Assembly: GCA_001725415.1 (NCBI GenBank)
Contig: MEGH01000020.1
Span: forward strand, 30,921 to 94,920
Origin: Pseudonocardia sp. SCN 73-27
Lineage (GTDB): Bacteria > Actinomycetota > Actinomycetes > Mycobacteriales > Pseudonocardiaceae
Length of the DNA: 64,000 nucleotides
Direction of reading: 5' to 3'
Shown: positions 1 to 64,000 of the stretch, piece after piece
How the letters are laid out: every line of letters starts with the position of its first letter
Position numbering within the stretch: the first letter of the stretch is position 1
Program-made: the position numbers and the translations under genes
The notes under the pieces: model-generated
Databases searched by the model: none
What the model was told of the DNA's origin: nothing
What the model saw: the letters and a program-made list of their open reading frames with translations, nothing else

Positions 1-2
1 AC

Positions 3-887
3 GTGATGGAGCAGGCGCCGCCCGGACGGCGCGGGCTCTGGCTCAGCGCGGTCGGCAGCGCGACCTACGTCGGCTCGGCGCTCGCCTCCTTCGCACTGCT
101 GGCGCTGCGGTTGATCTCCGAGTCGGCCTACGAGGACTGGAGCTGGCGGCTCGCGTTCCTCGCCGGCGGGCTGATGGCACTCGTCGGGCTCTACATGCGG
201 CTCAAGCTCGACGAGACCCGGACCTTCCGGGAGCTGGAGGCCGCGGGGGAGACGGCGGTGCGGCCCATCCGCGACACCTTCCGCAACTGGCGGGTCTTCC
301 TGTTGCTGTTCACCTTGTTCGCGCTGCTCGCCGTGGTCGTGCACAACCTGCTCGGCTACCTCCCGACCTATCTGACGACGACCGGTGGGGTCCTCCCGGG
401 CACGGTGCTCGTGTCGGGCGGCGTCGCGCTGCTCGTGTGCGCGCTGCTCTGCATCCCGGCCGGGATCATGGCCGACCGGGTCGGACGCAAGCCGCTGCTG
501 GTCGCCGGCGTCGCGGTCGCCGTCGTCGGGTCGTTGCCGGCCTACCTGTTGGCGAGTGGCGGGACCCTGGCGAGCACCTTGGCGACGCAGATCATCCTCG
601 TGATCCCGGCGGCGCTGGTCACGGTGGGGGCGACCGTCGTCGCCGTCGAGATCGTGTCCGCACGGATCCGGGCGACCAGTACCGCGCTGGCATACAACGT
701 GGCCTACGCGATCTTCGGTGGCACCGCGCCGATCCTGGGCGCGCTCCTGACCGGCTGGTTCGGTCGCCTCGCCCCGGGCGGCTACATCACGGCGCTCGCG
801 CTCGTCGCGCTGGTCGTCGTCGTGGTCGCGTTGCCGGAGACACGGGGCCGCGACCGCGGCCGTGCCGTCGAGAAGGTGCTGCGATGA
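3..887 (+). CDS. MFS transporter, metabolite:H+ symporter type (5' end outside window)
   Basis: C-terminal two thirds of a major facilitator of the metabolite:H+ symporter (MHS) subfamily, an inner-membrane importer of small organic acids or amides. The visible part has about eight hydrophobic helices. The loop 'MADRVGRKPLLVAG' is the MFS signature repeat between TM8 and TM9, and an 'LPETRGR' ending follows the last helix. The reading frame is open at the window edge, and MHS proteins are usually 420-450 residues, so the true start lies upstream. The stop overlaps the next start (ATGA), so it is translationally coupled to the M20 hydrolase and amidase; uptake of an amide- or peptide-like substrate is inferred, but the substrate cannot be named. 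Confidence 0.88.
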   Translation: MMEQAPPGRRGLWLSAVGSATYVGSALASFALLALRLISESAYEDWSWRLAFLAGGLMALVGLYMRLKLDETRTFRELEAAGETAVRPIRDTFRNWRVFLLLFTLFALLAVVVHNLLGYLPTYLTTTGGVLPGTVLVSGGVALLVCALLCIPAGIMADRVGRKPLLVAGVAVAVVGSLPAYLLASGGTLASTLATQIILVIPAALVTVGATVVAVEIVSARIRATSTALAYNVAYAIFGGTAPILGALLTGWFGRLAPGGYITALALVALVVVVVALPETRGRDRGRAVEKVLR

Positions 888-2059
888 AGGACCGGATCGC
901 CGCAGAGTTCGCGCGCCACGAGCCCGCGGTCGTGGCGCTGTCGCAGGCGATGGGGGCGGACCCGGAGCCGGCCTTCGAGGAGTACCGGACGGCGGCCGCC
1001 GTCGTCGGGCTGCTGCGCGGGCACGGCGGGTTCACGGTCGAGGAGAAGGTGGCCGGGCTCGACACGGCGTTCACCGCCACCGTCGGCACCGGGTCGCTGG
1101 CGATCGGGCTCTGCGCCGAGCTCGACGCACTGCCCGGCATCGGGCACGGATGCGCGCACAACGTCATCACCGCGAGCTCGGTCGGGGCAGCCCTCGCGCT
1201 CGCCCCGGTCGTGGACGAGCTGGACCTCACGATCCGGCTGCTCGGGACACCCGCGGAGGAGGTCCTGGCCGGCAAGGCGATCATGCTGCGGGAAGGCGCA
1301 TTCGACGGCCTGCACGCGGCGTTGATGACCCACCCGACGCTCAAGGACATGGTCACCCCGACCATCCGCGCGGTCCGCCACTGGTCGGTCTCCTACCGGG
1401 GCCGCACCGCACATGCGTCGCGCCCGTTCGAGGCGCTCAACGCAGCCGACGCCGTGACGGTCGCGCAGGTCGGGATCGGACTGCTGCGTCAGCAGAAGCG
1501 TGACGCGGACCGGGTGCACACCTGGGTCAAGGAGGCGGGCACGGCGGTCAACGTCATCGCGGGCTCGGCCGTGGTCGAGTGCATGGTCCGCGCGGACACC
1601 CTGGACGAGGTCGACCGCCTCTGGCCCCGGGTGCGGTCCTGCTTCGAGGCGGGCGCCCTCGCCGCCGGCGTCGAGGTCGAGATCACCGAGCTGGCGTCGG
1701 CCCACGGTTTCCGGCACGACCACGACCTCGCCGGCCTCTTCCGGACGAACGCCGAGGCCCTCGGCCGGACGTTCCCGGATCACCCCGACAAGGCCATCGG
1801 GTCCACGGACATGGCCGAGGTCTCGGTCCGCATGCCCGCCATCCACCCGGTGCTGTCCTTCGACTCGCCACCCGAGGACGGCAACCACACCGCGGCGTTC
1901 GCCCGCACCGCATCCGGGCCCGAAGGGACGCGGGCGATCCACGACGGCGGCCTCGCGCTCGCCTGGACCATCGCCGACGCCGCGCAGGACACGACGCTCC
2001 GCCACCGGCTCACCGAGCCCGGCCCCTTCACCTGGGCAGAGCGAGGAGAGGACGCATGA
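884..2059 (+). CDS. M20 family amidohydrolase (AbgA/AbgB-like)
   Basis: Zinc-dependent amidohydrolase of peptidase family M20 (subfamily D style), 391 residues, expected to be cytoplasmic. Visible metal-site motifs are 'CAELDALPGIGHGCAHN' near residue 85, the catalytic glutamate pair in 'GTPAEE' near residue 125, and 'MTHPT'. The dimerisation lid domain carries 'TAHAS' near residue 175. The HGCAHN form resembles p-aminobenzoyl-glutamate hydrolase and related aminoacyl hydrolases, so a small N-acyl amino acid or amide is likely, but specificity cannot be read. ATG at 884 overlaps the transporter stop by four bases and the gene in turn overlaps the amidase start, giving a three-gene operon. Confidence 0.88.
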   Translation: MKDRIAAEFARHEPAVVALSQAMGADPEPAFEEYRTAAAVVGLLRGHGGFTVEEKVAGLDTAFTATVGTGSLAIGLCAELDALPGIGHGCAHNVITASSVGAALALAPVVDELDLTIRLLGTPAEEVLAGKAIMLREGAFDGLHAALMTHPTLKDMVTPTIRAVRHWSVSYRGRTAHASRPFEALNAADAVTVAQVGIGLLRQQKRDADRVHTWVKEAGTAVNVIAGSAVVECMVRADTLDEVDRLWPRVRSCFEAGALAAGVEVEITELASAHGFRHDHDLAGLFRTNAEALGRTFPDHPDKAIGSTDMAEVSVRMPAIHPVLSFDSPPEDGNHTAAFARTASGPEGTRAIHDGGLALAWTIADAAQDTTLRHRLTEPGPFTWAERGEDA

Positions 2060-3471
2060 CCTACGACCCGAGAACGTTCGACCCGCTGCGCTACTCCACC
2101 GCCACGGCGGCATTCCGCGACGGCGGCGACTCGCCCCGCGACTACCTCGAACGCTGTCTGGCGACGATCGTGGAACGCGAGCCGGTCGTGCAGGCCTGGG
2201 TGGTGCTCGACGAGGAGCGGGCCCGGACGCAGGCCGACGCCAGCACCGGGCGCTGGCGCCGCGGCGAGCCGCTCTCACCGATCGACGGCATGCCGATCGG
2301 CATCAAGGACCTGCTGGAGACCAAGGACATGCCCACACAGATGGGCTGCGCAGCCTTCGCGGGGAACTTCCCCCGGCGCGACAACGCCGCGGTCTGGGCA
2401 CTGCGGCAGGCCGGCGCCGTCGTTCTCGGCAAGACCGTGACCACCGAGCTGGGCGGGCCCGAGCCGAGCCGCACGACCAACCCCTTCGACCCCTGCCGCA
2501 CGCCGGGAGGGTCGTCGTCGGGTTCCGGCGCTGCGGTGGGGGCGCGGATGGTCCCGGCGACCATCGCGACCCAGACCGGCGGTTCCCTGATGCGACCCGC
2601 GAGCTACTGCGGCGTCTGGGGGTTGAAGCCGTCGCAAGGTGCGATCAACCGCGGCGAGCGGCAGACCGCCAGCACCACGACCCACGGTGTCCACGCGGGC
2701 TCCTCGGAGGACATGTGGCTGGTCGCCGTCGCGATCGCCGCACGCGCGGGCGGCGACCCGGGCCGGCCCGCCCTGCACGGTCCGGCCACCCCGCCGCCCG
2801 CCCGGGTGCCGAGCACGGTCGCGGTCGTCGAGACCGAGGCGTGGGAACGTCTGGACCCCGTGAGCCGCGGCGCGTTCGAGCAGGTCGTGGCTCAGGTCGA
2901 GGCGGCCGGGGTGCGGGTTCTGCGCCGCGGTGACGACGCCGTCGTCGAGGGCTTCGAACAGGCGCTCGTCGGTGCGACGGAGGTCGGGAGCGGCATCCTC
3001 GCGTGGGAGCACTCGTGGGCCTTCCGCGACCTCGCGCTCGCCCGGCCGGCGGACTTCAGCGACCGGGTCAAGAGGTTCTTCTTCGACACCGCCGCCCGGC
3101 TCGGTCCCCAGGGCTACGAGGACGCGCTCCGCCGGCGCGCCGCGTTGGTGGCCGCGTACACGCCGCTGGCGTCCCGGGTCGATGCCGTCGTGCTCCCGAC
3201 CTCGAGCGGGCCGGCCCCGATCTGGCCCGGGGACGTAGCCGGCGAACCACCGGTCCGCTGGCCCACCGGGGACCCGGGGTTCAACTTCCCGAGCTCGTTG
3301 CTGGGCGCGCCCGCGGTGAACGTCCCGCTGATGGGCGTCGGCGGTCTCCCGTTCGGACTGCAGGTCATGGGGCAGCCCGGGACGGACGCCCGCACGGTCG
3401 CGATCGCGGGCTGGATGGGCTCGGACCTCCGACCGGTCGTTGTCCGAACCGCCGGGAGCCGGGACGCGTAG
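2056..3471 (+). CDS. Amidase (amidase-signature family)
   Basis: Amidase-signature hydrolase of 471 residues that cleaves carboxamides to acid and ammonia. The Ser-cisSer-Lys triad is visible: Lys in 'GMPIGIKDLLE' near residue 80, the glycine/serine loop 'PGGSSSGSGAA', and the nucleophile in 'TQTGGSLMRPA' (most family members read DTGGSIRxPA). The C-terminal 'LPFGLQVMG' segment closes the fold. ATG at 2056 overlaps the M20 stop (ATGA). Together with the upstream transporter and M20 hydrolase it probably forms an uptake-and-deamidation pathway; the physiological substrate is unknown. Confidence 0.9.
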   Translation: MTYDPRTFDPLRYSTATAAFRDGGDSPRDYLERCLATIVEREPVVQAWVVLDEERARTQADASTGRWRRGEPLSPIDGMPIGIKDLLETKDMPTQMGCAAFAGNFPRRDNAAVWALRQAGAVVLGKTVTTELGGPEPSRTTNPFDPCRTPGGSSSGSGAAVGARMVPATIATQTGGSLMRPASYCGVWGLKPSQGAINRGERQTASTTTHGVHAGSSEDMWLVAVAIAARAGGDPGRPALHGPATPPPARVPSTVAVVETEAWERLDPVSRGAFEQVVAQVEAAGVRVLRRGDDAVVEGFEQALVGATEVGSGILAWEHSWAFRDLALARPADFSDRVKRFFFDTAARLGPQGYEDALRRRAALVAAYTPLASRVDAVVLPTSSGPAPIWPGDVAGEPPVRWPTGDPGFNFPSSLLGAPAVNVPLMGVGGLPFGLQVMGQPGTDARTVAIAGWMGSDLRPVVVRTAGSRDA

Positions 3472-3492
3472 CGCAGCGCTGTTCGAATGCGC

Positions 3493-3517
3493 GGCCGACA
3501 CCCCACGGGTGCCGGCC
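3493..3517. terminator. Possible bidirectional hairpin terminator
   Basis: Arms GGCCGACACCC and GGGTGCCGGCC pair with one mismatch around a 3-base loop, between the convergent amidase and sigma-factor genes. No T-tract follows, as is common in high-GC actinobacteria. Hairpin seen; termination inferred. Confidence 0.4.
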
Positions 3518-3647
3518 GGGTCAGCGGGAGGGTTGTCGCCCCGTCGGGCGGCCGGAGCGTCGAGCGGACAGCGCTGCCGGCGGTGTCAGCACCTGCCAGG
3601 GACGTCAGAGGTCTCCGCCGGGCCGACGTGGTGCCGGACCGACCCGG

Positions 3648-4598
3648 TCACGCGCTCCGGGGCGGGTCCGGACGCCGCCGGTCGGCGTCCTCGAGCCCGC
3701 GCCGGAGCGTGGCGAGGGTGCGCGACAGCAGCCGGGAGACGTGCATCTGTGAGAGCCCGAGCTCGGCGCCGATCTCGGACTGTGTCCTGTCCTCGAAGAA
3801 CCGCAGCACGAGGATCCGTTGCTCCCGGGCGGTCAGGCGGACGACCAGGGGGCGGAGTAGCTCCTGGTCCTCGATGTGCCCGAAGGCGGCGTCGACCGCC
3901 CCGAGGGTGTCGTAGGTGTCCCCGGTCTCGTCGTCGACGGCGCACAGGGGGGTGGCGTGCTGGTCGGCCTTGGCCGCCAGCGCCTCGACGACGTCCTCGC
4001 GGTCGACGCCGAGCGCGTCGGCCAGCTCGCTCGGCCGGGGTGCCCGGCCGAGCCGTTGCGCCAGCGGGTCGGACGCCTTCGCGATCGCGATGCCGAGGTC
4101 CTTGACCGGTCGGGGGACCGAGGTCGCCCACGTGCGGTCGCGGAAGTAGCGCTTGATCTCCCCGCGCACGCAGGGCACGAGGTAGCCGAGGAAGTCGCCC
4201 TTCGCGCGGTCGGGATCCCAGCGATCGATGGCCGCGACCATGGCGGCGGCGCCGGTCTGGACGAGGTCCTCGCGGCTGGTGTGGTGGCGGCCGGCGTAGC
4301 GGGCCACGACCTGCTCGACGACCGGCAGGAACGTGCTCACCAGCTGCTCCATGATCGTGTCGCGTTCGGGCGCGTCGTCGTCGAGTGCGGCGTAGCGGTG
4401 GAGCAGCGCCATCGGTCCGGGCCCGGTGCGATCGCCGGCCCCTCCGGGTGACGCGCGACCGCCCGTGGCGGGGAAGGACGGGTGGGCGCCGCCCGCCCGC
4501 TGCAGGTGCAGACGGTGTCCCGGCGCCCCGTCGACGGCCCCGGCCGCGACGACCCGCACGAGGTGGTGGTCGGGTCGCGGTGGAACGTCGGTGCTCAC
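3648..4598 (-). CDS. RNA polymerase sigma factor, SigB/SigF/SigG family
   Basis: Alternative sigma-70 factor of the SigB/F/G type (general stress, sporulation or osmotic control in actinobacteria), 316 residues from the chosen start. Region 2 is visible as 'REDLVQTGAAAMVAAIDRWD' then 'FLGYLVPCVRGEIKRYFRD', region 3 around 'RPSELADALGVD', and region 4 as 'LTAREQRILVLRFFEDRTQS' with recognition helix 'LGLSQMHVSRLL'. GTG at 4598 is chosen because GGGGAG lies just upstream and the start overlaps the stop of a 34-codon ORF (GTGA). The first 62 residues are low-complexity and have no family match; ATG at 4412 fits the usual family length of about 255 but has no ribosome site. No anti-sigma gene is adjacent. 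Confidence 0.92.
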   Translation of the reverse strand: MSTDVPPRPDHHLVRVVAAGAVDGAPGHRLHLQRAGGAHPSFPATGGRASPGGAGDRTGPGPMALLHRYAALDDDAPERDTIMEQLVSTFLPVVEQVVARYAGRHHTSREDLVQTGAAAMVAAIDRWDPDRAKGDFLGYLVPCVRGEIKRYFRDRTWATSVPRPVKDLGIAIAKASDPLAQRLGRAPRPSELADALGVDREDVVEALAAKADQHATPLCAVDDETGDTYDTLGAVDAAFGHIEDQELLRPLVVRLTAREQRILVLRFFEDRTQSEIGAELGLSQMHVSRLLSRTLATLRRGLEDADRRRPDPPRSA

Positions 4599-4699
4599 TC
4601 GTGCTCCCCGGGCGTCACGCCCCGGACGGGATCGGCCCCTTCGTGGGGCGCGACCCGGTCACCTCGACGTTGCGGGACATGGTCGGCGACCTCGGGCAT
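4595..4699 (-). CDS. 34-residue ORF coupled to the sigma factor
   Basis: Short ORF starting MPEVADHVPQRRGDRV, preceded by GAGGTGAGGA six bases before its ATG at 4699. Its TGA overlaps the sigma-factor GTG by four bases. Charged and soluble, with no signal peptide or recognised domain. The good ribosome site and exact coupling suggest it is translated, either as a leader controlling sigma-factor translation or as a small protein; this is inference. Confidence 0.45.
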   Translation of the reverse strand: MPEVADHVPQRRGDRVAPHEGADPVRGVTPGEHE

Positions 4700-4772
4700 G
4701 TGCGGTCCTCACCTCGTTCGTCGGGCTCGTCCCTCGTGGCCTACCCGGCCTGATGGTCACGAGAGCCGGCCC

Positions 4773-4797
4773 GACCCTTCGATTGCCTGACGAAACC
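4773..4797 (-). promoter_or_regulatory. Candidate SigF-type promoter for the sigma operon
   Basis: On the minus strand GGTTT is followed after 15 bases by GGGTC, nine of ten positions of the actinobacterial SigF consensus GGTTT-N15-GGGTA. It lies about 74 bases before the 34-codon ORF. This suggests autoregulation of the stress sigma factor; no transcription start is known. Confidence 0.5.
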
Positions 4798-4873
4798 GAT
4801 GGCCGACCGGGGGCCCAGCCCGTCCCGCGACCAGCCGGGAGGGCTGGTCGTCGGGGGCGGTGCGGCGCCGCGC

Positions 4874-6013
4874 TCAGGCTTCGGCGGCCTCGCTCGGTGC
4901 GGTGGTCGCGGCGGGCGTGCGGGTCGTCGTGGACGTGCCGGTCGCCGGTTCGCCCTGTTCGAGCCGCTGCCGCTGGGGCACCACCGTGTACTTCGGGTCG
5001 TCGGCCGACTGCATGCCGGCGTGGAAGACGCCCCAGCGGGTGGCCGCGGAGGCGGCCAGCATCGCCGCACCGCAGACCGCGCTCGCGACTCGGCTTCGGC
5101 GGCCGAGCACCGCCCCGACGACGCCCGCCACGGACAGCAGCGTGCCCGCCCGGACGTAGGCACCGCCGCGGCCCTGGGAGTACACCTCGCCGACCATGCC
5201 GAGCCGGCGCTCCATGCGCTCGAACGTCGCCAGCTCGAGTGCGGTCCCGGCGAGGGCCAGTGCGCGGGCCGGACCCGTCTCCGCGACCGGTGCGGTGAGC
5301 AGCCCCAGCCCGCCCGCGGCGGTCGCCCCGGACCCGACGAACACGAACGGCATCTCGCGGTAGCCGTCGTGCCATGCGGGAACGGCGGTGTCGCTGATCA
5401 GCGCAGCGGTGTAGGAGGCGACGGCCGGGCCGAGCGTCGCCGCCGCGACCGTCGCGGCCGCCCCGGCGCGGGGGGCCCGCCCGGTCACCGCCGACGCGGC
5501 GGCGGCCCCGGCGACCGGGATGTAGCCCGCGAGCAGCCAGGAGCCGACGCTCATCGGCGAGGTCACCTTGAACACCCGGAGCATGTTCAGGAACCGCTGC
5601 GGTCTGCCGAGGTCGTGCACCAGACCGACCAGCGACAGGAACCCGGCGGCGACGGCGCCGACCTTGCTGCTCCGCTCCAGCCGCCGCCGTCCCGTCCGCT
5701 GGGCACCGGCACCCAGCAGGGACGCCGCTCCCGCGAGGCCGCCGAGGAACAGGTAGCCCGGGATGTCGGGGGCCTCCCACACCGGCTTGTTGATCACCGG
5801 TTCGGCGTAGTACGAGGTGAAGGTGGCGTCGGGGACCTGCGGGGTCTCCCCGCCGCGGCGCCGCCTGCCCCTGCCGCCGCGCGGTCTGCCCGTGGTGACG
5901 CCGGTGACGGCCTCGCGGTCGGGGCGCACGCCCCGCAGGCCGTCCTTCGTGACGTCGGTACCGGGGGTGCCGGCGCCCTGGCGCTCGCGTTCGACGGCGT
6001 CGTCGGTGGGCAT
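4874..6013 (-). CDS. nrfD: NrfD/PsrC-type membrane subunit of formate dehydrogenase
   Basis: Integral membrane protein of the NrfD/PsrC family, 379 residues, which passes electrons between the iron-sulfur subunit and the quinone pool. A basic, disordered N-terminus of about 65 residues is followed by 'PDIPGYLFLGGLAG', the conserved first helix of the family, then about seven more helices and a soluble tail. Start ATG at 6013 shares one base with the stop of the ferredoxin subunit (TGATG) and has AGGAGG before it. It is the last gene of the ctaC-to-nrfD operon. It replaces the cytochrome b subunit (FdnI) of E. coli formate dehydrogenase N, so no heme-binding b subunit is present. Quinone reduction is inferred from family and context. 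Confidence 0.85.
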   Translation of the reverse strand: MPTDDAVERERQGAGTPGTDVTKDGLRGVRPDREAVTGVTTGRPRGGRGRRRRGGETPQVPDATFTSYYAEPVINKPVWEAPDIPGYLFLGGLAGAASLLGAGAQRTGRRRLERSSKVGAVAAGFLSLVGLVHDLGRPQRFLNMLRVFKVTSPMSVGSWLLAGYIPVAGAAAASAVTGRAPRAGAAATVAAATLGPAVASYTAALISDTAVPAWHDGYREMPFVFVGSGATAAGGLGLLTAPVAETGPARALALAGTALELATFERMERRLGMVGEVYSQGRGGAYVRAGTLLSVAGVVGAVLGRRSRVASAVCGAAMLAASAATRWGVFHAGMQSADDPKYTVVPQRQRLEQGEPATGTSTTTRTPAATTAPSEAAEA

Positions 6014-6993
6014 CAGATCCTCCTTCCGGCGACGAACGCCGCGACGGCCGCGCCGACGAGCGTGGCCGCGGCCGCCCCGACCCGCCGCCACATCGCGGGC
6101 AGGTCCCGGGTCGTGACGACCGGGTCCGGGGGCAGCCCGTAGACCTCGGGCTCGTCGAGCAGCAGGAAGAACGCGCCGTCGCCGCCGACGCCGTCGTGCG
6201 GGTCCCGCCCGTAGAGGCGGGCGTCGGTCACCCCGCCGTCGTGCAGGCTCGCGAGGCGGGCGCCGGCACGTTCGCGCAGCTCGTCGAGCGGGCCGAACTG
6301 GATGGAGTCCGTGGGGCAGTTCTTGGCGCAGGCCGGCTCCTGCCCGACGGTCAGCCGGTCGTAGCACAGCGTGCACTTCCAGGCCCGGCCGTCGTCCTTG
6401 CGCTGGTCGATGACCCCGTACGGACAGGCGGGGATGCAGTAGCCGCAGCCGTTGCAGATGTCCTCCTGCACCACGACGGTCCCGAACTCGGTGCGGAACA
6501 GCGACCCGGTCGGGCAGACGTCGAGGCACGCGGCGTGGGTGCAGTGCTTGCACACGTCCGAGGCCATGAGCCAGCGCAGGTCGCCCGGGTCGCCGGGCGT
6601 GGTCGGAGTCGTCCCGGCCTCGTCGGGCGACGTGCCGGAGCCCTGCGGGGCGAGCGCGAGGACGTCGACGCCTTCGTGGAGGACACCCGGGTCCTGGACG
6701 GCGAGGGGTTTGCGCTGCTCGACGAACGCGACGTGGCGCCACGTGTCGGCGCCGAGCCCCTGGGTGTTGTCCATGGACATGCCGGTGAAGACCAGCCCGT
6801 CCTCGGGAATGGCGTTCCACTCCTTGCACGCGACCTCGCAGGCCTTGCAGCCGATGCAGACCGACGTGTCGGTGAAGAAGCCCATCCGCGGCGGATGGTC
6901 GGTCCAGCCGCCCTGGGCGGCGGGATCGGTGTCGCCGAGCAGGGCCCCGGTCAGGTCGGGCCTGCGGCCGATGGTGACGTCGACGGGGGCCAT
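6013..6993 (-). CDS. fdhB: Formate dehydrogenase iron-sulfur subunit (four [4Fe-4S])
   Basis: Electron-transfer subunit of the FdnH/HybA type, 326 residues. Sixteen cluster cysteines fall in four groups: 'CIGCKACEVAC', 'CKHCTHAACLDVC', 'CNGCGYCIPAC' and 'CTLCYDR' with 'CAKNC'. A hydrophobic segment at the extreme C-terminus ('AAAATLVGAAVAAFVAG') is a likely single membrane anchor, as in FdnH. There is no signal peptide. An insertion of about 45 residues, rich in Gly, Thr and Pro, lies between the first and second cysteine groups. It starts one base after the catalytic subunit ends and shares a base with the NrfD gene, so all three subunits are probably made in step. Confidence 0.93.
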   Translation of the reverse strand: MAPVDVTIGRRPDLTGALLGDTDPAAQGGWTDHPPRMGFFTDTSVCIGCKACEVACKEWNAIPEDGLVFTGMSMDNTQGLGADTWRHVAFVEQRKPLAVQDPGVLHEGVDVLALAPQGSGTSPDEAGTTPTTPGDPGDLRWLMASDVCKHCTHAACLDVCPTGSLFRTEFGTVVVQEDICNGCGYCIPACPYGVIDQRKDDGRAWKCTLCYDRLTVGQEPACAKNCPTDSIQFGPLDELRERAGARLASLHDGGVTDARLYGRDPHDGVGGDGAFFLLLDEPEVYGLPPDPVVTTRDLPAMWRRVGAAAATLVGAAVAAFVAGRRI

Positions 6994-6994
6994 G

Positions 6995-9900
6995 TCAGAT
7001 CTCCGTCCCGGTGTGCTCGGTGATGCCTGCCCGGCGCTGGTACTCCTTCACCAGCTCCACCCGCGCCGGCCCGCGCGGACGCCGGCCCGGCCGGATGTCG
7101 CACTGCCCGACCTTGACCTCCTGGATGTGGGAGTTGGGGTCGAGCGAGAGGTGCGCGAGGTCGTTGGCGGAGTCGCCGCGCGCGAGGCCTCCCTGCCCCC
7201 AGTGGTACGGCAGCCCCACGTGGTGCAGGACCCTGCCGTTGATCGTCATCGGCGTCATGCGCTCGGTGACCAGGACCCGGGCCTCGATGCAGTTGCGGGC
7301 CGTGACGATCGTCGCCCATCCGGCGTGCTCGAGCCCGCGCTCGCGCGCGAGCTCGGGGGAGACCTCGCAGAACATCTCCGGCGCGAGCTCGGCGAGATAG
7401 GGCTGGTAGCGGCTCATCCCCCCGGCCGTGTGGTGCTCGGCGATCCGGTAGGTGCTCATCATGTACGGGAACACCTCGGCCCCCGGCTCCGAGCCGCTGG
7501 GCTGGAACCGGTCGTCCGGATGGACCATCGACAGGATCTGGCGGACCGGGTTGCGCTGCTGGGAGTACAGCAGGTTGGGCACCGGGGACTCCTGGGGCTC
7601 GTAGTGCGTCGGCAGCGGACCGTCGGTCAGCCCGGCCGGTACGAACAGCCACGACTTCCCGTCGGCCTGCATGACGAACGGGTCCACGCCCGCCAGCGCC
7701 TCGGCGCCGCTCGCGTCGGTGGGCGGCCGGTAGTGCGGTGACTTGGAGGCGGTGAAGTCGGGGATGTCGTGCCCCTGCCAGAGCGCCTTCTCCTCGTCCC
7801 ACCAGACGAGTGCCTTGCGCGCGCTCCAGGGTTTGCCGTCCGGGTCGGCGGAGGCCCGGTTGTAGAGCACGCGGCGGTTCGCGGGCCATGCCCAACCCCA
7901 CTGGTTCGCCACCCAGTTCTGCTCCGTCGCCGGCGTGCGTCGCGACGCCTGGTTGACCCCGTCCGAGTAGACGCCGCAGTAGATCCAGCAGCCGCACGCC
8001 GTGGAGCCGTCATCGTTGAGCTGCTCGTAGGAGCTCAACGGCCCACCCTCGGCATCCCAGCCGTTGATCTCGGCGAGGACCGCCTCGGCCTCGGGCTCGA
8101 CGTCGCCGGGGTGGGACTGCAGCGGCGTGGTCGGGTAGTCCCACGTGAGATCCAGGAGCGGGCGGTCCATCTCGTCGGTACTGCCCGCGAGCTTCTCCCG
8201 GATCCTGCGGCCCAGGTGGAAGGCGAACCACAGGTCGCTGCGGGCGTCGCCGGCCGGTTCGACGGCCTGGTGGTGCCACTGCAACATCCGCTGGGTGTTG
8301 GTGAAGCTGCCGTCCTTCTCGGTGTGCGCGGCGGCCGGCAGGAAGAACACCTCGGTGCCGATGTCCTCGGTGCGCAGCTCGCCGGTCTCGATCTCGGGCC
8401 CGTCCTTCCACCAGGTGGCGGACTCGATGAGCGAGAAGTCGCGCACGACCAGCCACTCGAGATTGGCCATGCCCATCCGCTGCATCTTCGCGTTGGCCGA
8501 CCCGACCGCCGGGTTCTCGCCCAGCACGAAGTAGCCCTTGCAGTTCCCGGCCAACTGGGCCATCACGGTCTCGTACGTGGAGTGGCTGCCGGTGAGCCGC
8601 GGCAGGTAGTCGAAGCAGAAGTCGTTCTCCGGTGTCGCGGCCGGACCCCACCAGGCCTTGAGCAGGCTCACCGTGTAGGCCCGCATCTCGGCCCAATAGC
8701 CCTTGCGCGGGGACTCGCCCTCGATGAACGAGTCGAGATCCATGTGCGCGTGCGCGTGCGGCATCGGGATGTAGCCCGGCAGCAGATTGAACAGCGTCGG
8801 GATGTCGGTGCTGCCCTGGATCGAGGCGTGCCCCCGCAGGGCCATGATCCCGCCGCCCGGACGACCGATGTTGCCCAGCAGCTGTTGGAGCACGGCGGCG
8901 GTGCGGATGTACTGCACCCCGACGGTGTGCTGCGTCCAGCCCACGGAGTAGACGAACGCGCTGGTCCGGTCCCGGCCGGAGTTGTCGGTCAGCAGCTCGC
9001 AGACCTGACGGAACGTGTCCTGGGGGACGCCGCAGATCTGCTCGACCATCTCCGGGGTGTAGCGGGCGTAGTGCCGCTTGAGGACCTGGTAGACGCAGCG
9101 CGGGTGCTGCAGCGTCGGGTCGACCTCGGGTTCCCCGGCGATCGCCGCGCCGCCCGAGCCGTGGGCCTCACCGCGCCCGGACTGGCGCACGCTCTTGCTG
9201 CTGGCCCTGCCCTTCTTCGTGCCGGGATGGTCCTCGTACTCCTGGTCGCGCTGGCCCGAGGCGGCCTGGACCTCCATGCCCTCGTACTGCCAGGTGTGGA
9301 AGTCGTAGGTGCGCTCCTCCGTGTCCAGCCCGGAGAAGACGCCGTCGAGGTCCTCGGTGTCGCGGTACTCGTCGGTGAGGATGGTGCCGGCGTTGGTGTA
9401 CGCGACGATGTACTCGCGGAAGTCCTTCTCGTTGGCCAGGACGTAGTTGATGATCCCGCCGAGGAACGCGATGTCCGTGCCGGCACGCAGCGGGACGTGG
9501 AGGTCGGCCAGCGCGCTGGTCCGGGTGAACCGCGGGTCGACGTGGATCACCGTCGCGCCGCGGGCCTTGGCCTCCATCACCCACTGGAACCCGACGGGAT
9601 GGCACTCGGCCATGTTCGATCCCTCGAGCACGATGCAGTCGGAGTTCTGCAGGTCCTGCTGGAAGGTCGTGGCGCCGCCGCGACCGAACGAGGTCCCCAG
9701 ACCGGGGACGGTGGCGGAGTGTCAAATACGGGCCTGGTTCTCGATCTGGATCGCGCCCAGTGCCGTGAACAGCTTCTTGAGCAGGTAGTTCTCCTCGTTG
9801 TCCAACGTCGCGCCGCCGAGAGAGGCCAGGCCCATGGTGCGGCGCACGCGCGCGTCGTCGGACTTCCACTGCCAACCCTCGCGGCGGGTGGCGACGACCC

Positions 9901-10288
9901 GGTCGGCGATCATGTCCATCGCCGTGTCGAGGTCGAGCTCCTCCCACTCCGTGCCGTGGGGGCGCCGGTAGCGGACCTTGTACTCGCGCGCGGAGCCCGT
10001 CACCAGCTGCAGCGTCGACGACCCGCGCGGGCAGAGCCGCCCACGGCTGACCGGGGAGTCGGGGTCGCCCTCGACCTGCACGACCTTCTCGTCCTTGACG
10101 AACACGTTCTGCCCGCAGCCGACGGCGCAGAACGGGCAGATCGACTTGACGACCTTGTCGGCCGTGGCCGACCGGGGCGCGAGCGTGGCGCTGCGGCGAC
10201 TCTTCACGGCTGCGGCCCGACCCAGCGGGTCGTTGCCGGTGAGCTGCCGGTAGACCGGCCATTCTTCGATCCAGGTCTTCACACCCAT
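6995..10288 (-). CDS. fdhA: Selenocysteine-containing formate dehydrogenase, catalytic subunit
   Basis: Molybdopterin formate dehydrogenase, 1097 residues with an in-frame TGA at codon 189 (bases 9722-9724) read as selenocysteine. The context 'NQARI-U-HSATVPGLG' is the FDH Sec active-site motif. Before it are the N-terminal [4Fe-4S] cysteines C51, C54, C58 and C86. After it come 'GSNMAECHPVGFQWVMEAK' (molybdopterin domain) and the C-terminal dinucleotide-binding domain ending near 'LPYHWGQGG'. A SECIS-like hairpin follows the TGA. Without recoding the gene would be called as two pieces split at 9722. No Tat signal or hydrophobic leader is present, so the active site probably faces the cytoplasm, unlike E. 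coli FdnG. GGAGG precedes ATG 10288. selA/B/C/D are not in this window. Confidence 0.94.
9693..9724 (-). promoter_or_regulatory. SECIS element for UGA recoding in fdhA
   Basis: Twelve bases after the in-frame UGA the mRNA folds into stem GUCCCC / GGGGAC with a five-base loop GGUCU. The E. coli fdhF SECIS carries the same GGUCU loop, the part bound by SelB. Spacing and a small apical loop fit a bacterial SECIS. Hairpin seen; SelB recognition inferred from the family. Confidence 0.82.
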
Positions 10289-10319
10289 TGCAGGCCTCCT
10301 CGGTCGGGGTGGTGGGTCG

Positions 10320-11117
10320 TCAGCGGTTCTCGGCGGCGAGGATCTGTTCCCCGAGCTCGCGGCGTCGCTCGTCGGGCATGGCGTCCTTCAGGAGGAGGAA
10401 GAGCCGCTCCTCGTGGGCCATGTGCTTGCGCAGCAACAGGATCAGCTTCTGCACCGTCTCGTCGAACTCGTCGGTGCCGGGGTCGAGACGGCCCAGCTCG
10501 GCGAGGGTGTCCTTGCCCTGCTGCTCCTGCTCGTCCGCCTCGTCGGCCCAGCGGTCACCGTCCGGGAGCGCGGCGCGCACGGCGGGCCAGAAGAACTGCT
10601 CCTCCAGCGCCTCGTGCTGCGACAGCCGGACGGTGATCATGTCGACGACGGTCTTGCGCAGCTCCTGCTGGGACCGGTTGCCGCCCGAGGAGTGACCGGG
10701 CAGCGCCGCCAGCTGTTGTTGCAGGTACCTGACCTGGTTGTGGTCCCGGGTGAGGACGACGAGGACGTCGTGCTCCTCGCTGGGATCGTCGATCTCCGGG
10801 GGCTCGGGCGTCCGCTGTCGCGCGGCGTCCTGCATCTGCGCGTCGGCGCCGGCCCGGGCCTCGACCCAGTCGAGGACGGCCTGTTTCGTCGTCGGGTTCT
10901 CCGCGTGGATGCCGAGCAGGTGCTGCGCGGTGGGCAGTACGCCGGGCCGCTGCCGCTGCCGCTGCCGCTCCTGCTCGGTGCAGGTGTCGCTGCCGTCGGC
11001 GGGCATCCCGGTTCCGATGAGGTAGGCCTGCCCGGCGGGCACACCCAGGCGCGCCCCGATCGTCTCGTAGTCGAGCCCCTGCTCGACGAGAGCACGGACC
11101 TGTTCACGGGTGGGCAC
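10320..11117 (-). CDS. Hemerythrin HHE-domain protein
   Basis: Cytoplasmic non-heme di-iron protein of 265 residues. The N-terminus (about residues 1-45, 'YETIGARLGVPAGQAYLIG') looks like a helix-turn-helix. A Gln/Arg-rich linker is followed by a hemerythrin four-helix bundle from about residue 115, with iron-ligand candidates in 'TRDHNQ', 'LSQHEALEEQ' and 'RKHMAHEERL'. GTG at 11117 is supported by GGAGGA. It overlaps the preceding membrane-protein gene by 14 bases and ends 31 bases before fdhA, so it sits exactly between the oxidase and formate dehydrogenase halves of the operon. O2 sensing or storage, or iron/NO protection, are the usual roles; which applies here is unknown. Confidence 0.85.
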   Translation of the reverse strand: MPTREQVRALVEQGLDYETIGARLGVPAGQAYLIGTGMPADGSDTCTEQERQRQRQRPGVLPTAQHLLGIHAENPTTKQAVLDWVEARAGADAQMQDAARQRTPEPPEIDDPSEEHDVLVVLTRDHNQVRYLQQQLAALPGHSSGGNRSQQELRKTVVDMITVRLSQHEALEEQFFWPAVRAALPDGDRWADEADEQEQQGKDTLAELGRLDPGTDEFDETVQKLILLLRKHMAHEERLFLLLKDAMPDERRRELGEQILAAENR

Positions 11118-11598
11118 GACCGGTTCCTCCTCCTGTCACGGTCGCGGGCGCGACCTCCTGCGCGGCGACCGCGGCCGCCTCCTCCGCGCGGGCCCACCGG
11201 ACGGTGAGCGCCAGCGCGGCGAGCCCCATCGGCAGCATCGCGACGATCATGGCGATGCCGCCGGGTCCGTCGCCGCGTGCGACGAGCCACACCCCCGGCA
11301 GGTCGAGGGCCGGCATCGTCGCGAAGAGCAGGACTGTGCGGCCGGGTGGTGACAGTGCCCGGCGGCCGAGGACCGGTCCCCAGAACAGGACACCGCCCAC
11401 GAGCAGCACGACCGGTCCGATCCCGGCCATGGCGGGCACCAGGGTCGCCGCGGCGTGGAGCAGCACGAACCCGGGCGCGACGACGACCGCGGGCAGGGCG
11501 GGCGGCTCGATGCCCAGGGCTCGCAGGGTCAGCAGCAGCAGGGGGGCGAGCACCGACACCAGCAGTCCGTCGGCCCCCATGTGGACGACGTCGTTCAC
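11104..11598 (-). CDS. Unknown membrane protein of the oxidase operon (164 aa)
   Basis: Hydrophobic protein with four or five predicted helices ('ADGLLVSVLAPLLLLTLRAL', 'AVVVAPGFVLLHAAATL', 'GPVVLLVGGVLFWGPVLG', 'GIAMIVAMLPMGLAALAL'). GTG at 11598 is chosen because GGAGG lies seven bases before it and because it overlaps the upstream stop (GTGA). I do not recognise a family. Position after ctaC, ctaD and another membrane protein suggests an accessory subunit or assembly factor of the heme-copper oxidase. It lacks the length and seven-helix pattern of subunit III. Confidence 0.75.
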   Translation of the reverse strand: MNDVVHMGADGLLVSVLAPLLLLTLRALGIEPPALPAVVVAPGFVLLHAAATLVPAMAGIGPVVLLVGGVLFWGPVLGRRALSPPGRTVLLFATMPALDLPGVWLVARGDGPGGIAMIVAMLPMGLAALALTVRWARAEEAAAVAAQEVAPATVTGGGTGRAHP

Positions 11599-12212
11599 GT
11601 CCGCCTCCGGAACGCGCGGAGGAGCCCGCGCACCACGGCCGCTGTGGCGACGGCCGCCACGACGGGCCGGGCGGGCTCCTGCGGCGATGTCGGGTCCGCG
11701 GGTACGAGCTCGCGGACGGGATGGGTGCCCGGGACCGCGACGGCCGCGCCCGTGGCCGTGCCGTCGTGGACCTGCCGGTGCACCCCGGGGGCGGGGGGCA
11801 TCCCGTCGAGTGCCGCGGGCTCCGGGCGGACGCCGGCCGCGACGCGCTCGCCGCGGACCAGCACCGCGGCGGTGGCCAGCGGGTAGAGCGCCACGAGCAG
11901 CCACATCCAGCCGTAGGCCAGCGACAGCCCCGCGACCGTCAGCCCGAGCGCGGTGAACACGGCGGCCGTGCTGCGCACCGGCATCCGCACGCTCGTGCCG
12001 ACGCCGCGGCCCGAGCGCAGGGCGACCACCACGGCCAGCCCGAAACCCGACAGCAGCACCAGGTCGAACAGCCACAGCAGCATCGAGATCGGCTGCGCCC
12101 GGAAGCCGAGCATCAGCCCGGCGAGGACGCCGTTCCCGGCGGTCCACGCGCCGACGACGAGATGTCCCGACCGCAGCTCGCTGCGGCGCGGCCGGGTGAG
12201 CGCGGCCGTCAC
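11595..12212 (-). CDS. Unknown membrane protein of the oxidase operon (205 aa)
   Basis: About four helices in the first 120 residues ('GNGVLAGLMLGFR', 'LLWLFDLVLLSGFGLAVVVA', 'AVFTALGLTVAGLSLAYGW', 'WLLVALYPLATAAVLV'), then a Pro/Ala-rich soluble stretch and a short C-terminal hydrophobic segment with a basic tail. GTG at 12212 overlaps the ctaD stop (GTGA) and the gene overlaps the next start the same way. No family recognised. It holds the place where ctaE (subunit III) or a subunit IV gene would be expected, so it may be a divergent accessory subunit. Confidence 0.75.
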   Translation of the reverse strand: MTAALTRPRRSELRSGHLVVGAWTAGNGVLAGLMLGFRAQPISMLLWLFDLVLLSGFGLAVVVALRSGRGVGTSVRMPVRSTAAVFTALGLTVAGLSLAYGWMWLLVALYPLATAAVLVRGERVAAGVRPEPAALDGMPPAPGVHRQVHDGTATGAAVAVPGTHPVRELVPADPTSPQEPARPVVAAVATAAVVRGLLRAFRRRT

Positions 12213-13846
12213 CGGGCAGCCTCCCGCAGGTCGAGCAGCGGTGCGTAGCTGCGGATCGGCGGCACCGGGTGGTCGGGGTCGAAGTTGTGCGGGGGCGGGG
12301 GCGACGAGGTGGCCCACTCGAGGGTGAAGCCGCCCCACGGGTCAGCGGGGGCGCGCCGCGGTCGCCGGATCGAGATCACGACGTCGACCAGGAAGATCAC
12401 GGTTCCGATCGCGAGCAGGCCGGAGCCGAGGGTGGCGATCAGGTTGGCGGTGCCGAAGCCGTCCTGGGGCAGGTACGTCGAGATGCGCCGGGGCATGCCC
12501 TCCAGCCCGAGGAAGAACATCGGGAAGAACGTCACGTTGGTGCCGACGAGCCAGAACCAGAAGTGCGCCTTCGCGAGCCGCTCCCGCAGCTGCAGACCCG
12601 TGGCCTTCGGGAACCAGTAGTAGAACCCGGCGAAGAAGCCGAACAGGCTGCCGGCGGCGAGTGTGTAGTGCCAGTGGGCGACGATGAAGTAGGAGTCGGT
12701 GACCTGGTAGTCGACCGGCGGCGTCGCGATCATGATCCCGGTGAGGCCGCCGACGAGGAACTGCGGCACGAAGGCCAGCGCGAACAGCATCGGTGCGGGG
12801 AAGCGCAGCCTGCCGCCGACCAGGGTGGCGAGGAAGCCGAAGTACTCCATCCCGGCCGGGACGAGCAGCAGGATCGACGTGAGCGAGTAGTAGTCGTTCT
12901 CCGCCTGGCCGGTGCTGAACATGTGGTGGCCCCACACGCTCATCGACAGTGCCGCGAAGGCGAGCAGCGACACCACGGTGATCTTGTAGCCGAAGTAGCG
13001 GCGGGCCCCGAACACGGCGAGCACCTCGGCGACCGCACCGACGAACGGGAAGAACATCACGTAGACGACCGGGTGTCCGAAGAACCAGAAGACGTGCTGG
13101 TAGCCGATGTTCCAGATGTTCTCGTCGAAGAGGTCGGGGTTCACCCGGCCGACGCCGAGGATTCCCATCGCCACCAGCAACGACGGGAACGCCCCGATCG
13201 TCATCAGGTTGGTCGCGACGACCGACCACGTGAAGACCGGCATGCGCAGCAAGGTCATCCCCCTGGTGCGCTTGACCAGGGCCGTCCACAGCACGGTGGC
13301 CGCCATGAGCAGCATCCCGAGCCCGGCGAGGGCGACCCCGACGATCCAGAGGTCGACGCCCGGGCCCGGGGTGAAACGCGTACTCGCCAGGGGCGGGTAG
13401 GCGTACCAGCCGTGGTCGGCGGCGCCGGTCGAGGTCGCGAACCCGGAGAGCATCGTGACGGCGCCGCCGGCGTAGAGCCAGTAGCCGAGCATCGTGGTGC
13501 GCGGGGCGGCGACGTTCGGGGCGCCGATCTGCAGCGGTACCAGGTAGAGCCCCAGACCGATTGCGAACGGCGTCATGACCAGGTAGATCATCCCCGAGCC
13601 GTGGATGGTGAAGAACTGGTCGTAGCGCTCGGGGGTGAGCACGGTCATCTGCGGACGGGCCAGCTGGGCGCGCATCGTCAGCGCCAGCGCGCCGATCACC
13701 ACGAGCAGGGTGACCGCCGTCCCGAGGGTGAGCAGACCGATCCGTTTGTGGTCGGTGCTGGTCACCCATGACAGGACCGTGGTGCGGGTCCGGCGCGGGA
13801 CGGGCCGCGGCTCGTCGTGCGGGACGCGGGGTTCGGTGGCGGTCAT
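12209..13846 (-). CDS. ctaD: Heme-copper oxidase subunit I with non-canonical proton channels
   Basis: Catalytic subunit of a cytochrome c-type terminal oxidase, 545 residues, about 12 helices. All metal ligands are visible: H82 (low-spin heme), H258 with the Tyr partner Y262 in 'FGHPVVY', H307-H308 (CuB) in 'WGHHMFSTG', and H391/H393 in 'AHWHYT'. Key proton-channel positions differ from A-type enzymes: the usual GAPDMAFPR reads 'GAPNVAAPR' (D to N at 111), the channel-end Glu of HPEVY is V260, and PTGIK reads 'PAGME' (K to E at 334). No YS substitute motif is present. ATG 13846 overlaps the ctaC stop (ATGA). O2 reduction is expected from the ligands and Tyr; how protons enter is an open question. 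Confidence 0.9.
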   Translation of the reverse strand: MTATEPRVPHDEPRPVPRRTRTTVLSWVTSTDHKRIGLLTLGTAVTLLVVIGALALTMRAQLARPQMTVLTPERYDQFFTIHGSGMIYLVMTPFAIGLGLYLVPLQIGAPNVAAPRTTMLGYWLYAGGAVTMLSGFATSTGAADHGWYAYPPLASTRFTPGPGVDLWIVGVALAGLGMLLMAATVLWTALVKRTRGMTLLRMPVFTWSVVATNLMTIGAFPSLLVAMGILGVGRVNPDLFDENIWNIGYQHVFWFFGHPVVYVMFFPFVGAVAEVLAVFGARRYFGYKITVVSLLAFAALSMSVWGHHMFSTGQAENDYYSLTSILLLVPAGMEYFGFLATLVGGRLRFPAPMLFALAFVPQFLVGGLTGIMIATPPVDYQVTDSYFIVAHWHYTLAAGSLFGFFAGFYYWFPKATGLQLRERLAKAHFWFWLVGTNVTFFPMFFLGLEGMPRRISTYLPQDGFGTANLIATLGSGLLAIGTVIFLVDVVISIRRPRRAPADPWGGFTLEWATSSPPPPHNFDPDHPVPPIRSYAPLLDLREAAR

Positions 13847-14529
13847 GCGGTGGCCCCGCCCGGGAGCGCGCCGGTCTGCAGGAAGCTCTGGTACTGGTCG
13901 TCGGGGACGGCGCGGACGTAGAAGTCCATCGTCGTGTGGTGGGTACCGCAGTACTCCGAGCACCGGCCCAGCCACTGCCCGGCGTCGGGGAACGTCATGA
14001 CCAGCGAGTTCACGTGGTCGGGGTAGGCGTCGCGCTTCACCGCGAGCTGCGGGATCCAGAACGCGTGCACGACGTCGCGGGAGGTGAGCGAGAACTCGAC
14101 CGGGCGGCCCTGCGGGACGACGATCACCGGCCGGTCACCCGGCGTGGCGCACGAACCGGTGACGGACGTGCTCGACCCCGGGTAGCTCGCGCTCCAGCAC
14201 CACTGGAAGGCGGTGACCGCGACCTGCACCGGTGCCGCGCCCGCGGCCACCGCCTGGGGCCCGGACCCGGCCTGGGTGTCGGTGTAGTCGAGCGCGTGGT
14301 TGTTCGACAGGCTCAGCCACACGAGGAACGCCGCGGCGCCGCCGAGGACGACGGCGAAGCCGATCTCGACCGCGTTGTGCTCGGCCGCGGCGAACGGCAG
14401 CTTGTCGCGGCGGCGCGCCCGGTTGAGGACGATCGCACCCACCAGCAGGGCCGTCACCAGGACGAACACCCCGCCCGCGATCCAGAGCTGGATCCCGAAC
14501 ACGTGGTCGAACACAGCGCGGTAGTCCAC
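13843..14529 (-). CDS. ctaC: Cytochrome c oxidase subunit II (CuA)
   Basis: Electron-entry subunit of the oxidase, 228 residues. Two N-terminal helices ('GIQLWIAGGVFVLVTALLVG' and 'IGFAVVLGGAAAFLVWLSL') anchor an extracytoplasmic cupredoxin domain. The binuclear CuA site is complete: His in 'DVVHAFWIP', and 'GRCSEYCGTHHTTM' gives two Cys, Glu, His and Met. No lipobox is present. There is no fused cytochrome c domain, so electrons must come from QcrC or a separate carrier; in actinobacteria the diheme QcrC does this directly. First gene of the minus-strand operon, divergent from qcrB across a long palindrome. Confidence 0.92.
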   Translation of the reverse strand: MDYRAVFDHVFGIQLWIAGGVFVLVTALLVGAIVLNRARRRDKLPFAAAEHNAVEIGFAVVLGGAAAFLVWLSLSNNHALDYTDTQAGSGPQAVAAGAAPVQVAVTAFQWCWSASYPGSSTSVTGSCATPGDRPVIVVPQGRPVEFSLTSRDVVHAFWIPQLAVKRDAYPDHVNSLVMTFPDAGQWLGRCSEYCGTHHTTMDFYVRAVPDDQYQSFLQTGALPGGATA

Positions 14530-14564
14530 CGAGTGCCGCTCCCGTCGTCGTGTCCGTCCCTCCT

Positions 14565-14668
14565 GCGCTGCAGCCCCTACCCCGGGACCCGATCCGCAAA
14601 CCCGGGTCGCTCCCGGCGCAGGGACGCCCGCGTTTGCGCTCCGGGCCCGGGGGTAGGGGCTGCAGCGC
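14565..14668. repeat. 104-bp imperfect palindrome between ctaC and qcrB
   Basis: Outer arms are a perfect 19-base inverted repeat (14565-14583, GCGCTGCAGCCCCTACCCC, and 14650-14668). Pairing continues inward with few mismatches through CGCAAAC / GTTTGCG, so roughly 40 of 52 bases per side can pair. It fills most of the divergent intergenic space and must overlap control signals for one or both operons. Confidence 0.8.
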
Positions 14669-14701
14669 GTCGGAGCCGTCGGAGCCGTCGGAGCCGTCGG
14701 A
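14669..14701. repeat. 9-bp tandem repeat upstream of qcrB
   Basis: GTCGGAGCC is repeated three times (14669-14695) followed by a partial GTCGGA. It abuts the palindrome and ends three bases before the qcrB ribosome site AGGAGG. It may be a slippage tract or a regulator array; no function can be read. Confidence 0.75.
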
Positions 14702-14716
14702 CGAGGAGGTGGCGGG

Positions 14717-16216
14717 GTGGGGCTGGTCGCGCGGGCGCTGACGCGCGGAGCCGCCGATGCCGTGGACCGGCGCTACTCGGTCGCGAGCGCCGCGCGACGG
14801 CAGGCGTCGCACGTGTTCCCGAAGCACCACTCGTTCTTCTGGGGCGAGATCGCCTTGTACTCGTTCGTGGTGCTGGTGCTCTCCGGCACCTACCTGGCGC
14901 TCTACTTCGTGCCGGACACCACCGAGGTCGTCTACACCGGACCGTACGCACCCTTGCAGGGGCTGTTCGTGTCGCGGGCCTACGACTCGGCGCTGAGCCT
15001 GTCGTTCGAGGTGCGGGCCGGCCTGTTCGTGCGGCAGCTGCATCACTGGGCCGCGCTGCTGTTCGTGGCGGCGATGATCCTGCACATGGCCCGGAACTTC
15101 TTCACCGGTGCCTTCCGGCGACCGCGGGAGCTGACCTGGCTGGGCGGGGTCGCCCTGCTCGCGATCGGGATCTTCGAGGGCTACCTCGGGTACTCGATGC
15201 TCGACGACCTGCTGTCCGGCCTGGGCGTCCGGATCTTCTCCGGGTTGCTGCTCTCGGTGCCGGTGGTCGGTACGTGGCTGCACTGGCTGGTGTTCGGTGG
15301 GGAGTTCTTCGGCGACATCTGGATCTCCCGGTTCTTCATCGCCCACGTCCTGGTGCTCCCCGGGCTCCTCGTGGCGCTGATCGCGGTGCACGTCGGGCTC
15401 GTCTGGTACCAGAAGCACACGCAGTTCCCGGGTCCGGGCGCGCGCGAGGACACCGTCGTGGGGGAGCGGGCGCTACCGGGCTTCGCGTCCAGGACCGTCG
15501 CGAACGGGGTGTGCGTGCTGGCCGTCCTCGGGCTGCTCGCGGGGGTGTTCCAGATCAACCCCGTGTTCCTGTGGGGGCCGTACACCCCGACGCAGGTGTC
15601 GACGTACATCCAGCCCGACTTCTACGCGGGGTTCCTCATCGGGGGGCTGCGGCTGTGGCCGCGCTGGGAGTTCCATCTCGGCGACCACACCGTGGCGGCC
15701 CCGTTCTGGGTGGGGCTCGTCCTGCCGCTGCTCATGTTCGCGCTGCTCGCGCTGTACCCGTGGCTGGAACGGCTGCGCACCGGCGACCACGCGCCCCACC
15801 AGGTGCTGCAACGCCCGCGCGACGACGCGACCCGCACCGGGATCGGCGCGATGGGACTCGTGTTCTGGGGCATCCTGTTCGCCTCCGGTGCGACCGACGT
15901 GCTCGCATCGACGTTCGACGTGCCGTTCGAGTACCTCGTGTGGGCGGGCCGGATCGGGCTGCTCGTCCTGCCGCCACTGGCGTTCGTCGTGGTCAGAGGT
16001 GTCTGTCGTGGACTGCAGCGCTCCGACCGCGACGCCCTCGAACACGGCGTCCACACCGGTGTCCTGCAGGAGGGCCCCGACGGCGTGTACGTGGAGCTGC
16101 GCCGTCCCCCTGGCGGAGCCGACCGCGCCGGACGTCCCGTCCCGCTGCGCTACGGCGGTTCCCGGATCGACCGGCGGCCCGACACCGGGGCCGACCAGAC
16201 CGAGGAGCAGCGATGA
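14717..16216 (+). CDS. qcrB: Cytochrome bc1 complex cytochrome b subunit
   Basis: Quinol-oxidising b subunit, 499 residues. Heme ligands are visible in helix B ('RQLHHWAALLFVAAMILHMA') and helix D ('IAHVLVLPGLLVALIAVHVG'). The Qo-site PEWY motif reads 'PDFY', a variant of the PDWY common in actinobacteria. About eight or nine helices precede a soluble C-terminal tail. GTG 14717 follows AGGAGG by seven bases. Gene order here is qcrB-qcrC-qcrA, whereas the common actinobacterial order is qcrC-qcrA-qcrB, and no ctaE precedes it. It feeds QcrC and, presumably, the divergently encoded oxidase. Confidence 0.93.
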   Translation: MGLVARALTRGAADAVDRRYSVASAARRQASHVFPKHHSFFWGEIALYSFVVLVLSGTYLALYFVPDTTEVVYTGPYAPLQGLFVSRAYDSALSLSFEVRAGLFVRQLHHWAALLFVAAMILHMARNFFTGAFRRPRELTWLGGVALLAIGIFEGYLGYSMLDDLLSGLGVRIFSGLLLSVPVVGTWLHWLVFGGEFFGDIWISRFFIAHVLVLPGLLVALIAVHVGLVWYQKHTQFPGPGAREDTVVGERALPGFASRTVANGVCVLAVLGLLAGVFQINPVFLWGPYTPTQVSTYIQPDFYAGFLIGGLRLWPRWEFHLGDHTVAAPFWVGLVLPLLMFALLALYPWLERLRTGDHAPHQVLQRPRDDATRTGIGAMGLVFWGILFASGATDVLASTFDVPFEYLVWAGRIGLLVLPPLAFVVVRGVCRGLQRSDRDALEHGVHTGVLQEGPDGVYVELRRPPGGADRAGRPVPLRYGGSRIDRRPDTGADQTEEQR

Positions 16217-17007
16217 TGCGTCGGCTGCGCAACGTCGCGCTGATCGTCGTGGCCCTGGCCGCCGTCGGCGGCGTGTACGCGCTGCTCGTGCCGTCACCGC
16301 AGACCGCCGTCGCGCAGACAGCGGACACGGCGCGGACCGCGCAGGGCCGGGCTCTGTACGAGCAGGCCTGCATCAGCTGCCACGGGGCGAACCTGCAGGG
16401 CGAACCCGGGCGGGGTCCCGGCCTCACCGGCGTGGGCGACGCGGCCGTCTACTTCCAGGTCTCGACCGGCCGGATGCCGCTGGCGGGCCCGCAGGACCGC
16501 GGCTACCGCAAGGCGCCGGCACCGGAGTTCGACCCGACCACCGAGCAGGGCAGCGCGAACCTGGCGGCGCTGGGTGCCTACGTCGAGGCGAACGGCGGCG
16601 GGCCGACGACGCCGACGACGCCCGGCGACCAGCTCATCGGCTCCGACGTCGCGCACGGCGGAGAGCTGTACCGGCTGAACTGCGCGTCGTGCCACAACTT
16701 CACCGGCCGCGGCGGCGTGCTCGCCGACGGGCGCTACCCACCGCGGCTCGACGGCGCGACCCCGACTCAGATGTACACCGCGATGCTCAGCGGCCCGATG
16801 GCCATGCCCGTGTTCAGCGACCAGCAGCTGACGCCCGAGGAGAAGAAGGACATCATCGCCTACGTCGTCTCCGTCCGGGGACAGAACAACGCGCCCGGCG
16901 GGTTCGGCCTCGGCGAGCTCGGCCCCTCCACCGAGGGCGTCATCGCGTTCGTGGTGGGCCTTGCCACCCTCGTCGGCGTCGCCGCCTGGATCGGGGCCCG
17001 GACGTGA
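16213..17007 (+). CDS. qcrC: Diheme cytochrome c subunit of the bc complex
   Basis: Membrane-anchored diheme cytochrome c, 264 residues. Signal-anchor helix at residues 7-26, heme motifs CISCH at 53-57 and CASCH at 157-161, and a C-terminal helix ('GVIAFVVGLATLVGVAAWIG'). In actinobacteria this subunit replaces a soluble cytochrome c and docks directly on the CuA subunit. ATG 16213 overlaps the qcrB stop (ATGA); a second ATG follows immediately. The gene ends in a GTGA overlap with qcrA. Confidence 0.95.
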   Translation: MMRRLRNVALIVVALAAVGGVYALLVPSPQTAVAQTADTARTAQGRALYEQACISCHGANLQGEPGRGPGLTGVGDAAVYFQVSTGRMPLAGPQDRGYRKAPAPEFDPTTEQGSANLAALGAYVEANGGGPTTPTTPGDQLIGSDVAHGGELYRLNCASCHNFTGRGGVLADGRYPPRLDGATPTQMYTAMLSGPMAMPVFSDQQLTPEEKKDIIAYVVSVRGQNNAPGGFGLGELGPSTEGVIAFVVGLATLVGVAAWIGART

Positions 17008-18125
17008 GCACCCCGCGCGAGCCCACCGGGCACGAGCTCGAACGGATGAGCCGCTCCGAGCTGGTCGAGCTCGGCGGCTCGCTCGACGGCGTCCAGGTCG
17101 TCTCCGACGAGCCGGCACATGGCTCCGACACCCCGGACCGGGAGCGGCGCAGCCGCCGCCTGGTCACGCTGCTGCTGGTGCTGTCGCTGCTGTGCGCCGC
17201 GGGTTTCGTGTGGGCGTACCTGTTCTGGCCCACCGGTTACGTGCCGCCGGGTGCGCCGGGCCACACCGCCTACCTGCTGTACACGCCGCTGATCGGGCTC
17301 ACGTTCTTCGGGGCGGTGGGGGCGCTGGGCGTGGCCCTCGTCGTCTACGTACGACGCTTCTACCCCGACGAGGTCGCCGTGCAGCACCTCGAGCGGGGCC
17401 CGTCGCCGGAGAAGGACCGGTTCACCGCGGCCGCGACCTTCGCCGAGGCCGGTGCGCACACGGGGTTCGGCCGCCGCACCATGATCCGTCGGCTCGGCCT
17501 CACCGGGTTCGGCGTCATCGGCATCATGGGCGGTCTCGTCGCGGTCGGCGGACTGGTCCGCAACCCGTGGCGGCAGGGCACCGACGCTGCACTGTGGACG
17601 ACGGGGTGGAAGCCCACGGGCGACGAGCCGGTCTTCCTCCGCGTCGCCGCGGGCGACCCGCGGGAGATCGTCAAGGTCCGGCCCGAGGACCTGGAGCCGG
17701 CCTCGATCCTCACCGTCGTGCCGTTCCGGGAGAGCGAGCGCGACGACGTCGAGAAGAACCACGACGCCGAGATGGCCCCGGACAACCCGGTGGTGCTCAT
17801 CCGGCTGCCGGCCGGGACGCACGTGACGAACCCGCCGGGCCGTGAGGACCTGCACCACGGTGACTACTACGCGTTCTCCAAGGTCTGCACCCATCTCGGC
17901 TGCCCTGCCGCGCTGTACGACACCCAGTTGCAGGTGATCCTGTGCCCCTGCCACCAGTCGGAGTTCCGGATCACAGAGGGCGCGCGGCCGGTCTTCGGGC
18001 CCGCGGCCCGCCCGCTGCCGCAGCTGCCGATCACCGTCGATGCCGACGGGTACTTCGTGGCGCGCAGCGACTTCCTCGACCCGGTGGGCCCCAGCTTCTG
18101 GGAGATGCGCCGCGGGAGCCGGTGA
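17004..18125 (+). CDS. qcrA: Rieske iron-sulfur subunit of the bc complex
   Basis: Rieske [2Fe-2S] protein, 373 residues, with the three N-terminal helices typical of actinobacterial QcrA ('LVTLLLVLSLLCAAGFVWAY', 'LIGLTFFGAVGALGVALVVY', 'GVIGIMGGLVAVGGL'). Cluster motifs 'CTHLGC' and 'CPCHQS' lie near residues 295-320 and include the disulfide cysteines. A twin-arginine-like 'FGRRTMIRRLG' precedes the third helix, as in homologues inserted by the Tat system. GTG 17004 overlaps the qcrC stop. The gene ends three bases from the convergent mrpD stop, with no room for a terminator. Confidence 0.95.
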   Translation: MSTPREPTGHELERMSRSELVELGGSLDGVQVVSDEPAHGSDTPDRERRSRRLVTLLLVLSLLCAAGFVWAYLFWPTGYVPPGAPGHTAYLLYTPLIGLTFFGAVGALGVALVVYVRRFYPDEVAVQHLERGPSPEKDRFTAAATFAEAGAHTGFGRRTMIRRLGLTGFGVIGIMGGLVAVGGLVRNPWRQGTDAALWTTGWKPTGDEPVFLRVAAGDPREIVKVRPEDLEPASILTVVPFRESERDDVEKNHDAEMAPDNPVVLIRLPAGTHVTNPPGREDLHHGDYYAFSKVCTHLGCPAALYDTQLQVILCPCHQSEFRITEGARPVFGPAARPLPQLPITVDADGYFVARSDFLDPVGPSFWEMRRGSR

Positions 18126-18128
18126 GCC

Positions 18129-19940
18129 TCAGCCGAGGGCGACGGGGAGCCCGACGAGGGCGCCGAGGAGTGCGACGCCGACGACGAGCCAGGCCGCGTA
18201 GTCGCCGACGTGGCCGGAGTGCAGGGCGCGCAGCCCACGCGCGGTCGAGGCGGCGGCCCGCGGCGTCGGAACGCGACGGCCGCTGACGGAGACCGCGGCC
18301 AGCAGGGCGGCAAGGACCGCGCCGACGGTGCCGGTCAGGAGGGCGGCGAGGTCCCACCCGGGCAGGTGCGGCGCAGCGACCGGTGGCGCGGAGCCGGCGA
18401 GGGTCGCGGCGGTGTAGCTGTCACCGTCGAGGAACCGGGCGGCCGCGCTCCCGATCCCGGCGACGAGCCCGGGCGACGACCAGGGAACGACGCCGACCGC
18501 GAGTCCGCCCGCCGCCAGCACGACGATCGGTACCAGCATGGTGAGCGGCAGGGGCTCGAGCAGCCTGCCGACCTCGGGTTCCTCCTCGCCGGTCGTCTCC
18601 TCGGCACGCTTGCCCTGCGGGGCGGGGCCCCAGCCGCGGAACGTCCGCACCCCGAACCGCACGATCGCCCCGCCGGTCACGGCGGCCACCGCCACGAACA
18701 GTGGCGTCGCCCACCCGGGCGAGGCCTCCTCGGCGAGCGCCTTGCCCCAGCCCGTCCCGAACGGTGGCAGCCCGGCCAGCGCGAGCCCGCACAGCGGCAT
18801 CAGCCATGACAGCAGGACCGCGTGCCGACCGCGGCCGTGCAGCTCGTGCTCGTCGACGCTGCCGTAGTGGTTGAGCACCGCCCCGGCCATCAGGAACAAC
18901 GCCCCCTTCAGCAGCGCGTGCCCGACGACGTACACCAGCACCCCGGCGGTCGCGGCGGCGTCGGCCGTCGCGAGGGCGACCAGGAACAGGCCGCCGTGGG
19001 CGATGGTCGAGTACGCCAGCAACCGTTTGAGGTGCCGCTGCTGCCAGCACATCACCGCGCCGACCAGCGCCGTCAGCGCGCCGAGGACGAGCAGGGCGTC
19101 GCGCAGGTCGTCGGCGGGCAGGGCGTCGGCGAACACGACCGAGCGCACCCGGACCACCCCGTAGAGGCCGAGCTCGACCATGATCCCGGAGAACAGCACA
19201 CAGACCGGGGACGGGGCGACGGCGTGCGCGTCGTCGAGCCAGAAGTGGAAGGGCACGACAGCGGCCTTGACCAGGAACCCCGTCACCACCAGGACGAACG
19301 CGGCCACCACCAGCGCGTCCGGCGGCCTGCCCGCGAGCGCGTCGTGCAGCGGTGCCGTCCCGAGCGCCCCCGCCCGCGCGTAGAGCAGCCCGATGCCGAA
19401 CAGCGTCACGTACGCGCCGAGGGAGTTGACGACGCCGAACGTCAGCCCGCCCTGTACGGCCTGTGCGTCCTCGGTGCGCAACCCCGTCAGCGCGTACGCG
19501 GCCACCCCCATGAGCTCGAAGAACACGAACATGTCGAAGAGGTCGCCGGAGTAGGCGAACCCCGTCATGCCGGCCAGGAACAGCAGCACGAGCGCGTGGT
19601 AGTGCGCCTCGGCGGAGTCGAAGTACCGCCAGCCGAACACGAGCGCCGCGACGGTCAGCACCGCTGCGAGCAGCGCGGCACCGGCCGCGACCGGATCGGC
19701 GAACAACGCGATGCCGACGGTGACGCCGCCGACCGGGGACCAGCCGCCCACCCAGGTGACCGCGGGCCCGCCGGTGACCCCGAGCAGCACCACCACGTCG
19801 ACGGCGACGACGAACGCGGCGACACCCGTGGCGACGGCGTCGACGACACGGTGCGGGAGCCACCTGCCCACGCCCAGGACGACGCACGCGGTCAGCACCG
19901 GGACGGCGATCGCGAGGGGTGGCAGGTCCGGGACGGTCAT
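18129..19940 (-). CDS. mrpD: Mrp/Mbh antiporter large subunit MrpD-like
   Basis: Proton-translocating antiporter subunit related to NuoL/M/N, 603 residues and about 14 helices. The conserved core is visible: '[13 protein letters not shown]' with the TM5 Glu, '[20 protein letters not shown]' with the TM7 Lys, and '[16 protein letters not shown]' with the TM8 region. A hydrophilic loop rich in Glu/Lys ('[16 protein letters not shown]') is inserted near residue 445. It is the last gene of the seven-gene module and the only NuoL/M/N-type subunit in it. ATG 19940 overlaps the mrpC stop. Confidence 0.88.
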
Positions 19941-20275
19941 CCCTTCAGGCCCGTCAGGTCGTCGGGGTCGGTCGTGCCGTGGCGGCGGGCGATCTGCAGC
20001 GACAGCGCGAGCAGCAGCGCGGTGACCGTCGCGGACACGACGACGTCGGTCAACGTGAGGGCCTGCACGACGGGATCGACGAGCGGGCCCGCGAACGACC
20101 CGGCCAGCGGCGGTCCGGCGCCGCGCTGGTAGCCGACCGCGACGAGCAGGACGTAGCTGCCGGACTGGGCGACCGACAGGCATACGACCGCGTGCACGAG
20201 GTCGCGGCTGCGGACGACGCCGAAGACACCGACCAGCAGCAGCCACCCGGCGACTCCGTATGCGAGGACCGTCAT
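19937..20275 (-). CDS. mrpC: MrpC/NuoK-like antiporter subunit
   Basis: Small three-helix protein, 112 residues, of the MrpC/MnhC/NuoK family. '[21 protein letters not shown]' is helix 2 and '[20 protein letters not shown]' begins helix 3, the conserved block 'P.PQALVLTDIVI' of the family. Four-base overlaps join it to mrpB and mrpD. It forms part of the membrane channel linking the small subunits to MrpD. Confidence 0.88.
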
Positions 20276-21000
20276 CCCGCGGCCTCGTCGCCGGCCGTGC
20301 CCTGGCGCAGGAACCCGGCCAGCAGCACGACCACACCCGACGCCACCTCGATCCCGACCGCGGCCGAGAGCAGCGGAACCGTGCCCGCGGACAGCACGCT
20401 GCCGGCGGTCCCGAACGGCAGGACGTTCGCGAGGAAGCCGGCGCCGGTCGCGGCCGCCGCGAGGCCCGTCGCCGCGAACGCGGCCGTGCCGACGGCCTCG
20501 CCCGCGACATAGACGGTCACCGGCCGGACGCGGTCCAGCGCGGCCCGGCCGCCGACGAGGTAGACCAGGTGCACGGCCGTGCCGAGGACGATCCCGCCCT
20601 GGAAGCCACCGCCGGGGGTGAGCGCGCCGTGCACGACCGTGGCCAGGCCGAGCAGCAGCGTCACCGGCAGGACGAGGTAGGCGACCGCCCGCACCGCCTC
20701 CATGGTCCGAGGCGGCCGCGGGGGCGGCGCGTCATCGCCACCGCGCAGCAGCGCTGCCGCGCCCACCACGGCGGTGAGCAGCAGGGTCTCCTCACCGAAC
20801 GTGTCGATCGCGCGCTGGTCGTAGTTCACCGCCGACACCACGTTCGGGGTGCGGTGTGCGGCCGCGGCGTCCAGGACGGCCGCGCGCAACGGATGGACGA
20901 CCCCGCCGAACTCCGGCATCCGCAGCACCGCCGCGAGGAACAGCACGGCCACCCCGGCCGCCCCCACGGCGAACAGCCACAGCCGCAGCCGTCTGCTCAT
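20272..21000 (-). CDS. mrpB: MrpB-type subunit with fused MbhE-like N-terminus
   Basis: 242 residues. The first 90 match the MrpA C-terminal/MbhE region, visible in '[20 protein letters not shown]'. The remainder is the MnhB domain, with '[19 protein letters not shown]' as its hallmark. In archaeal Mbh these are two genes (mbhE, mbhF), and in Mrp the first part belongs to MrpA; here they are fused. GTG/ATG overlaps link it to both neighbours. Confidence 0.85.
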
Positions 21001-21248
21001 CGGCGGCGCTTCCGCGCGGCGCGGGCGTTCGCCCGGACGGTCAGCATCACCATCAGCGGGACGACGACGGTGCCGACGGCGAGCTGTGCCAGCCCGACGT
21101 CGGGCGCCTGGAGCACGGCGAACAGCACCGTCAGGAGCAGCCCGTACCCGCTCAGCGTCACGGCTTGCGCGGCCGGCCCACCGGTGAGGACGACGGCGGT
21201 CCCGCCCGCCGCGACGACGACCAGCGCCGCGGCGACCAGGACGGTCAC
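20997..21248 (-). CDS. MbhD-like subunit (DUF4040 / MrpA C-terminal domain)
   Basis: 83-residue membrane protein with three helices. 'VLQAPDVGLAQLAVGTVVVP' corresponds to the 'APDVALTEAAVG' block of MbhD and of the MrpA C-terminal region. It stands alone rather than fused to a large MrpA, which is absent. ATG overlaps the mrpG stop (ATGA). Confidence 0.82.
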   Translation of the reverse strand: MTVLVAAALVVVAAGGTAVVLTGGPAAQAVTLSGYGLLLTVLFAVLQAPDVGLAQLAVGTVVVPLMVMLTVRANARAARKRRR

Positions 21249-21538
21249 CGTGGGTCCTCGGTCTCGAGGAGCCTGCCGGTCGCCGCGCCGAGCACGGGTC
21301 CCGTTCCGGCGAGGACGACGACCGCGAGCGCGATCTGCAGGGCCGCCGACACCGATCCGCTCCCGAGCGCCACCGCGGCCCCGATCAGCGGGGAGGCCAC
21401 CGACGTCAGCGCGGTGACCGCGTGCAGCCGGGTCCGCAGGTCGCGGGTGCGCAGCGCCGTCACCGACGCCCCCGCGACCACGAGCACCCCGAGGACCAGG
21501 AGCACGACCGCGGCGACCGGCGCGGGCCGGCCGCTCAC
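21245..21538 (-). CDS. mrpG: MrpG-like antiporter subunit
   Basis: 97 residues, three helices. 'LRTRDLRTRLHAVTALTSVA' matches the conserved 'D.Y.R.HA.T...T' block of MrpG/MnhG/MbhC. GTG at 21538 overlaps the mrpF stop, and an ATGA overlap joins the following MbhD-like gene. Confidence 0.85.
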   Translation of the reverse strand: MSGRPAPVAAVVLLVLGVLVVAGASVTALRTRDLRTRLHAVTALTSVASPLIGAAVALGSGSVSAALQIALAVVVLAGTGPVLGAATGRLLETEDPR

Positions 21539-21795
21539 CGTCCGCGCCGTCCCGCGAGCAGCCGGGTGAACACCAGCGTCCCGGCGAACGTCAGCAACGC
21601 CAGCGTCACCGGCAGCACCAGCGTCGAGGTGACACCCGAGACGGCGGCCAGGATCAGCAGCAGCGGCACGGTCACCGCCCCGGCGAGCTCCAGCCCGACG
21701 AGCCGGGCGACCGCACTGCCGCGGGCGGCGAGCCACGCCGCCGGGACCAGCCCGGTCACGAGCATGGCGAGCGCCGCCACACCCCACGTCGTCAC
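21535..21795 (-). CDS. mrpF: MrpF-like antiporter subunit
   Basis: 86 residues, three helices ('GVAALAMLVTGLVPAAWLA', 'LVGLELAGAVTVPLLLILA', 'LVLPVTLALLTFAGTLVF'). Fits MrpF/MnhF by size, topology and position between mrpE and mrpG; sequence hallmarks are weak. GTG 21795 overlaps the mrpE stop. Confidence 0.78.
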   Translation of the reverse strand: MTTWGVAALAMLVTGLVPAAWLAARGSAVARLVGLELAGAVTVPLLLILAAVSGVTSTLVLPVTLALLTFAGTLVFTRLLAGRRGR

Positions 21796-22250
21796 GGTTC
21801 GGCCCGTTCGCCGGGGAACGGCCTGCCCGCGACGCGATGGATCGTGACCGCGTCGGGGCCGGCGTCCAGGACGACGGAGCCCGGGGTCGCGGACAGCGCG
21901 ATGGTCGCCGCGGCCTCGCGGCCCGCCCGCGTCGCCGCATCCCGTCCCCGGTCGAGGTCCACCCGGGTCACGACGGCGCGCGGGGCCCGACCGAGGAGGG
22001 CCGCGGTCTCGCGCACCGCGCCCACGACGAGCGGCGCGACGCGGCGCCACCAGCGCCGTTCGACGCGCCAGCCGGCTGCGAGCACCCGTCGGGTGACCGT
22101 CGCGGCCACCGCACACGGCACCGCGGCGACGGCGGCGAGAACGATCTCGGGCGGCGACGGTGTCGGTGCGACGAGGAGCCACAGTGCGGCCAGGAGCACC
22201 CACCAGATCGCCGTCTCGGCGACGTGGGTCCGGCGCGGGGTCATGGCCAC
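21792..22250 (-). CDS. mrpE: MrpE-like antiporter subunit
   Basis: 152 residues of the MrpE/MnhE/MbhA family: two N-terminal helices ('AIWWVLLAALWLLVAP', 'EIVLAAVAAVPCAVAATV') and a cytoplasmic domain with 'ALSATPGSVVLDAGPDAVTIH', matching the family's 'TPGT...D' block. First gene of the antiporter module, 52 bases downstream of the PucR-type regulator on the same strand. GTG 22250 and ATG 22244 are both possible starts; neither has a strong ribosome site. Confidence 0.83.
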   Translation of the reverse strand: MAMTPRRTHVAETAIWWVLLAALWLLVAPTPSPPEIVLAAVAAVPCAVAATVTRRVLAAGWRVERRWWRRVAPLVVGAVRETAALLGRAPRAVVTRVDLDRGRDAATRAGREAAATIALSATPGSVVLDAGPDAVTIHRVAGRPFPGERAEP

Positions 22251-22302
22251 ACCCGTGCGCTACCCAGCTCGCCGTGTCGAACACATGAAGGTCCGCGGCG
22301 GC

Positions 22303-23538
22303 CTACCCACGGCGTTGCCGGCCGTCCCTCACACGGACGCCCACGGCGGGCGCGGGCGCGCGCGGCGCGCCGTCGCCGCCAGCGTGGTCGGGCCCGGGCC
22401 AGACGAGCCCGAGGAACAACGCGGCCCGTACCCGCGGCGCGTCGAGGTCGAGGAGCCCCCGCAGCCGGCCGAGCCGGTACCGGACGGTCTGCGGATGGAC
22501 CCGCAGGTCCGTGGCCACGGCCCGGCAGTTGCCCATGTGCAGGAGCCAGCTCGTGAGCGTCTCGACGAGCCGGTCCCCGGTCGACGCCGGCAGGTCCTGC
22601 ACCGGTCCCAGGGCGTGTCGTCGCATGGCGTCCAGCAGGTGCTCGTCGCGGTGCACGATCACCGTGTCGAGATGCTCGTCGACGAACAGCGGCGAGCCGT
22701 TCAGCACGCCGTCCCGGTGGAGCCTCACCGCGAGGCGCGCGAGCTCGAGGCTCTCGCGGAGACGGTGGACCGCTGTCGTCGGGCCGACGACCGCCGCCCG
22801 CCCCGCCAGGACCCTGGCCAGGTGGTTCCGCCTGCCCGGCACGGTGGGGTCCGGGACTACGACCGCCGTGCCGTCGCGGCTGACGAGACAGCCGTCGTCG
22901 AAGGTGTGCCGAAACCCGTGGTCGTCGGGCGGCATCACGACGACCGCGGCCTCTCCGGGTACCGACCAGCCTGCCCGGTTCGCGGCGGCCCTGATCGCCG
23001 CGGGATCGGAACGTGGCGTCAGCAGCAGCTCCGTCAGGTCCTGGCGGGCGCGTTCGACGGTGTGCCTGCGTGCGGACTCCGCGTCGAGGTAGCCCTGCAG
23101 GCTCGCCGACGAGAGCTCGTCGACGGCGGCGAAGACGGCGGTCGCGAGACCCGCGAAGTCGCTCGTCGCCAGCCCGCTGCGCAGGGCCGCGTCGGCGATG
23201 TGGCGCCAGAGGACCGAGCCGCCGATCCGGTAGGCGGCGAGCAACCCGTCGATGTCCTGGTCCTCGTGAAGGTGTGCGCGCCCGATCGCCGCGAACAACT
23301 CCCGCTCCGCGTCGCTCACGAACCGCCGCGGCTCCCGGTCCTCGACGGCGGTCGTCATCAGTTGTCCGACGAAGTTCTCGGCGCCTCCGAGGACGTGCGG
23401 GAACTCGTCGGTGACGAAGCCGGCGTACCCGGGGTGCCGGTCGGAGAGCTGCCGGGCGACCTCCTCGAGCACCGTCGGGAGACGGTCGAGCACCACTGGA
23501 ACCAATTTGCGCCCCATCGTGGCTGCGTCGCGGGTCAC
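22303..23538 (-). CDS. PucR/CdaR family transcriptional regulator
   Basis: Regulator of 411 residues. The N-terminal half (about 1-140) is helical and resembles the RsbRD-N domain of this class, the middle is a GGDEF-like (CdaR) domain, and the C-terminus is the PucR helix-turn-helix 'VATDLRVHPQTVRYRLGRL'. GTG 23538 is chosen for GGAGG eight bases upstream; an ATG at 23517 is internal. Divergent from the DUF3040 gene and upstream of the Mrp-type operon on the same strand, so either could be a target. The ligand is unknown. Confidence 0.87.
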   Translation of the reverse strand: MTRDAATMGRKLVPVVLDRLPTVLEEVARQLSDRHPGYAGFVTDEFPHVLGGAENFVGQLMTTAVEDREPRRFVSDAERELFAAIGRAHLHEDQDIDGLLAAYRIGGSVLWRHIADAALRSGLATSDFAGLATAVFAAVDELSSASLQGYLDAESARRHTVERARQDLTELLLTPRSDPAAIRAAANRAGWSVPGEAAVVVMPPDDHGFRHTFDDGCLVSRDGTAVVVPDPTVPGRRNHLARVLAGRAAVVGPTTAVHRLRESLELARLAVRLHRDGVLNGSPLFVDEHLDTVIVHRDEHLLDAMRRHALGPVQDLPASTGDRLVETLTSWLLHMGNCRAVATDLRVHPQTVRYRLGRLRGLLDLDAPRVRAALFLGLVWPGPDHAGGDGAPRAPAPAVGVRVRDGRQRRG

Positions 23539-23625
23539 CGTCGGAACCTCCCTCGTCGTGCGGGTGTCCTGCGCTCCTACCCGATGCGGGCCGTTCGACG
23601 CGGATCCGTGTGCGGACCCCCCTTG

Positions 23626-23688
23626 CGGTCGTGTTACGACCGTGCGCTCGTCCGTTCGCGGACGGATGTGCGCGGCGTCCCCGGGTAC
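23626..23688. promoter_or_regulatory. Dyad repeats and SigF-like -10 in the pucR/DUF3040 gap
   Basis: Two dyads lie here: CGGTCGT-GTT-ACGACCG (23626-23642) and CGTCCG-TTCG-CGGACG (23649-23664). A GGGTAC hexamer at 23683, 32 bases before the DUF3040 ATG, matches the SigF -10, but its -35 match is weak. Possible PucR operator plus stress promoter; inferred. Confidence 0.4.
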
Positions 23689-23719
23689 GCACGCGGCATC
23701 GACAACCGAAGGAGGGACG

Positions 23720-24004
23720 ATGCTGACCGAGCGGGAACGGTACGAGCTCGAAGGGATCGAGCGGGACCTCGCCACGGACGTCCGATTCGCCGCGACCATG
23801 CGCGGCAGGCGACTGCAGGCGCCTCTGCAGGGGCTGCCGATCCGGGTCGTGCCACTGCTCGTGGTCGCACTGGCCGCCACGGTCCTGTGCGCGGTGCTGC
23901 AGAGCGCCGTCGGGGTGATGGCGTGTGCCGGGACCAGCGTGGTCCTGCTCTGCGTCGCCACCGTCGTGGCCACACGTGCGCGGCCCGCGGGCTCGCGGAC
24001 CTGA
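23720..24004 (+). CDS. DUF3040 domain membrane protein
   Basis: 94 residues. 'MLTERERYELEGIERDLATD' is the DUF3040 opening, normally followed by two membrane helices as seen here ('VVPLLVVALAATVLCAVLQS' and the adjacent 'MACAGTSVVLLCVATVV'). The family is widespread and uncharacterised in actinobacteria. GGAGGG precedes ATG 23720. Confidence 0.85.
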   Translation: MLTERERYELEGIERDLATDVRFAATMRGRRLQAPLQGLPIRVVPLLVVALAATVLCAVLQSAVGVMACAGTSVVLLCVATVVATRARPAGSRT

Positions 24005-24032
24005 CGACGCCCGGTCGGTCCGGACGAACGAG

Positions 24033-24056
24033 AACGACGTCGACAACGACGTCGAA
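24033..24056. repeat. 12-bp tandem repeat upstream of the YaaH gene
   Basis: AACGACGTCGAC followed directly by AACGACGTCGAA; each unit contains the palindrome CGACGTCG. It lies just before the ribosome site GGAGGA and may be an operator or leader element. Confidence 0.55.
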
Positions 24057-24079
24057 CGTCGAAGGAGGAGTGATCGCAC

Positions 24080-24876
24080 ATGACGACGCACATCACCAGG
24101 GACACCCGCGACGGTCGGCCACGGGACCATGCCGCCCGGCCGGTCGATCACCCGGAACCGGACGACCGCACCTTCTGGAGGAACACACGACCATCAGTCT
24201 GCAACCCGTTGCGGCGCCGTCGATCCTGGGACTGTTCGGGTTCGCGGTGTCCACGTTCATGGTGGCGGCCAACCTCGCGGGGTGGTTCGGCAACGACACG
24301 ACCACACCCCTGGTGCTGTTCCCGTTCGCGTTCGCGTTCGGCGGGGTCGCCCAGCTGTTGGCCGCGATGTGGTCCTACCGGGCACGTGACGCGCTGGCGA
24401 CCGGCATGCACGGTGCGTGGGGGTCGTTCTGGATCGGCTACGGCATCTACACACTGCTCGTGGGGCTGAACGTCCTTCCCGGTACCGCGGCCGGTACCGA
24501 TGCGAAGGTCGCATTCGGGTACTGGTTCATCGGCCTCGCCGCCGTCACCTGGACCGGGTTCGTGGCTGCGCTGGCGGAGAACATCGCTCTGTCGGCCGTG
24601 CTGCTGACCCTGGCTGCCGGGTCGACCCTGCTGGCCATCGGGATGACCGCGTCCGCGCCGGTGCTCGTCACGATCGGCGCGATCGTGCTCGTCGCCTCCG
24701 CCGTGATCGCCTGGTACACGGCCAGCGCCATGACGTTGGCCGCGACGACGGGCCGCGTCGTGCTGCCCGTCGGCAGGCGGGGCGACGGTGTCGTGCACGC
24801 GAACCGTCCCGGCGCACCCTCGTCGTTCCCGATCGAGTACTCCGCGGGTCTGCCCGGCGCGAAGGTCGGTCAGTGA
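24080..24876 (+). CDS. GPR1/FUN34/YaaH acetate-succinate transporter with apparent frameshift
   Basis: Six-helix transporter of the AceTr family (acetate/succinate uptake). 'LQPVAAPSILGLFGFAV' contains the family's N-P-A-P-x-G-L-like block, followed by 'TFMVAANLAGWFG' and 'GYWFIGLAAVTWTGF'. ATG 24080 has GGAGGA ten bases before it and opens with 'DDRTFWRNT', matching the usual 'FWR.HT.I.LQP' lead-in, but this frame departs from the transporter frame near 24186. Adding one base there would restore 'FWRNHTTISLQP'. A GTG at 24070 gives an uninterrupted frame, but its first 38 residues are unlike the family and the ribosome site touches it. Genuine disruption, sequence error or recoding cannot be separated here. 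Confidence 0.8.
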
Positions 24877-24907
24877 CCACAGCCGGGCCGGGCGGGCCGG
24901 CCCGGTG

Positions 24908-24946
24908 GCACGGACGGGGGTCTGCGGTCGTGACCCCCGTCCGTGC
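24908..24946 (+). terminator. Strong hairpin terminator after the YaaH gene
   Basis: A perfect 15-base stem (GCACGGACGGGGGTC and its complement) with a nine-base loop, starting 31 bases after the transporter stop and before the DMT gene. Confidence 0.8.
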
Positions 24947-24962
24947 CCGATCGGGGTGAGCG

Positions 24963-25892
24963 ATGGTCTGGGGTCTCGTCCTGATGGTCGTGGCGGCAGC
25001 GCTCAACGCCACCGCCTCGGTGCTGCAGCGCCGGGCGGCCCGTGACGAACCGCCGTCGCGCTCGTTCTCGCCGCAGATGTTCCTGGACCTCGTGCAGCGC
25101 CCGGCGTGGGTCTTCGGCGTCCTGGCCATGCTGGGCGGGTTCGTGCTCCACGCCGTGTCGATCTCCGTGTCGCGCATCGCCCTGGTGCAGCCGCTGCTGG
25201 TCGTCGAGCTGCCGTTCACCCTGCTGCTCGCGTCGCGGGTGTTCGGGCTCCGGCTGAGCCCCCGGGACTGGCTCGCCGTCGCACTGCAGACGGTGGGCGT
25301 CGCGGCGTTCGTGGGCTGTCTGTCGCCGTCGGGCGGGGACCCGGGTGCCGTCGGGGTCGGGGAGTGGCTGGTGGCGATCGGGGCGACCGCCGCCGGCGTC
25401 GGCCTGCTCGTCCTCGTCGGCCACCGCGGCCGCAGTGAGCGACGTGCGGCCTTCCTGGGCGTCGCGACGGGGGCCGCCTTCGGGTTGAACTCGTCGCTGA
25501 TCGCCGGCGTCGGGGCGGCGGTGGGACGCGGCGACGACATCTTCACGACGTGGCAGACCTACGCGGTGGCCGTCGTCGGGCCGGCGGCGTTCTTCCTGCT
25601 GCAGAACGCGCTCGAGGGCGGGTCGCTCGTCGCGTCCCAGCCCGGCTTCACCCTCACCAACCCTGCCGTCTCGGTGTCGTGGGGCCTCGTGGTGTTCGGG
25701 GAGCAGGCCCGCGGCGGTGCGTTCCTCCTCGGCGGCATCGTCGGAGCCGTGCTGGTCGGTGCGGGGACGATCCTGCTGGCCCGCTCGCCGCTGCTGGACC
25801 CGGACACCTCGAACGGGGACGACTGTTCCGAGGGAGCTGTCAGCGTTCCCGGACCGGGAGGACAGGGGCCGGGGACGGCGGCGCCGTCGTAG
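24963..25892 (+). CDS. DMT superfamily transporter (EamA/NIPA-like)
   Basis: 309-residue membrane protein with nine or ten helices. The start 'MVWGLVLMVVAAALNATASV' followed by 'LQRRAA' and the second-half block 'LTNPAVSVSWGLVVFGE' fit the actinobacterial DMT proteins related to EamA and NIPA magnesium transporters. The C-terminal 35 residues are polar and overlap the convergent lipoprotein gene by 53 bases. Substrate unknown. Confidence 0.82.
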   Translation: MVWGLVLMVVAAALNATASVLQRRAARDEPPSRSFSPQMFLDLVQRPAWVFGVLAMLGGFVLHAVSISVSRIALVQPLLVVELPFTLLLASRVFGLRLSPRDWLAVALQTVGVAAFVGCLSPSGGDPGAVGVGEWLVAIGATAAGVGLLVLVGHRGRSERRAAFLGVATGAAFGLNSSLIAGVGAAVGRGDDIFTTWQTYAVAVVGPAAFFLLQNALEGGSLVASQPGFTLTNPAVSVSWGLVVFGEQARGGAFLLGGIVGAVLVGAGTILLARSPLLDPDTSNGDDCSEGAVSVPGPGGQGPGTAAPS

Positions 25893-26109
25893 TCGGGGAC
25901 GTCGTAGTCGGGGACGCCGTGGCCGGGGACGTCGTGGTCGGGGCGGCCTGCGGCGTCGAGGTGTCCGGCAGCACGGCGACCGTCGGCGTGGGCGGGGGCG
26001 GCGCCATCGAGTGGGCGACCGGCTCGGGACGGTCCTGGGTGGCGACCCCGCAACCCCCGAGCACCCCGGCCAGCAGCACCACCGGCACCGTCGCCGTGCG
26101 GAGCCTCAC
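25840..26109 (-). CDS. Pro/Thr-rich small lipoprotein
   Basis: 89 residues. Signal peptide with lipobox 'LAGVLGGC' near residue 20, then a low-complexity Pro/Thr/Ser tail. GTG 26109 overlaps the histidine kinase stop (GTGA), so it is the third gene of the two-component operon. A cell-surface lipoprotein paired with a sensor kinase recalls CseA of the Streptomyces CseABC envelope-stress system, though sequence similarity is not visible. Confidence 0.75.
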   Translation of the reverse strand: MRLRTATVPVVLLAGVLGGCGVATQDRPEPVAHSMAPPPPTPTVAVLPDTSTPQAAPTTTSPATASPTTTSPTTTAPPSPAPVLPVRER

Positions 26110-27491
26110 GTCGCGCCTCCCGGTATCTCCACGACGACACGCGCGCCGCCGTACGGGCTGTCGTCGATGCGGACCGTGCCGTGGTGGGCGCGGACGTGCC
26201 GGGCGACGAGGGCCAGCCCGAGGCCGGTGCCGCCGCTGTCCCCCCGGCGGCCCGCCCCGGAGCCGCGGGAGAACCGCTCGAACACCTCCTCCCGCATGTC
26301 GGGCGGGATGCCGGGCCCGGCGTCGTCCACCGTGACGGCGACGCCGCCCCGGCACGGCGACACCTCGACATGGACTGCGCCGCCGGCGTGGTGCGCGGCG
26401 TTGTCCAGGAGGTTCTCGACGACCCTGTCGAGCCGGCGCCGGTCCGCGAGGACGAGCGGAGGCGTACCCACGACGTCGACGGTGACCCCGTTGCGCGTCC
26501 CGACCGCGTGGGTCACGACGTCGGCGACGTCGCACACCTCGAGATCGTCGTCGTCGATCCGGTCGTCCCGCGAGATCTCCAGCAGGTCGATCACCATCTT
26601 GCGGAAGCGGTGCACGTCGGCGTCGATGAGGTCGAGCGCCTGGCGCGCGACGGGCGACAGCTCGGCACGGCGACGACGCAGGATCGCGACCGCGTTGACC
26701 AGGGTGGTCAAGGGGGAGCGCAGCTCGTGGCTCACGTCGCCCGCGAACCGGGCGTCGCGCCGGACCCGCCGCTGCAGGTCCTCCGCCGTCCGGTTGAAGG
26801 CGGCGGCCAGGGGTGCGAGGTCGGCGTCGTCCAGTTCGGGCAGCCGCGCGTCGAGATCGCCCGACGCGACCCGGGCGGCCGCGTCGCGCAGCTCGGTCAG
26901 GGGGCGCAGCGCGCGCCGCCCCGCCCAGTTGCCCAGCCCCAGGCCGAGCAGCGCGCTGACGCCGACGCCGGTCGCCAGCAGGGCGCTGAGGAACCGCAGC
27001 GTCGCGTCCAGCCCGGACAGCGACGCGACCTCGACGTAGACCCCCTGGTCGACCGGGGTCGCCACCGCGAGCACGGGGTGACCGCCTGACAGGATCCGCT
27101 GGCGTGCCGCCGTCCCCGACGCGGCGAGGGCGAGCAGGTCGCGGGGCAGGGTGGTGACGTCGAGCGGGTCCCCGCTGACGGTCCAGGAGCCGTTGCGGCG
27201 CAGAGCGATGGCGATGTCGCCCCCGGCGGCGAGCCCCTGGAGCAGATCGCCGGGACCGCGGCGGGACGTGTCGCGCAGCGCCTCCTCGACGAGCCGCCCG
27301 TCGACCGCGGCCTGGGTGGTGGCGGTGAGCTCACGTCGCCCCAGCAGGTAGCTCGACGCGAGATGCCACGTCACGACGGCGAGCAGGCCGGTGATCACCA
27401 CGGACACGGCCGCGAACGCCACGGCGACCCGCCACCGCAGGGGCAGCCGCCGCCGTAGCAGCGTGCCCGGCCCCGCCTCACGCGCCGCCAT
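26106..27491 (-). CDS. Sensor histidine kinase
   Basis: 461 residues. TM1 near residue 25 ('VAFAAVSVVITGLLAVVTW'), an extracytoplasmic sensor of about 130 residues, TM2 ('LLATGVGVSALLGLGLG'), HAMP ('RPLTELRDAAARVASGDLDA'), phospho-His in 'DVSHELRSPLTTL', N box 'ENLLDNAAHH', and ATP-lid motifs 'DDAGPGIPPD' and 'GGTGLGLAL'. ATG 27491 lies inside the end of the response regulator (14-base overlap). Signal unknown. Confidence 0.92.
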   Translation of the reverse strand: MAAREAGPGTLLRRRLPLRWRVAVAFAAVSVVITGLLAVVTWHLASSYLLGRRELTATTQAAVDGRLVEEALRDTSRRGPGDLLQGLAAGGDIAIALRRNGSWTVSGDPLDVTTLPRDLLALAASGTAARQRILSGGHPVLAVATPVDQGVYVEVASLSGLDATLRFLSALLATGVGVSALLGLGLGNWAGRRALRPLTELRDAAARVASGDLDARLPELDDADLAPLAAAFNRTAEDLQRRVRRDARFAGDVSHELRSPLTTLVNAVAILRRRRAELSPVARQALDLIDADVHRFRKMVIDLLEISRDDRIDDDDLEVCDVADVVTHAVGTRNGVTVDVVGTPPLVLADRRRLDRVVENLLDNAAHHAGGAVHVEVSPCRGGVAVTVDDAGPGIPPDMREEVFERFSRGSGAGRRGDSGGTGLGLALVARHVRAHHGTVRIDDSPYGGARVVVEIPGGAT

Positions 27492-28260
27492 CGGACCGGC
27501 CCGCGGCCCGGTAGCCCGCACCACGCACCGTGAGGACGAGCGCCGGACGATCCGGGTCGCGTTCGATCTTGCACCGCAGCCTGCGGACATGGACGTCGAG
27601 GAGGCGGGTGTCGCCGAGGTAGTCGTAGCCCCAGACCCGGCGCAGCAGCTCCTCACGTGTCACGACCCTGCCGCCTGCGGCGGCGAGCTCGGCGAGCAGC
27701 CGGAACTCGGTGCGGGTCAGGTGGACCTCCACCGTGCCGCCGTCGCGGTGACAGCGCACCAGACCCTCGTCGGGACGGACCTCGACGTCCCCGACCGTGA
27801 GCCTGTCCGCATCGGGGTGTGGGCGACGGCGTCGCAGCAGCGCCCGGATGCGCGCGGCGAGCTCGCCGGCCACGACCGGCTTGGTCACGTAGTCGTCGGC
27901 TCCGGCCTCCAGGCCGGCGATCACGTCGGCGGAGTCCGAGCGCGCCGTGATGATGATGATCGGCAGGTCGCCGAGCGTCCGGAGGCGACGGCACACGGTG
28001 AGCCCGTCGGTCCCCGGCAGCATCAGGTCGAGCAGGACGACGTCCACGGCGTCGTTGCCCAGCACCGCCATCGCGTCCTCCCCGGACGGTACCGTCGTCA
28101 CGGCGAAGCCTTCGTCGTCGAGCGCGAGGGAGAGGGCCTGCCGGATCCGGCCGTCGTCGTCGACCACCAGGACGCGCTCCCGGGGCCCGGCCCGCCTCGG
28201 CTGCGGGCTCGGTGCGTGGCCGGGGTGTACCGGCCCGGTTCGGGGTGGCGTCGACGTCAT
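27478..28260 (-). CDS. OmpR/PhoB family response regulator
   Basis: 260 residues. Receiver domain from about residue 29 with acidic pocket 'VVDDD', phospho-acceptor Asp in 'VVLLDLMLPG', and Lys in 'VTKPV'. The C-terminal winged helix contains 'LTRTEFRLLAELAAAGG' and 'RLLDVHVRRLRCKIE'. A Pro-rich N-terminal extension is present. ATG 28260 is preferred for length; a GTG at 28281 is also in frame, and neither has a clear ribosome site. First gene of the regulator-kinase-lipoprotein operon. Confidence 0.9.
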   Translation of the reverse strand: MTSTPPRTGPVHPGHAPSPQPRRAGPRERVLVVDDDGRIRQALSLALDDEGFAVTTVPSGEDAMAVLGNDAVDVVLLDLMLPGTDGLTVCRRLRTLGDLPIIIITARSDSADVIAGLEAGADDYVTKPVVAGELAARIRALLRRRRPHPDADRLTVGDVEVRPDEGLVRCHRDGGTVEVHLTRTEFRLLAELAAAGGRVVTREELLRRVWGYDYLGDTRLLDVHVRRLRCKIERDPDRPALVLTVRGAGYRAAGRSDGGA

Positions 28261-28298
28261 CGTCGAACATGGTGCGCCCACGCGGCGTTCGCGGCGAC

Positions 28299-28592
28299 TC
28301 AGCGCCTGCGCACGCGCCGATCGTCAGCAGATCGACAGGTTGGGATCGCCGGGAGGAGCTCGGCCTCGTCGACGGTCGCGGCGCCGGGCCCCAGGTCGGC
28401 CACCGGTGGGTCGAACCGGATGCGGCCGAGCCGCCGCGGGTCGACCAGGTGCAGGGCGCCGCCGTCGGCGAACGTGAGCGAGAAGCGCGCGAACCGGTGG
28501 TCGCCGGGCTGCCGGCCGGACTCCCAGTCCTCCCTCCCGTCCACCTCGGACCCGTCCGCGGCGGCGATGACGATCTTCCCCGCCATGCCGAG
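28299..28592 (-). pseudogene. Remnant of an Fpg/Nei DNA glycosylase
   Basis: About 95 codons resemble the middle of the Fpg/Nei N-terminal domain: 'LGMAGKIVI', 'RFSLTFADGGALHLVDPRRL' and 'LGPGA'. The catalytic N-terminal Pro-Glu, the helix-two-turn-helix and the zinc finger are all missing, and no start with a ribosome site is present. Upstream in-frame sequence is unlike the family. Interpreted as a decayed fragment left after deletions on both sides. Confidence 0.65.
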
Positions 28593-28710
28593 ACCGGATG
28601 CCGAGGACGGGACCGGTACCGACGGCTCGTGCGTCGTCGACAGGCCCCGCCGGTTGGGCCGACGGCTACGATCCGACTCTCGGTGAAGGGGGACCCCGCG
28701 GGGTCGGGAC

Positions 28711-29190
28711 GTGCCGGAGGCGCAGGTGCCGCAGATCGTCGACTTCCAGACCGTGTCGACCGCAGGACTGGAGTCCTCCCCGGTCCCGGACGCGCTGGCG
28801 GGGCTGCGGGCCAACGAGGCCCGCTACTTCAAGAACAAGTTCGACCACGACTTCACGGTCGAACCTGCCGAGGACGCCGCCGAGACCGTGGCCTGGGTGA
28901 CCGACATCCTCCAGCGTGAACGGGAGCTCGTGATCGAGTCCCGGCCGCTGGAGGCGTCGGAGTTCGTCGTCGACGGGACCCGCTTCGCGTACGTGTTCTA
29001 CGAGTCGGGCCTGGCGATCAACGTCATGTACGGGCTCGAGGAGGGGGCGAAGCGGGCCGTCGGGTTCAAGCTGTCCGACGGGATGGACGTCCCCGCCGAG
29101 CTGGAGACCCGGTTCAAGTTCGCGCGGCAGCGGTCGAAGCTGGCGGGGACGATCCGCGGCTCGTTCTTCGTGATCAAGGGGCAGTACTGA
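28711..29190 (+). CDS. Conserved-looking protein of unknown function (159 aa)
   Basis: Soluble protein not recognised. It has a balanced composition and regular secondary-structure pattern, e.g. 'GLRANEARYFKNKFDHDF', 'RFAYVFYESGLAINVMYGLE' and a basic C-terminus ending 'GSFFVIKGQY'. GTG 28711 is the longest credible start; the ribosome site is poor. It stands alone, divergent from the Fpg remnant. Confidence 0.65.
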   Translation: MPEAQVPQIVDFQTVSTAGLESSPVPDALAGLRANEARYFKNKFDHDFTVEPAEDAAETVAWVTDILQRERELVIESRPLEASEFVVDGTRFAYVFYESGLAINVMYGLEEGAKRAVGFKLSDGMDVPAELETRFKFARQRSKLAGTIRGSFFVIKGQY

Positions 29191-29198
29191 CAGACGTC

Positions 29199-29226
29199 GT
29201 CACCTCCGGTCGTCGCCGCAGGTGAC
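29199..29226 (+). terminator. Weak hairpin after the 159-aa gene
   Basis: GTCACCT and AGGTGAC pair across a 14-base loop, nine bases after the stop. Short stem, so only a weak terminator candidate. Confidence 0.3.
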
Positions 29227-29425
29227 CCGCACCGCTCTCACCGGTGCTCGGCGGGCACCGACGTGCCCGGCTACCTCGGCTGGGCGGGGAGCGGTCCGCT
29301 GCCTTCGGTACGGGGACTCGCTGGACGGTCGCGGCAGCCCCGTACCCGGCGCCGCCACGGCGGTCACGGGCGCGCTCGGCATGCGAGCCCGGGCGGATCG
29401 TCGGTGTCGAGGGGAGGATGGGGCG

Positions 29426-30295
29426 GTGAAGGTGCGCATCGGGATCGGGCTGGGCCAGACTGCCGTCACCACCGACGACCTCGCCGAGGTCCTGAGGGCC
29501 ATCGACGCCCACGACCTCGACTCGTTGTGGATGTCGGAGATCCTGACCTCACCGGGCCCGGATCCGTTGGTGGCCCTGGCCTCCGCGGCCCAGCTGCATC
29601 CCGGCCGGCGGCTCGGGGCGACGATCGTCCTGCCCGGACGCAACCCGGTACGGCTGGCCAAGTCGCTCGCCACGCTCGACCGGCTCTCGGGCGGGCGGCT
29701 GCTGCTCACCTTCGTCCCCGGCCTGCCCCACGGTGTCGAGAGCGAGGCGGTCGGGGTGCCGGTCGGCGAGCGCGGTGCCGTCATGGACGAGGTGCTGCCG
29801 AAGCTGCGGCGCTGGTGGGCGGGGGAGGAGGTCGACGGTGTGCGGGTGCTGCCGCGGCCGGTGCAGGAGCCGTTGGAGCCCTGGCTCGCGGGGCTGGCAC
29901 CGGCCTCGCTGCGCCGGTGCGGCCGGGTCGCCGACGGCTGGCTCGGGGCGTTCTGCACGGTGCGCGAGGCCGTCGCGGCGCGCGACGCGATCAACGCCGC
30001 GGCCGACGCCGCCGGCCGGGAGATCGATCCCGAGCACTTCGGGATGAGCATCGGCTACGCCGTGACGCCGCCCGACGATGCGCAGCTCGCGGCGATCGCG
30101 ACGCGCACGAGGGGCCGCGACGTCGATCCCGCCGACGTGGTGCCGGTGGGTCCGGCCGAGGTGCGCCGGGTGCTGGAGGGGTTCATCGAGCAGGGATTCT
30201 CGAAGTTCGTGCTGCGTCCCACCCGGCCCTCGGTCGATGGGTGGGACGCAGAGCTGGGTGCACTCGCCGAGGCGGTCGGCGCGCTGCAGACCTGA
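29426..30295 (+). CDS. LLM class flavin-dependent oxidoreductase
   Basis: 289-residue luciferase-like monooxygenase fold, FMN- or F420-dependent. Barrel motifs include 'DLDSLWMSEIL', 'LGATIVLPGRNPVRLAKSLA', 'LDRLSGGRLLLTFVPG' and 'RRCGRVADGWLGAF'. GTG 29426 follows GGGGAGG. Actinobacterial members are often F420-linked, but cofactor and substrate cannot be assigned. The stop codon lies within an 18-base tandem repeat. Confidence 0.88.
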   Translation: MKVRIGIGLGQTAVTTDDLAEVLRAIDAHDLDSLWMSEILTSPGPDPLVALASAAQLHPGRRLGATIVLPGRNPVRLAKSLATLDRLSGGRLLLTFVPGLPHGVESEAVGVPVGERGAVMDEVLPKLRRWWAGEEVDGVRVLPRPVQEPLEPWLAGLAPASLRRCGRVADGWLGAFCTVREAVAARDAINAAADAAGREIDPEHFGMSIGYAVTPPDDAQLAAIATRTRGRDVDPADVVPVGPAEVRRVLEGFIEQGFSKFVLRPTRPSVDGWDAELGALAEAVGALQT

Positions 30296-30334
30296 GCTGC
30301 GCTGGAGACCTGAGCTGCGCTGCAGGCCTGATCT
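30281..30334. repeat. Three 18-bp tandem repeats across the LLM stop codon
   Basis: Units start at 30281, 30299 and 30317 (GCGCTGCAGACCTGAGCT and two variants with one and two or three changes). The first contains the LLM stop; the last reaches the convergent SDR stop. A recent slippage duplication between two convergent genes. Confidence 0.8.
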
Positions 30335-30855
30335 CAGCCGGTGCCGGTCGGGTTGGAGCCGGGGAGCAGCAGGTGCCCGTTGTCGACGGAGATGTTCTGC
30401 CCGGTGACGTTGGCGGCCAGGTCGGAGTTCAGGTACAGCGCGGTGTCGGCCTTGATCGTCTTCCAGGCGCCCGTCAGGTTGATCCCGATCATCGCGTCCC
30501 ACTGCTCCTCGGTGAGCTCCCAGAAGGGCGCGAAGGCGTGGATGCCGGCGTTGGCGATCACGATGTCGATGTGGCCCAGCTCGTCGACGGCGCGGCCGAC
30601 GGCGGCGTCGAGTGCGTCCTGGTCGCGGACGTCGGCCTCGACGTCGATCACGCGGCGGCCGTACTCGCGGACGAGCTTGACGGTCTCGGCGTGGTCGTCA
30701 GCGGTGGCGAGCCCGTAGGTCGTCTCGACGACGTCGGAGACGACGTCGACGATCACGACGTCGGCGCCCTCGCGGGCGCAGGTGATCGCGTGCGCGCGGC
30801 CCTGGCCACGCGCTCCGCCGGTGATGAAGGCGACCTTGCCCTCGAGCATGCCCAT
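30334..30855 (-). pseudogene. SDR family oxidoreductase with internal in-frame deletion
   Basis: Opens like a mycofactocin-coupled SDR: NAD-binding 'TGGARGQGR' near residue 13, 'DVRDQDALD', 'IANAGIHAF' and 'MIGINLTGAWKTIKA'. It then jumps to the family's C-terminal end ('ALYLNSDLAANVTGQNISVD'). About 90-100 residues are missing, including the catalytic Ser and Tyr-x3-Lys, leaving 173 residues instead of about 270. The frame is kept, so a protein could be made, but not an active dehydrogenase. Confidence 0.75.
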
Positions 30856-31026
30856 GCGGTGTCTCCTCGGGTCCCGAACCTCGGCCGGACGGCGTGGTCA
30901 CCGATCATCGGCGCGCGCGGGGGCCGCCGGGACCGTCCTTCCACCTGGTCCGCCACCCGCTCACGTCTCCGCACGTCAGCGGGGTCGGACGGGCCCGGGT
31001 GACGGAAGTTGACCCCGGGGCTGCGC

Positions 31027-31911
31027 TCAGCCGACGGTGGCCAGTGCGCCCGGTGCGATCTCGACGAGGACCGGGGTGTGGGCGTCGACGGCCAGGACCT
31101 CCCCGTCGAGCTGCAGCGGTGACGGTTTCCCGGTGGTGAACCGGTAGCGGGTGGCGGTGGGCTGCGGGCCGAGGCCGCGGGTCGCCGCCCGGATCGCGAC
31201 GCCCAGGATCCGCCACTTCGACACGTGGGGCAGTGCGATCACCTCGAAACGGCCGTCGTCGGGCACGTCGGTGTCGCTCAGCGTGGCGTACTTCGCCATC
31301 TGCGGAATGTTCGCGAAGAGCAGGCTGTCGAACGACGTGCGGGTCCCGTCCTCGAGCGTGATCGTGAAGGGGCGGAACCGCGCGAAGGTCCGCACCACCG
31401 ACACGATCTCGCGCAGCGAGCCCTTGCCGCCCTTCTCCAGGTCGATCGCGACGATCGGGGTGAGGCCGACGCCGATGTAGGAGTGGGCGTACCGGACGAC
31501 CGCGTCGGGCCCCTCGCCGACGGTGAGCCGCAACAGGTCCAAATGCCGGACCTCGCCGGCGACGATCGCGTCGGCAAGCGGCCGCTCGCGGGTGACGCGG
31601 CGGTGGTCGTTGGCGTTGCCGGCCGCCATGACGGCGCAGACGGTGCCGGTGTCGCCGGCCTGCGTGACGCCGTCGACGACCTCGTTGTAGCCGCCGTCCC
31701 CGCTCACCGAGACGACGAGGGTCCGCGGCGAGCCGGCCGCCTCCCGGGCCAGCTCGCGGGCGTGGCCGGCGTACCCGGTCGGGCTCGTCACGACCGACGT
31801 CCGCGGCAGCCGGCGGGTGAGCTCGGCGCGGAGCTGCTCGGCCTGGTCGGCCGCGTCGCCCGTGCTGTTCGGGTTGAAGATCACCAGGATTCGGTCGAAC
31901 CGGTCGCTCAC
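31027..31911 (-). CDS. Diacylglycerol kinase-family lipid kinase
   Basis: 294 residues with the DAGK catalytic fold: 'VIFNPNSTG' phosphate loop near residue 10, 'VVSVSGDGGYNEVVDG' in place of GGDGTLNEV near residue 70, and a C-terminal beta-domain. Expected to phosphorylate a lipid or sphingoid base at the membrane. It lies downstream of the glycosyltransferase with a 48-base gap and may be co-transcribed with it and TetR, pointing to glycolipid metabolism. Confidence 0.85.
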   Translation of the reverse strand: MSDRFDRILVIFNPNSTGDAADQAEQLRAELTRRLPRTSVVTSPTGYAGHARELAREAAGSPRTLVVSVSGDGGYNEVVDGVTQAGDTGTVCAVMAAGNANDHRRVTRERPLADAIVAGEVRHLDLLRLTVGEGPDAVVRYAHSYIGVGLTPIVAIDLEKGGKGSLREIVSVVRTFARFRPFTITLEDGTRTSFDSLLFANIPQMAKYATLSDTDVPDDGRFEVIALPHVSKWRILGVAIRAATRGLGPQPTATRYRFTTGKPSPLQLDGEVLAVDAHTPVLVEIAPGALATVG

Positions 31912-31959
31912 GCCGCGATTGTTGCCGATCCGGGCGGCCGGGAAACGTCGGCCCGGCGA

Positions 31960-33231
31960 CTAGACGGTGCACGTCCTCCCCGCCGGGCGGTCGTCGCGCA
32001 GTCCGACGAGCTCGCCCGCGGCGTCGGCGAACCGGCCGGCGGCGGTGTCGGCGGGCGCGACCGTCGCGGCGACGGCGCGTGCCTCGTCCCGCAACGCCAC
32101 CGCGTCGCGGACTGCCTGTCGCAGCCGGGCGGGGGCGAGCTTGCGGGCCGGCAGGACGACGCCGGTGCCCGCCTGCGCGACGCGGCGCGCCACCTCCGGC
32201 TGGTCGCGGCCGAACGGCACGGCGACCACCGGTACCCCGGCGGCGACGGACTTGGCGACGATCCCCATCCCGGACGGGCACACGACGGCCGCCGCCCGGG
32301 CCAGCACCGGCGCGTGGGGTACGAACCGCTCGACGCGCACGTTCGGTGCCTGCGGCAGGGTCGCTGTGTCGTAGGCGTCGGCGAGGGTGACGAGGACGCG
32401 GACGGGTTCGTCGCGCAGCGCCTCGACCGCGGTGGCGGCCAGCGCCTCGTCTCCCTGGTAGTGCGTCGAGCAGGTGACGAGCACCCACGGCGCGCCGGGC
32501 TCGGCGAGCCAGGCCGGCTCGTCGGCGGGAGGGTCCCAGGGCTGGCCGCCGACGATGCGGATGTGCGCGGGCAGATCGGTGCGCGGGTACTCCAGCGGTT
32601 CGCCGGTCAGGACGAGGACCCGGTCGGCGCCGTCGACGTACTCCAGCGCGCTGCGCAGCGGCGGCAGGCCCTCGGCGCGGCGCACGTCGTTCAGCCCGGG
32701 CAGCAGCGCCTTGCCGTACGCGCGCTCGACGACCTTCCACAGCACCGCGTCGCGGACGGCGCCGAGCGGGCCGCCCCGGGGCCGCAGCCCCAGGCCGTAC
32801 GGAGGGATCCCGGCGCCCGGGTAGGGCAGTACCGACGGCAGCACGATGGCCCACGGCAGACCGGTGGTCGGGGCGGCGGTCGCAGCGCCGTAGGTGTTGC
32901 CGTCGACGAGCAGTGCGGCGGGTCGCAGCCGGTCGACGCAGGCGTGGAGGTCCTCGGCCTCCCAGCGGGAGCGGGCGAGCAGGTCGGCCAGGTCGTCGAC
33001 GCCGCGGCCGTCGGGGCCGTCGGAGGCCGCGACGTGCGCGGTGATGCGCGGGTCGATGGCGCTCGCCTCGATCCCGCCGGTGAGGACGCCGGCGCCGGCG
33101 AGGCGGTCGACGAGGTCCGGTGCCGTCCGCACGTGGACCCGGTGTCCGCGTGACGCGAGCGCGCGCAGGCCCGGGACCAGCGGGAACACGTGTCCTGCTG
33201 CGGGCGGGGTGTAGACGAGGAATGTGCTCAT
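31960..33231 (-). CDS. MGT/UGT-type glycosyltransferase (GT1)
   Basis: 423 residues, GT-B fold. The N-terminus 'LVYTPPAAGHVFPLVPGLRA' is the acceptor-domain signature of the macrolide/MGT group, and 'PSGMGIVAKSVAAGVPVVAV' with 'DQPEVARRV' is the donor-binding motif. Transfers a sugar from a nucleotide to a small lipophilic acceptor. ATG 33231 overlaps the TetR stop, so TetR probably controls it. Confidence 0.9.
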   Translation of the reverse strand: MSTFLVYTPPAAGHVFPLVPGLRALASRGHRVHVRTAPDLVDRLAGAGVLTGGIEASAIDPRITAHVAASDGPDGRGVDDLADLLARSRWEAEDLHACVDRLRPAALLVDGNTYGAATAAPTTGLPWAIVLPSVLPYPGAGIPPYGLGLRPRGGPLGAVRDAVLWKVVERAYGKALLPGLNDVRRAEGLPPLRSALEYVDGADRVLVLTGEPLEYPRTDLPAHIRIVGGQPWDPPADEPAWLAEPGAPWVLVTCSTHYQGDEALAATAVEALRDEPVRVLVTLADAYDTATLPQAPNVRVERFVPHAPVLARAAAVVCPSGMGIVAKSVAAGVPVVAVPFGRDQPEVARRVAQAGTGVVLPARKLAPARLRQAVRDAVALRDEARAVAATVAPADTAAGRFADAAGELVGLRDDRPAGRTCTV

Positions 33232-33842
33232 GGCTCCTGCTCTCGGTCGGTGTCGGGCGCGGCGAGCGCGGCGCGGACGAGCATCGCGATGGTGTTCTCG
33301 GCCTGGCCTGCGGTGAGGCCCTCGTGTGTGGTGAGCACGAGCCACAGCTCCACGCCGGTGACGGCGACGAGCCGGGCCCGCAGGGTGGTCCGGGCGGGTT
33401 CGGGCCGGGCCGCGAGCGGGTCCGTGAACGCCTGCTCGATCCATTCGCGGTGGGCGCGGCGGCCGCCCTCGGCGTTGGCCGCCAGTGCGGGCGAGCTGTC
33501 CTGCTGGCTGAGGGTGCGGTCCAGCGCGGCGGCCCATCGCTCGTAATGGCGGCGGAAGGCCGCGGCCACGCCGTCGGGGTCGGGGCCGGGCGGGTCGCCG
33601 AGGTCGGAGGCGACCTGGGGGGCCACCCAGGCGCCGACGGCCTCGGCGAGGCCGTCCTTGGTGCCGACCCGTCGGATGAGGGTCTGCACTCCGACGCCGG
33701 CGCGTTCGGCGACCGCGGCGAGGGTGATCCGGTCGTACGGACGTTCCACGAACAGCTCCAGCGCTGCGGCCAGGATCCGCTCGGTGTTGCGGTCCGCGGC
33801 CTCCGCTCGGGCGGCCTGCTGGTACTGCCGTGTCGATTTCAC
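33228..33842 (-). CDS. TetR family regulator
   Basis: 204 residues. N-terminal helix-turn-helix 'ITLAAVAERAGVGVQTLIRR' at about 39-58 and an all-helical ligand domain. The GTG start at 33842 lies inside a 10-base inverted repeat and has no ribosome site, so the transcript may be leaderless or the true start further in. It overlaps the glycosyltransferase start by four bases and is likely its autoregulated repressor. Confidence 0.9.
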   Translation of the reverse strand: MKSTRQYQQAARAEAADRNTERILAAALELFVERPYDRITLAAVAERAGVGVQTLIRRVGTKDGLAEAVGAWVAPQVASDLGDPPGPDPDGVAAAFRRHYERWAAALDRTLSQQDSSPALAANAEGGRRAHREWIEQAFTDPLAARPEPARTTLRARLVAVTGVELWLVLTTHEGLTAGQAENTIAMLVRAALAAPDTDREQEP

Positions 33843-33863
33843 GGTAATGACGGTACCGTGAAA
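33837..33863. promoter_or_regulatory. Inverted-repeat operator of the TetR gene
   Basis: TTTCACGGTA and TACCGTGAAA, ten-base perfect arms with a seven-base spacer, covering the TetR start codon. Geometry is typical of a TetR autoregulatory site. Confidence 0.65.
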
Positions 33864-33905
33864 ATGACGGGACGGGAAGCAGTGGCCGACGCGGTGGGAA
33901 CGGGC

Positions 33906-34553
33906 TTACGGGTTCAGGTACCGGATGACGGCGAGGACGCGGCGGTGGTCGTCGCCGGTCACGGCGAGGCCGAGCACGTCGTAGATGCGGGAGACGTGCT
34001 GGACGACGGCCTTCTCCGAGATGCCGAGCCTGCGGGCGATGCCGGCGTTCGTGCGGCCCTGCGCGAGCAGCGCGATGACGTCGGTCTGACGGGGCGTCAG
34101 GAGGGAGAGCGCGTCGTGGTCGGAGCGGGCCCGGGTCAGCATGGCCGACACGACCTCCGGGTCGAGGACGGTGCCGCCGCGGGCGACGATGCCGACGTCG
34201 CGGCAGAACGTGGCGACGTCGGCGATGCGCTGTTTGAGCAGGTAGCCGACGCCGGCGGGACGGTCGGCGAGCAGCTCGCGGGCGTACTGGCGGTGCACGT
34301 ACTGGGACAGCACCAGGACCGCGGTCTCCGGGCGGTCCGCGCGGATCGCGACGGCGGCGCGCAGCCCGTCCTCGCTGTGCTCGGGCGGCATCCGGATGTC
34401 GGTCAGCACCAGGTCGGGCCGGTGCTCGCCGGCGAGCCGCACCAGGTCGGGGGCGTTGTCCGCGACCCCGGCGACGTCCCACCCCGCGCCTTGCAGCAGC
34501 AGGACGAGGCCCTCGCGCAGCAGCGCCTCGTCCTCCCCGATCACGACACGCAC
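33906..34553 (-). CDS. NarL/LuxR family response regulator
   Basis: 215 residues. Receiver domain with 'GEDEALLREG', phospho-Asp in 'LVLTDIRMPP' near residue 54 and Lys in 'YLLKQR'. LuxR-type helix-turn-helix at the C-terminus ('LTPRQTDVIALLAQGRTNAG', 'LGISEKAVVQHVSRI'). GTG 34553 overlaps the end of its kinase gene by 13 bases. Confidence 0.93.
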   Translation of the reverse strand: MRVVIGEDEALLREGLVLLLQGAGWDVAGVADNAPDLVRLAGEHRPDLVLTDIRMPPEHSEDGLRAAVAIRADRPETAVLVLSQYVHRQYARELLADRPAGVGYLLKQRIADVATFCRDVGIVARGGTVLDPEVVSAMLTRARSDHDALSLLTPRQTDVIALLAQGRTNAGIARRLGISEKAVVQHVSRIYDVLGLAVTGDDHRRVLAVIRYLNP

Positions 34554-36307
34554 GGCAGCTCGGCGCGCAGTCGGGTCCCGCCCCCGGGTGTGCTGTCGAG
34601 GTGCAGCCGGCCGCCGACGGCCTCGACGCGGTCGGCGATCCCGCGGAGGCCGCCGCCGTCGAGATGCGCACCCCCGGCGCCGTCGTCGCGGACCTCGACG
34701 GTGAGGACGTCGTCGGTGTGGCCGACCGTGAGCCAGAGTTTCCGGGCGCCGGAGTGCTTGACGGCGTTGGCGACCCCCTCGGCGAGGGTGAACCAGCCGG
34801 CGGTCTCCACCGTCGCGGGCCACCGGCGGTCGTCGCCGGGGAGCGACAGCGTGCTCGGGAGGGGCAGCCGGTCGGCGAGCTCCTGCGCCGCGGCGGGCAG
34901 CCCGCGCTGCACGAGCAGGTCCGGCATGATCCCGTGGACCAGCCCGCGCAGCTCCGCGATCGCGGCCTCCGCGTCGGCACGGACCGCCTCGGCCTGCTCG
35001 GCGAGAGGTGGGGCCGTCCCGGCCGCGAGCCGGCCGGCCCGCAGCGCGAGCACGACCAGCCGGGCCTGCAACCCGTCGTGCAGGTCGCGTGCGAGGCGAC
35101 GGCGTTCGCGGTCGCCGGACTCGACGATGCGGGCGCGGGAGCGGCGCAGCGCGGCGCGGCCCGCGAGCAGCTCGGCGGTCAGCCGATCGCGTTCCATCGC
35201 CAGCGCGACGACCCGTCCGGCCGCCCGCACCAGCTCCGCGTCGGGCAGCAGGACCGCGTCGTGAACGATCGCGCCGACCGTTCCGGTGGCCGTCGCGACC
35301 TCGACGGCGGCGCGGGGGCCGCCGGGGTCGGGCAGCAGCGCGGACACCCCGTCGGCGTCGGCCCAGCGGTGCTCGCGGGGCAGCCAGAACAACAGCTCCA
35401 GCGACGGGTCGCCGAGCGTGGCGGCCACCGCGTCGCGCAGCTCGGGGCGGCCGCCCTCGGTGGCGCCCAGCCAGGCGCCGAGCTCCTCGATCTCGGCGGT
35501 GCGGGCGAACCCGCCGCGCAGCAGACCGCCGAGGAACGCGACCGGGACCCCGGCCAGGACCACCATCTGCACGACGAACTGGGTCAGCGGGTCGATGCCG
35601 GTGAGCCGCGCGACGATCGCGCTGCCGGTCAGGAACAGGATGGTGAAGATGCCGTAGGCGGACACCGCGGCGAGCACACGGCGCTGGGGCCGGTCGGCTG
35701 CGCGCAGGCGCTGCAGCAGGACCAGGGCGCACAGGGGGACGACGACGAACCCGGCGACGGTGGCGATCCGGGCGAACAGCGAGACCAGGTCGGGGCGGTC
35801 CGCGACCACCAGCACCGGCGGCACCCCGGGCAGCGGCCCGAACATGTACGCCGGGATCGGCAGTGCCAACGTGACGACGTACCCCGCGACGGCCAGCAGC
35901 CGGGACCGCCGGTCGGGGAGCCTGCCCGACGGGAATGCGAGCAGCAGGTGCAGCAGAACGCCGATCGGCAGCTGTGCGAGCACCGTGCCGACGACGGCGA
36001 GCACCGGGTCGGCGACGTTGCCCGCGGCCGACGCCAGCACCGCCGTCCCGCACAGGCTCAGCAGCGCGCCGATCCGCCCGGACGGCCGTCGCCACCACGC
36101 CACCATTCCCGCGGCGACGAATCCGGCTCCGGTGAGCGAGTAGGCGACCAGCGCCGCGACAGGCCCCGAACCGGCGTCGAGGAACAGCGCGATCTCGAAC
36201 CCGGTCAGCGCCACCGCGCTCAGCCCGACCTGCAGGAGCGCTACGCGCAGCGACGCGCGCAGCGGCGAGCCGGCCTCCATTGCCGCGACGGGAAGCTGCG
36301 AACCGTT
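34541..36307 (-). CDS. NarL-type sensor histidine kinase
   Basis: About 588 residues. Eight or so helices in the first half form a membrane sensor without a large outer domain. The cytoplasmic half has HisKA_3 with phospho-His in 'RRLARDLHDGLQARL' and an ATPase domain ('LAEGVANAVKHS', 'DDGAGG', 'GLRGIADRVEAVGG'). GTG 36307 is chosen for coverage of the first helix; ATG 36280 is an alternative, and neither has a good ribosome site. Partner of the downstream regulator. Confidence 0.9.
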   Translation of the reverse strand, partial: NGSQLPVAAMEAGSPLRASLRVALLQVGLSAVALTGFEIALFLDAGSGPVAALVAYSLTGAGFVAAGMVAWWRRPSGRIGALLSLCGTAVLASAAGNVADPVLAVVGTVLAQLPIGVLLHLLLAFPSGRLPDRRSRLLAVAGYVVTLALPIPAYMFGPLPGVPPVLVVADRPDLVSLFARIATVAGFVVVPLCALVLLQRLRAADRPQRRVLAAVSAYGIFTILFLTGSAIVARLTGIDPLTQFVVQMVVLAGVPVAFLGGLLRGGFARTAEIEELGAWLGATEGGRPELRDAVAATLGDPSLELLFWLPREHRWADADGVSALLPDPGGPRAAVEVATATGTVGAIVHDAVLLPDAELVRAAGRVVALAMERDRLTAELLAGRAALRRSRARIVESGDRERRRLARDLHDGLQARLVVLALRAGRLAAGTAPPLAEQAEAVRADAEAAIAELRGLVHGIMPDLLVQRGLPAAAQELADRLPLPSTLSLPGDDRRWPATVETAGWFTLAEGVANAVKHSGARKLWLTVGHTDDVLTVEVRDDGAGGAHLDGGGLRGIADRVEAVGGRLHLDSTPGGGTRLRAELPCVS

Positions 36308-36396
36308 CACCGCCGGGAATCGTCGCACAATCCGCGCGGCCCCGACTCGCGAGTGGCGGGAATGTGCGGACACGGATGGGACACGGATCGCACCCG

Positions 36397-36420
36397 GGAC
36401 ATGGACCCAGGTCCATGTCC
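36397..36420. promoter_or_regulatory. 24-bp palindrome between kinase and M23 gene
   Basis: Perfect 11-base arms GGACATGGACC and GGTCCATGTCC separated by CA, in the 263-base gap between the divergent kinase and M23 lipoprotein genes. Likely a regulator site, possibly for the adjacent LuxR-type regulator. The rest of this gap shows no ORF. Confidence 0.6.
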
Positions 36421-36570
36421 GCGGTCTGGAGCCAGGTCGATTCCGCATCGGGGGATCGCCACAGAGAATTCGGTCGTCCGCCGCCGTGCGCGCCGCGTTG
36501 CCCCGGTTCGGCGCCCCGGCCGCGACCCCGCCGTCGACCGATCCCCCGACTGCCTGCCGAAGGAACCGAC

Positions 36571-37833
36571 ATGACGACGTGCAAGGCGGGCGCCCGTGGC
36601 CCGAACCGGACCAGGGTCGGCAGTGTCGTGGCCGCGGTCGCCCTCCTCGCGCTGGCCGGGTGCTCCGACTCGGAGGCCCCGTCGACCGCGGCGGCCGCCA
36701 TCGCCGCCGCGAGCACGAGCACCATCGCGGTCGACGACGAGACCGCCGCCATCACCCCGCTCGCGATCCGGCCCCTCTCGGAGATCGCCCCGGTGCTCGG
36801 TGCGGACAACCGCATCCACCTGGCCTACGAGCTGCAGATGATCAACGTGAGCCGCTCGAAGGTGGAGCTGAGCAGCATCGCGACGCTCGACCGGTCCGGT
36901 GCCGTCATCACGACGCTGCAGGGCGCGGACCTCGGCCGACTGCTGCGGCCCGCAGGGGGTACCGGCGGGACGACGCTCGCGCCCGGGCAGGCCGGCGACG
37001 TGTTCCTCGACGCGACGCTGGACGCCGGAGCCACGGTGCCACGCGTGGTCCGGAACCGTTTCGTCATGACGATGCAGGGCGACGGTGCCCCGACGAACGT
37101 CACGTTCACCGGGGTGCCCGTGAACGTCTCCGACCAGCAGGCCGTCGAGGTCGCGCCGCCGCTGCGGGGCAACGGCTGGGTGGCCGGTGAGGGCTGCTGC
37201 GACGCCATCACCGCACATCGGGGCGCCACGCTCTCCGTCGACGGCACCATCCGTGTCGCGCAGCGGTTCGCCATCGACTTCATCCAGTTGAAACCGGGCG
37301 GGACGCTCTACACCGGCGACCCCGCGAACAACGCGTCGTTCGCGTACTTCGGGGCGGAGATCCATTCGGCGGCCGACGGAACCGTGGTCCGTGTCCTCGA
37401 CGGCAACCAGGAGCAGGTCCCCGGCAAGCTGCCCGAGGGCCAGACGCTGCAGAGCGCGGACGGCAACTACGTCGTCGTCGACATCGGCAACGGCCGGTTC
37501 GCCTTCTACGCGCACATGCAGCCGGGGTCACTGAAGGTCGAGGTCGGCGACCGGGTCAAGGCCGGCGACGTGCTCGGCCTGCTGGGCAACACCGGGAACA
37601 CCGACGCGCCGCACCTGCACTTCCACATCATGGACGGGCCGTCGCCATTGCAGTCCAACGGGCTGCCGTTCGTGTTCACGACGTTCACCGGGCGAGGAGT
37701 GGTGAGCGACGGGCAGCTGCTCTCGGCGCCGTTCGCCGCGCAGGCGCCCGTCGTACCGGTCGACACCGCCCGGCTCGCCGGGGTGCACACGAAGCAGCTG
37801 CCGCTGAACCTGCAGGTCGTCGACTTCGGCTGA
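36571..37833 (+). CDS. M23 family metallopeptidase lipoprotein
   Basis: 420 residues. Lipoprotein signal with lipobox 'LALAGC' near residue 30. A central beta-rich domain of unknown role is followed by a LytM/M23 domain: zinc ligands in the 'FAIDF' segment near residue 233 and in 'HLHFHI' near 350, with 'YVVVDIGNGRFAFYAHMQPG' and 'GDVLGLLGNTGNTDAPH' typical of the fold. Peptidoglycan endopeptidase or EnvC-like activator at the cell surface. AAGGAA lies before ATG 36571. Confidence 0.88.
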   Translation: MTTCKAGARGPNRTRVGSVVAAVALLALAGCSDSEAPSTAAAAIAAASTSTIAVDDETAAITPLAIRPLSEIAPVLGADNRIHLAYELQMINVSRSKVELSSIATLDRSGAVITTLQGADLGRLLRPAGGTGGTTLAPGQAGDVFLDATLDAGATVPRVVRNRFVMTMQGDGAPTNVTFTGVPVNVSDQQAVEVAPPLRGNGWVAGEGCCDAITAHRGATLSVDGTIRVAQRFAIDFIQLKPGGTLYTGDPANNASFAYFGAEIHSAADGTVVRVLDGNQEQVPGKLPEGQTLQSADGNYVVVDIGNGRFAFYAHMQPGSLKVEVGDRVKAGDVLGLLGNTGNTDAPHLHFHIMDGPSPLQSNGLPFVFTTFTGRGVVSDGQLLSAPFAAQAPVVPVDTARLAGVHTKQLPLNLQVVDFG

Positions 37834-37840
37834 CCGTCGC

Positions 37841-39709
37841 TCACGCCCGCGCGTCACCCACGGGCCGGGCCAGCCGTTGGGAGGCCTCGAGCATTCCGGC
37901 GTGGACGAAGGCCTGTGGCAGGTTCCCCCGCAGCTGTCGTTGCGTCCCGTCGTACTCCTCGGTGAACAGCCCGGGCGGGCCGCACGCGGCACGGTTGCGT
38001 TCGAACAATCGCGCGGCGGACACGGCGTGGCCCTGCTGGTGCTCGGCCATTGCGGCCCAGAACCCGCAGACCAGGAACGCGCCCTCGACCGGGTCCGGGT
38101 CGCCCCCGGCGTCGGGTCCGGCGGCGGGCGGGTCGTGGCGGTAGCGGTGGACGTAGCCGTCGTCGGTGAGGTCGGAGAGCACCGCGCGCAGGGTGGCGCG
38201 CGACCGCGGGTCGGCGGCCGGGACGGCGCCGCGGATCGCGGGCAGCAGGAGCGCGCCGTCGACGCGCGGGTCCTGCGGCGCGCGTTGCCAGCGGCCGGTC
38301 GGGTGGACGCAGTCGTCGAGGGAGGCGGCGATCCGGTCGGCCAGGTCGCGCCACCGGCAGGCGGCCCGGGTGTGGGCCGACATGGCCCGCAGCCCGGCGA
38401 CGCAGGTCAGCCGGGAGTGGGCCCAGCGCCGGTCGTCGAGCTCCCACACCCCGGCGTCGGGCTCCTGCCACCGGCCGGCGATCGCGTCGGCGGCGGTCGC
38501 GGCGGCGTCGAACCCCTCGCTGTCGAGGCGCCCGTGGCCGGTTGCGGTGGCGAACAGGAGCAGGGCCTCGCCGAAGGTGTCGAGCTGGAACTGCCGGTGG
38601 GCGTGGTTGCCGACGACCGCGGCCCCGCCCGGGTAGCCGGGCAGGGCGATGCGCTGTTCGTCCGGGACCGGGGAGCCGTCGGCGGTGTAGACCGGTGCGA
38701 GGCCGGGCCCGTCGTCGAGGACGCGTTCGGCGACGAACCGGACGGCGTCGTCGAGCAGCGGGAAGGCCTCGTTCACGGCGGCGGCCTGTCCGACGTAGCA
38801 CTGGTCGCGGAGCCAGGCGTACCGGTAGTCGTAGTTGCGTCCCTCCTCGGCCCGTTCGGGAAGCCCGAGCGTCGCGGCCGCGACCATCCCGGAGCTGCCG
38901 GACGTGAGGCCTCGCAGCACGGCGTAGGCGTGCCGGGCGTCGTCCGGGGCGATCGAGGTGTCCAGGTCCGGGACCGTCCGCGTCCAGGCGTCCTCGGTAC
39001 GTCGCCACAGCTCGTCGGGATCGAGCCGGGTGGGCGCGGACGGCCGGGTGGCCAGCTCCAACACGAGGTCGTGGCTCTGCCCGGCCCGCAGCCGGACGGT
39101 CGTGCCGAGTTCCTCGCCCCCGGTGCCGCCCGGTCGCGGGCCGGCGTCGCCCGCGCCCGCCCAGCGCAGCCGGACGTGCCCGAGACGCGCCGTCCAGTCT
39201 CCCGACGCGCTGTCGCGCCGCAGGTCGGTCATGGGTCGCGCCCCGAAGTCCGCGGCCGGGGCGAGCCGCACCGTCAGCTCGGCCTCGCCGTCGAGGCACC
39301 GGATGCGGCGCAGTACGACCGCCCGGTCCGGGTCGCCGGGGTGCGCGAGCGCCTCGCGGCACTCGACGACCCCGCCGTCGGTCACCCACCGGGAGTTCCA
39401 GACGAGCGTCCCCGGGTCGTAGGAGCCGCCCCACACGAACCGCCCCGTGGGCGTCACCGAGTAGTGGCCACGCCCGCCGAGCAGCGCGGAGAAGACGGCG
39501 GGGGAGTCCCAGCGGGGGAAGCACATCCAGGCGAGCTCGCCCCGTGGCCCGACGAGGACGCCACGTTCCCCGTCGGCCAGCAGCGCGTACTCGCGCAGGA
39601 CGTGCGGTTGCGGGACCGCCGCCTCCGCGGGCGCGGTGAGCCCGATCGGGTCGGCGCGCCCGGTCGTGCCGGTGGGGGCCTCGGCCGTGCCGGTGTGGGC
39701 CTCAGTCAT
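37841..39709 (-). CDS. Glycoside hydrolase family 15 protein (glucoamylase/trehalase-like)
   Basis: 622-residue cytoplasmic GH15 enzyme. An N-terminal beta-sandwich ('LLADGERGVLVGPRGELAWM', 'CFPRWDSPAVFSALLGG') is followed by an alpha/alpha barrel with 'NYDYRYAWLRDQCYVG' and 'LFTEEYDGTQRQLRGNLPQA'. Actinobacterial relatives include trehalase and glucan 1,4-alpha-glucosidase. There is no signal peptide, so intracellular trehalose or glucan is the likely substrate. ATG 39709 overlaps the end of the shortened TPP-enzyme gene by eight bases. Confidence 0.9.
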   Translation of the reverse strand: MTEAHTGTAEAPTGTTGRADPIGLTAPAEAAVPQPHVLREYALLADGERGVLVGPRGELAWMCFPRWDSPAVFSALLGGRGHYSVTPTGRFVWGGSYDPGTLVWNSRWVTDGGVVECREALAHPGDPDRAVVLRRIRCLDGEAELTVRLAPAADFGARPMTDLRRDSASGDWTARLGHVRLRWAGAGDAGPRPGGTGGEELGTTVRLRAGQSHDLVLELATRPSAPTRLDPDELWRRTEDAWTRTVPDLDTSIAPDDARHAYAVLRGLTSGSSGMVAAATLGLPERAEEGRNYDYRYAWLRDQCYVGQAAAVNEAFPLLDDAVRFVAERVLDDGPGLAPVYTADGSPVPDEQRIALPGYPGGAAVVGNHAHRQFQLDTFGEALLLFATATGHGRLDSEGFDAAATAADAIAGRWQEPDAGVWELDDRRWAHSRLTCVAGLRAMSAHTRAACRWRDLADRIAASLDDCVHPTGRWQRAPQDPRVDGALLLPAIRGAVPAADPRSRATLRAVLSDLTDDGYVHRYRHDPPAAGPDAGGDPDPVEGAFLVCGFWAAMAEHQQGHAVSAARLFERNRAACGPPGLFTEEYDGTQRQLRGNLPQAFVHAGMLEASQRLARPVGDARA

Positions 39710-40373
39710 GGCGGTGGGGGAGGAGTTCCTGCAGCTTCGTCTTCGCGCCCTCGACGAGCAGGTGCATCCCCGACGGATCGCCCTTGCCGATCGCCTCGAG
39801 CATCGAGATGGCCTGGTCGGCGGTGGCGTGCGGCGGGATCGGCGGGACCTCCGGATCGCAGTACACGTCGATCAGACCCGGGCGGTCGGCCGCCAGGATC
39901 GCGGTGGGCGCCCTCCGGGTCATCGCGGTGCGGAACGCGCGGTCGATCGCGTTGGGCAGCTGCTGCGGGACGTTGACCTCGACGAGGTACTCGGAGGCCA
40001 CGTCCTTGAGCAGCGACTGCAGGTCGATCTCCTGCTGGTAGGAGCCGCCCATGGCGCTGCGTTCGGTCTGGCCGACGACGGCGACGACCGGGACGTGGTC
40101 GAGCTTGGCGTCGTAGAGGCCGTTGAGCAGGTGCACGGCACCCGGTCCGGAGGTGGCCATGCAGACCGCGGGCCTGCCCGAGAACGTGGCATAGCCGACC
40201 GCCTCGAAGGCGGACATCTCCTCGTGGCGGGATTGGATGAACCGCGGCTGGTCGTCGGCCTCGCCGAACGCGACGACGAGCCCGTTGATCCCGTCGCCCG
40301 GGTAGCCGAAGACCTGCTCGACCCCCCATTCACGCAGTCGGGACAGGACGAAGTCCCCCACCGTCGTGGACAT
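39702..40373 (-). pseudogene. TPP-dependent enzyme (pyruvate oxidase-like) with large internal deletion
   Basis: 223 residues. The first 170 are the PYR domain of a thiamine-diphosphate enzyme: 'GVEQVFGYPGDGINGLVVAF', catalytic Glu in 'SRHEEMSAFEAVGYA', and 'CMATSGPGAVHLLNGLYDA'. It then passes straight into the extreme C-terminus ('DPEVPPIPPHATADQA'). The central domain and the PP domain with the GDG-N cofactor motif are missing, about 370 residues, without loss of frame. Catalysis is impossible as it stands. GGAGGA precedes ATG 40373. Confidence 0.78.
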
Positions 40374-40425
40374 GGCTGGTGTTCCTCCTCGTGGTCGGTC
40401 CGGGCGTGCGGGCCCGGCCGCCGGA

Positions 40426-40911
40426 TCACGACGGCGCGAGACCCCACTCCGCGGTCACCGTGCTGCCGGGCGGTTCCCCGAGCGCGGTGGCGAAGGCGCG
40501 CAACGCGCGCTGCAGGACGTCGGAGTCGGGCGTGGGCATCGTGGCCAGCACGGCCTTGATCTCGGCGCGACGGGCGTCGAGGACCCGGTCCACCGCGTGG
40601 TCTCCACGGCGGGTCAGGGCGACGGTCACCGCCCGCGCGTCGCCGGGGGTACCCCGTCGGCGCAGCAGACCCTTGGCGGTGAGCCGGTCGGCGTGGCGGG
40701 TGGCGGTGGAGCCGTTGACCTGCAGCAGGCCGGCCAGGTCGGTGATCCGCTGCGGGCCGCGGGACTGCAGGAGCACCATGATCCGGAACTGGTGCAGGCT
40801 CACGTCCTCGTCGCAGGCCGCGAGCGACCTCAGGGCGAGGCCGACCAGGGCACGGCTCGCGCCCAGGAACGCCTCGACGAGATCGCTCTCGGCCTGCGCG
40901 AATCGCGGCAT
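40426..40911 (-). CDS. MarR family regulator
   Basis: 161 residues with the winged helix-turn-helix of MarR: 'ITDLAGLLQVNGSTATRHAD' and wing 'RRRGTPGDARAVTVALTRRG'. ATG 40911 is chosen for GGAGGA before it. It lies 52 bases upstream of the shortened TPP gene on the same strand and divergent from the FAD/Fe-S oxidoreductase; either may be a target. Confidence 0.9.
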   Translation of the reverse strand: MPRFAQAESDLVEAFLGASRALVGLALRSLAACDEDVSLHQFRIMVLLQSRGPQRITDLAGLLQVNGSTATRHADRLTAKGLLRRRGTPGDARAVTVALTRRGDHAVDRVLDARRAEIKAVLATMPTPDSDVLQRALRAFATALGEPPGSTVTAEWGLAPS

Positions 40912-40986
40912 CTCCGCTTCCTCCACGACCGATGCATGCCCCGTGCACACGTTTTCCATGCACCGAGGCCGTCGTCCCCACCGATT

Positions 40987-41043
40987 CGTTGTCGCACAAC
41001 GGGTCCACGGACCGGTCGAGCGCCGACCCGCGACCGGTCCGTG
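40987..41043. promoter_or_regulatory. Two dyads in the marR / oxidoreductase gap
   Basis: CGTTGT-CGC-ACAACG (40987-41001) is a compact MarR-like site. CACGGACCGGTCG (41006-41018) is repeated inverted at 41031-41043 after 12 bases, a 13-base perfect match. Both lie in the divergent control region. Confidence 0.55.
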
Positions 41044-41130
41044 CCCGGAGCATGGATTTCCGACGCCCGGGTAGGTCCCCTTGTCACCGGACGACGACCG
41101 CACCTCATGGACCCGGGAGGAACAACCACC

Positions 41131-44100
41131 GTGAGCGCCCTCGACCTGCCGACCCCCGCAGTACGGCGAGGACCCGACGAGCGTGCAGCGTTCTCGGACC
41201 TGTACCGCGCGCTGCGCGACCGCGTCGACGGCGAGGTGCGGTTCGACGCCGGCACCCGCGCCGCCTACTCGACCGACGCGTCGAACTTCAGGCAGGTACC
41301 GATCGGCGTCGTCGTACCACGCACACCGGAGGCCGCGGTCGAGGCCGTCGCCGTGGCCCGTGAGTTCGGGGCGCCGATCCTGTCCCGCGGCGGAGGTACG
41401 AGCCTGGCCGGTCAGTGCACCAACGCCGCCGTCGTCCTGGACTGGTCGAAGTACTGCACGCGGATCGAGTCGGTCGACGCCGGGCGCCGCCGCTGCGTCG
41501 TGCAGCCGGGGATCGTCCTCGACGACCTGAACCGCCGGCTCGCCGACACCGGCCTGCGATACGGGCCGGAACCGGCGACGCACCCGAACTGCACGCTCGG
41601 CGGGATGATCGGCAACAACTCGTGCGGCGCGACGGCACAGCGGACGGGCAAGGTCGTCGACAACATCGCCGCGCTCGAGGTCCTGCTCGCCGACGGGACC
41701 CGGTTCTGGTGCGGCCCGACCACCGACGATCAGTACCGCGAGATCGAACGCCGCGGCGACCGCCGCGCCGAGATCTACCGGCGGCTGCGCGAGCTGGGCG
41801 CGACCTACGCCGACCGCATCCGGGCAGGCTTCCCCGACATCCCGCGGCGGGTGTCGGGCTACAACCTCGACGCGCTGCTGCCCGAACAGGACTTCGACCT
41901 CGCCAAGCTCCTCGTCGGGAGTGAGTCGACGCTGGTCACGGTGCTGCGGGCCGAGCTGGCCCTGGTGCCGGTGCTGCCCGAGCGCACCCTGGTCGTGCTG
42001 GGCTTCCCCGACATCGCCCGGGCCGCCGACGCGGTGCCCGCCGTCGTCGAGCACGAGCCGATCGCCCTCGAGGGCGTGGACCGCAAGCTGATCCGCGACG
42101 AACAGATCAAGGACCTCAACCCACAGGCCCTGCAGGAGCTGCCCGACGGCGCGGCATTCCTCATGGTGCAGTTCGGCGGGACCGACCGCGAGGAGGTCGA
42201 GCGCCGTGCGCAGGGGATGCTCGACGCGCTCGGCGACACCCCTCACGAACCCGACGTCGCCTTCCTCGACGACCCTGCTCGCGAGGACGAGCTCTGGGCG
42301 GTCCGCGAGGCCGGGCTCGGTGCCACCGCGCACGTCCCGGGCAAGCCCGACACCTTCGAGGGCTGGGAGGACTCCGCCGTCGCGCCCGAGCGGCTCGGCG
42401 ACTACCTGCGGCGGCTGCAGGACCTGTACCGCGAGTTCGGGTACGCCTCCGACACCGGCCCCGCCCTCTACGGCCACTTCGGGCAGGGCTGCGTGCACAC
42501 CCGCATCCCGTTCGACCTCTACTCCGCCGACGGCGTCGCGACCTACCGCCGGTTCCTGCAGCGGGCCGCCGCGCTCGTCGTCGACTTCGGCGGGTCGCTC
42601 TCGGGCGAGCACGGCGACGGGCAGACGCGTGGCGAGCTGCTCCCGCTCATGTTCGGCGGCGACCTCGTGCGCGCGTTCGGAGAGCTCAAGGCGATCTTCG
42701 ACCCGACGGACTCGATGAACCCGGGGAAGGTCGTCGCCCCGCAGCCCCTCGACGGGAACCTCCGCCTCGGCTCCGGCTGGGCGCCCGCCGACCCGCAGGA
42801 CCTCTTCTTCCGGTTCCCCGACGACGGCGGCTCGTTCGCCCAGGCGGCCAACCGGTGTGTCGGGGTCGGACGCTGCCGCCGGCACGTCACCGAGGGACAG
42901 GTGATGTGCCCGTCCTACCAGGTCACGCGCGAGGAGGAACACTCCACGAGAGGGCGCGCGCGGCTGCTGTTCGAGATGCTCGACGGCCACCGCGACAGCC
43001 CGGTCGCCGACGGCTGGCGGTCGCAGGCCGTCCACGACGCGCTCGACCTGTGCCTGGCGTGCAAGGGCTGCAAGGCCGACTGCCCGGCCGACGTCGACAT
43101 GGCGACGTACAAGGCCGAGTTCCTCGCCCAGCACTACCGGGGCCGGCCGTGGCGGCGCCCGCGCGCCCACTACGTCATGGGCGACCTGCCCACCGCGGCC
43201 CGCGCGATCGCGGCGACCGGGACCGCACGCGTCGTCAACGCGGTGGCGGCGCAGCCGGCCCTGCGCCGCCTCGGTGCGCGGATCGCGGGCGTCGCCGACC
43301 GGGAGGTGCCCCGGTTCGCCACGGAGACGTTGCGGCAGTGGTTCACCCGCCGCGCACCCGGCGCCGGGGGGCGTGGGCGGGTGCTGCTGTGGCCCGACAC
43401 CTTCACCGACCACTTCGACCCGCAGATCGGCCGTGCGGCCGTCGAGGTCGTCGAGGCCGCGGGCTGGGAGGTCGTCGTGCCCGACCGTCCGCTGTGCTGC
43501 GGGCTCACCCACATCTCCACCGGCCGGCTCGCCACGGCCAGGAAGACGTTGCGCCGCACCGTCGACGCGCTCGCACCGCACCTGCGCGACGGCGGACTGG
43601 TCCTCGTGCTGGAGCCCAGTTGCGCGGCGGTGTTCCGTTCCGATGCCTCCGACCTGTTCCCGACCGACCAGGACGTCCGCAGGCTCCGCCGCCAGACCGT
43701 GACCCTCGCCGAGCTGCTCACCGAGCACAGCCCGGGATACCGGCCGCCCGCCCATGCCGGGCCGGTCCCGGCCGTCGCGCAGGTGCACTGCCACCAGCAC
43801 GCCGTCCTCGGCTGGGACGCCGACCGCGAGCTGCTCGCCGCCGCGGGCGTCGACGCGCGGCGGCTCGACTCGGGCTGCTGCGGCCTCGCCGGCAACTTCG
43901 GGTTCGAGCAGGGCCACGAGAAGGTCAGCAGGGACTGCGCCGAGCGTGTCCTGCTCCCGGAAATCCGGGACGCGTCGGCCGGCACCGTCGTCCTGGCCGA
44001 CGGCTTCTCCTGCCGCACCCAGGTGCGCGAGCTGGGCCCCGCCGACCGGCGCCCCGTGCACCTCGCGCAGGTGCTGGCCGCCGCACACCACGGCACCCGC

Positions 44101-44205
44101 CCGGACGCGGACGCCGACGGGTCCGCGCCGGCCGCGCCGGACCGCCGCGCAACCCGGGTGCTCCGGGCCGCCGTCGCGGGAGCCCGCCGGGTGGGGCGGC
44201 GATGA
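41131..44205 (+). CDS. FAD-linked oxidoreductase with fused Fe-S/CCG module (D-lactate/glycolate dehydrogenase type)
   Basis: 1024 residues. Domains in order: FAD-binding type 4 ('[20 protein letters not shown]', '[12 protein letters not shown]', '[11 protein letters not shown]'), FAD-oxidase C-terminal domain ('[18 protein letters not shown]'), two [4Fe-4S] motifs ('[10 protein letters not shown]', '[14 protein letters not shown]'), and a heterodisulfide-reductase-like module with 'CCGL' and '[11 protein letters not shown]'. Such single-chain enzymes oxidise D-2-hydroxy acids and pass electrons to quinone. GTG 41131 follows GGGAGGAACA; ATG 41107 lacks a ribosome site. Coupled downstream to a 38-codon ORF and an SDR. 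Confidence 0.9.
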
Positions 44206-44318
44206 CCCGGCCCGGCCCCGCGCCGCCGAGCGCGAGGACGCCGAGCGGTACCGGGCGCGGCGATCCGCTGCGGTCGCGGATCCACCAGGGGCACGAGGCA
44301 ACGGAGGAGAACCGTTGA
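44202..44318 (+). CDS. 38-residue ORF linking oxidoreductase and SDR
   Basis: ATG 44202 overlaps the oxidoreductase stop (ATGA) and its own TGA overlaps the TTG start of the SDR (TTGA). Pro/Arg/Gly-rich, soluble, no known family. Exact overlap at both ends argues for translational coupling through this ORF, though such short frames also arise by chance in high-GC DNA. Confidence 0.45.
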
Positions 44319-45340
44319 GCGAGAAGGACATCGGCACGGTCGTGGTGACCGGGGCGAGCGGGGGAGTGGGCCGCGCAGCCGCCCGTGCCTTCGGCGCGCG
44401 CGGGCTGGCCGTCGCCCTGCTGGCACGCGGGGAGGCAGGGCTCGCCGCGGCCGCCGCCGACGTCGAGGCGGCGGGCGGGACGGCGCTGCCCGTCGCCGTC
44501 GACATGGCCGACCAGGACGCCGTCGAGCGGGCGGCCGACGCGATCGAGTCGGCGCTGCCGCCGATCGACGTGTGGGTCAACAACGCCTTCAGTTCGGTGT
44601 TCGCGCCGTTCGCCGAGGTCGAGCCCGAGGAGTTCCGCCGCGCGACGGACGTGACCTACCTCGGCTACGTCAACGGCACCCGGACGGCGCTGCGCCGGAT
44701 GCGACCGCGCGACCGCGGCACGATCGTCCAGGTCGGGTCGGCGCTGGCCTACCGGGGCATCCCGCTGCAGTCGGCCTACTGCGGCGCGAAGCACGCGATC
44801 GTCGGGTTCACCGAGTCGTTGCGCTGCGAGCTGATGCACGACCGCAGCGACGTCCGCGTGACGATGGTCCAGATGCCGGCGCTCAACACGCCGCAGTTCT
44901 CCTGGCTGCGCTCGCGGCTCCCGCGCCACGCCCAGCCCGTTCCCCCGATCTACCAGCCGGAGGTCGCCGCCCGCGCCGTCGTGCACGCGGCGCTGCACCC
45001 ACGTCGGCGCGAGTACTGGGTCGGGGGCAGCACCGTCGGGACAGTGCTGGGCAACCGCGTCGCCCCCGGGCTCCTCGACCGCTACCTCGCGCGCACCGGC
45101 TACGACTCCCAGCAGACCGGCAGCCGCGCGGACGGGGGCCGGGGGAACCTGTGGGCCCCCGCCGACCGTCGCGACGACCACGGCGCGCACGGCGAGTTCG
45201 ACCGCCGCGCGCACCGGCACAGTGTCGAGCTGTGGGCGTCGCTGCACCGCTCGGGCATGGTCGCGGGGCTCACGGCGGCCGGTGCCGTGGGCGCGGTGGT
45301 CGCGGCGACGCGATCCCGTCGGCCGCTCGGACAGTCGTGA
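44315..45340 (+). CDS. SDR family oxidoreductase with C-terminal membrane segment
   Basis: 341 residues. Intact classical SDR: '[12 protein letters not shown]' for NAD(P), 'VNNAFSSVF', catalytic Ser in 'VGSALAYRG' and 'SAYCGAKHA' with Tyr-x3-Lys near residue 155. A C-terminal extension of about 90 residues ends in a hydrophobic helix ('[14 protein letters not shown]') that may anchor it. TTG 44315 is chosen because GGAGGAG lies six bases before it and no ATG/GTG fits. Likely co-expressed with the FAD/Fe-S oxidoreductase. Confidence 0.9.
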
Positions 45341-45490
45341 CCGCGCCTTTCCGCCTCGTCGTCGGACGGGCCCTGGGCAGGATCGACGACGCCGACGTGG
45401 CCGACCTCGAACGACCAGCAGTTCCACCGCCGGTCCTACGACTGCGCCGGAAGCCCCCACCCCCCGTGCGGGAGAGGAAACAGAACTCGG

Positions 45491-45904
45491 TCAGCCGGCG
45501 TCCTTCGCGACGAGTACCTCACCCTCGAGGCCGTCGGGGTCGCGGAAGAACATGCTGTGCACCCGGCCGAAGTCGTTCACGGTCCCGTCGGAGGCGCCGG
45601 CGTCGATCAGGCGCTGCCGGATCGTGGCGAAGGCATCGACCGACGCAGCCTGCAGGCCGACGTGGTCGATCCGTCCCCGGCCCCACATGGGGGTCTGCCG
45701 CCGCACCTCGGTGTTGCCGGGGATCACGAAGATGTTCAGCTCGGTGTGCGGACCGATCCGGATGACCGTCATCGTCTCCTCGCTGTCTCGCCCGTGCGGC
45801 CGGGTCGGGCCGACCTCGGCGTCGAACACCTCGGCGTAGAAGCGTCCGAGGCGGGCGACGTCGGCGGATGTCCAGGCGACGTGGTTGATCCCGTCGAGCA
45901 GCAC
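45491..45904 (-). CDS. VOC family protein (glyoxalase/dioxygenase fold)
   Basis: 137 residues with two beta-alpha-beta-beta-beta repeats of the vicinal oxygen chelate fold. Metal-ligand candidates are His in 'GINHVAW', His in 'RIDHVGL' and the C-terminal acidic 'DPDGLEGEVLV'. GTG 45904 follows GGAGGAGG. Its reaction cannot be predicted. Confidence 0.85.
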   Translation of the reverse strand: MLLDGINHVAWTSADVARLGRFYAEVFDAEVGPTRPHGRDSEETMTVIRIGPHTELNIFVIPGNTEVRRQTPMWGRGRIDHVGLQAASVDAFATIRQRLIDAGASDGTVNDFGRVHSMFFRDPDGLEGEVLVAKDAG

Positions 45905-46106
45905 GACGGTCCTCCTCCGGTCGGGTCCGTCGAGTATCGACCGTCGGCCGGTCCGGTGTCCCCGGGTGGTGTCGTGGGCGCGGAAGATCGCCCCGCTCGA
46001 GCGTGGGCGCCGCCCGCTGCGCGGAGGTGTGGCCGGACGGATGACCCTGCCCGGGACACCGCGCGCCGAACGTGCGGACGCACAGCGCACCAGCGACGGA
46101 ACGACG

Positions 46107-46142
46107 CCGGGGCCGGTCGCAGCCATGCTGCGCCGGCCCCGG
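46107..46142 (-). terminator. Terminator hairpin of the DUF4242 gene
   Basis: CCGGGGCCGG and CGCAGC pair with GCTGCG and CCGGCCCCGG around loop CAT, with a single bulged base: a 16-bp stem just downstream of the DUF4242 stop. The 249-base gap to the VOC gene otherwise shows nothing. Confidence 0.7.
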
Positions 46143-46153
46143 GGCGGACGGGT

Positions 46154-46429
46154 TCAGGAGTCCGCCGTCTCCGGACCGATCTCGGCGGAGACGGTGACGA
46201 CCAGGTCGGCCGGGAAGTCACCGCGCCGGGCGTGCTCACGGATGGTCTCGACGTCGTCGGTCTCGTGCACGCAGTAGATCTTGTCGCCGGCCACGTAGCT
46301 GCGGTGCCACGTGTAGGCGACCCCCAGCTTCTCGACGACCGTGTTCGACGTGACCGCGATGTCGCGCAGCTGCTGCGGCGTCAGCGTCGACGCGCCGGGG
46401 ATGTTGCGCTCGATCAGGAAGGTGGACAT
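46154..46429 (-). CDS. DUF4242 protein (SCO4226-like nickel-binding family)
   Basis: 91-residue ferredoxin-like fold protein. 'FLIERNIPGA', 'KLGVAYTWHRSYVAGDKIYC' and 'ETDDVETIREHARRGDFPAD' are typical of DUF4242; the Streptomyces SCO4226 member binds nickel. Driven by one arm of a mirrored divergent promoter shared with the next gene. Confidence 0.85.
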   Translation of the reverse strand: MSTFLIERNIPGASTLTPQQLRDIAVTSNTVVEKLGVAYTWHRSYVAGDKIYCVHETDDVETIREHARRGDFPADLVVTVSAEIGPETADS

Positions 46430-46470
46430 GGCGGGCTCCGTTCGGCCTCCGGTGCCGGGCTCTCCGACGA

Positions 46471-46624
46471 CCCGAACGCTAGGAACCGGCGACCTCCCGG
46501 TGCGTCGGTAGCGCTCCCCATCTCGGACCGCACGCCTCCCCACGCCGGCACATGGGAGGGCGGCGCGGCGCAGATGGGGAGTTCTCCCGATGTGGCCCCG
46601 GCCGGCTGATCCCTAGCGTTCGGG
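46471..46624. promoter_or_regulatory. Mirrored divergent promoter pair
   Basis: Two identical modules point outward from a common centre near 46547.5. Each has box AGATGGGGAG (minus: 46514-46523; plus: 46572-46581) and, 30 bases on, CCTAGCGTTCGGG (minus: 46471-46483; plus: 46612-46624), whose TAGCGT fits an actinobacterial -10. They drive the DUF4242 gene and the 57-aa/UPF0316 pair. The GGGGAG core recalls MalT-type boxes, and a MalT-like LuxR regulator lies 3 kb away. Confidence 0.7.
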
Positions 46625-46650
46625 CCACCGATCGAACACGGGAGGACATC

Positions 46651-46824
46651 GTGATCAGTCACGACATGGCACACGAGCAGGCACTGCTGCGGGGCGTCGA
46701 GCTCCGGCGTGCCGCGGAGGAGTACCGGCGCCGGCGACGACGCGATCCGCGCACGATCCGAACGGTCCTGCGCGCGGTGCTCGCGCCGCCGGGAACCCGC
46801 GTCCCGGCACGCGACGGGTCGTAG
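46651..46824 (+). CDS. Small basic protein, 57 aa
   Basis: Starts at GTG 46651 after GGAGGACATC and ends ten bases before the UPF0316 gene. Helical, with an Arg tract ('AAEEYRRRRRRDPRTIRT'). No family recognised. Expressed from the rightward arm of the mirrored promoter. Confidence 0.65.
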   Translation: MISHDMAHEQALLRGVELRRAAEEYRRRRRRDPRTIRTVLRAVLAPPGTRVPARDGS

Positions 46825-46833
46825 GGGGACATC

Positions 46834-47415
46834 GTGTCGATCGCATTCCTGCAACCGGTCGCCATCGCCGCACTGGTCGTCCTGGAGGTCGGCGTGTGGC
46901 AGGTCCGGGTGGCCGTGGCCCACCGTGGGCGCCGCCGGACGGCGGCCACGCTCGGCGCGCTGGGCGCCGTCATCCAGGTCGTCGCGCTGGCCCAGGTGGT
47001 CACCGATCTGGACAACCCCGCCAATGTCGCGGGATACGCCGTCGGTGTCGCCGCCGGGGTCTACCTCGGTGTCGGGATCGGCGGACGACTGGCGGCCGAC
47101 CCGGTGGAACACCGCGTCGTCGTCGCCGGTGACGGGGCCGACATCGCCGCGCAGCTGCGCGCGCGGGGCCGCCCGGTCACGACACAACCCGCGGTCGGCA
47201 TCGACGGACCGGCCACGATCCTGTTCGTGGTCGCCTGCGCCGGTGCCGACGCCGAGGTGGCGCGCGAGCTGCGCCGGCTCGCCCCCGACGGGTTCCACAC
47301 GAGCAGCGTGCTGCGCTCCGCGTCGGCGACACCCCTGCCGCTTGGGTTCGTGCAGGTCGCGGCCGCCCGGGGCGCCCGGACCCCGACGGCGCCGGAGCTG
47401 GTCAGCCCGGAGTGA
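46834..47415 (+). CDS. UPF0316/DUF5698-type membrane protein
   Basis: 193 residues. Three helices in the first 90 ('FLQPVAIAALVVLEVGVWQV', 'ATLGALGAVIQVVALAQVV', 'GYAVGVAAGVYLGVGIGG') followed by a small soluble domain, the layout of UPF0316 (DUF5698 plus DUF2179-like). GTG 46834 follows GGGGGA. The end overlaps the convergent LuxR gene by 14 bases. Function unknown. Confidence 0.78.
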   Translation: MSIAFLQPVAIAALVVLEVGVWQVRVAVAHRGRRRTAATLGALGAVIQVVALAQVVTDLDNPANVAGYAVGVAAGVYLGVGIGGRLAADPVEHRVVVAGDGADIAAQLRARGRPVTTQPAVGIDGPATILFVVACAGADAEVARELRRLAPDGFHTSSVLRSASATPLPLGFVQVAAARGARTPTAPELVSPE

Positions 47416-49933
47416 CGGCCACGACGCCGAGCAGGCGGGCCGCCGCGGCGGCCTCGGCACGCGACCGGACGTCGAGCTTGGCGAGGATCGCCGAGACGTG
47501 GTGGTCGGCCGTCTTGGGAGAGATGACCAGGCGCGCCGCGATGTCGGCGTTGCTGAGCCCGTCGACGAGCAGCGCCAACACGTCGAGCTGGCGGGCGGTC
47601 AGGCCGGCCGGGTTGGCGCGGGTCGCGGGCTGTGCGCCGCGCGGCACGCCGCTCACCCCGTCCGCGCGCAGGCGGGCCCGGAACCGGTCGGCCACCGGCC
47701 GCGCCCCCAGACCGTCGAGCACGGGCAGCGCGGCGAGCAGGTCGTCGGTCGCGCCGGTGTCCCAGGCGTCCAACGCGTCGTCGTAGGGCAGGCCGGACGG
47801 GCGCCCGGCCCCGGCGGGACCCTCGCCGGCGAGGCGGGCCAGCCAGCGCCGCAGCGGTGCCAGGGTCGCGTCACGGCCCGTCCACACGCGGGTCGACAAC
47901 TCCGTCACCAGCGGGTCGTCCAGGCGCGGGTCGGGTGTGCGGGTGATCCAGGCGTTCTCCGCGAGGGCGGCCGCTGCCGGCGCGACCATGCCCGGGTTGT
48001 CGAGCCGCCCGACCAGCTCCCACAGCTCGTCGAGATGCGGGTTGGCGGGCGGGGCCTCGCGACGGGCCAGCAACAGCCCGAGCACGAGCCGCGGCCACAG
48101 ATGGCTCAGCGGCAGGTCACGCGAGCTCAGCACCGAACGCGCGTCGGCCTCCGCGTCGGCCCAGCGGCCCTGCAGCAACCGCAGCCGCGACCGGACACCC
48201 AGCTGCCAGGCCGTGCAGATCGGGGTGTCGCGCTCCTCGCTGACGCGCAACGCGTGCGCGAGCGACTGCTCGGCCTGCTCGTAGCGGCCCTGCTCGACGT
48301 CGAGATGACACAGATTGCTCATCGGGGTGGTCGCGAGGTCGTCGAGCCGGAACCGCAGCCCGACATCGGCGGCGGCGAGCAGGTCGGCGCGCCCGCCCTC
48401 GTCGCCGTCGATCAGCCGGGCGACCGCCACCCCCACCGACGCGGTGCTGCGCAGCACCTCGTCGTCGCCGAGCTCGTCGGCGATCCGGGCGGCGCGCGCC
48501 CCCGAACGGTGGGCGTCGGCGGTGTCGCCGCGGTGAGCGGCGAGGAACGCGTCGCGGGCCAGCGCGAAGCCGAGCGCCCGGGGGTCGCCGGCGTCGCGCA
48601 GGATCGCGATGGCCTCCTCGACGTGCCGCTCGGCGCCGGCCCGGTCGGCCGCGTACCAGGCGAAACCGGCGATGGCGGTGTGCGCGGCACCGACGGCGGC
48701 GGCCTGGCCCGCGCTCCGGCGCAGGTCGAGCGCCCGGGCGCGGGAGGCGATGGCGTCGGGCAGCCGGTCGGTGAGGTAGAGCTCCGTGGACAGCTCTTCG
48801 AGCAGGTCGGCGCGGGCCGCGGGCTCGTCGTCGCCGACGTGGGCCAGCGCGGTCTCGTAGAAGGCGACGGCCTCCCGGTGCGCACCGGCGCGCGTCGACT
48901 GGGCCGCGGCGTCGGTCGCGTACCGCACGCTCCGGACGGGATCACCCGCGGCGACGGCGTGGTGCGCGAGCACGCTGGACCCGGCCCCGACGGTCTCCAG
49001 CGCGTCGAGCATCGCCGCGTGCAGGCCCGGTTCGGCCCCCGGTGTCACTGCGTCCAGCACCGCGGAACGGGCGATCTCGTGGCGGAACGCGACGCCGTTG
49101 CCGTGCCGGTCGAGCAGCCCGGTCCGCCCGAGTGCCTCGACCGTCGCCGACGTGACGCCCAGCGCCGCGAGCAGCGGGCCGTCGACGGGCTCGGGCGTGC
49201 ACGACAGCAACTCCAGGCTCCGCCGCGCAGCCGGGTCCAGCCCGGCCGTGCGGGCGAGCACGGCGTCGCGGACGCTCTCGGGCATCGGCGAGTCGGGCTG
49301 GGCGAGGATCTGGCTGACGAAGAACGGGTTGCCCGCCGTCCTGCGGTGCACCCCGGCGGCGTCGAGGCCGAGGTCGGCGACCAGCTCCAGCACGGCCGAC
49401 CGGCTGAGCGGTGTCAGCTGCAGCCGCGTCGAGTCCGGGCTGGTCACGAGGTCGCCCAGCACCGGCCCGAGAGGATGCGCCGCGCCCAGGTCGGTGCGGT
49501 AGGACAGCACGAGCAGCAGCGGCAGCGTCGCGATCCGCCGGGCCAGGAACCGGACGAGGTCGAGCGTGGCCTCGTCGGCCCAGTGCAGGTCCTCGACGAC
49601 CAGCACGTGCGGGCGCGCGGCGAGCGCGTCGAGCACCGCGCTGAAGATCTCGTGCTGCGCGCCCGCGCCCCGCAGCAGCTCGGGCAGCCGCGGGTCGAGC
49701 CGGGCGGCGACGTCGTGCAACGGGCCCAGCGGGCGGGGGGTGCTCAACGAGTCGCACATGCCCCACAGCGCCGGCACCACCGCGCGGGTCTCCTCGGCGA
49801 AGGCGCGCAGCAGCACCGTCTTGCCGATCCCCGCCTCACCGGTGACGAGTGCGACGCAGCCGTCGCCGCGGGCGCAGCGCTGCGCCCGGTCGAGCAGCAC
49901 CGCCAGTGGATGCTCGCGCTCGAGCAGCTGCAT
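47402..49933 (-). CDS. Large ATP-binding LuxR regulator (LAL, MalT-like)
   Basis: 843 residues. N-terminal AAA/NACHT-like ATPase with Walker A 'GEAGIGKT' near residue 33 and Walker B 'HVLVVEDLHWADEATLD', a long TPR-like helical middle, and a C-terminal LuxR helix-turn-helix ('LTARQLDVLALLVDGLSNAD', 'LVISPKTADHHVSAIL'). ATG 49933 is the only start near the ATPase domain; its ribosome site is weak. LAL proteins bind an inducer and ATP to activate target operons. A plausible target is the mirrored promoter at 46.5 kb. Confidence 0.92.
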   Translation of the reverse strand: MQLLEREHPLAVLLDRAQRCARGDGCVALVTGEAGIGKTVLLRAFAEETRAVVPALWGMCDSLSTPRPLGPLHDVAARLDPRLPELLRGAGAQHEIFSAVLDALAARPHVLVVEDLHWADEATLDLVRFLARRIATLPLLLVLSYRTDLGAAHPLGPVLGDLVTSPDSTRLQLTPLSRSAVLELVADLGLDAAGVHRRTAGNPFFVSQILAQPDSPMPESVRDAVLARTAGLDPAARRSLELLSCTPEPVDGPLLAALGVTSATVEALGRTGLLDRHGNGVAFRHEIARSAVLDAVTPGAEPGLHAAMLDALETVGAGSSVLAHHAVAAGDPVRSVRYATDAAAQSTRAGAHREAVAFYETALAHVGDDEPAARADLLEELSTELYLTDRLPDAIASRARALDLRRSAGQAAAVGAAHTAIAGFAWYAADRAGAERHVEEAIAILRDAGDPRALGFALARDAFLAAHRGDTADAHRSGARAARIADELGDDEVLRSTASVGVAVARLIDGDEGGRADLLAAADVGLRFRLDDLATTPMSNLCHLDVEQGRYEQAEQSLAHALRVSEERDTPICTAWQLGVRSRLRLLQGRWADAEADARSVLSSRDLPLSHLWPRLVLGLLLARREAPPANPHLDELWELVGRLDNPGMVAPAAAALAENAWITRTPDPRLDDPLVTELSTRVWTGRDATLAPLRRWLARLAGEGPAGAGRPSGLPYDDALDAWDTGATDDLLAALPVLDGLGARPVADRFRARLRADGVSGVPRGAQPATRANPAGLTARQLDVLALLVDGLSNADIAARLVISPKTADHHVSAILAKLDVRSRAEAAAAARLLGVVAVTPG

Positions 49934-50110
49934 GCCGGTGACAATAGGAGCGCACGACCAGGTCCGACAGGTCCGTTCGCATCGTCGCGGCCCGAGAAGT
50001 CCGCTGGGTCGCCGGGGTCCGCGTCGTGTCCCGGCGTCCGCGGGTCGGTGCTCCATCCCGCACCGGGCACCACCCACCGAGGTCGACAACGACGCCATGG
50101 CGACGCAGCG

Positions 50111-50415
50111 ATGCCCACGTTCTGGTCGCCGCAACGGGTCGCGCAGAGCAAGGAGCGGATCGCCGACGGCAGGTCGCGCTCGGTCGGGCTCGGCCCGTTC
50201 GACCTGACCCCGGGACTCCCGGTCTTCCTCGGCGAGGACCTCGGCGAGGACCTCGACGAGTGCCGGACCGCCGCACGCCAGACCCTCGCCCTCCACGCCG
50301 GCCTCCCGTTCTTCCAGGAGATCGGCGCGACAGCGCGTTCGTCGAGGAGACGTGGCGGATGGCGGCGGGAAACGGCGGGGCGGCGCTGGGCACGGTCGCG
50401 GCCCTCGCCGCCTGA
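50111..50415 (+). pseudogene. Frameshifted C-terminal remnant of an LLM oxidoreductase
   Basis: 'DLTPGLPVFLGEDL', 'CRTAARQTLALHAGLPFFQE' and, one frame over, 'DSAFVEETWRMAAGNGGAAL' match the end of luciferase-like oxidoreductases. The N-terminal two thirds are absent and the frame breaks near 50330. A 12-base tandem duplication (GGCGAGGACCTC twice) also lies inside. The flanks 49934-50110 and 50416-50564 show no gene, only a 12-base direct repeat (TCGTCGGCTGCG) near 50440. Confidence 0.65.
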
Positions 50416-50564
50416 CGTGCACCGACGGCCCGGTCGTCGGCTGCGTTCGTCGGCTGCGGACGGGCACGACCACCCCTGCAGGGTGAGCTCCACCGTCGTC
50501 CGTGGCCCGACACTCGGCGGCATCGGGCGGGCGGCGCGCCGCACCGCGAACAGAGGAGGCCCGA

Positions 50565-50804
50565 ATGGCACAGCCCGCCGGCGAGCCCGGACCCGTGTTC
50601 CTGCGGCCCGTCGTCAGGGTCGCGCGCCCGCGCCCGGTGCGGGCGACGCCCGGACCGGGCGCTGACCGGGCCGGGGCGTTGCTGTGCGGGTTGCAGTCCG
50701 AGGTCGAGGCCGCGGTGGCCCGCGGCGTCATCACGCCCGGCGAGGGGCAGGAGGTGCTGGCGCGGCTGGCGATCGTCGTCGACCAGGCGGTGCACGGGCG
50801 CTGA
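50565..50804 (+). CDS. Hypothetical small protein, 79 aa
   Basis: ATG 50565 follows GGAGGCCC. Pro-rich N-terminus, then a helical half ('LLCGLQSEVEAAVARGVITP', 'EGQEVLARLAIVVDQAV'). The helical part resembles short scaffold-like or regulator-partner domains, but no family is recognised. Confidence 0.6.
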   Translation: MAQPAGEPGPVFLRPVVRVARPRPVRATPGPGADRAGALLCGLQSEVEAAVARGVITPGEGQEVLARLAIVVDQAVHGR

Positions 50805-50905
50805 CGCGCCTGTCCACCCCGGATTCACCCGTCTCGGATGGGACGCGGCGCGCGGCGGCGGTAGATCGTCACCCCGGACACCGGCACCGTCCGAGAGGGG
50901 TCGTG

Positions 50906-51337
50906 ATGAGCAGCCAGGCCACGTCACACCGGGCCGATTCCGCCCGCGGGACCGTGGCGGACAGCGGACGCGCCACCACGTTCGCCGTGTTCGCCGCGAT
51001 CCTGATGATGCTCGGCGGCATCATGGGCGTGCTCGTCGGCGTAGCGGCGATCCTGCGCGACGAGATCTACGTCCGGACGCCGCAGTACGTCCTCGCCTTC
51101 GACGTCACGGTGTGGGGCTGGGTCCACATCGTGCTCGCCCTGGCCCTCGGCGCCGCGGGCGTCGGAGTCGTGTGGGGCCAGAACTGGGCGCGCGTCGTCG
51201 GGATCGGGGCGGCGGGGCTGAACCTGATCGCGCACTTCGCATTCCTGCCCTACTTCCCGATCTGGTCGCTCGTGATCATCGCGCTCGACCTGCTCGTGAT
51301 CTGGGCGCTCGCCGTGTACCCGGGCGAACCCGCCTGA
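50906..51337 (+). CDS. Four-helix membrane protein, DUF7144 type (copy 1)
   Basis: 143 residues. Four helices with hallmark 'LAFDVTVWGWVHIVLALALG' and 'NWARVVGIGAAGLNLIAHFA', 'FLPYFPIWSLVIIALD'. A close paralogue lies at 53521. ATG 50906 follows GAGAGGGG. Function unknown; such genes often sit among actinobacterial stress genes. Confidence 0.8.
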   Translation: MSSQATSHRADSARGTVADSGRATTFAVFAAILMMLGGIMGVLVGVAAILRDEIYVRTPQYVLAFDVTVWGWVHIVLALALGAAGVGVVWGQNWARVVGIGAAGLNLIAHFAFLPYFPIWSLVIIALDLLVIWALAVYPGEPA

Positions 51338-51385
51338 GCGGACCGGTAGTCGGCCGGAACCCCGGCGCACCCTGGAGAGAAGGGG

Positions 51386-51826
51386 ATGGCAATGCTGCTC
51401 GCACAGTCCGAGTACCCGCTGCTGGACGTGTTCTGGACGGTGCTCGTCCTCTTCGGCTGCATCGTGTGGTTCTGGCTGATGTTCCAGATCCTCACCGACG
51501 TGTTCCGACGCAGCGACATCAGCGGCTGGTTCAAGTCGCTGTGGGCGATCCTCGTGATCGTCATGCCGATCGTCGGGTCGCTGATCTACCTGGCCGCACA
51601 GGGCAAGCACATGGGTGAGCGTCACCGCGACGACGTGACCGCCGCCCGGACGGCCTACGAGCGCGACGTCCGCCGCATCGCCGGTTCCAACGGCAGCAGC
51701 GGCACCCCGACCGACCAGATCGCCGAGGCCAAGCACCTGCTCGACCAGGGCGCGATCACCCAGGACGAGTTCGACTCGCTCAAGGCCACCGCTCTCGGTC
51801 GATCCCTCGGCGGGGCCGCGCAGTAG
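51386..51826 (+). CDS. PLDc_N/SHOCT domain membrane protein
   Basis: 146 residues. Two helices ('FWTVLVLFGCIVWFWLMFQI' and 'LWAILVIVMPIVGSLIYLAA') form the PLDc_N-type anchor; a charged linker leads to a C-terminal SHOCT motif ('EAKHLLDQGAITQDEFDSLK'). Starts at ATG 51386; a second ATG two codons later is possible. 48 bases after the DUF7144 gene. Confidence 0.85.
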   Translation: MAMLLAQSEYPLLDVFWTVLVLFGCIVWFWLMFQILTDVFRRSDISGWFKSLWAILVIVMPIVGSLIYLAAQGKHMGERHRDDVTAARTAYERDVRRIAGSNGSSGTPTDQIAEAKHLLDQGAITQDEFDSLKATALGRSLGGAAQ

Positions 51827-51851
51827 CGCACGCCGCGACCGGGAGACGAGG

Positions 51852-53447
51852 GTGGGCACCGACGGCGGTTCCGCCGCGCAGGAGACGGGTGGGCGGGGGC
51901 GGCTCCTGGGGCTGCTCCTCGCCATGGCGATGTTCGTCCTGGTGGTCGACACGTCGCTGATGAACGTGTCGATCTCGGCGGTGGTCCGCGACCTCGACAC
52001 CACCGTCAGCGGTGTGCAGTCGGCGATCGCGCTCGAGGCACTGGTGTCGGCGGCGTTCATCCTGATCGGCGGCAAGGTCGGCGACCTGATCGGGCGCAAG
52101 CGTGCCTACCTGCTCGGCCTGCTCGGCTACGCCGTCGGCGCGACCGCCATGACGCTGGCGCAGAGCCTGACCGCGATCATCGTCTTCTGGGCCGTGATCG
52201 GCGGGCTCGGGGCGTCGCTGCTGCTGCCCGCCATGCAGTCGCTCATCCACGGGAACTTCGAGGGGGCTGCCCGCCGCAAGGTGTACGCCCTCGTCGGGGC
52301 CGCGGCGGCGATCGCGGCGGCGGTGGGCCCGCTGCTCGGTGGATTCATCACCACGTTCCTGTCCTGGCGCGTCGGGTTCGCCCTCGAGGTCGTCATCATC
52401 ATCGTGGTGCTGTCGGGCGCGAAGCTCGTGCGCGACGTCCCCTACACCGGCCCCCGAGGTGTCGACGTCGTCGGCGCGGCACTGTCGGTCATCGGCATGG
52501 GCGGGCTCGTGCTCGGCATCCTCGTGTGGCAGGAGGGGGGCGAGCGGGTCGGGCTCGTCCTCGCGATCGGTGTCGCCGGGATGCTGGGACTGGTGTTCTG
52601 GCTGCGGCACCGGGCCCGCCGCGCCGAACCCGCGCTGCTCGACCCGGGGCTGTTCTCGTCCGCGCACTTCCGGGTCGGGGTCTCGCAGCAGATGCTGCAG
52701 CAGATCGCCTTGGGCGGCACCATGATCGTGCTGCCGATCTTCCTGCAGATGGTCCTCGAGTACAACGCGATGCAGGCCGGTCTGACGATCGCCCCGCTGT
52801 CGCTGAGCATGTTCGCCATCGCACTGCTCGCCGGGCGGCGCAGCGGCCGACGCCGGCCCGCCACCCTCGTGGCCGCGGGCTTCGGGCTCGTCGTCGTGGG
52901 GATCGCCGTCCTGCTGCCGCTCGTGCCGCGCACGGACAGCGGCTGGGCACTCGTGGTCCCGCTCGCCGTCGCCGGCGCCGGACTGGGGCTGCTGGTGTCG
53001 CAGCTGAACAACTACACGCTCTCCCCGGTCGCGGAGGAACGTGTCAGCGAGGCGGCCGGGGTGAACTCCGCCTCCGGGTCGTTCGGGCTGTCGTTCGGCC
53101 TCGCGTTCGCGGGCGCGATCATGCTGGCCGCGCTGTCGTGGACGTTCACGTCGCAGGTCCAGGCCAGCACCGTCCTGCCCCCGGCCGAGAAACAGCAGGT
53201 CGCACAGGTCCTGGAGGAGGACGCCGAGCTGATGAGCAACACCAAGCTCACCGAGCTGCTCGCCGGCCAGCCCGCGGCGATCCAGGCCGAGATCATCCGG
53301 ATCAACACCGAGGCCCGCCCGTTCGCGCTGCAGATCGGTCTGCTCGTGCCGTTGCTCGCCGGCGCGCTGGGGCTCGTCAACTCGTTGCGCATGCGGCGCC
53401 TCAGCGACCCCGAACCCTCGGGCGCGGCGGAGACGACGCTGGGGTGA
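51852..53447 (+). CDS. MFS transporter, DHA2 (14-helix) family
   Basis: 531-residue drug:H+ antiporter-like exporter. 'VVDTSLMNVSISAVVRDL' is the DHA2 TM1 motif, 'GGKVGDLIGRKRAYLLG' the TM2-TM3 loop motif A, and 'GAAAAIAAAVGPLLGGFI' motif C of TM5. 14 helices can be counted. A helical outer loop of about 60 residues sits before the last helix. GTG 51852, 25 bases after the SHOCT gene. Confidence 0.9.
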   Translation: MGTDGGSAAQETGGRGRLLGLLLAMAMFVLVVDTSLMNVSISAVVRDLDTTVSGVQSAIALEALVSAAFILIGGKVGDLIGRKRAYLLGLLGYAVGATAMTLAQSLTAIIVFWAVIGGLGASLLLPAMQSLIHGNFEGAARRKVYALVGAAAAIAAAVGPLLGGFITTFLSWRVGFALEVVIIIVVLSGAKLVRDVPYTGPRGVDVVGAALSVIGMGGLVLGILVWQEGGERVGLVLAIGVAGMLGLVFWLRHRARRAEPALLDPGLFSSAHFRVGVSQQMLQQIALGGTMIVLPIFLQMVLEYNAMQAGLTIAPLSLSMFAIALLAGRRSGRRRPATLVAAGFGLVVVGIAVLLPLVPRTDSGWALVVPLAVAGAGLGLLVSQLNNYTLSPVAEERVSEAAGVNSASGSFGLSFGLAFAGAIMLAALSWTFTSQVQASTVLPPAEKQQVAQVLEEDAELMSNTKLTELLAGQPAAIQAEIIRINTEARPFALQIGLLVPLLAGALGLVNSLRMRRLSDPEPSGAAETTLG

Positions 53448-53520
53448 CCGCCACCGGCGCGCCCGTGACCACCCGGTTCGGGCGATGCCGACGGCCGTCG
53501 CCGTTCTTACTTTGTGCCGC

Positions 53521-53940
53521 ATGGGGATGACGGCGAGTGCAGACCAGGCTGTCGAGCGGCGCACGACGCAGTGGGCCAGCGGGCCCATCCTGTTCTCGGG
53601 CGGGATGCTGGTGATCACGGGGATCTTCCAGGTCTTCACCGGGACCATGGCGCTGGCTCACGACAGGCTCTACGCGGGCACCCCCGAGTACCTGTTCGCC
53701 TTCGACCTCACGGTGTGGGGCTGGGTGCTGTTCGTGATGGCGATCCTGTCGATCGCGGCCGGTTTCGGGGCACTGCGGGGCCTGACGTGGGCGCGCATCG
53801 TCGGCATCGGGACGGCGTGGTTGAGCATGGTCGTGCAGTTCATGTTCCTGCCGCACTACCCGGTGTGGTCGATCATCGTCATCGTGGTCGACGTCCTGAT
53901 CATCTGGGGGCTGGCGTCCTATCGCCGTCCCGCGGTGTGA
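53521..53940 (+). CDS. Four-helix membrane protein, DUF7144 type (copy 2)
   Basis: 139 residues, similar throughout to the protein at 50906: 'LFAFDLTVWGWVLFVMAILS', 'LTWARIVGIGTAWLSMVVQF', 'FLPHYPVWSIIVIVVD'. ATG 53521 has no ribosome site and follows an AT-richer TTACTTTGT, so the message may be leaderless. Overlaps the convergent gene by 22 bases. Confidence 0.8.
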   Translation: MGMTASADQAVERRTTQWASGPILFSGGMLVITGIFQVFTGTMALAHDRLYAGTPEYLFAFDLTVWGWVLFVMAILSIAAGFGALRGLTWARIVGIGTAWLSMVVQFMFLPHYPVWSIIVIVVDVLIIWGLASYRRPAV

Positions 53941-54350
53941 CCGCCGGTGTGACCCCGGCGCCGGGCCGCCAGCCTGACCCAGCGCTCCGCGCCGTCGCCC
54001 GATCGGTGCGGTTGCGGGTCGGCGGTCACGACGGTCAGCGCGGCGGTGAACAGCGCCGCCAGCTCGGCGTGGGGGACGGCGTAACGCATCCCGCAGCGGT
54101 CGTCGCAGTAGAACCGGGGTGCGTCGGGCACGACCGGCCCGCGGCGCCGGGCCCCGCACGGCACGGTCGGGGCCGGCCGCAGGTAGCGGACACCACCGCG
54201 GACGTCGGCGCCCTCGACCGTGTGGAGCCGTCCGGCGTCGTCGCCGACCAGGTACCCGAGCGTGCGGCCGCAGCCACCGCACAGCAGCGTCACGGTCGCG
54301 ACGGCCGGCGCCGTTCCTGCGGTCCCTCTCGCGGTCGTCCTCGCGGTCAT
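53919..54350 (-). CDS. Zinc-ribbon-like protein of unknown function
   Basis: 143 residues. Paired cysteines 'LLCGGCGRTLGYLVG' and 'YCDDRCGMRYAVP' suggest one bound zinc. ATG 54350 is chosen ten bases after the DUF2252 stop with GAGG before it. No family recognised. Last gene of the 57.4-53.9 kb minus-strand cluster. Confidence 0.65.
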   Translation of the reverse strand: MTARTTARGTAGTAPAVATVTLLCGGCGRTLGYLVGDDAGRLHTVEGADVRGGVRYLRPAPTVPCGARRRGPVVPDAPRFYCDDRCGMRYAVPHAELAALFTAALTVVTADPQPHRSGDGAERWVRLAARRRGHTGGHTAGRR

Positions 54351-54360
54351 CGTCGCGGCC

Positions 54361-55290
54361 TCAGACGACTCGGCGCCGCGCCGCACGTGCCGGAGCCCGG
54401 CGCGTACCGCCGCGGCGGACCGCCGGGCGCGCCGGCGGGCTCGGCGGAACGGGCTCGGCCACGGGTCCGGGAGCGGGATCGTCCGCGGGTGCGGGCCGGC
54501 TCAGGTCGTGGACCAACGCGTCGTGGTCGCGCTCGGTCCGGTCGGCGTACGCCGCCGCGAACTCGGCCACGGCGTCGTCGAACGCGGTGCCCGAACCCAG
54601 GTACGACGCGATCGCGATCCGGTCCCCGGAGCGTGCGTGCGCCCAGGCCAGCGTCCACGCGCACAGCTCGGAGTAGACGAGCAGCCCGTCCTGATGCACC
54701 CGGTCGAGGTCGAGCGAGCCCTTCATGTCGCGGAGCTGGCGGACGTAGTAGTCCCGCACCCGCCCGTGGAGACCGGGCGCCCGCATCCAGCCGAGCAGCA
54801 CGTCGCTGACCGCCTGCATCAGCCGCTGCCCCTCCACGACGCGGCGGCCGTGGTGATCGACGGGCGCCGGGCCCGAGTGCTCCTCCAGCACCGACGGGCC
54901 GGCCTCCTTGATCTGCAGGAACAGTGGATCGGCCGGGTCCCCGCGACCGAGCAGCAGCACCATCCAGCAGCGGGTGCCGACGCTGCCGATGCCCACGACC
55001 TTGCGCGCGAAGTCGACGGGCCGGTAGGCACCGAGCAGCACCCGCCGGTCGGGGGCCAGCGACTCGACGTAGCCGGTGAGCAGGGCGGCGAGCCGTTCGA
55101 CGCCCGTGTCGTCGTCGAACAGGTCGCGCACCGGCACGACGAGAGGCGGGTCACCGACGATGCGGGTGCCGCTGTCGTCGGTGCGGGCGAACCGACGGCG
55201 CAGTGCCCTTCCGAGCGCCTGTGACTCGGCTCTGTCCGCCGCGGCGTCGGTCACGCCGTCACCCTCCGACGCCGTCACAGCGGGGCTCAT
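54361..55290 (-). CDS. DUF2252 protein lacking its N-terminal half
   Basis: 309 residues matching the C-terminal part of DUF2252: 'KVVGIGSVGTRCWMVLLLGR', 'LFLQIKEAGPSVLEEH', 'VVEGQRLMQAVSDVLLGWMR' and 'DYYVRQLRDMKGS'. Full members are about 430-460 residues and carry a CGDAHLxNFG motif upstream, absent here. ATG 55290 overlaps the HD-gene stop (ATGA), so the short form appears to be the encoded product. A Pro/Arg-rich C-terminal tail is added. Confidence 0.8.
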   Translation of the reverse strand: MSPAVTASEGDGVTDAAADRAESQALGRALRRRFARTDDSGTRIVGDPPLVVPVRDLFDDDTGVERLAALLTGYVESLAPDRRVLLGAYRPVDFARKVVGIGSVGTRCWMVLLLGRGDPADPLFLQIKEAGPSVLEEHSGPAPVDHHGRRVVEGQRLMQAVSDVLLGWMRAPGLHGRVRDYYVRQLRDMKGSLDLDRVHQDGLLVYSELCAWTLAWAHARSGDRIAIASYLGSGTAFDDAVAEFAAAYADRTERDHDALVHDLSRPAPADDPAPGPVAEPVPPSPPARPAVRRGGTRRAPARAARRRVV

Positions 55291-55883
55291 CCGCGGCAGG
55301 TGACGTGGGCGAGACCCCGGGCGGGGCCGTCACGGTGTGCGTGGTCCAGCCAGGCCTCGGCCCGGGCCCAGGCCTCGCGGCGGGCGGGCATGCCGAGGTC
55401 GAGGGCCGCGATGGCGACCGGGTCGGCGGCACGCCGGCGACGGACCTCGGCCATGCGGGCGTCGAACGACACCGGCATGCCGCAGGGGTCGGTGCTCATG
55501 TCGGCGTACCAGAGCAGGTCGCGGACGATGCCCGGTTCGTCGGCGAACTCGGCCAGCTGGTCGGTGAGGCCGAGCAGCTCGGCCTTCGCCGCGGCGGCGG
55601 AGTGGAACGCCACCAGGTGGGCGACCCGCTCGGGGAAGCCGAGGGCGCGGGCGTGCCGGGCGCCGTCGAGGGGGTGGAATCCGGTGCGCACCACCGTGGG
55701 CCCGTACCCGACGTCGTGCAGCCAGGCGGCGGCGACGAGTGTGCACGCGTCGGCCCGCGGCAGGTCGGCGGCGAGCGTGCGGGCCCGCCCGGCGACGCCC
55801 CGCGCGTGCGCCCAGCGCCGGGGCAACGGGCCCTCGAGCGCGGCCCGGGCGGCGGCCGCCGCGGTCCGCGCGCCCGGGCCCAT
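55287..55883 (-). CDS. HD domain protein
   Basis: 198 residues. Metal-dependent phosphohydrolase motifs: 'HARGVAGRA' (first His), 'AAWLHDVGYGP' (HD) and 'HPLDGARHAR'. Substrate is probably a nucleotide or second messenger, not specified. Shares one base with the upstream membrane-protein stop (TGATG) and overlaps the DUF2252 start. Confidence 0.85.
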   Translation of the reverse strand: MGPGARTAAAAARAALEGPLPRRWAHARGVAGRARTLAADLPRADACTLVAAAWLHDVGYGPTVVRTGFHPLDGARHARALGFPERVAHLVAFHSAAAAKAELLGLTDQLAEFADEPGIVRDLLWYADMSTDPCGMPVSFDARMAEVRRRRAADPVAIAALDLGMPARREAWARAEAWLDHAHRDGPARGLAHVTCRG

Positions 55884-57355
55884 CAGCTCGGTCCCGCTTC
55901 GGGACCGGAGCCTGCGCCGTCGTCCGGGGCAGGACCCTCGCTGGAGGCGGCACCGTCGCCGGACGCGGCGACGGTCGCCGCCACGGTGCTGTGCGACAGC
56001 TCGCCGCCGGTCCCGTCGTCCACCGCGGGGGCGGCGGGGGACGGCTGGTCGAGCAGCTCGACGACCCCGAGCAGCACCAGCAGCACGAGCACGACGCCGA
56101 GGATCGTCCAGCCCGACGGCTGGCTCCACAACACGACGACGAGCGCGGCGAGCACGACGAGCGCGACCCGCAGCACGACGCGGTGGTCGTGGACCCACGG
56201 CCCGACGGGCCCGGAGGAGAGCTTGCGGGCGAACCCGCCCCTGCGCATGCTCCCGATGCCGCGTGCGGCGGTTCCGCGCAGCCGAACGGCCGCGGACGAC
56301 GGCCCGGTGACCCACGCCGCCAGCGCCACGACGAGGCCGACGACGAACAGCGTCCGCAGCGCTGCCCGTACGAAGCGCACCATGATGTCGAAGGTCGACG
56401 CGGCCGCGGCGGCCGACTGCGGGGCGACGGCCCCGACGACGATCCCGCGGACCACGAGCAGGGCCGCGGCCAGCAGGAGCATCGTCGCCATCACCGCGAG
56501 CCCGACGACGAGGGTGGCGCGGCGGCGTCGCTTCGCCAGCATGACCCCGCCGATGAGCAGCAGGAGCGTCACCCACGGCAGCCAGGTCGCCGCGACGTCG
56601 AGCACGGTGTAGAGCGACTGGGCCCGCACGAGCACGCTCGCCGGGAACAGCGCGATCGTCGGATGGATCTCCGGCAGCTTGGCGGCGAGCTCGAACCCCG
56701 AGGCCACGAGCTTCTGCTTCGCCGCCTCGATGAACGGGTAGAGGTCGAGGACGGTGTTGCCGCCCTGCACGGTGAGCGCTGACGGGTCCCCGGCGAGCGC
56801 GGCCGAGATCTGCTGGTGGGACACGGTGAGCGCCTGTGTCCCGGCGGCGACGAAGGCAGGACTCGCGACGAGCTCGTGCACCTTGTCGCTCACGAAGTTC
56901 CGGGTGCCGTCGGCCAGCGGGCCGGTCAGCCCGTGGAGCCGGTCGACGACGGGTGCGGGCAGGCCTTGGGCGGCCAGGGCGTCGACGGCCTGGTTCGCGA
57001 GCCCCTGCACGTCGACCTGGGTGAAGATCTCCGCGGTGACCCGGTCGGCCAGGGTGGACTGGACGGCGGGGTCGGCCAGGATCGGGCTGGTGGTGGCCAC
57101 GAACCGGTCGGTGTCGGAGAGCTGGTTGTGCGCCCACACCGACAGCACGGACACCGGGACCAGCAGCAGGCCGAGAACCAGCAGGACCGCCGAGGCGACC
57201 GAGGCCCACCGGATCCGGACCCGCGACGGCGGTGGGGGCGGCGGCGCGGCCTTCAGCGCGGCCAGCTCGGTGCGCAGCCGCTCGAGCTCGGCGCGCTCGT
57301 CGAGTGTCAGGGCGGCGGGAGCGCTGCTGCTGTCAGGGCTGTCGACGACGGGCAT
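55883..57355 (-). CDS. Large actinobacterial integral membrane protein, unknown function
   Basis: 490 residues. A short coiled-coil-like N-terminus ('DERAELERLRTELAALKAA') and a Pro run precede TM1 ('SAVLLVLGLLLVPVSVLSVW'). A 190-residue outer domain rich in Ala/Val follows ('VATTSPILADPAVQSTLADR', 'YPFIEAAKQKLVASGFELAA'), then about five helices and a Ser/Pro/Asp tail. This layout is common in actinobacteria, but no function is known. First gene of a cluster with HD, DUF2252 and zinc-ribbon genes. Confidence 0.8.
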   Translation of the reverse strand: MPVVDSPDSSSAPAALTLDERAELERLRTELAALKAAPPPPPPSRVRIRWASVASAVLLVLGLLLVPVSVLSVWAHNQLSDTDRFVATTSPILADPAVQSTLADRVTAEIFTQVDVQGLANQAVDALAAQGLPAPVVDRLHGLTGPLADGTRNFVSDKVHELVASPAFVAAGTQALTVSHQQISAALAGDPSALTVQGGNTVLDLYPFIEAAKQKLVASGFELAAKLPEIHPTIALFPASVLVRAQSLYTVLDVAATWLPWVTLLLLIGGVMLAKRRRRATLVVGLAVMATMLLLAAALLVVRGIVVGAVAPQSAAAAASTFDIMVRFVRAALRTLFVVGLVVALAAWVTGPSSAAVRLRGTAARGIGSMRRGGFARKLSSGPVGPWVHDHRVVLRVALVVLAALVVVLWSQPSGWTILGVVLVLLVLLGVVELLDQPSPAAPAVDDGTGGELSHSTVAATVAASGDGAASSEGPAPDDGAGSGPEAGPS

Positions 57356-57416
57356 CGTGGCTGCTCCTCCCGGACGGGGTGCCGACGACCCTGCGCCGCC
57401 CGGCGCCGACCGGCAT

Positions 57417-57436
57417 CACCTCGTGAGGGCGAGGTG
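57417..57436. promoter_or_regulatory. Dyad in the 57.4 kb divergent gap
   Basis: CACCTCG-TGAGGG-CGAGGTG, perfect seven-base arms, between the membrane-protein gene and the DUF6325 gene. Possible operator. Confidence 0.35.
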
Positions 57437-57510
57437 GCCGGTCCGGATGCGACGCACCCTCGCCCGGCGGTCCCGTCATCCGGCGGTCCGTGCGACGAAG
57501 GAGGACGACG

Positions 57511-58038
57511 ATGACGATCGGTCCGGTGCAGTTGCTCGTGCTCGGCTTCGACCACCCGAACTTCCAGGGGCGCATCCGCGCCGAGCTGGAGCGGCTCCGC
57601 GACGACGACATGATCCGGGTGATCGACTTCCTGGGTGTGTACAAGGACGTCGGCGGCGAGGTGACGGTGCTCAAGGAGACCCAGCTCGACGAGGCCGAGC
57701 GCGTCGAGTTCGGAGCTGTCGTGGGCGCGCTGGTCGGGATCGGGGCCGGCCTCACCGCCGAGGAGGGTGCCGAGCTCGGTGCCGAGGTGACCACCGAGGA
57801 CGACGACACCGTCGACGAACTGGCCTGGGACGTGGTCGCGGAGATCCCGGAGGGGTCGGCCGCGGCGCTGGTGCTGCTCGAGCACCGGTGGGCGATTCCG
57901 CTGCGCGAGGCGCTCGCCGATGCCGGGGGAGTGCGGCTCGCGTCGGAGTTCGTGAGCCCGCTGGACCTGGTGGAGGTCGGGCTGGTCGCGGCGCAGGAGG
58001 CCGAGGCGCTCGCCGCCCGGTCCCAGGACGCGGTCTGA
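57511..58038 (+). CDS. DUF6325/DUF1269-like protein
   Basis: 175 residues. 'VQLLVLGFDHPNFQGRIRAE' and 'IRVIDFLGVYKD' open the fold; a Gly/Ala-rich hydrophobic segment ('GAVVGALVGIGAG') and acidic stretch follow. Soluble or membrane-associated stress-type protein found across actinobacteria, role unknown. GAAGGAGG precedes ATG 57511. A related DUF1269 gene lies at 59221. Confidence 0.82.
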   Translation: MTIGPVQLLVLGFDHPNFQGRIRAELERLRDDDMIRVIDFLGVYKDVGGEVTVLKETQLDEAERVEFGAVVGALVGIGAGLTAEEGAELGAEVTTEDDDTVDELAWDVVAEIPEGSAAALVLLEHRWAIPLREALADAGGVRLASEFVSPLDLVEVGLVAAQEAEALAARSQDAV

Positions 58039-58091
58039 GGACCGGCGGGACCCGGGGACGGCTGGGACCGGGAACGGGGAGGAGGTCAACG

Positions 58092-58181
58092 ATGTTGGGA
58101 CGCAATCGCAGGATCGCCCGCCGCAGCGGGCGGCGTTCGGGTCGACGGGTCGCGCGGCGGATGATGCGCCGCCGCGGCTGA
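58092..58181 (+). CDS. 29-residue arginine-rich peptide
   Basis: MLGRNRRIARRSGRR start; 14 of 29 residues are Arg. ATG 58092 has GGAGG seven bases upstream, and the ORF follows the DUF6325 gene by 53 bases, followed by a terminator. A real small protein seems likely; it could bind nucleic acid or acidic lipid, but that is conjecture. Confidence 0.6.
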   Translation: MLGRNRRIARRSGRRSGRRVARRMMRRRG

Positions 58182-58231
58182 CGGGTCCGGGGCTCGGGTG
58201 CGGCGGCCACCGGGATGGTCGTGGGTGTCGG

Positions 58232-58266
58232 CCGTGTCCTCGACCCCGCCCCGGCCGAGGACACGG
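58232..58266 (+). terminator. Terminator after the Arg-rich ORF
   Basis: Perfect 11-base stem CCGTGTCCTCG / CGAGGACACGG with a 13-base loop, 50 bases after the stop. Confidence 0.6.
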
Positions 58267-58438
58267 GCGTCGGCCGCCGCAGCCGGCCCGGGCGGCACAG
58301 CGCTGTCACATCCGGGCCGGCCCGTCGCGGCCTGCACCACCCGCTCGGGGTGAGGCGTGGCGGTGGGACCCGGGCCACCGTCTGCGGCTGCGGGGGACGT
58401 GCCCGCGGTCGGGGGAACCGTGGTGGACGGAGGGGCCG

Positions 58439-59161
58439 ATGGTGCTGGCTGCGTTCGTGGTGCCGGTGCTGGTGATGGTCGTCGCGATGACGCTGGAGCG
58501 GCTCGAGGAGCGCCTGCTGGGGCGCAGCCGTCCGTCAGCGGTCTGGTCCGGTGCGTCGCCGCACAGCGATGTCGACCGCTTCCAGCAGCAGCTTGGCGAC
58601 GACGCCGACGGCCAGCAGGCCGACGACCATCTGGCTCATGGTGAGGATGCGGGTGAGGCCGCTGGTGGGGGCGATGTCGCCGAAGCCGACCGTCGTGAAG
58701 ACCGTCATCGTGTAGTAGAGCGCGCCGGTGCGGTCCAGTGGCTGCGTGAAGCACGTGGGGGTGTCCTGCGACAGCACCGCGTACGTCGCCGCGTAGAGCA
58801 GCAGCAGGATCGGCACGCCCGTCGCCACCGTCTGCGCCGCCCGCAGCCGCGGCGTGTCCGAGGCCATGATCATGCGTACCTGCCAGGCGAGAGCGGCGAC
58901 GAGGGCGACGAGGGCGACGCCGAGCCAGATCACCACGTCGCGGTCGAGCCGGCCGTCCAGCGGTGCCCGGTAGTAGACGACGACCAGCAGTACCGCGGTG
59001 ACGACGGCACGGATCCCGGCCGTGACGAGCATCCGCCGGTCGACCGCCCGTGTCTCTGCCTCGTCCATCGCGCCTCCCGTCCCGCGTCCCGCAGGGTCAC
59101 CGGGGTGCGGCCGGTTGTGCTCACCCTCGCCGGGCGAACGTCAGTCGTCCGGAACGGGTGA
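58439..59161 (+). CDS. Possible small membrane ORF antisense to the K+ channel
   Basis: ATG 58439 has an excellent site (GGAGGGGCCG) and opens with a single helix plus charged segment ('MVLAAFVVPVLVMVVAMTLE', 'RLEERLLGR'), a pattern of short actinobacterial membrane proteins. No stop follows for 240 codons, and after about 30 residues the frame runs antisense through the K+ channel gene, where composition looks non-coding. Either only the start is real and the 3' end has been lost, or the match is chance. Confidence 0.25.
   Translation: MVLAAFVVPVLVMVVAMTLERLEERLLGRSRPSAVWSGASPHSDVDRFQQQLGDDADGQQADDHLAHGEDAGEAAGGGDVAEADRREDRHRVVERAGAVQWLREARGGVLRQHRVRRRVEQQQDRHARRHRLRRPQPRRVRGHDHAYLPGESGDEGDEGDAEPDHHVAVEPAVQRCPVVDDDQQYRGDDGTDPGRDEHPPVDRPCLCLVHRASRPASRRVTGVRPVVLTLAGRTSVVRNG
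58535..59068 (-). CDS. Two-helix-pore potassium channel protein
   Basis: 177 residues. Ion_trans_2-type pore with selectivity filter 'TVGFGD' near residue 127, pore helix 'ALYYTMTVFTT' and inner helix 'ILTMSQMVVGLLAVGVVAK'. Three further helices precede it. No RCK domain is attached. Conducts K+ across the membrane; gating signal unknown. Confidence 0.9.
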   Translation of the reverse strand: MDEAETRAVDRRMLVTAGIRAVVTAVLLVVVYYRAPLDGRLDRDVVIWLGVALVALVAALAWQVRMIMASDTPRLRAAQTVATGVPILLLLYAATYAVLSQDTPTCFTQPLDRTGALYYTMTVFTTVGFGDIAPTSGLTRILTMSQMVVGLLAVGVVAKLLLEAVDIAVRRRTGPDR

Positions 59162-59220
59162 TGCCGCCGCCGCCGTCAGACCGCACCGTTTCCGGTACCG
59201 ACGACACGACAGGAGCCGAC

Positions 59221-59727
59221 ATGGCGACGCTGACGGTGTGGAAGTTCGAGACGGCAGGTGGTGCCAAGGATGCGCTGCACCTGCTGGAGCGGTTGCAGAA
59301 GGAGGAGCTCGTCCAGATCGTGGACGCGGCCGTGGTGACCTGGCCGGAGGGCCGGAAGAAGCCGAAGACCGAGCAGCTGCGCAACCTCACCGGCGCGGGT
59401 GCCCTCGGCGGCAGCTTCTGGGGGCTGTTGTTCGGGCTGTTGTTCTTCGTCCCGCTGCTCGGCTTGGCGATCGGTGCCGCGATGGGCGCGCTCAGCGGGT
59501 CGCTCGCCGACGTCGGGATCGACGACGGGTTCATCAAGAAGGTGCGTGACGAGATCACCGAGGGCACGTCGGCACTGTTCGTCATGACCGGCAACGTGGT
59601 GCCCGACAAGGTGCTCGGCGAGTTCCGCGGCACGGGCGCCCACCTGGTGTCGACGAACCTGTCCGCCGAGCAGGAGGCGAAGCTGCGCGAGGTCTTCCAG
59701 GAGGAGCCGGCCGAGTCGCCCGCCTGA
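59221..59727 (+). CDS. DUF1269 domain membrane protein
   Basis: 168 residues. 'VWKFETAGGAKDALHLLERL' and 'VQIVDAAVVTWPEGRKKPKT' are the DUF1269 opening, followed by a Gly-rich hydrophobic hairpin ('GALGGSFWGLLFGLLFFVPL') and 'GTSALFVMTGNVVPDKVLGE'. Widespread stress-associated family with unknown activity. Divergent from the K+ channel. Confidence 0.88.
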   Translation: MATLTVWKFETAGGAKDALHLLERLQKEELVQIVDAAVVTWPEGRKKPKTEQLRNLTGAGALGGSFWGLLFGLLFFVPLLGLAIGAAMGALSGSLADVGIDDGFIKKVRDEITEGTSALFVMTGNVVPDKVLGEFRGTGAHLVSTNLSAEQEAKLREVFQEEPAESPA

Positions 59728-59742
59728 CCCCTGGGGGGAGGG

Positions 59743-59784
59743 GAGGAGCCGGTCCCGGGGCGCTCGCGCCGGGACCGGCTCCTC
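59743..59784. terminator. Strong bidirectional terminator
   Basis: A perfect 15-base stem GAGGAGCCGGTCCCG / CGGGACCGGCTCCTC with a 12-base loop between the convergent DUF1269 and SulP genes. Confidence 0.85.
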
Positions 59785-59800
59785 GTGTGCCCCCCGGGGC

Positions 59801-61524
59801 TCAGCCGTCGACGGACCTCCACTGCGCACCCGTCCGCTCGCGGAAGGCGTCGATGGCGGCGTCGATCGTCGGGTAGAGGTGCGCCGGGTCGATCGTGTCG
59901 GTCAGCCCGGCTCGCTCGATGTCGTGGCGCACCGGGTCCTTGAGCTCGGCGAACACCAGGTGCCGATCGTTGCGGTGCAACGACTCGGCGAGCTCGCGCA
60001 GCATGTCGACGGCGGTCGTGTCGATGTCGGTGACCGGTTCGGCGGCGACCACGACCCAGCGCACCTCCGGGTTCCGCGCGACGAGCCGGTCGATCCACTC
60101 CCGGAAGGTGCGGGCGTTGGCGAAGAAGATCGGTGCGTCGTGGCGGACGAGCAGGCACCCCGGGAGCTGTTCGGCGTGGGGATGGCTGCGCAGGTCGTGG
60201 AATCCCGGCAACCCCGGCACCCGGCCGAGGACGGCCCGGTAGGGCCACCAGGCCCGGCGGAAGACGTTGGCGGCGGACAGCGCAACCGTCACGGCCATCC
60301 CCGGCAGCACCCCGAGCGCGATGACGCCCAGCGCCGCGGTGGCCGACAGGACGAACTCGGTGCGCCGCACCTGGAACAGCCGACGGGTGGCGGGCAGGTC
60401 GGTCAGCGACAGCGACGCGGCGATGACGACGGCGGCCAGCGTGGGCTGGGGCAGGTCGCGCAGCAGGCCGGGGACGAACAGCAGGATCAGCGTGATCGCG
60501 GCGGCGCCGACGAGCCCGGTCAGCTGGGTCCGGGCACCCGCCTGTCCGGCGACGGCGGTGCGGGACCCGCTGGTGCTCACCGGGAACCCGCCGAACAGGC
60601 CCGCGGCCACGTTGGACGCGCCGATGGCCGTCATCTCCCGGCCGCCGTCGATGGTGCGGCCTTCGCGCGCGGCGAACGACGACGACGTCGAGATCGTGTC
60701 GGTGAGCGCGACGACCGCGATGCCGAGCGCCCCCGGCACCAGCAGCGCCAGGTCGGACAGCCGCACGTCGGGCAGGCTCAGCGGCGGGAACCCCTGCGGG
60801 AGCGGACCGACGACGTCGACACCGCGCGCCGCCAGCCCGAGCAGAGCGGTCGCCCCGATCGACAGCACGACGACCACGAGCACGGCGGGCACCTTCGGCA
60901 GGAACCGTTGCAGCACGACGATCAGCACGAGTCCGACGGCTCCGACGGCGAGTGCGGCCGGCACGGTGGACCCGAGGCCGGAGAAGAACCCGGTCACGTC
61001 GCCGAGGAAGCTCTCCGCGTCGACGGAGAACCCGAAGAGCTTCGGCAGCTGCCCCACGAGGATGGTCAGCGCGAGGCCGTTGAGGTAGCCGATCATCGCC
61101 GGCCGTGAGATCAGGTCGGCGACGAAGCCGAGCCCGGTGATCCCGGCGGTGATCATGACCGCCCCGGTGATCAACGCCAGTGCCGATGCCAGCGCGATCG
61201 CCCGCGCCGGGTCCCCGTCCGCGCCCGCCAGCGGCAGGATCGTGGCCGCGATCAGCGGCCCCAGCGAGGAGTCCGGGCCGAGCACCAGGACCCGTGACGG
61301 GCCGAAGAGCGCGTACCCGGCCAGGCACAGGATCGAGGTGTAGAGCCCGGTGATCGCCGGCAGGCCGGCCAGCTCCGCGTACGCCATGCCCTGTGGCACC
61401 AGCAGCGCGGTGAGCACCAGTCCGGCCGTGACGTCCTTGCCGAGCCAGCGCACGCGGTAGGAGAGCAGGTCCGCGAGACCGGGGGCGACGGCCGCGACCC
61501 GCTCGCGCGCCGGTCGCGGCTCGC

Positions 61525-61528
<4 letters not shown>
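59801..61528 (-). CDS. SulP family anion transporter with STAS domain
   Basis: 575 residues. SLC26/SulP membrane domain from 'GLVLTALLVPQGMAYAELAG' and 'GLYTSILCLAGYALFGPSRV', then 'DTISTSSSFAAREGRTID' and about ten further helices. A C-terminal STAS domain ('IFFANARTFREWIDRL', 'PVTDIDTTAVDMLRELAESL') regulates transport. Likely imports sulfate or bicarbonate. GTG 61528 overlaps the P-type ATPase stop (GTGA). Confidence 0.92.
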
Positions 61529-63909
<2,381 letters not shown>

Positions 63910-63925
63910 TGGTCCACCCTCCTTG

Positions 63926-63960
63926 CGTCCGGGACGGATCGTTGATCCAGGATTCGGACG
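63926..63960. promoter_or_regulatory. Nested dyad upstream of the P-type ATPase
   Basis: Outer arms CGTCCG / CGGACG and inner GGATC-GTT-GATCC form a 35-base interrupted palindrome 17 bases before the GTG. Operator or end of an upstream transcript; cannot be decided from here. Confidence 0.4.
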
Positions 63961-64000
63961 CACCCCAGGTCCCCACCGGACCATCGCCAGGAGCGCTCGA

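What the first reader, a model, noticed from the sequence alone, without database searches (positions are those of the whole stretch)
4874..14529. One operon joins a CuA oxidase, a hemerythrin and a selenocysteine formate dehydrogenase
ctaC-ctaD-two membrane proteins-hemerythrin-fdhA-fdhB-nrfD run on one strand with 4- or 14-base overlaps and a single 31-base gap. Normally terminal oxidase and formate dehydrogenase genes are separate. With divergent qcrBCA this is a self-contained formate:O2 chain (FDH, NrfD, quinone, bc, CuA oxidase). The hemerythrin at the junction could buffer or sense O2 for an oxygen-sensitive Sec enzyme. Gene adjacency is seen; joint function is inferred.
Basis: partly seen in the sequence, partly recalled or inferred. 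Interest (0 to 1): 0.78.

Follow-up and report, generated by a model that had tools for sequence, protein, structure and literature searches.

The report
Stress-controlled formate respiration with channel-less oxidase
A group of soil bacteria pairs a selenium-containing formate dehydrogenase with an unusual oxygen-consuming enzyme that has lost both of the accepted internal routes for moving protons, apparently under stress-type promoters, which makes it a natural test of how respiratory enzymes handle protons.

Summary
The eight-gene run is real and unlikely to be coincidence. Its CtaD belongs to a separate clade of heme-copper oxidases, found here in 23 genomes and monophyletic at 100/100. 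Sec formate dehydrogenase is adjacent in 13 of 23, in four arrangements, and present in 17 of 17 carriers of a 297-genome family sample. The window's only two SigF/SigB-type promoters lie back to back between ctaC and qcrB; they recur before ctaC or fdhA in part of the relatives and before 0 of 106 canonical ctaC/ctaD genes. The 'hemerythrin' gene is a small HTH-like protein with an optional hemerythrin fusion. Best reading: a stress-controlled formate-to-oxygen branch ending in a probably non-pumping oxidase. Pumping, transcription and formate-dependent O2 uptake are untested.

The parts
13843..14529 (-). ctaC-like CuA subunit II (228 aa), CuA motif CSEYCGTHHTTM
   Evidence: (PF00116 64.7 bits)
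12209..13846 (-). ctaD-like subunit I (545 aa) of the channel-less clade: E286->V260, K362->E334, T359->A331, S299->A273, D132->N111, N139->T118, N121->L100 (R. sphaeroides numbers recalled)
11595..12212 (-). m3, small membrane protein of the module, no known family
11104..11598 (-). m4, short membrane protein with a weak CtaG (oxidase assembly factor) match, below the Pfam cut-off
   Evidence: PF09678 at E<=0.1 in 5 of 8 members
10320..11117 (-). FDH-associated protein: N-domain (residues 1-100, weakly HTH-like) fused to a hemerythrin domain (about 113-265)
6995..10288 (-). fdhA, selenocysteine formate dehydrogenase alpha subunit, 1097 aa with Sec
   Evidence: (NF041513 2000 bits, cut-off 1400)
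9722..9724 (-). in-frame TGA read as selenocysteine (..NQARI-U-HS..)
9693..9709 (-). SECIS-like stem-loop GUCCCC-GGUCU-GGGGAC downstream of the UGA
6013..6993 (-). fdhB, 4Fe-4S beta subunit with a hydrophobic C-terminal stretch (by eye)
4874..6013 (-). nrfD, NrfD-type membrane quinone subunit
   Evidence: PF03916 50.6 bits
14578..14601 (-). SigF/SigB-type promoter GTTT-N15-GGGTA upstream of ctaC
14632..14655 (+). SigF/SigB-type promoter GTTT-N15-GGGTA upstream of qcrB
14717..16216 (+). qcrB, cytochrome b subunit
   Evidence: NF050120 603 bits, cut-off 500
16213..17007 (+). qcrC, diheme cytochrome c (two CxxCH)
   Evidence: (NF050122 312 bits, cut-off 200)
17046..18125 (+). qcrA, Rieske subunit (start not certain)
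   Evidence: (NF050121 317 bits, cut-off 275)
3648..4538 (-). SigB/SigF/SigG-like sigma factor gene next downstream; a possible regulator, not shown to be one
   Evidence: TIGR02980 222.2 bits, below its cut-off of 234.35

Best explanation
The locus encodes a stress-inducible formate-to-oxygen respiratory branch. A SigF/SigB-type sigma factor turns on the divergent ctaC and qcrB promoters. The selenocysteine FDH oxidises formate, probably on the cytoplasmic side, and passes electrons through FdhB and NrfD to menaquinone. The linked QcrBCA complex takes them to the CuA centre of CtaC and on to the heme/CuB site of CtaD, where O2 is reduced to water. This CtaD belongs to a clade that has lost both canonical proton pathways, so it most likely does not pump protons by the known route and gets its substrate protons another way (from the outside, or by a path that includes the fixed Glu at the K362 position). 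The branch would drain electrons and consume O2 at low energetic back-pressure during stress or starvation. Shown: gene order, recurrence, loss of channel residues, intact metal ligands, promoter-motif enrichment, Sec machinery. Inferred: electron route, lack of pumping, stress expression, physiological role.
For: Clade: 18 rows monophyletic 100/100, still 100 (SH-aLRT) after dropping the eight channel columns. Columns N121/D132/N139/N207/E286/S299/T359/K362 read x-x-x-x-V-A-A-E in 18 of 18 rows and in 4 of 4 loci fetched later; 26 canonical rows read N-D/E-N-N-E-S/T-T-K, with Leu for K in three. Active-site His and Tyr kept in 23 of 23; CuA motif in 17 of 17. The genome has a separate canonical CtaD. 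FDH adjacent in 13 of 23 carriers in four arrangements, needing six changes on the 18-row tree; 17 of 17 family carriers have an FDH of this family, which 175 of 297 genomes have, p = 9e-5 without correction for kinship. SigF-type motif: only two perfect sites in the window; within 220 bases before ctaC in 5 of 17 non-window loci and before fdhA in 4 of 8, against 0.0054 expected per region; in four held-out loci before ctaC 2 perfect and 2 with one mismatch; 0 of 32 canonical ctaC and 0 of 74 canonical ctaD. G041 has perfect sites before both modules although they lie on different contigs.
Against: 10 of 23 carriers show no fdhA in the fetched stretch. No site with at most one mismatch lies before ctaC in 8 of 18 loci; two of the four fdhA sites are identical (L034, L035, same genus). 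FDH genes of genomes without this oxidase carry the motif as often (perfect 4 of 15 against 5 of 15; at most one mismatch 12 of 15 against 8 of 15), so the FDH promoter is not specific to the pairing. qcrB has a perfect site in only 1 of 18 loci, the window, and 1 of 3 held-out loci. The canonical control loci come mostly from other families, with a lower motif background. FDH would also feed any other oxidase of the cell. No structure was obtained. In the passages read, K-pathway mutants left the oxidative phase intact, and A-type bacterial enzymes are said to possess an H-pathway (PMC12901375), so another pumping route is not excluded. No expression or biochemical data.
Confidence: 0.55

Rival explanations
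1. Respiratory protection: the oxidase is mainly an O2 scavenger that shields the oxygen-sensitive Sec-FDH; energy conservation is secondary, and hemerythrin variants help by holding O2.
For: Non-pumping chemistry would suit fast O2 removal. Hemerythrin fusions were seen in 4 of 30 FDH loci, all four from oxidase carriers (0 of 15 non-carrier loci), and in L072 and L193; stand-alone hemerythrin genes lie beside the oxidase in L036 and L040.
Against: 10 of 12 other linked loci have no hemerythrin domain; the fused domain lacks the helix-3 His; an aerobic actinomycete removes formate with related-looking Sec-FDHs, and the main text found no use of the words cytochrome or oxidase (PMC7176365).
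Confidence: 0.2
2. The oxidase pumps normally through a different, clade-specific path (H-like, or built around E334 and neighbouring polar residues), so it is an ordinary aa3 in function.
For: E334 is invariant, and R59 and Y386, which I place at bovine R38 and Y371 from memory, are invariant in 13 of 13; A-type bacterial enzymes possess an H-pathway according to PMC12901375 (passages).
Against: Seven to eight D/K residues are lost together, including E286, whose bovine equivalent E242Q blocks the oxidative phase (PMC12901375 passages).
Confidence: 0.2
3. Chance neighbours: a duplicated oxidase cluster and an FDH cluster share a stress-gene island with no joint function.
For: STAS-, CBS- and sigma-factor-like genes sit near several unlinked copies (read by eye); FDH carries the stress-type motif with or without the oxidase.
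Against: Four arrangements and six changes of linkage, the eight-gene order in 6 of 7 genus carriers, no carrier of the family sample without the FDH.
Confidence: 0.08
4. The CtaD homologue reduces something other than O2 (for example NO) or is a sensor.
For: Loss of D/K residues is also seen in NO reductases (recalled).
Against: CuB His ligands and cross-link Tyr kept in 23 of 23, CuA motif in 17 of 17; NO reductases lack the Tyr (recalled).
Confidence: 0.07

Closest known systems
Actinobacterial bcc-aa3 oxidase (M. smegmatis-type CtaD, PDB 6adq and relatives)
   Same: Best solved match (E 4e-140); same metal ligands, CuA subunit II, partner QcrBCA
   Different: Lacks D and K channel residues, scores below NCBIfam cut-offs (CtaD 553 against 880, CtaC 127 against 250), no recognised subunit III among the nine proteins scanned, separate clade
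Actinobacterial Sec formate dehydrogenase (NF041513); Sec-FDHs of Actinomycetospora chiangmaiensis DSM 45062 (PMC7176365, passages seen) and Streptomyces incarnatus (PMC4498112, passages seen)
   Same: Membrane-bound Sec FdhA of about 1080-1090 aa with partner subunits and sel genes; strongly selenium-dependent formate removal in an aerobic actinomycete
   Different: No oxidase link in the passages seen; whether those FDHs fall in NF041513 was not tested
Other A-family oxidases with changed channels: archaeal family A (PMC8239418, passages and section 12 seen)
   Same: Natural variants of the K and D channels; [quoted passage not shown]
   Different: Here D and K residues are lost together in a bacterial CuA oxidase with a fixed Glu at K362; the text seen describes no such case
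SigF/SigB general-stress regulons of actinobacteria (recalled)
   Same: Promoter form GTTT-N15-17-GGGTA
   Different: A formate:O2 respiratory module as target; no held paper has SigF, formate dehydrogenase and hemerythrin together

Membership tests
A-type (CuA) heme-copper oxygen reductase | Heme and CuB His ligands and cross-link Tyr | tested here: met
   23 of 23: 17, L072 and L090, 4
A-type (CuA) heme-copper oxygen reductase | CuA motif CxExCGxxHxxM in subunit II | tested here: met
   16 loci by pattern and the window by eye; L192-L195 not examined
A-type (CuA) heme-copper oxygen reductase | D channel (N121, D132, N139, E286) | tested here: not met
   none of these residues kept in any of 22 sequences; E286 is Val in all
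A-type (CuA) heme-copper oxygen reductase | K channel (S299, T359, K362) | tested here: not met
   Ala, Ala, Glu in 22 of 22
A-type (CuA) heme-copper oxygen reductase | Score above curated aa3 CtaD/CtaC models | tested here: not met
   NF050116 553<880, TIGR02891 542<671, NF050117 127<250, TIGR02866 125<148; Pfam COX1 and COX2 are passed
A-type (CuA) heme-copper oxygen reductase | Proton pumping and O2 reduction | not testable with these tools
   needs biochemistry
Actinobacterial Sec formate dehydrogenase (NF041513) | Model score | tested here: met
   2000 bits, cut-off 1400
Actinobacterial Sec formate dehydrogenase (NF041513) | In-frame UGA, SECIS-like stem, tRNA-Sec, SelB | tested here: met
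   (UGA in 30 of 30 loci)
Actinobacterial bc1 (QcrBCA) | Scores of QcrB, QcrC, QcrA models | tested here: met
Hemerythrin | HHE domain match | tested here: met
   PF01814 43.9 bits, cut-off 25.3
Hemerythrin | Full set of metal-binding His (positions recalled) | tested here: not met
   helix-3 His is Glu or Gln in the five fused copies; the stand-alone L040 copy also lacks it, L036 and L037 have it
SigF/SigB-type stress regulon | Promoter motif upstream | tested here: met
   window and part of the relatives only:
SigF/SigB-type stress regulon | Expression dependent on the sigma factor | not testable with these tools
   needs RNA data

The most novel reading that the evidence does not exclude
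A natural clade of CuA heme-copper oxidases reduces O2 with neither the D nor the K proton pathway, either non-electrogenically (protons from outside) or by a new Glu-based path, and is deployed by a stress sigma factor as the uncoupled end of a formate respiratory chain.
Probability: 0.45. Interest if true: 0.87.

Novelty: new variant of a known kind. Interest (0 to 1): 0.72.

Why it matters
How proton pumping is wired into cytochrome oxidase (D-pathway against H-pathway mechanisms) is still debated (abstract of PMC12901375). A conserved family that kept the catalytic centre and lost both the D and the K residues is a natural experiment: if it turns over without pumping, or pumps anyway, the debate becomes directly testable. 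The recurring pairing with a selenium formate dehydrogenase under stress-type promoters also suggests that formate is a survival fuel, or an electron overflow route, in aerobic actinomycetes.

Tried and rejected
Hemerythrin as the key joint of the operon: rejected as general. Identity of m3: Pfam and PDB profile searches gave nothing credible. m4 against PDB: nothing credible. NrfD against PDB by sequence: no match. Plasmid carriage: 157 plasmid records have a CtaD match, all under 60% identity. Rfam on the window at gathering score: no match. PADLOC on five window proteins: none. Wider distribution: in 396 phylum genomes, 20 have a match at E 1e-150 or better with the window CtaD; the 20 loci other than the window's own all have E286 and T359, three have Leu at K362 and one Glu at D132; with the Paraconexibacter CtaD as query only the window's own genome matches at that cut-off. 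More distant members could be missed. Literature: ten searches listed no paper that I recognised as describing this pairing or a CuA oxidase lacking both channels; subscription papers are mostly not held and only four papers were opened, so 'unpublished' is not claimed.
Full report
Observation. The window is G000:C20:30921-94920 of a 6.95 Mb, 99-contig genome. Its family includes Amycolatopsis taiwanensis (G209 and L071 share a 23,683-base contig and match place), so it is most likely one of the Pseudonocardiaceae; its ordinary CtaD is nearest to Pseudonocardia sp. MH-G8 among the rows of the tree. FdhA reads through one in-frame TGA and scores 2000 bits against the actinobacterial formate dehydrogenase model (cut-off 1400). 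The genome has a tRNA-Sec and a SelB over their cut-offs, 5.5 kb apart. A stem follows the UGA in the window, and the 33 sequences inspected show paired changes by eye; no covariation test was run. qcrB, qcrC and qcrA run divergently and pass their models.

The oxidase is not ordinary. CtaD scores 553 bits against the actinobacterial aa3 model (cut-off 880) and 542 against the general CtaD model (cut-off 671); CtaC is also under its cut-offs, while both pass Pfam. The nearest solved enzymes are mycobacterial-type aa3 oxidases. Residue names use Rhodobacter sphaeroides numbering from memory. In the clade E286 is Val, S299 Ala, T359 Ala and K362 Glu; D132 is Asn, Ala, Thr, Gly or Arg; N139 is Thr or Ala; N121 is Leu, Val or Thr; the Asn I take as N207 is Thr, Ala or Cys. 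This holds in 18 of 18 rows and in 4 of 4 loci fetched later as a held-out test; L026, a near copy of L025, agrees in the stretches printed. The 26 canonical rows of the same alignment read N, D (Glu once), N, N, E, S or T, T, K (Leu in three). Of the best 80 loci of the named-genome scan 77 have the canonical signature and three the odd one: Amycolatopsis taiwanensis, Streptomyces carpinensis and Paraconexibacter antarcticus. The seven active-site positions checked are kept in 23 of 23 and the CuA motif in 17 of 17. The clade is monophyletic at 100/100 in a 44-row tree and at 100 (SH-aLRT) without the eight channel columns; the Paraconexibacter row is on a long branch. The genome also has a canonical CtaD, so this oxidase is an extra one.

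Distribution. At E up to 1e-150 the clade is in 17 of 297 family genomes, 9 of 46 genera; at 1e-200 in 7 of 62 genus genomes, three of them already counted; and in two further named genomes: 23 in all. In 396 phylum genomes only the window's own carries it at 1e-150.

Linkage with FDH. 17 of 17 family carriers have an FDH of this family, which 175 of 297 genomes have at 1e-150; p = 9e-5 if genomes were independent, which they are not. FDH lies next to the oxidase in 13 of 23: window, L025, L026, L031, L032, L034, L035, L038, L039, L072, L192, L193, L194. The state linked/unlinked needs six changes on the 18-row tree, made before the four held-out loci. No fdhA was found in L027, L028, L029, L030, L033, L036, L037, L040, L090 and L195; L040 and L195 are on short contigs, and L195 has a partial fdhB-like match at one end. 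The module ctaC-ctaD-(m3)-m4 is present in all 16 family loci and is followed by qcrB on the same strand in 14 of 16; m3 was not found at E 1e-4 in L031, L036, L037, L038 and L040. m4 looks like a shortened CtaG, an oxidase assembly factor: 5 of 8 members match PF09678 (best 7e-6), the window copy below the cut-off.

The 'hemerythrin' gene. In L025, L026, L031, L032, L034, L035 and L038 the protein at this place is about 100 aa without a hemerythrin domain, and L039 has none; L192 and L194 also lack it, L192 matching the N-domain only in part. In the 30 best FDH loci the N-domain is found upstream in 22 and the hemerythrin fusion in four, the window's own and three others, all in oxidase carriers (G000, G121, G069, G035; 15 of the 30 loci come from carriers). 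The fusion also occurs in L072 and L193. The N-domain has weak HTH matches below cut-offs. In the five fused domains aligned the third-helix His is Glu or Gln; the stand-alone copy in L040 lacks it too. So the domain is optional and of doubtful O2-binding ability.

Regulation. I recalled the SigF/SigB-type promoter form on seeing the ctaC upstream sequence. The window has exactly two perfect matches in 64 kb (pattern with N14-17; 0.1 expected under a first-order model), one before ctaC and one before qcrB. Leaving out the window that suggested the pattern, a perfect site (N15-17) lies within 220 bases upstream of ctaC in 5 of 17 loci and of fdhA in 4 of 8 (two of these identical, L034 and L035); background in the same loci 0.0054 per region; N-domain gene 1 of 11, qcrB 1 of 18 (the window), qcrC 0 of 8, qcrA 0 of 11, these counts with the window. 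In four held-out genus loci ctaC has a perfect site in two and a one-mismatch site in two. Canonical loci, mostly of other families: 0 of 32 ctaC, 0 of 74 ctaD, six sites in 2.92 million strand-bases. Against: 8 of 18 ctaC have no site even with one mismatch, and FDH of genomes without the oxidase has the site as often (perfect 4 of 15 against 5 of 15; at most one mismatch 12 of 15 against 8 of 15). G041 has perfect sites before both modules on different contigs, which suggests a shared regulon. A SigB/SigF-like sigma gene follows nrfD in the window; its protein matched in none of the other 12 linked stretches and in L029.

Mechanism. FdhA shows no Tat-like N-terminus by eye in nine sequences, so formate oxidation is probably cytoplasmic and the FDH step would not move charge outward as in FDH-N (recalled). 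Electrons would reach menaquinone through NrfD, then QcrBCA and CtaC. In canonical enzymes loss of E286 or K362 is crippling (recalled); the passages of PMC12901375 report that bovine E242Q blocks the oxidative phase, while K-pathway mutants K319M and T316A did not affect that phase. A clade that fixed Val, Ala, Ala and Glu at these sites while keeping the active site must use another proton source. A non-pumping, low-back-pressure oxidase is the simplest reading; it is inferred, not shown.

What is known. Sec-FDHs in aerobic actinomycetes are known: A. chiangmaiensis has three, and without added selenium formate accumulates to a molar ratio of about 0.6 (PMC7176365, passages); S. incarnatus has one with selABCD (PMC4498112, passages). 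Variants of the K and D channels in archaeal family A oxidases are described (PMC8239418, passages and section 12). None of the text seen describes this pairing, or loss of both channels in a bacterial CuA oxidase.

Verdict.

Noticed in passing
L179, L185, L186 (actinobacterial phylum sample): CtaD copies with an intact D channel but Leu at K362: loss of the K-channel lysine only.
   Followed up: no
L072:3438-4529: A SelD-like gene (identified by eye) lies beside fdhA in Streptomyces carpinensis, near the oxidase module.
   Followed up: no
window 18129-20510 (-): MrpD/NuoN-type antiporter subunit (Proton_antipo_M) next to qcrA; an Mrp-like run, by eye, also lies near the oxidase in L033.
   Followed up: partly
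window 40306-44205 (+) and L029:13959-17339 (-): Large FAD-linked oxidase with Fe-S domains in the window; a similar-looking one plus a TPP enzyme, by eye, lies near the oxidase module in L029: possible other quinone-reducing partners.
   Followed up: no
L036:5509-6090 and L040:7464-8060: Stand-alone hemerythrin genes beside the oxidase module where FDH is not adjacent.
   Followed up: partly
plasmids collection: 157 plasmid records, 69 of them Rhodococcus and 26 Streptomyces, carry a CtaD under 60% identical to this one.
   Followed up: no
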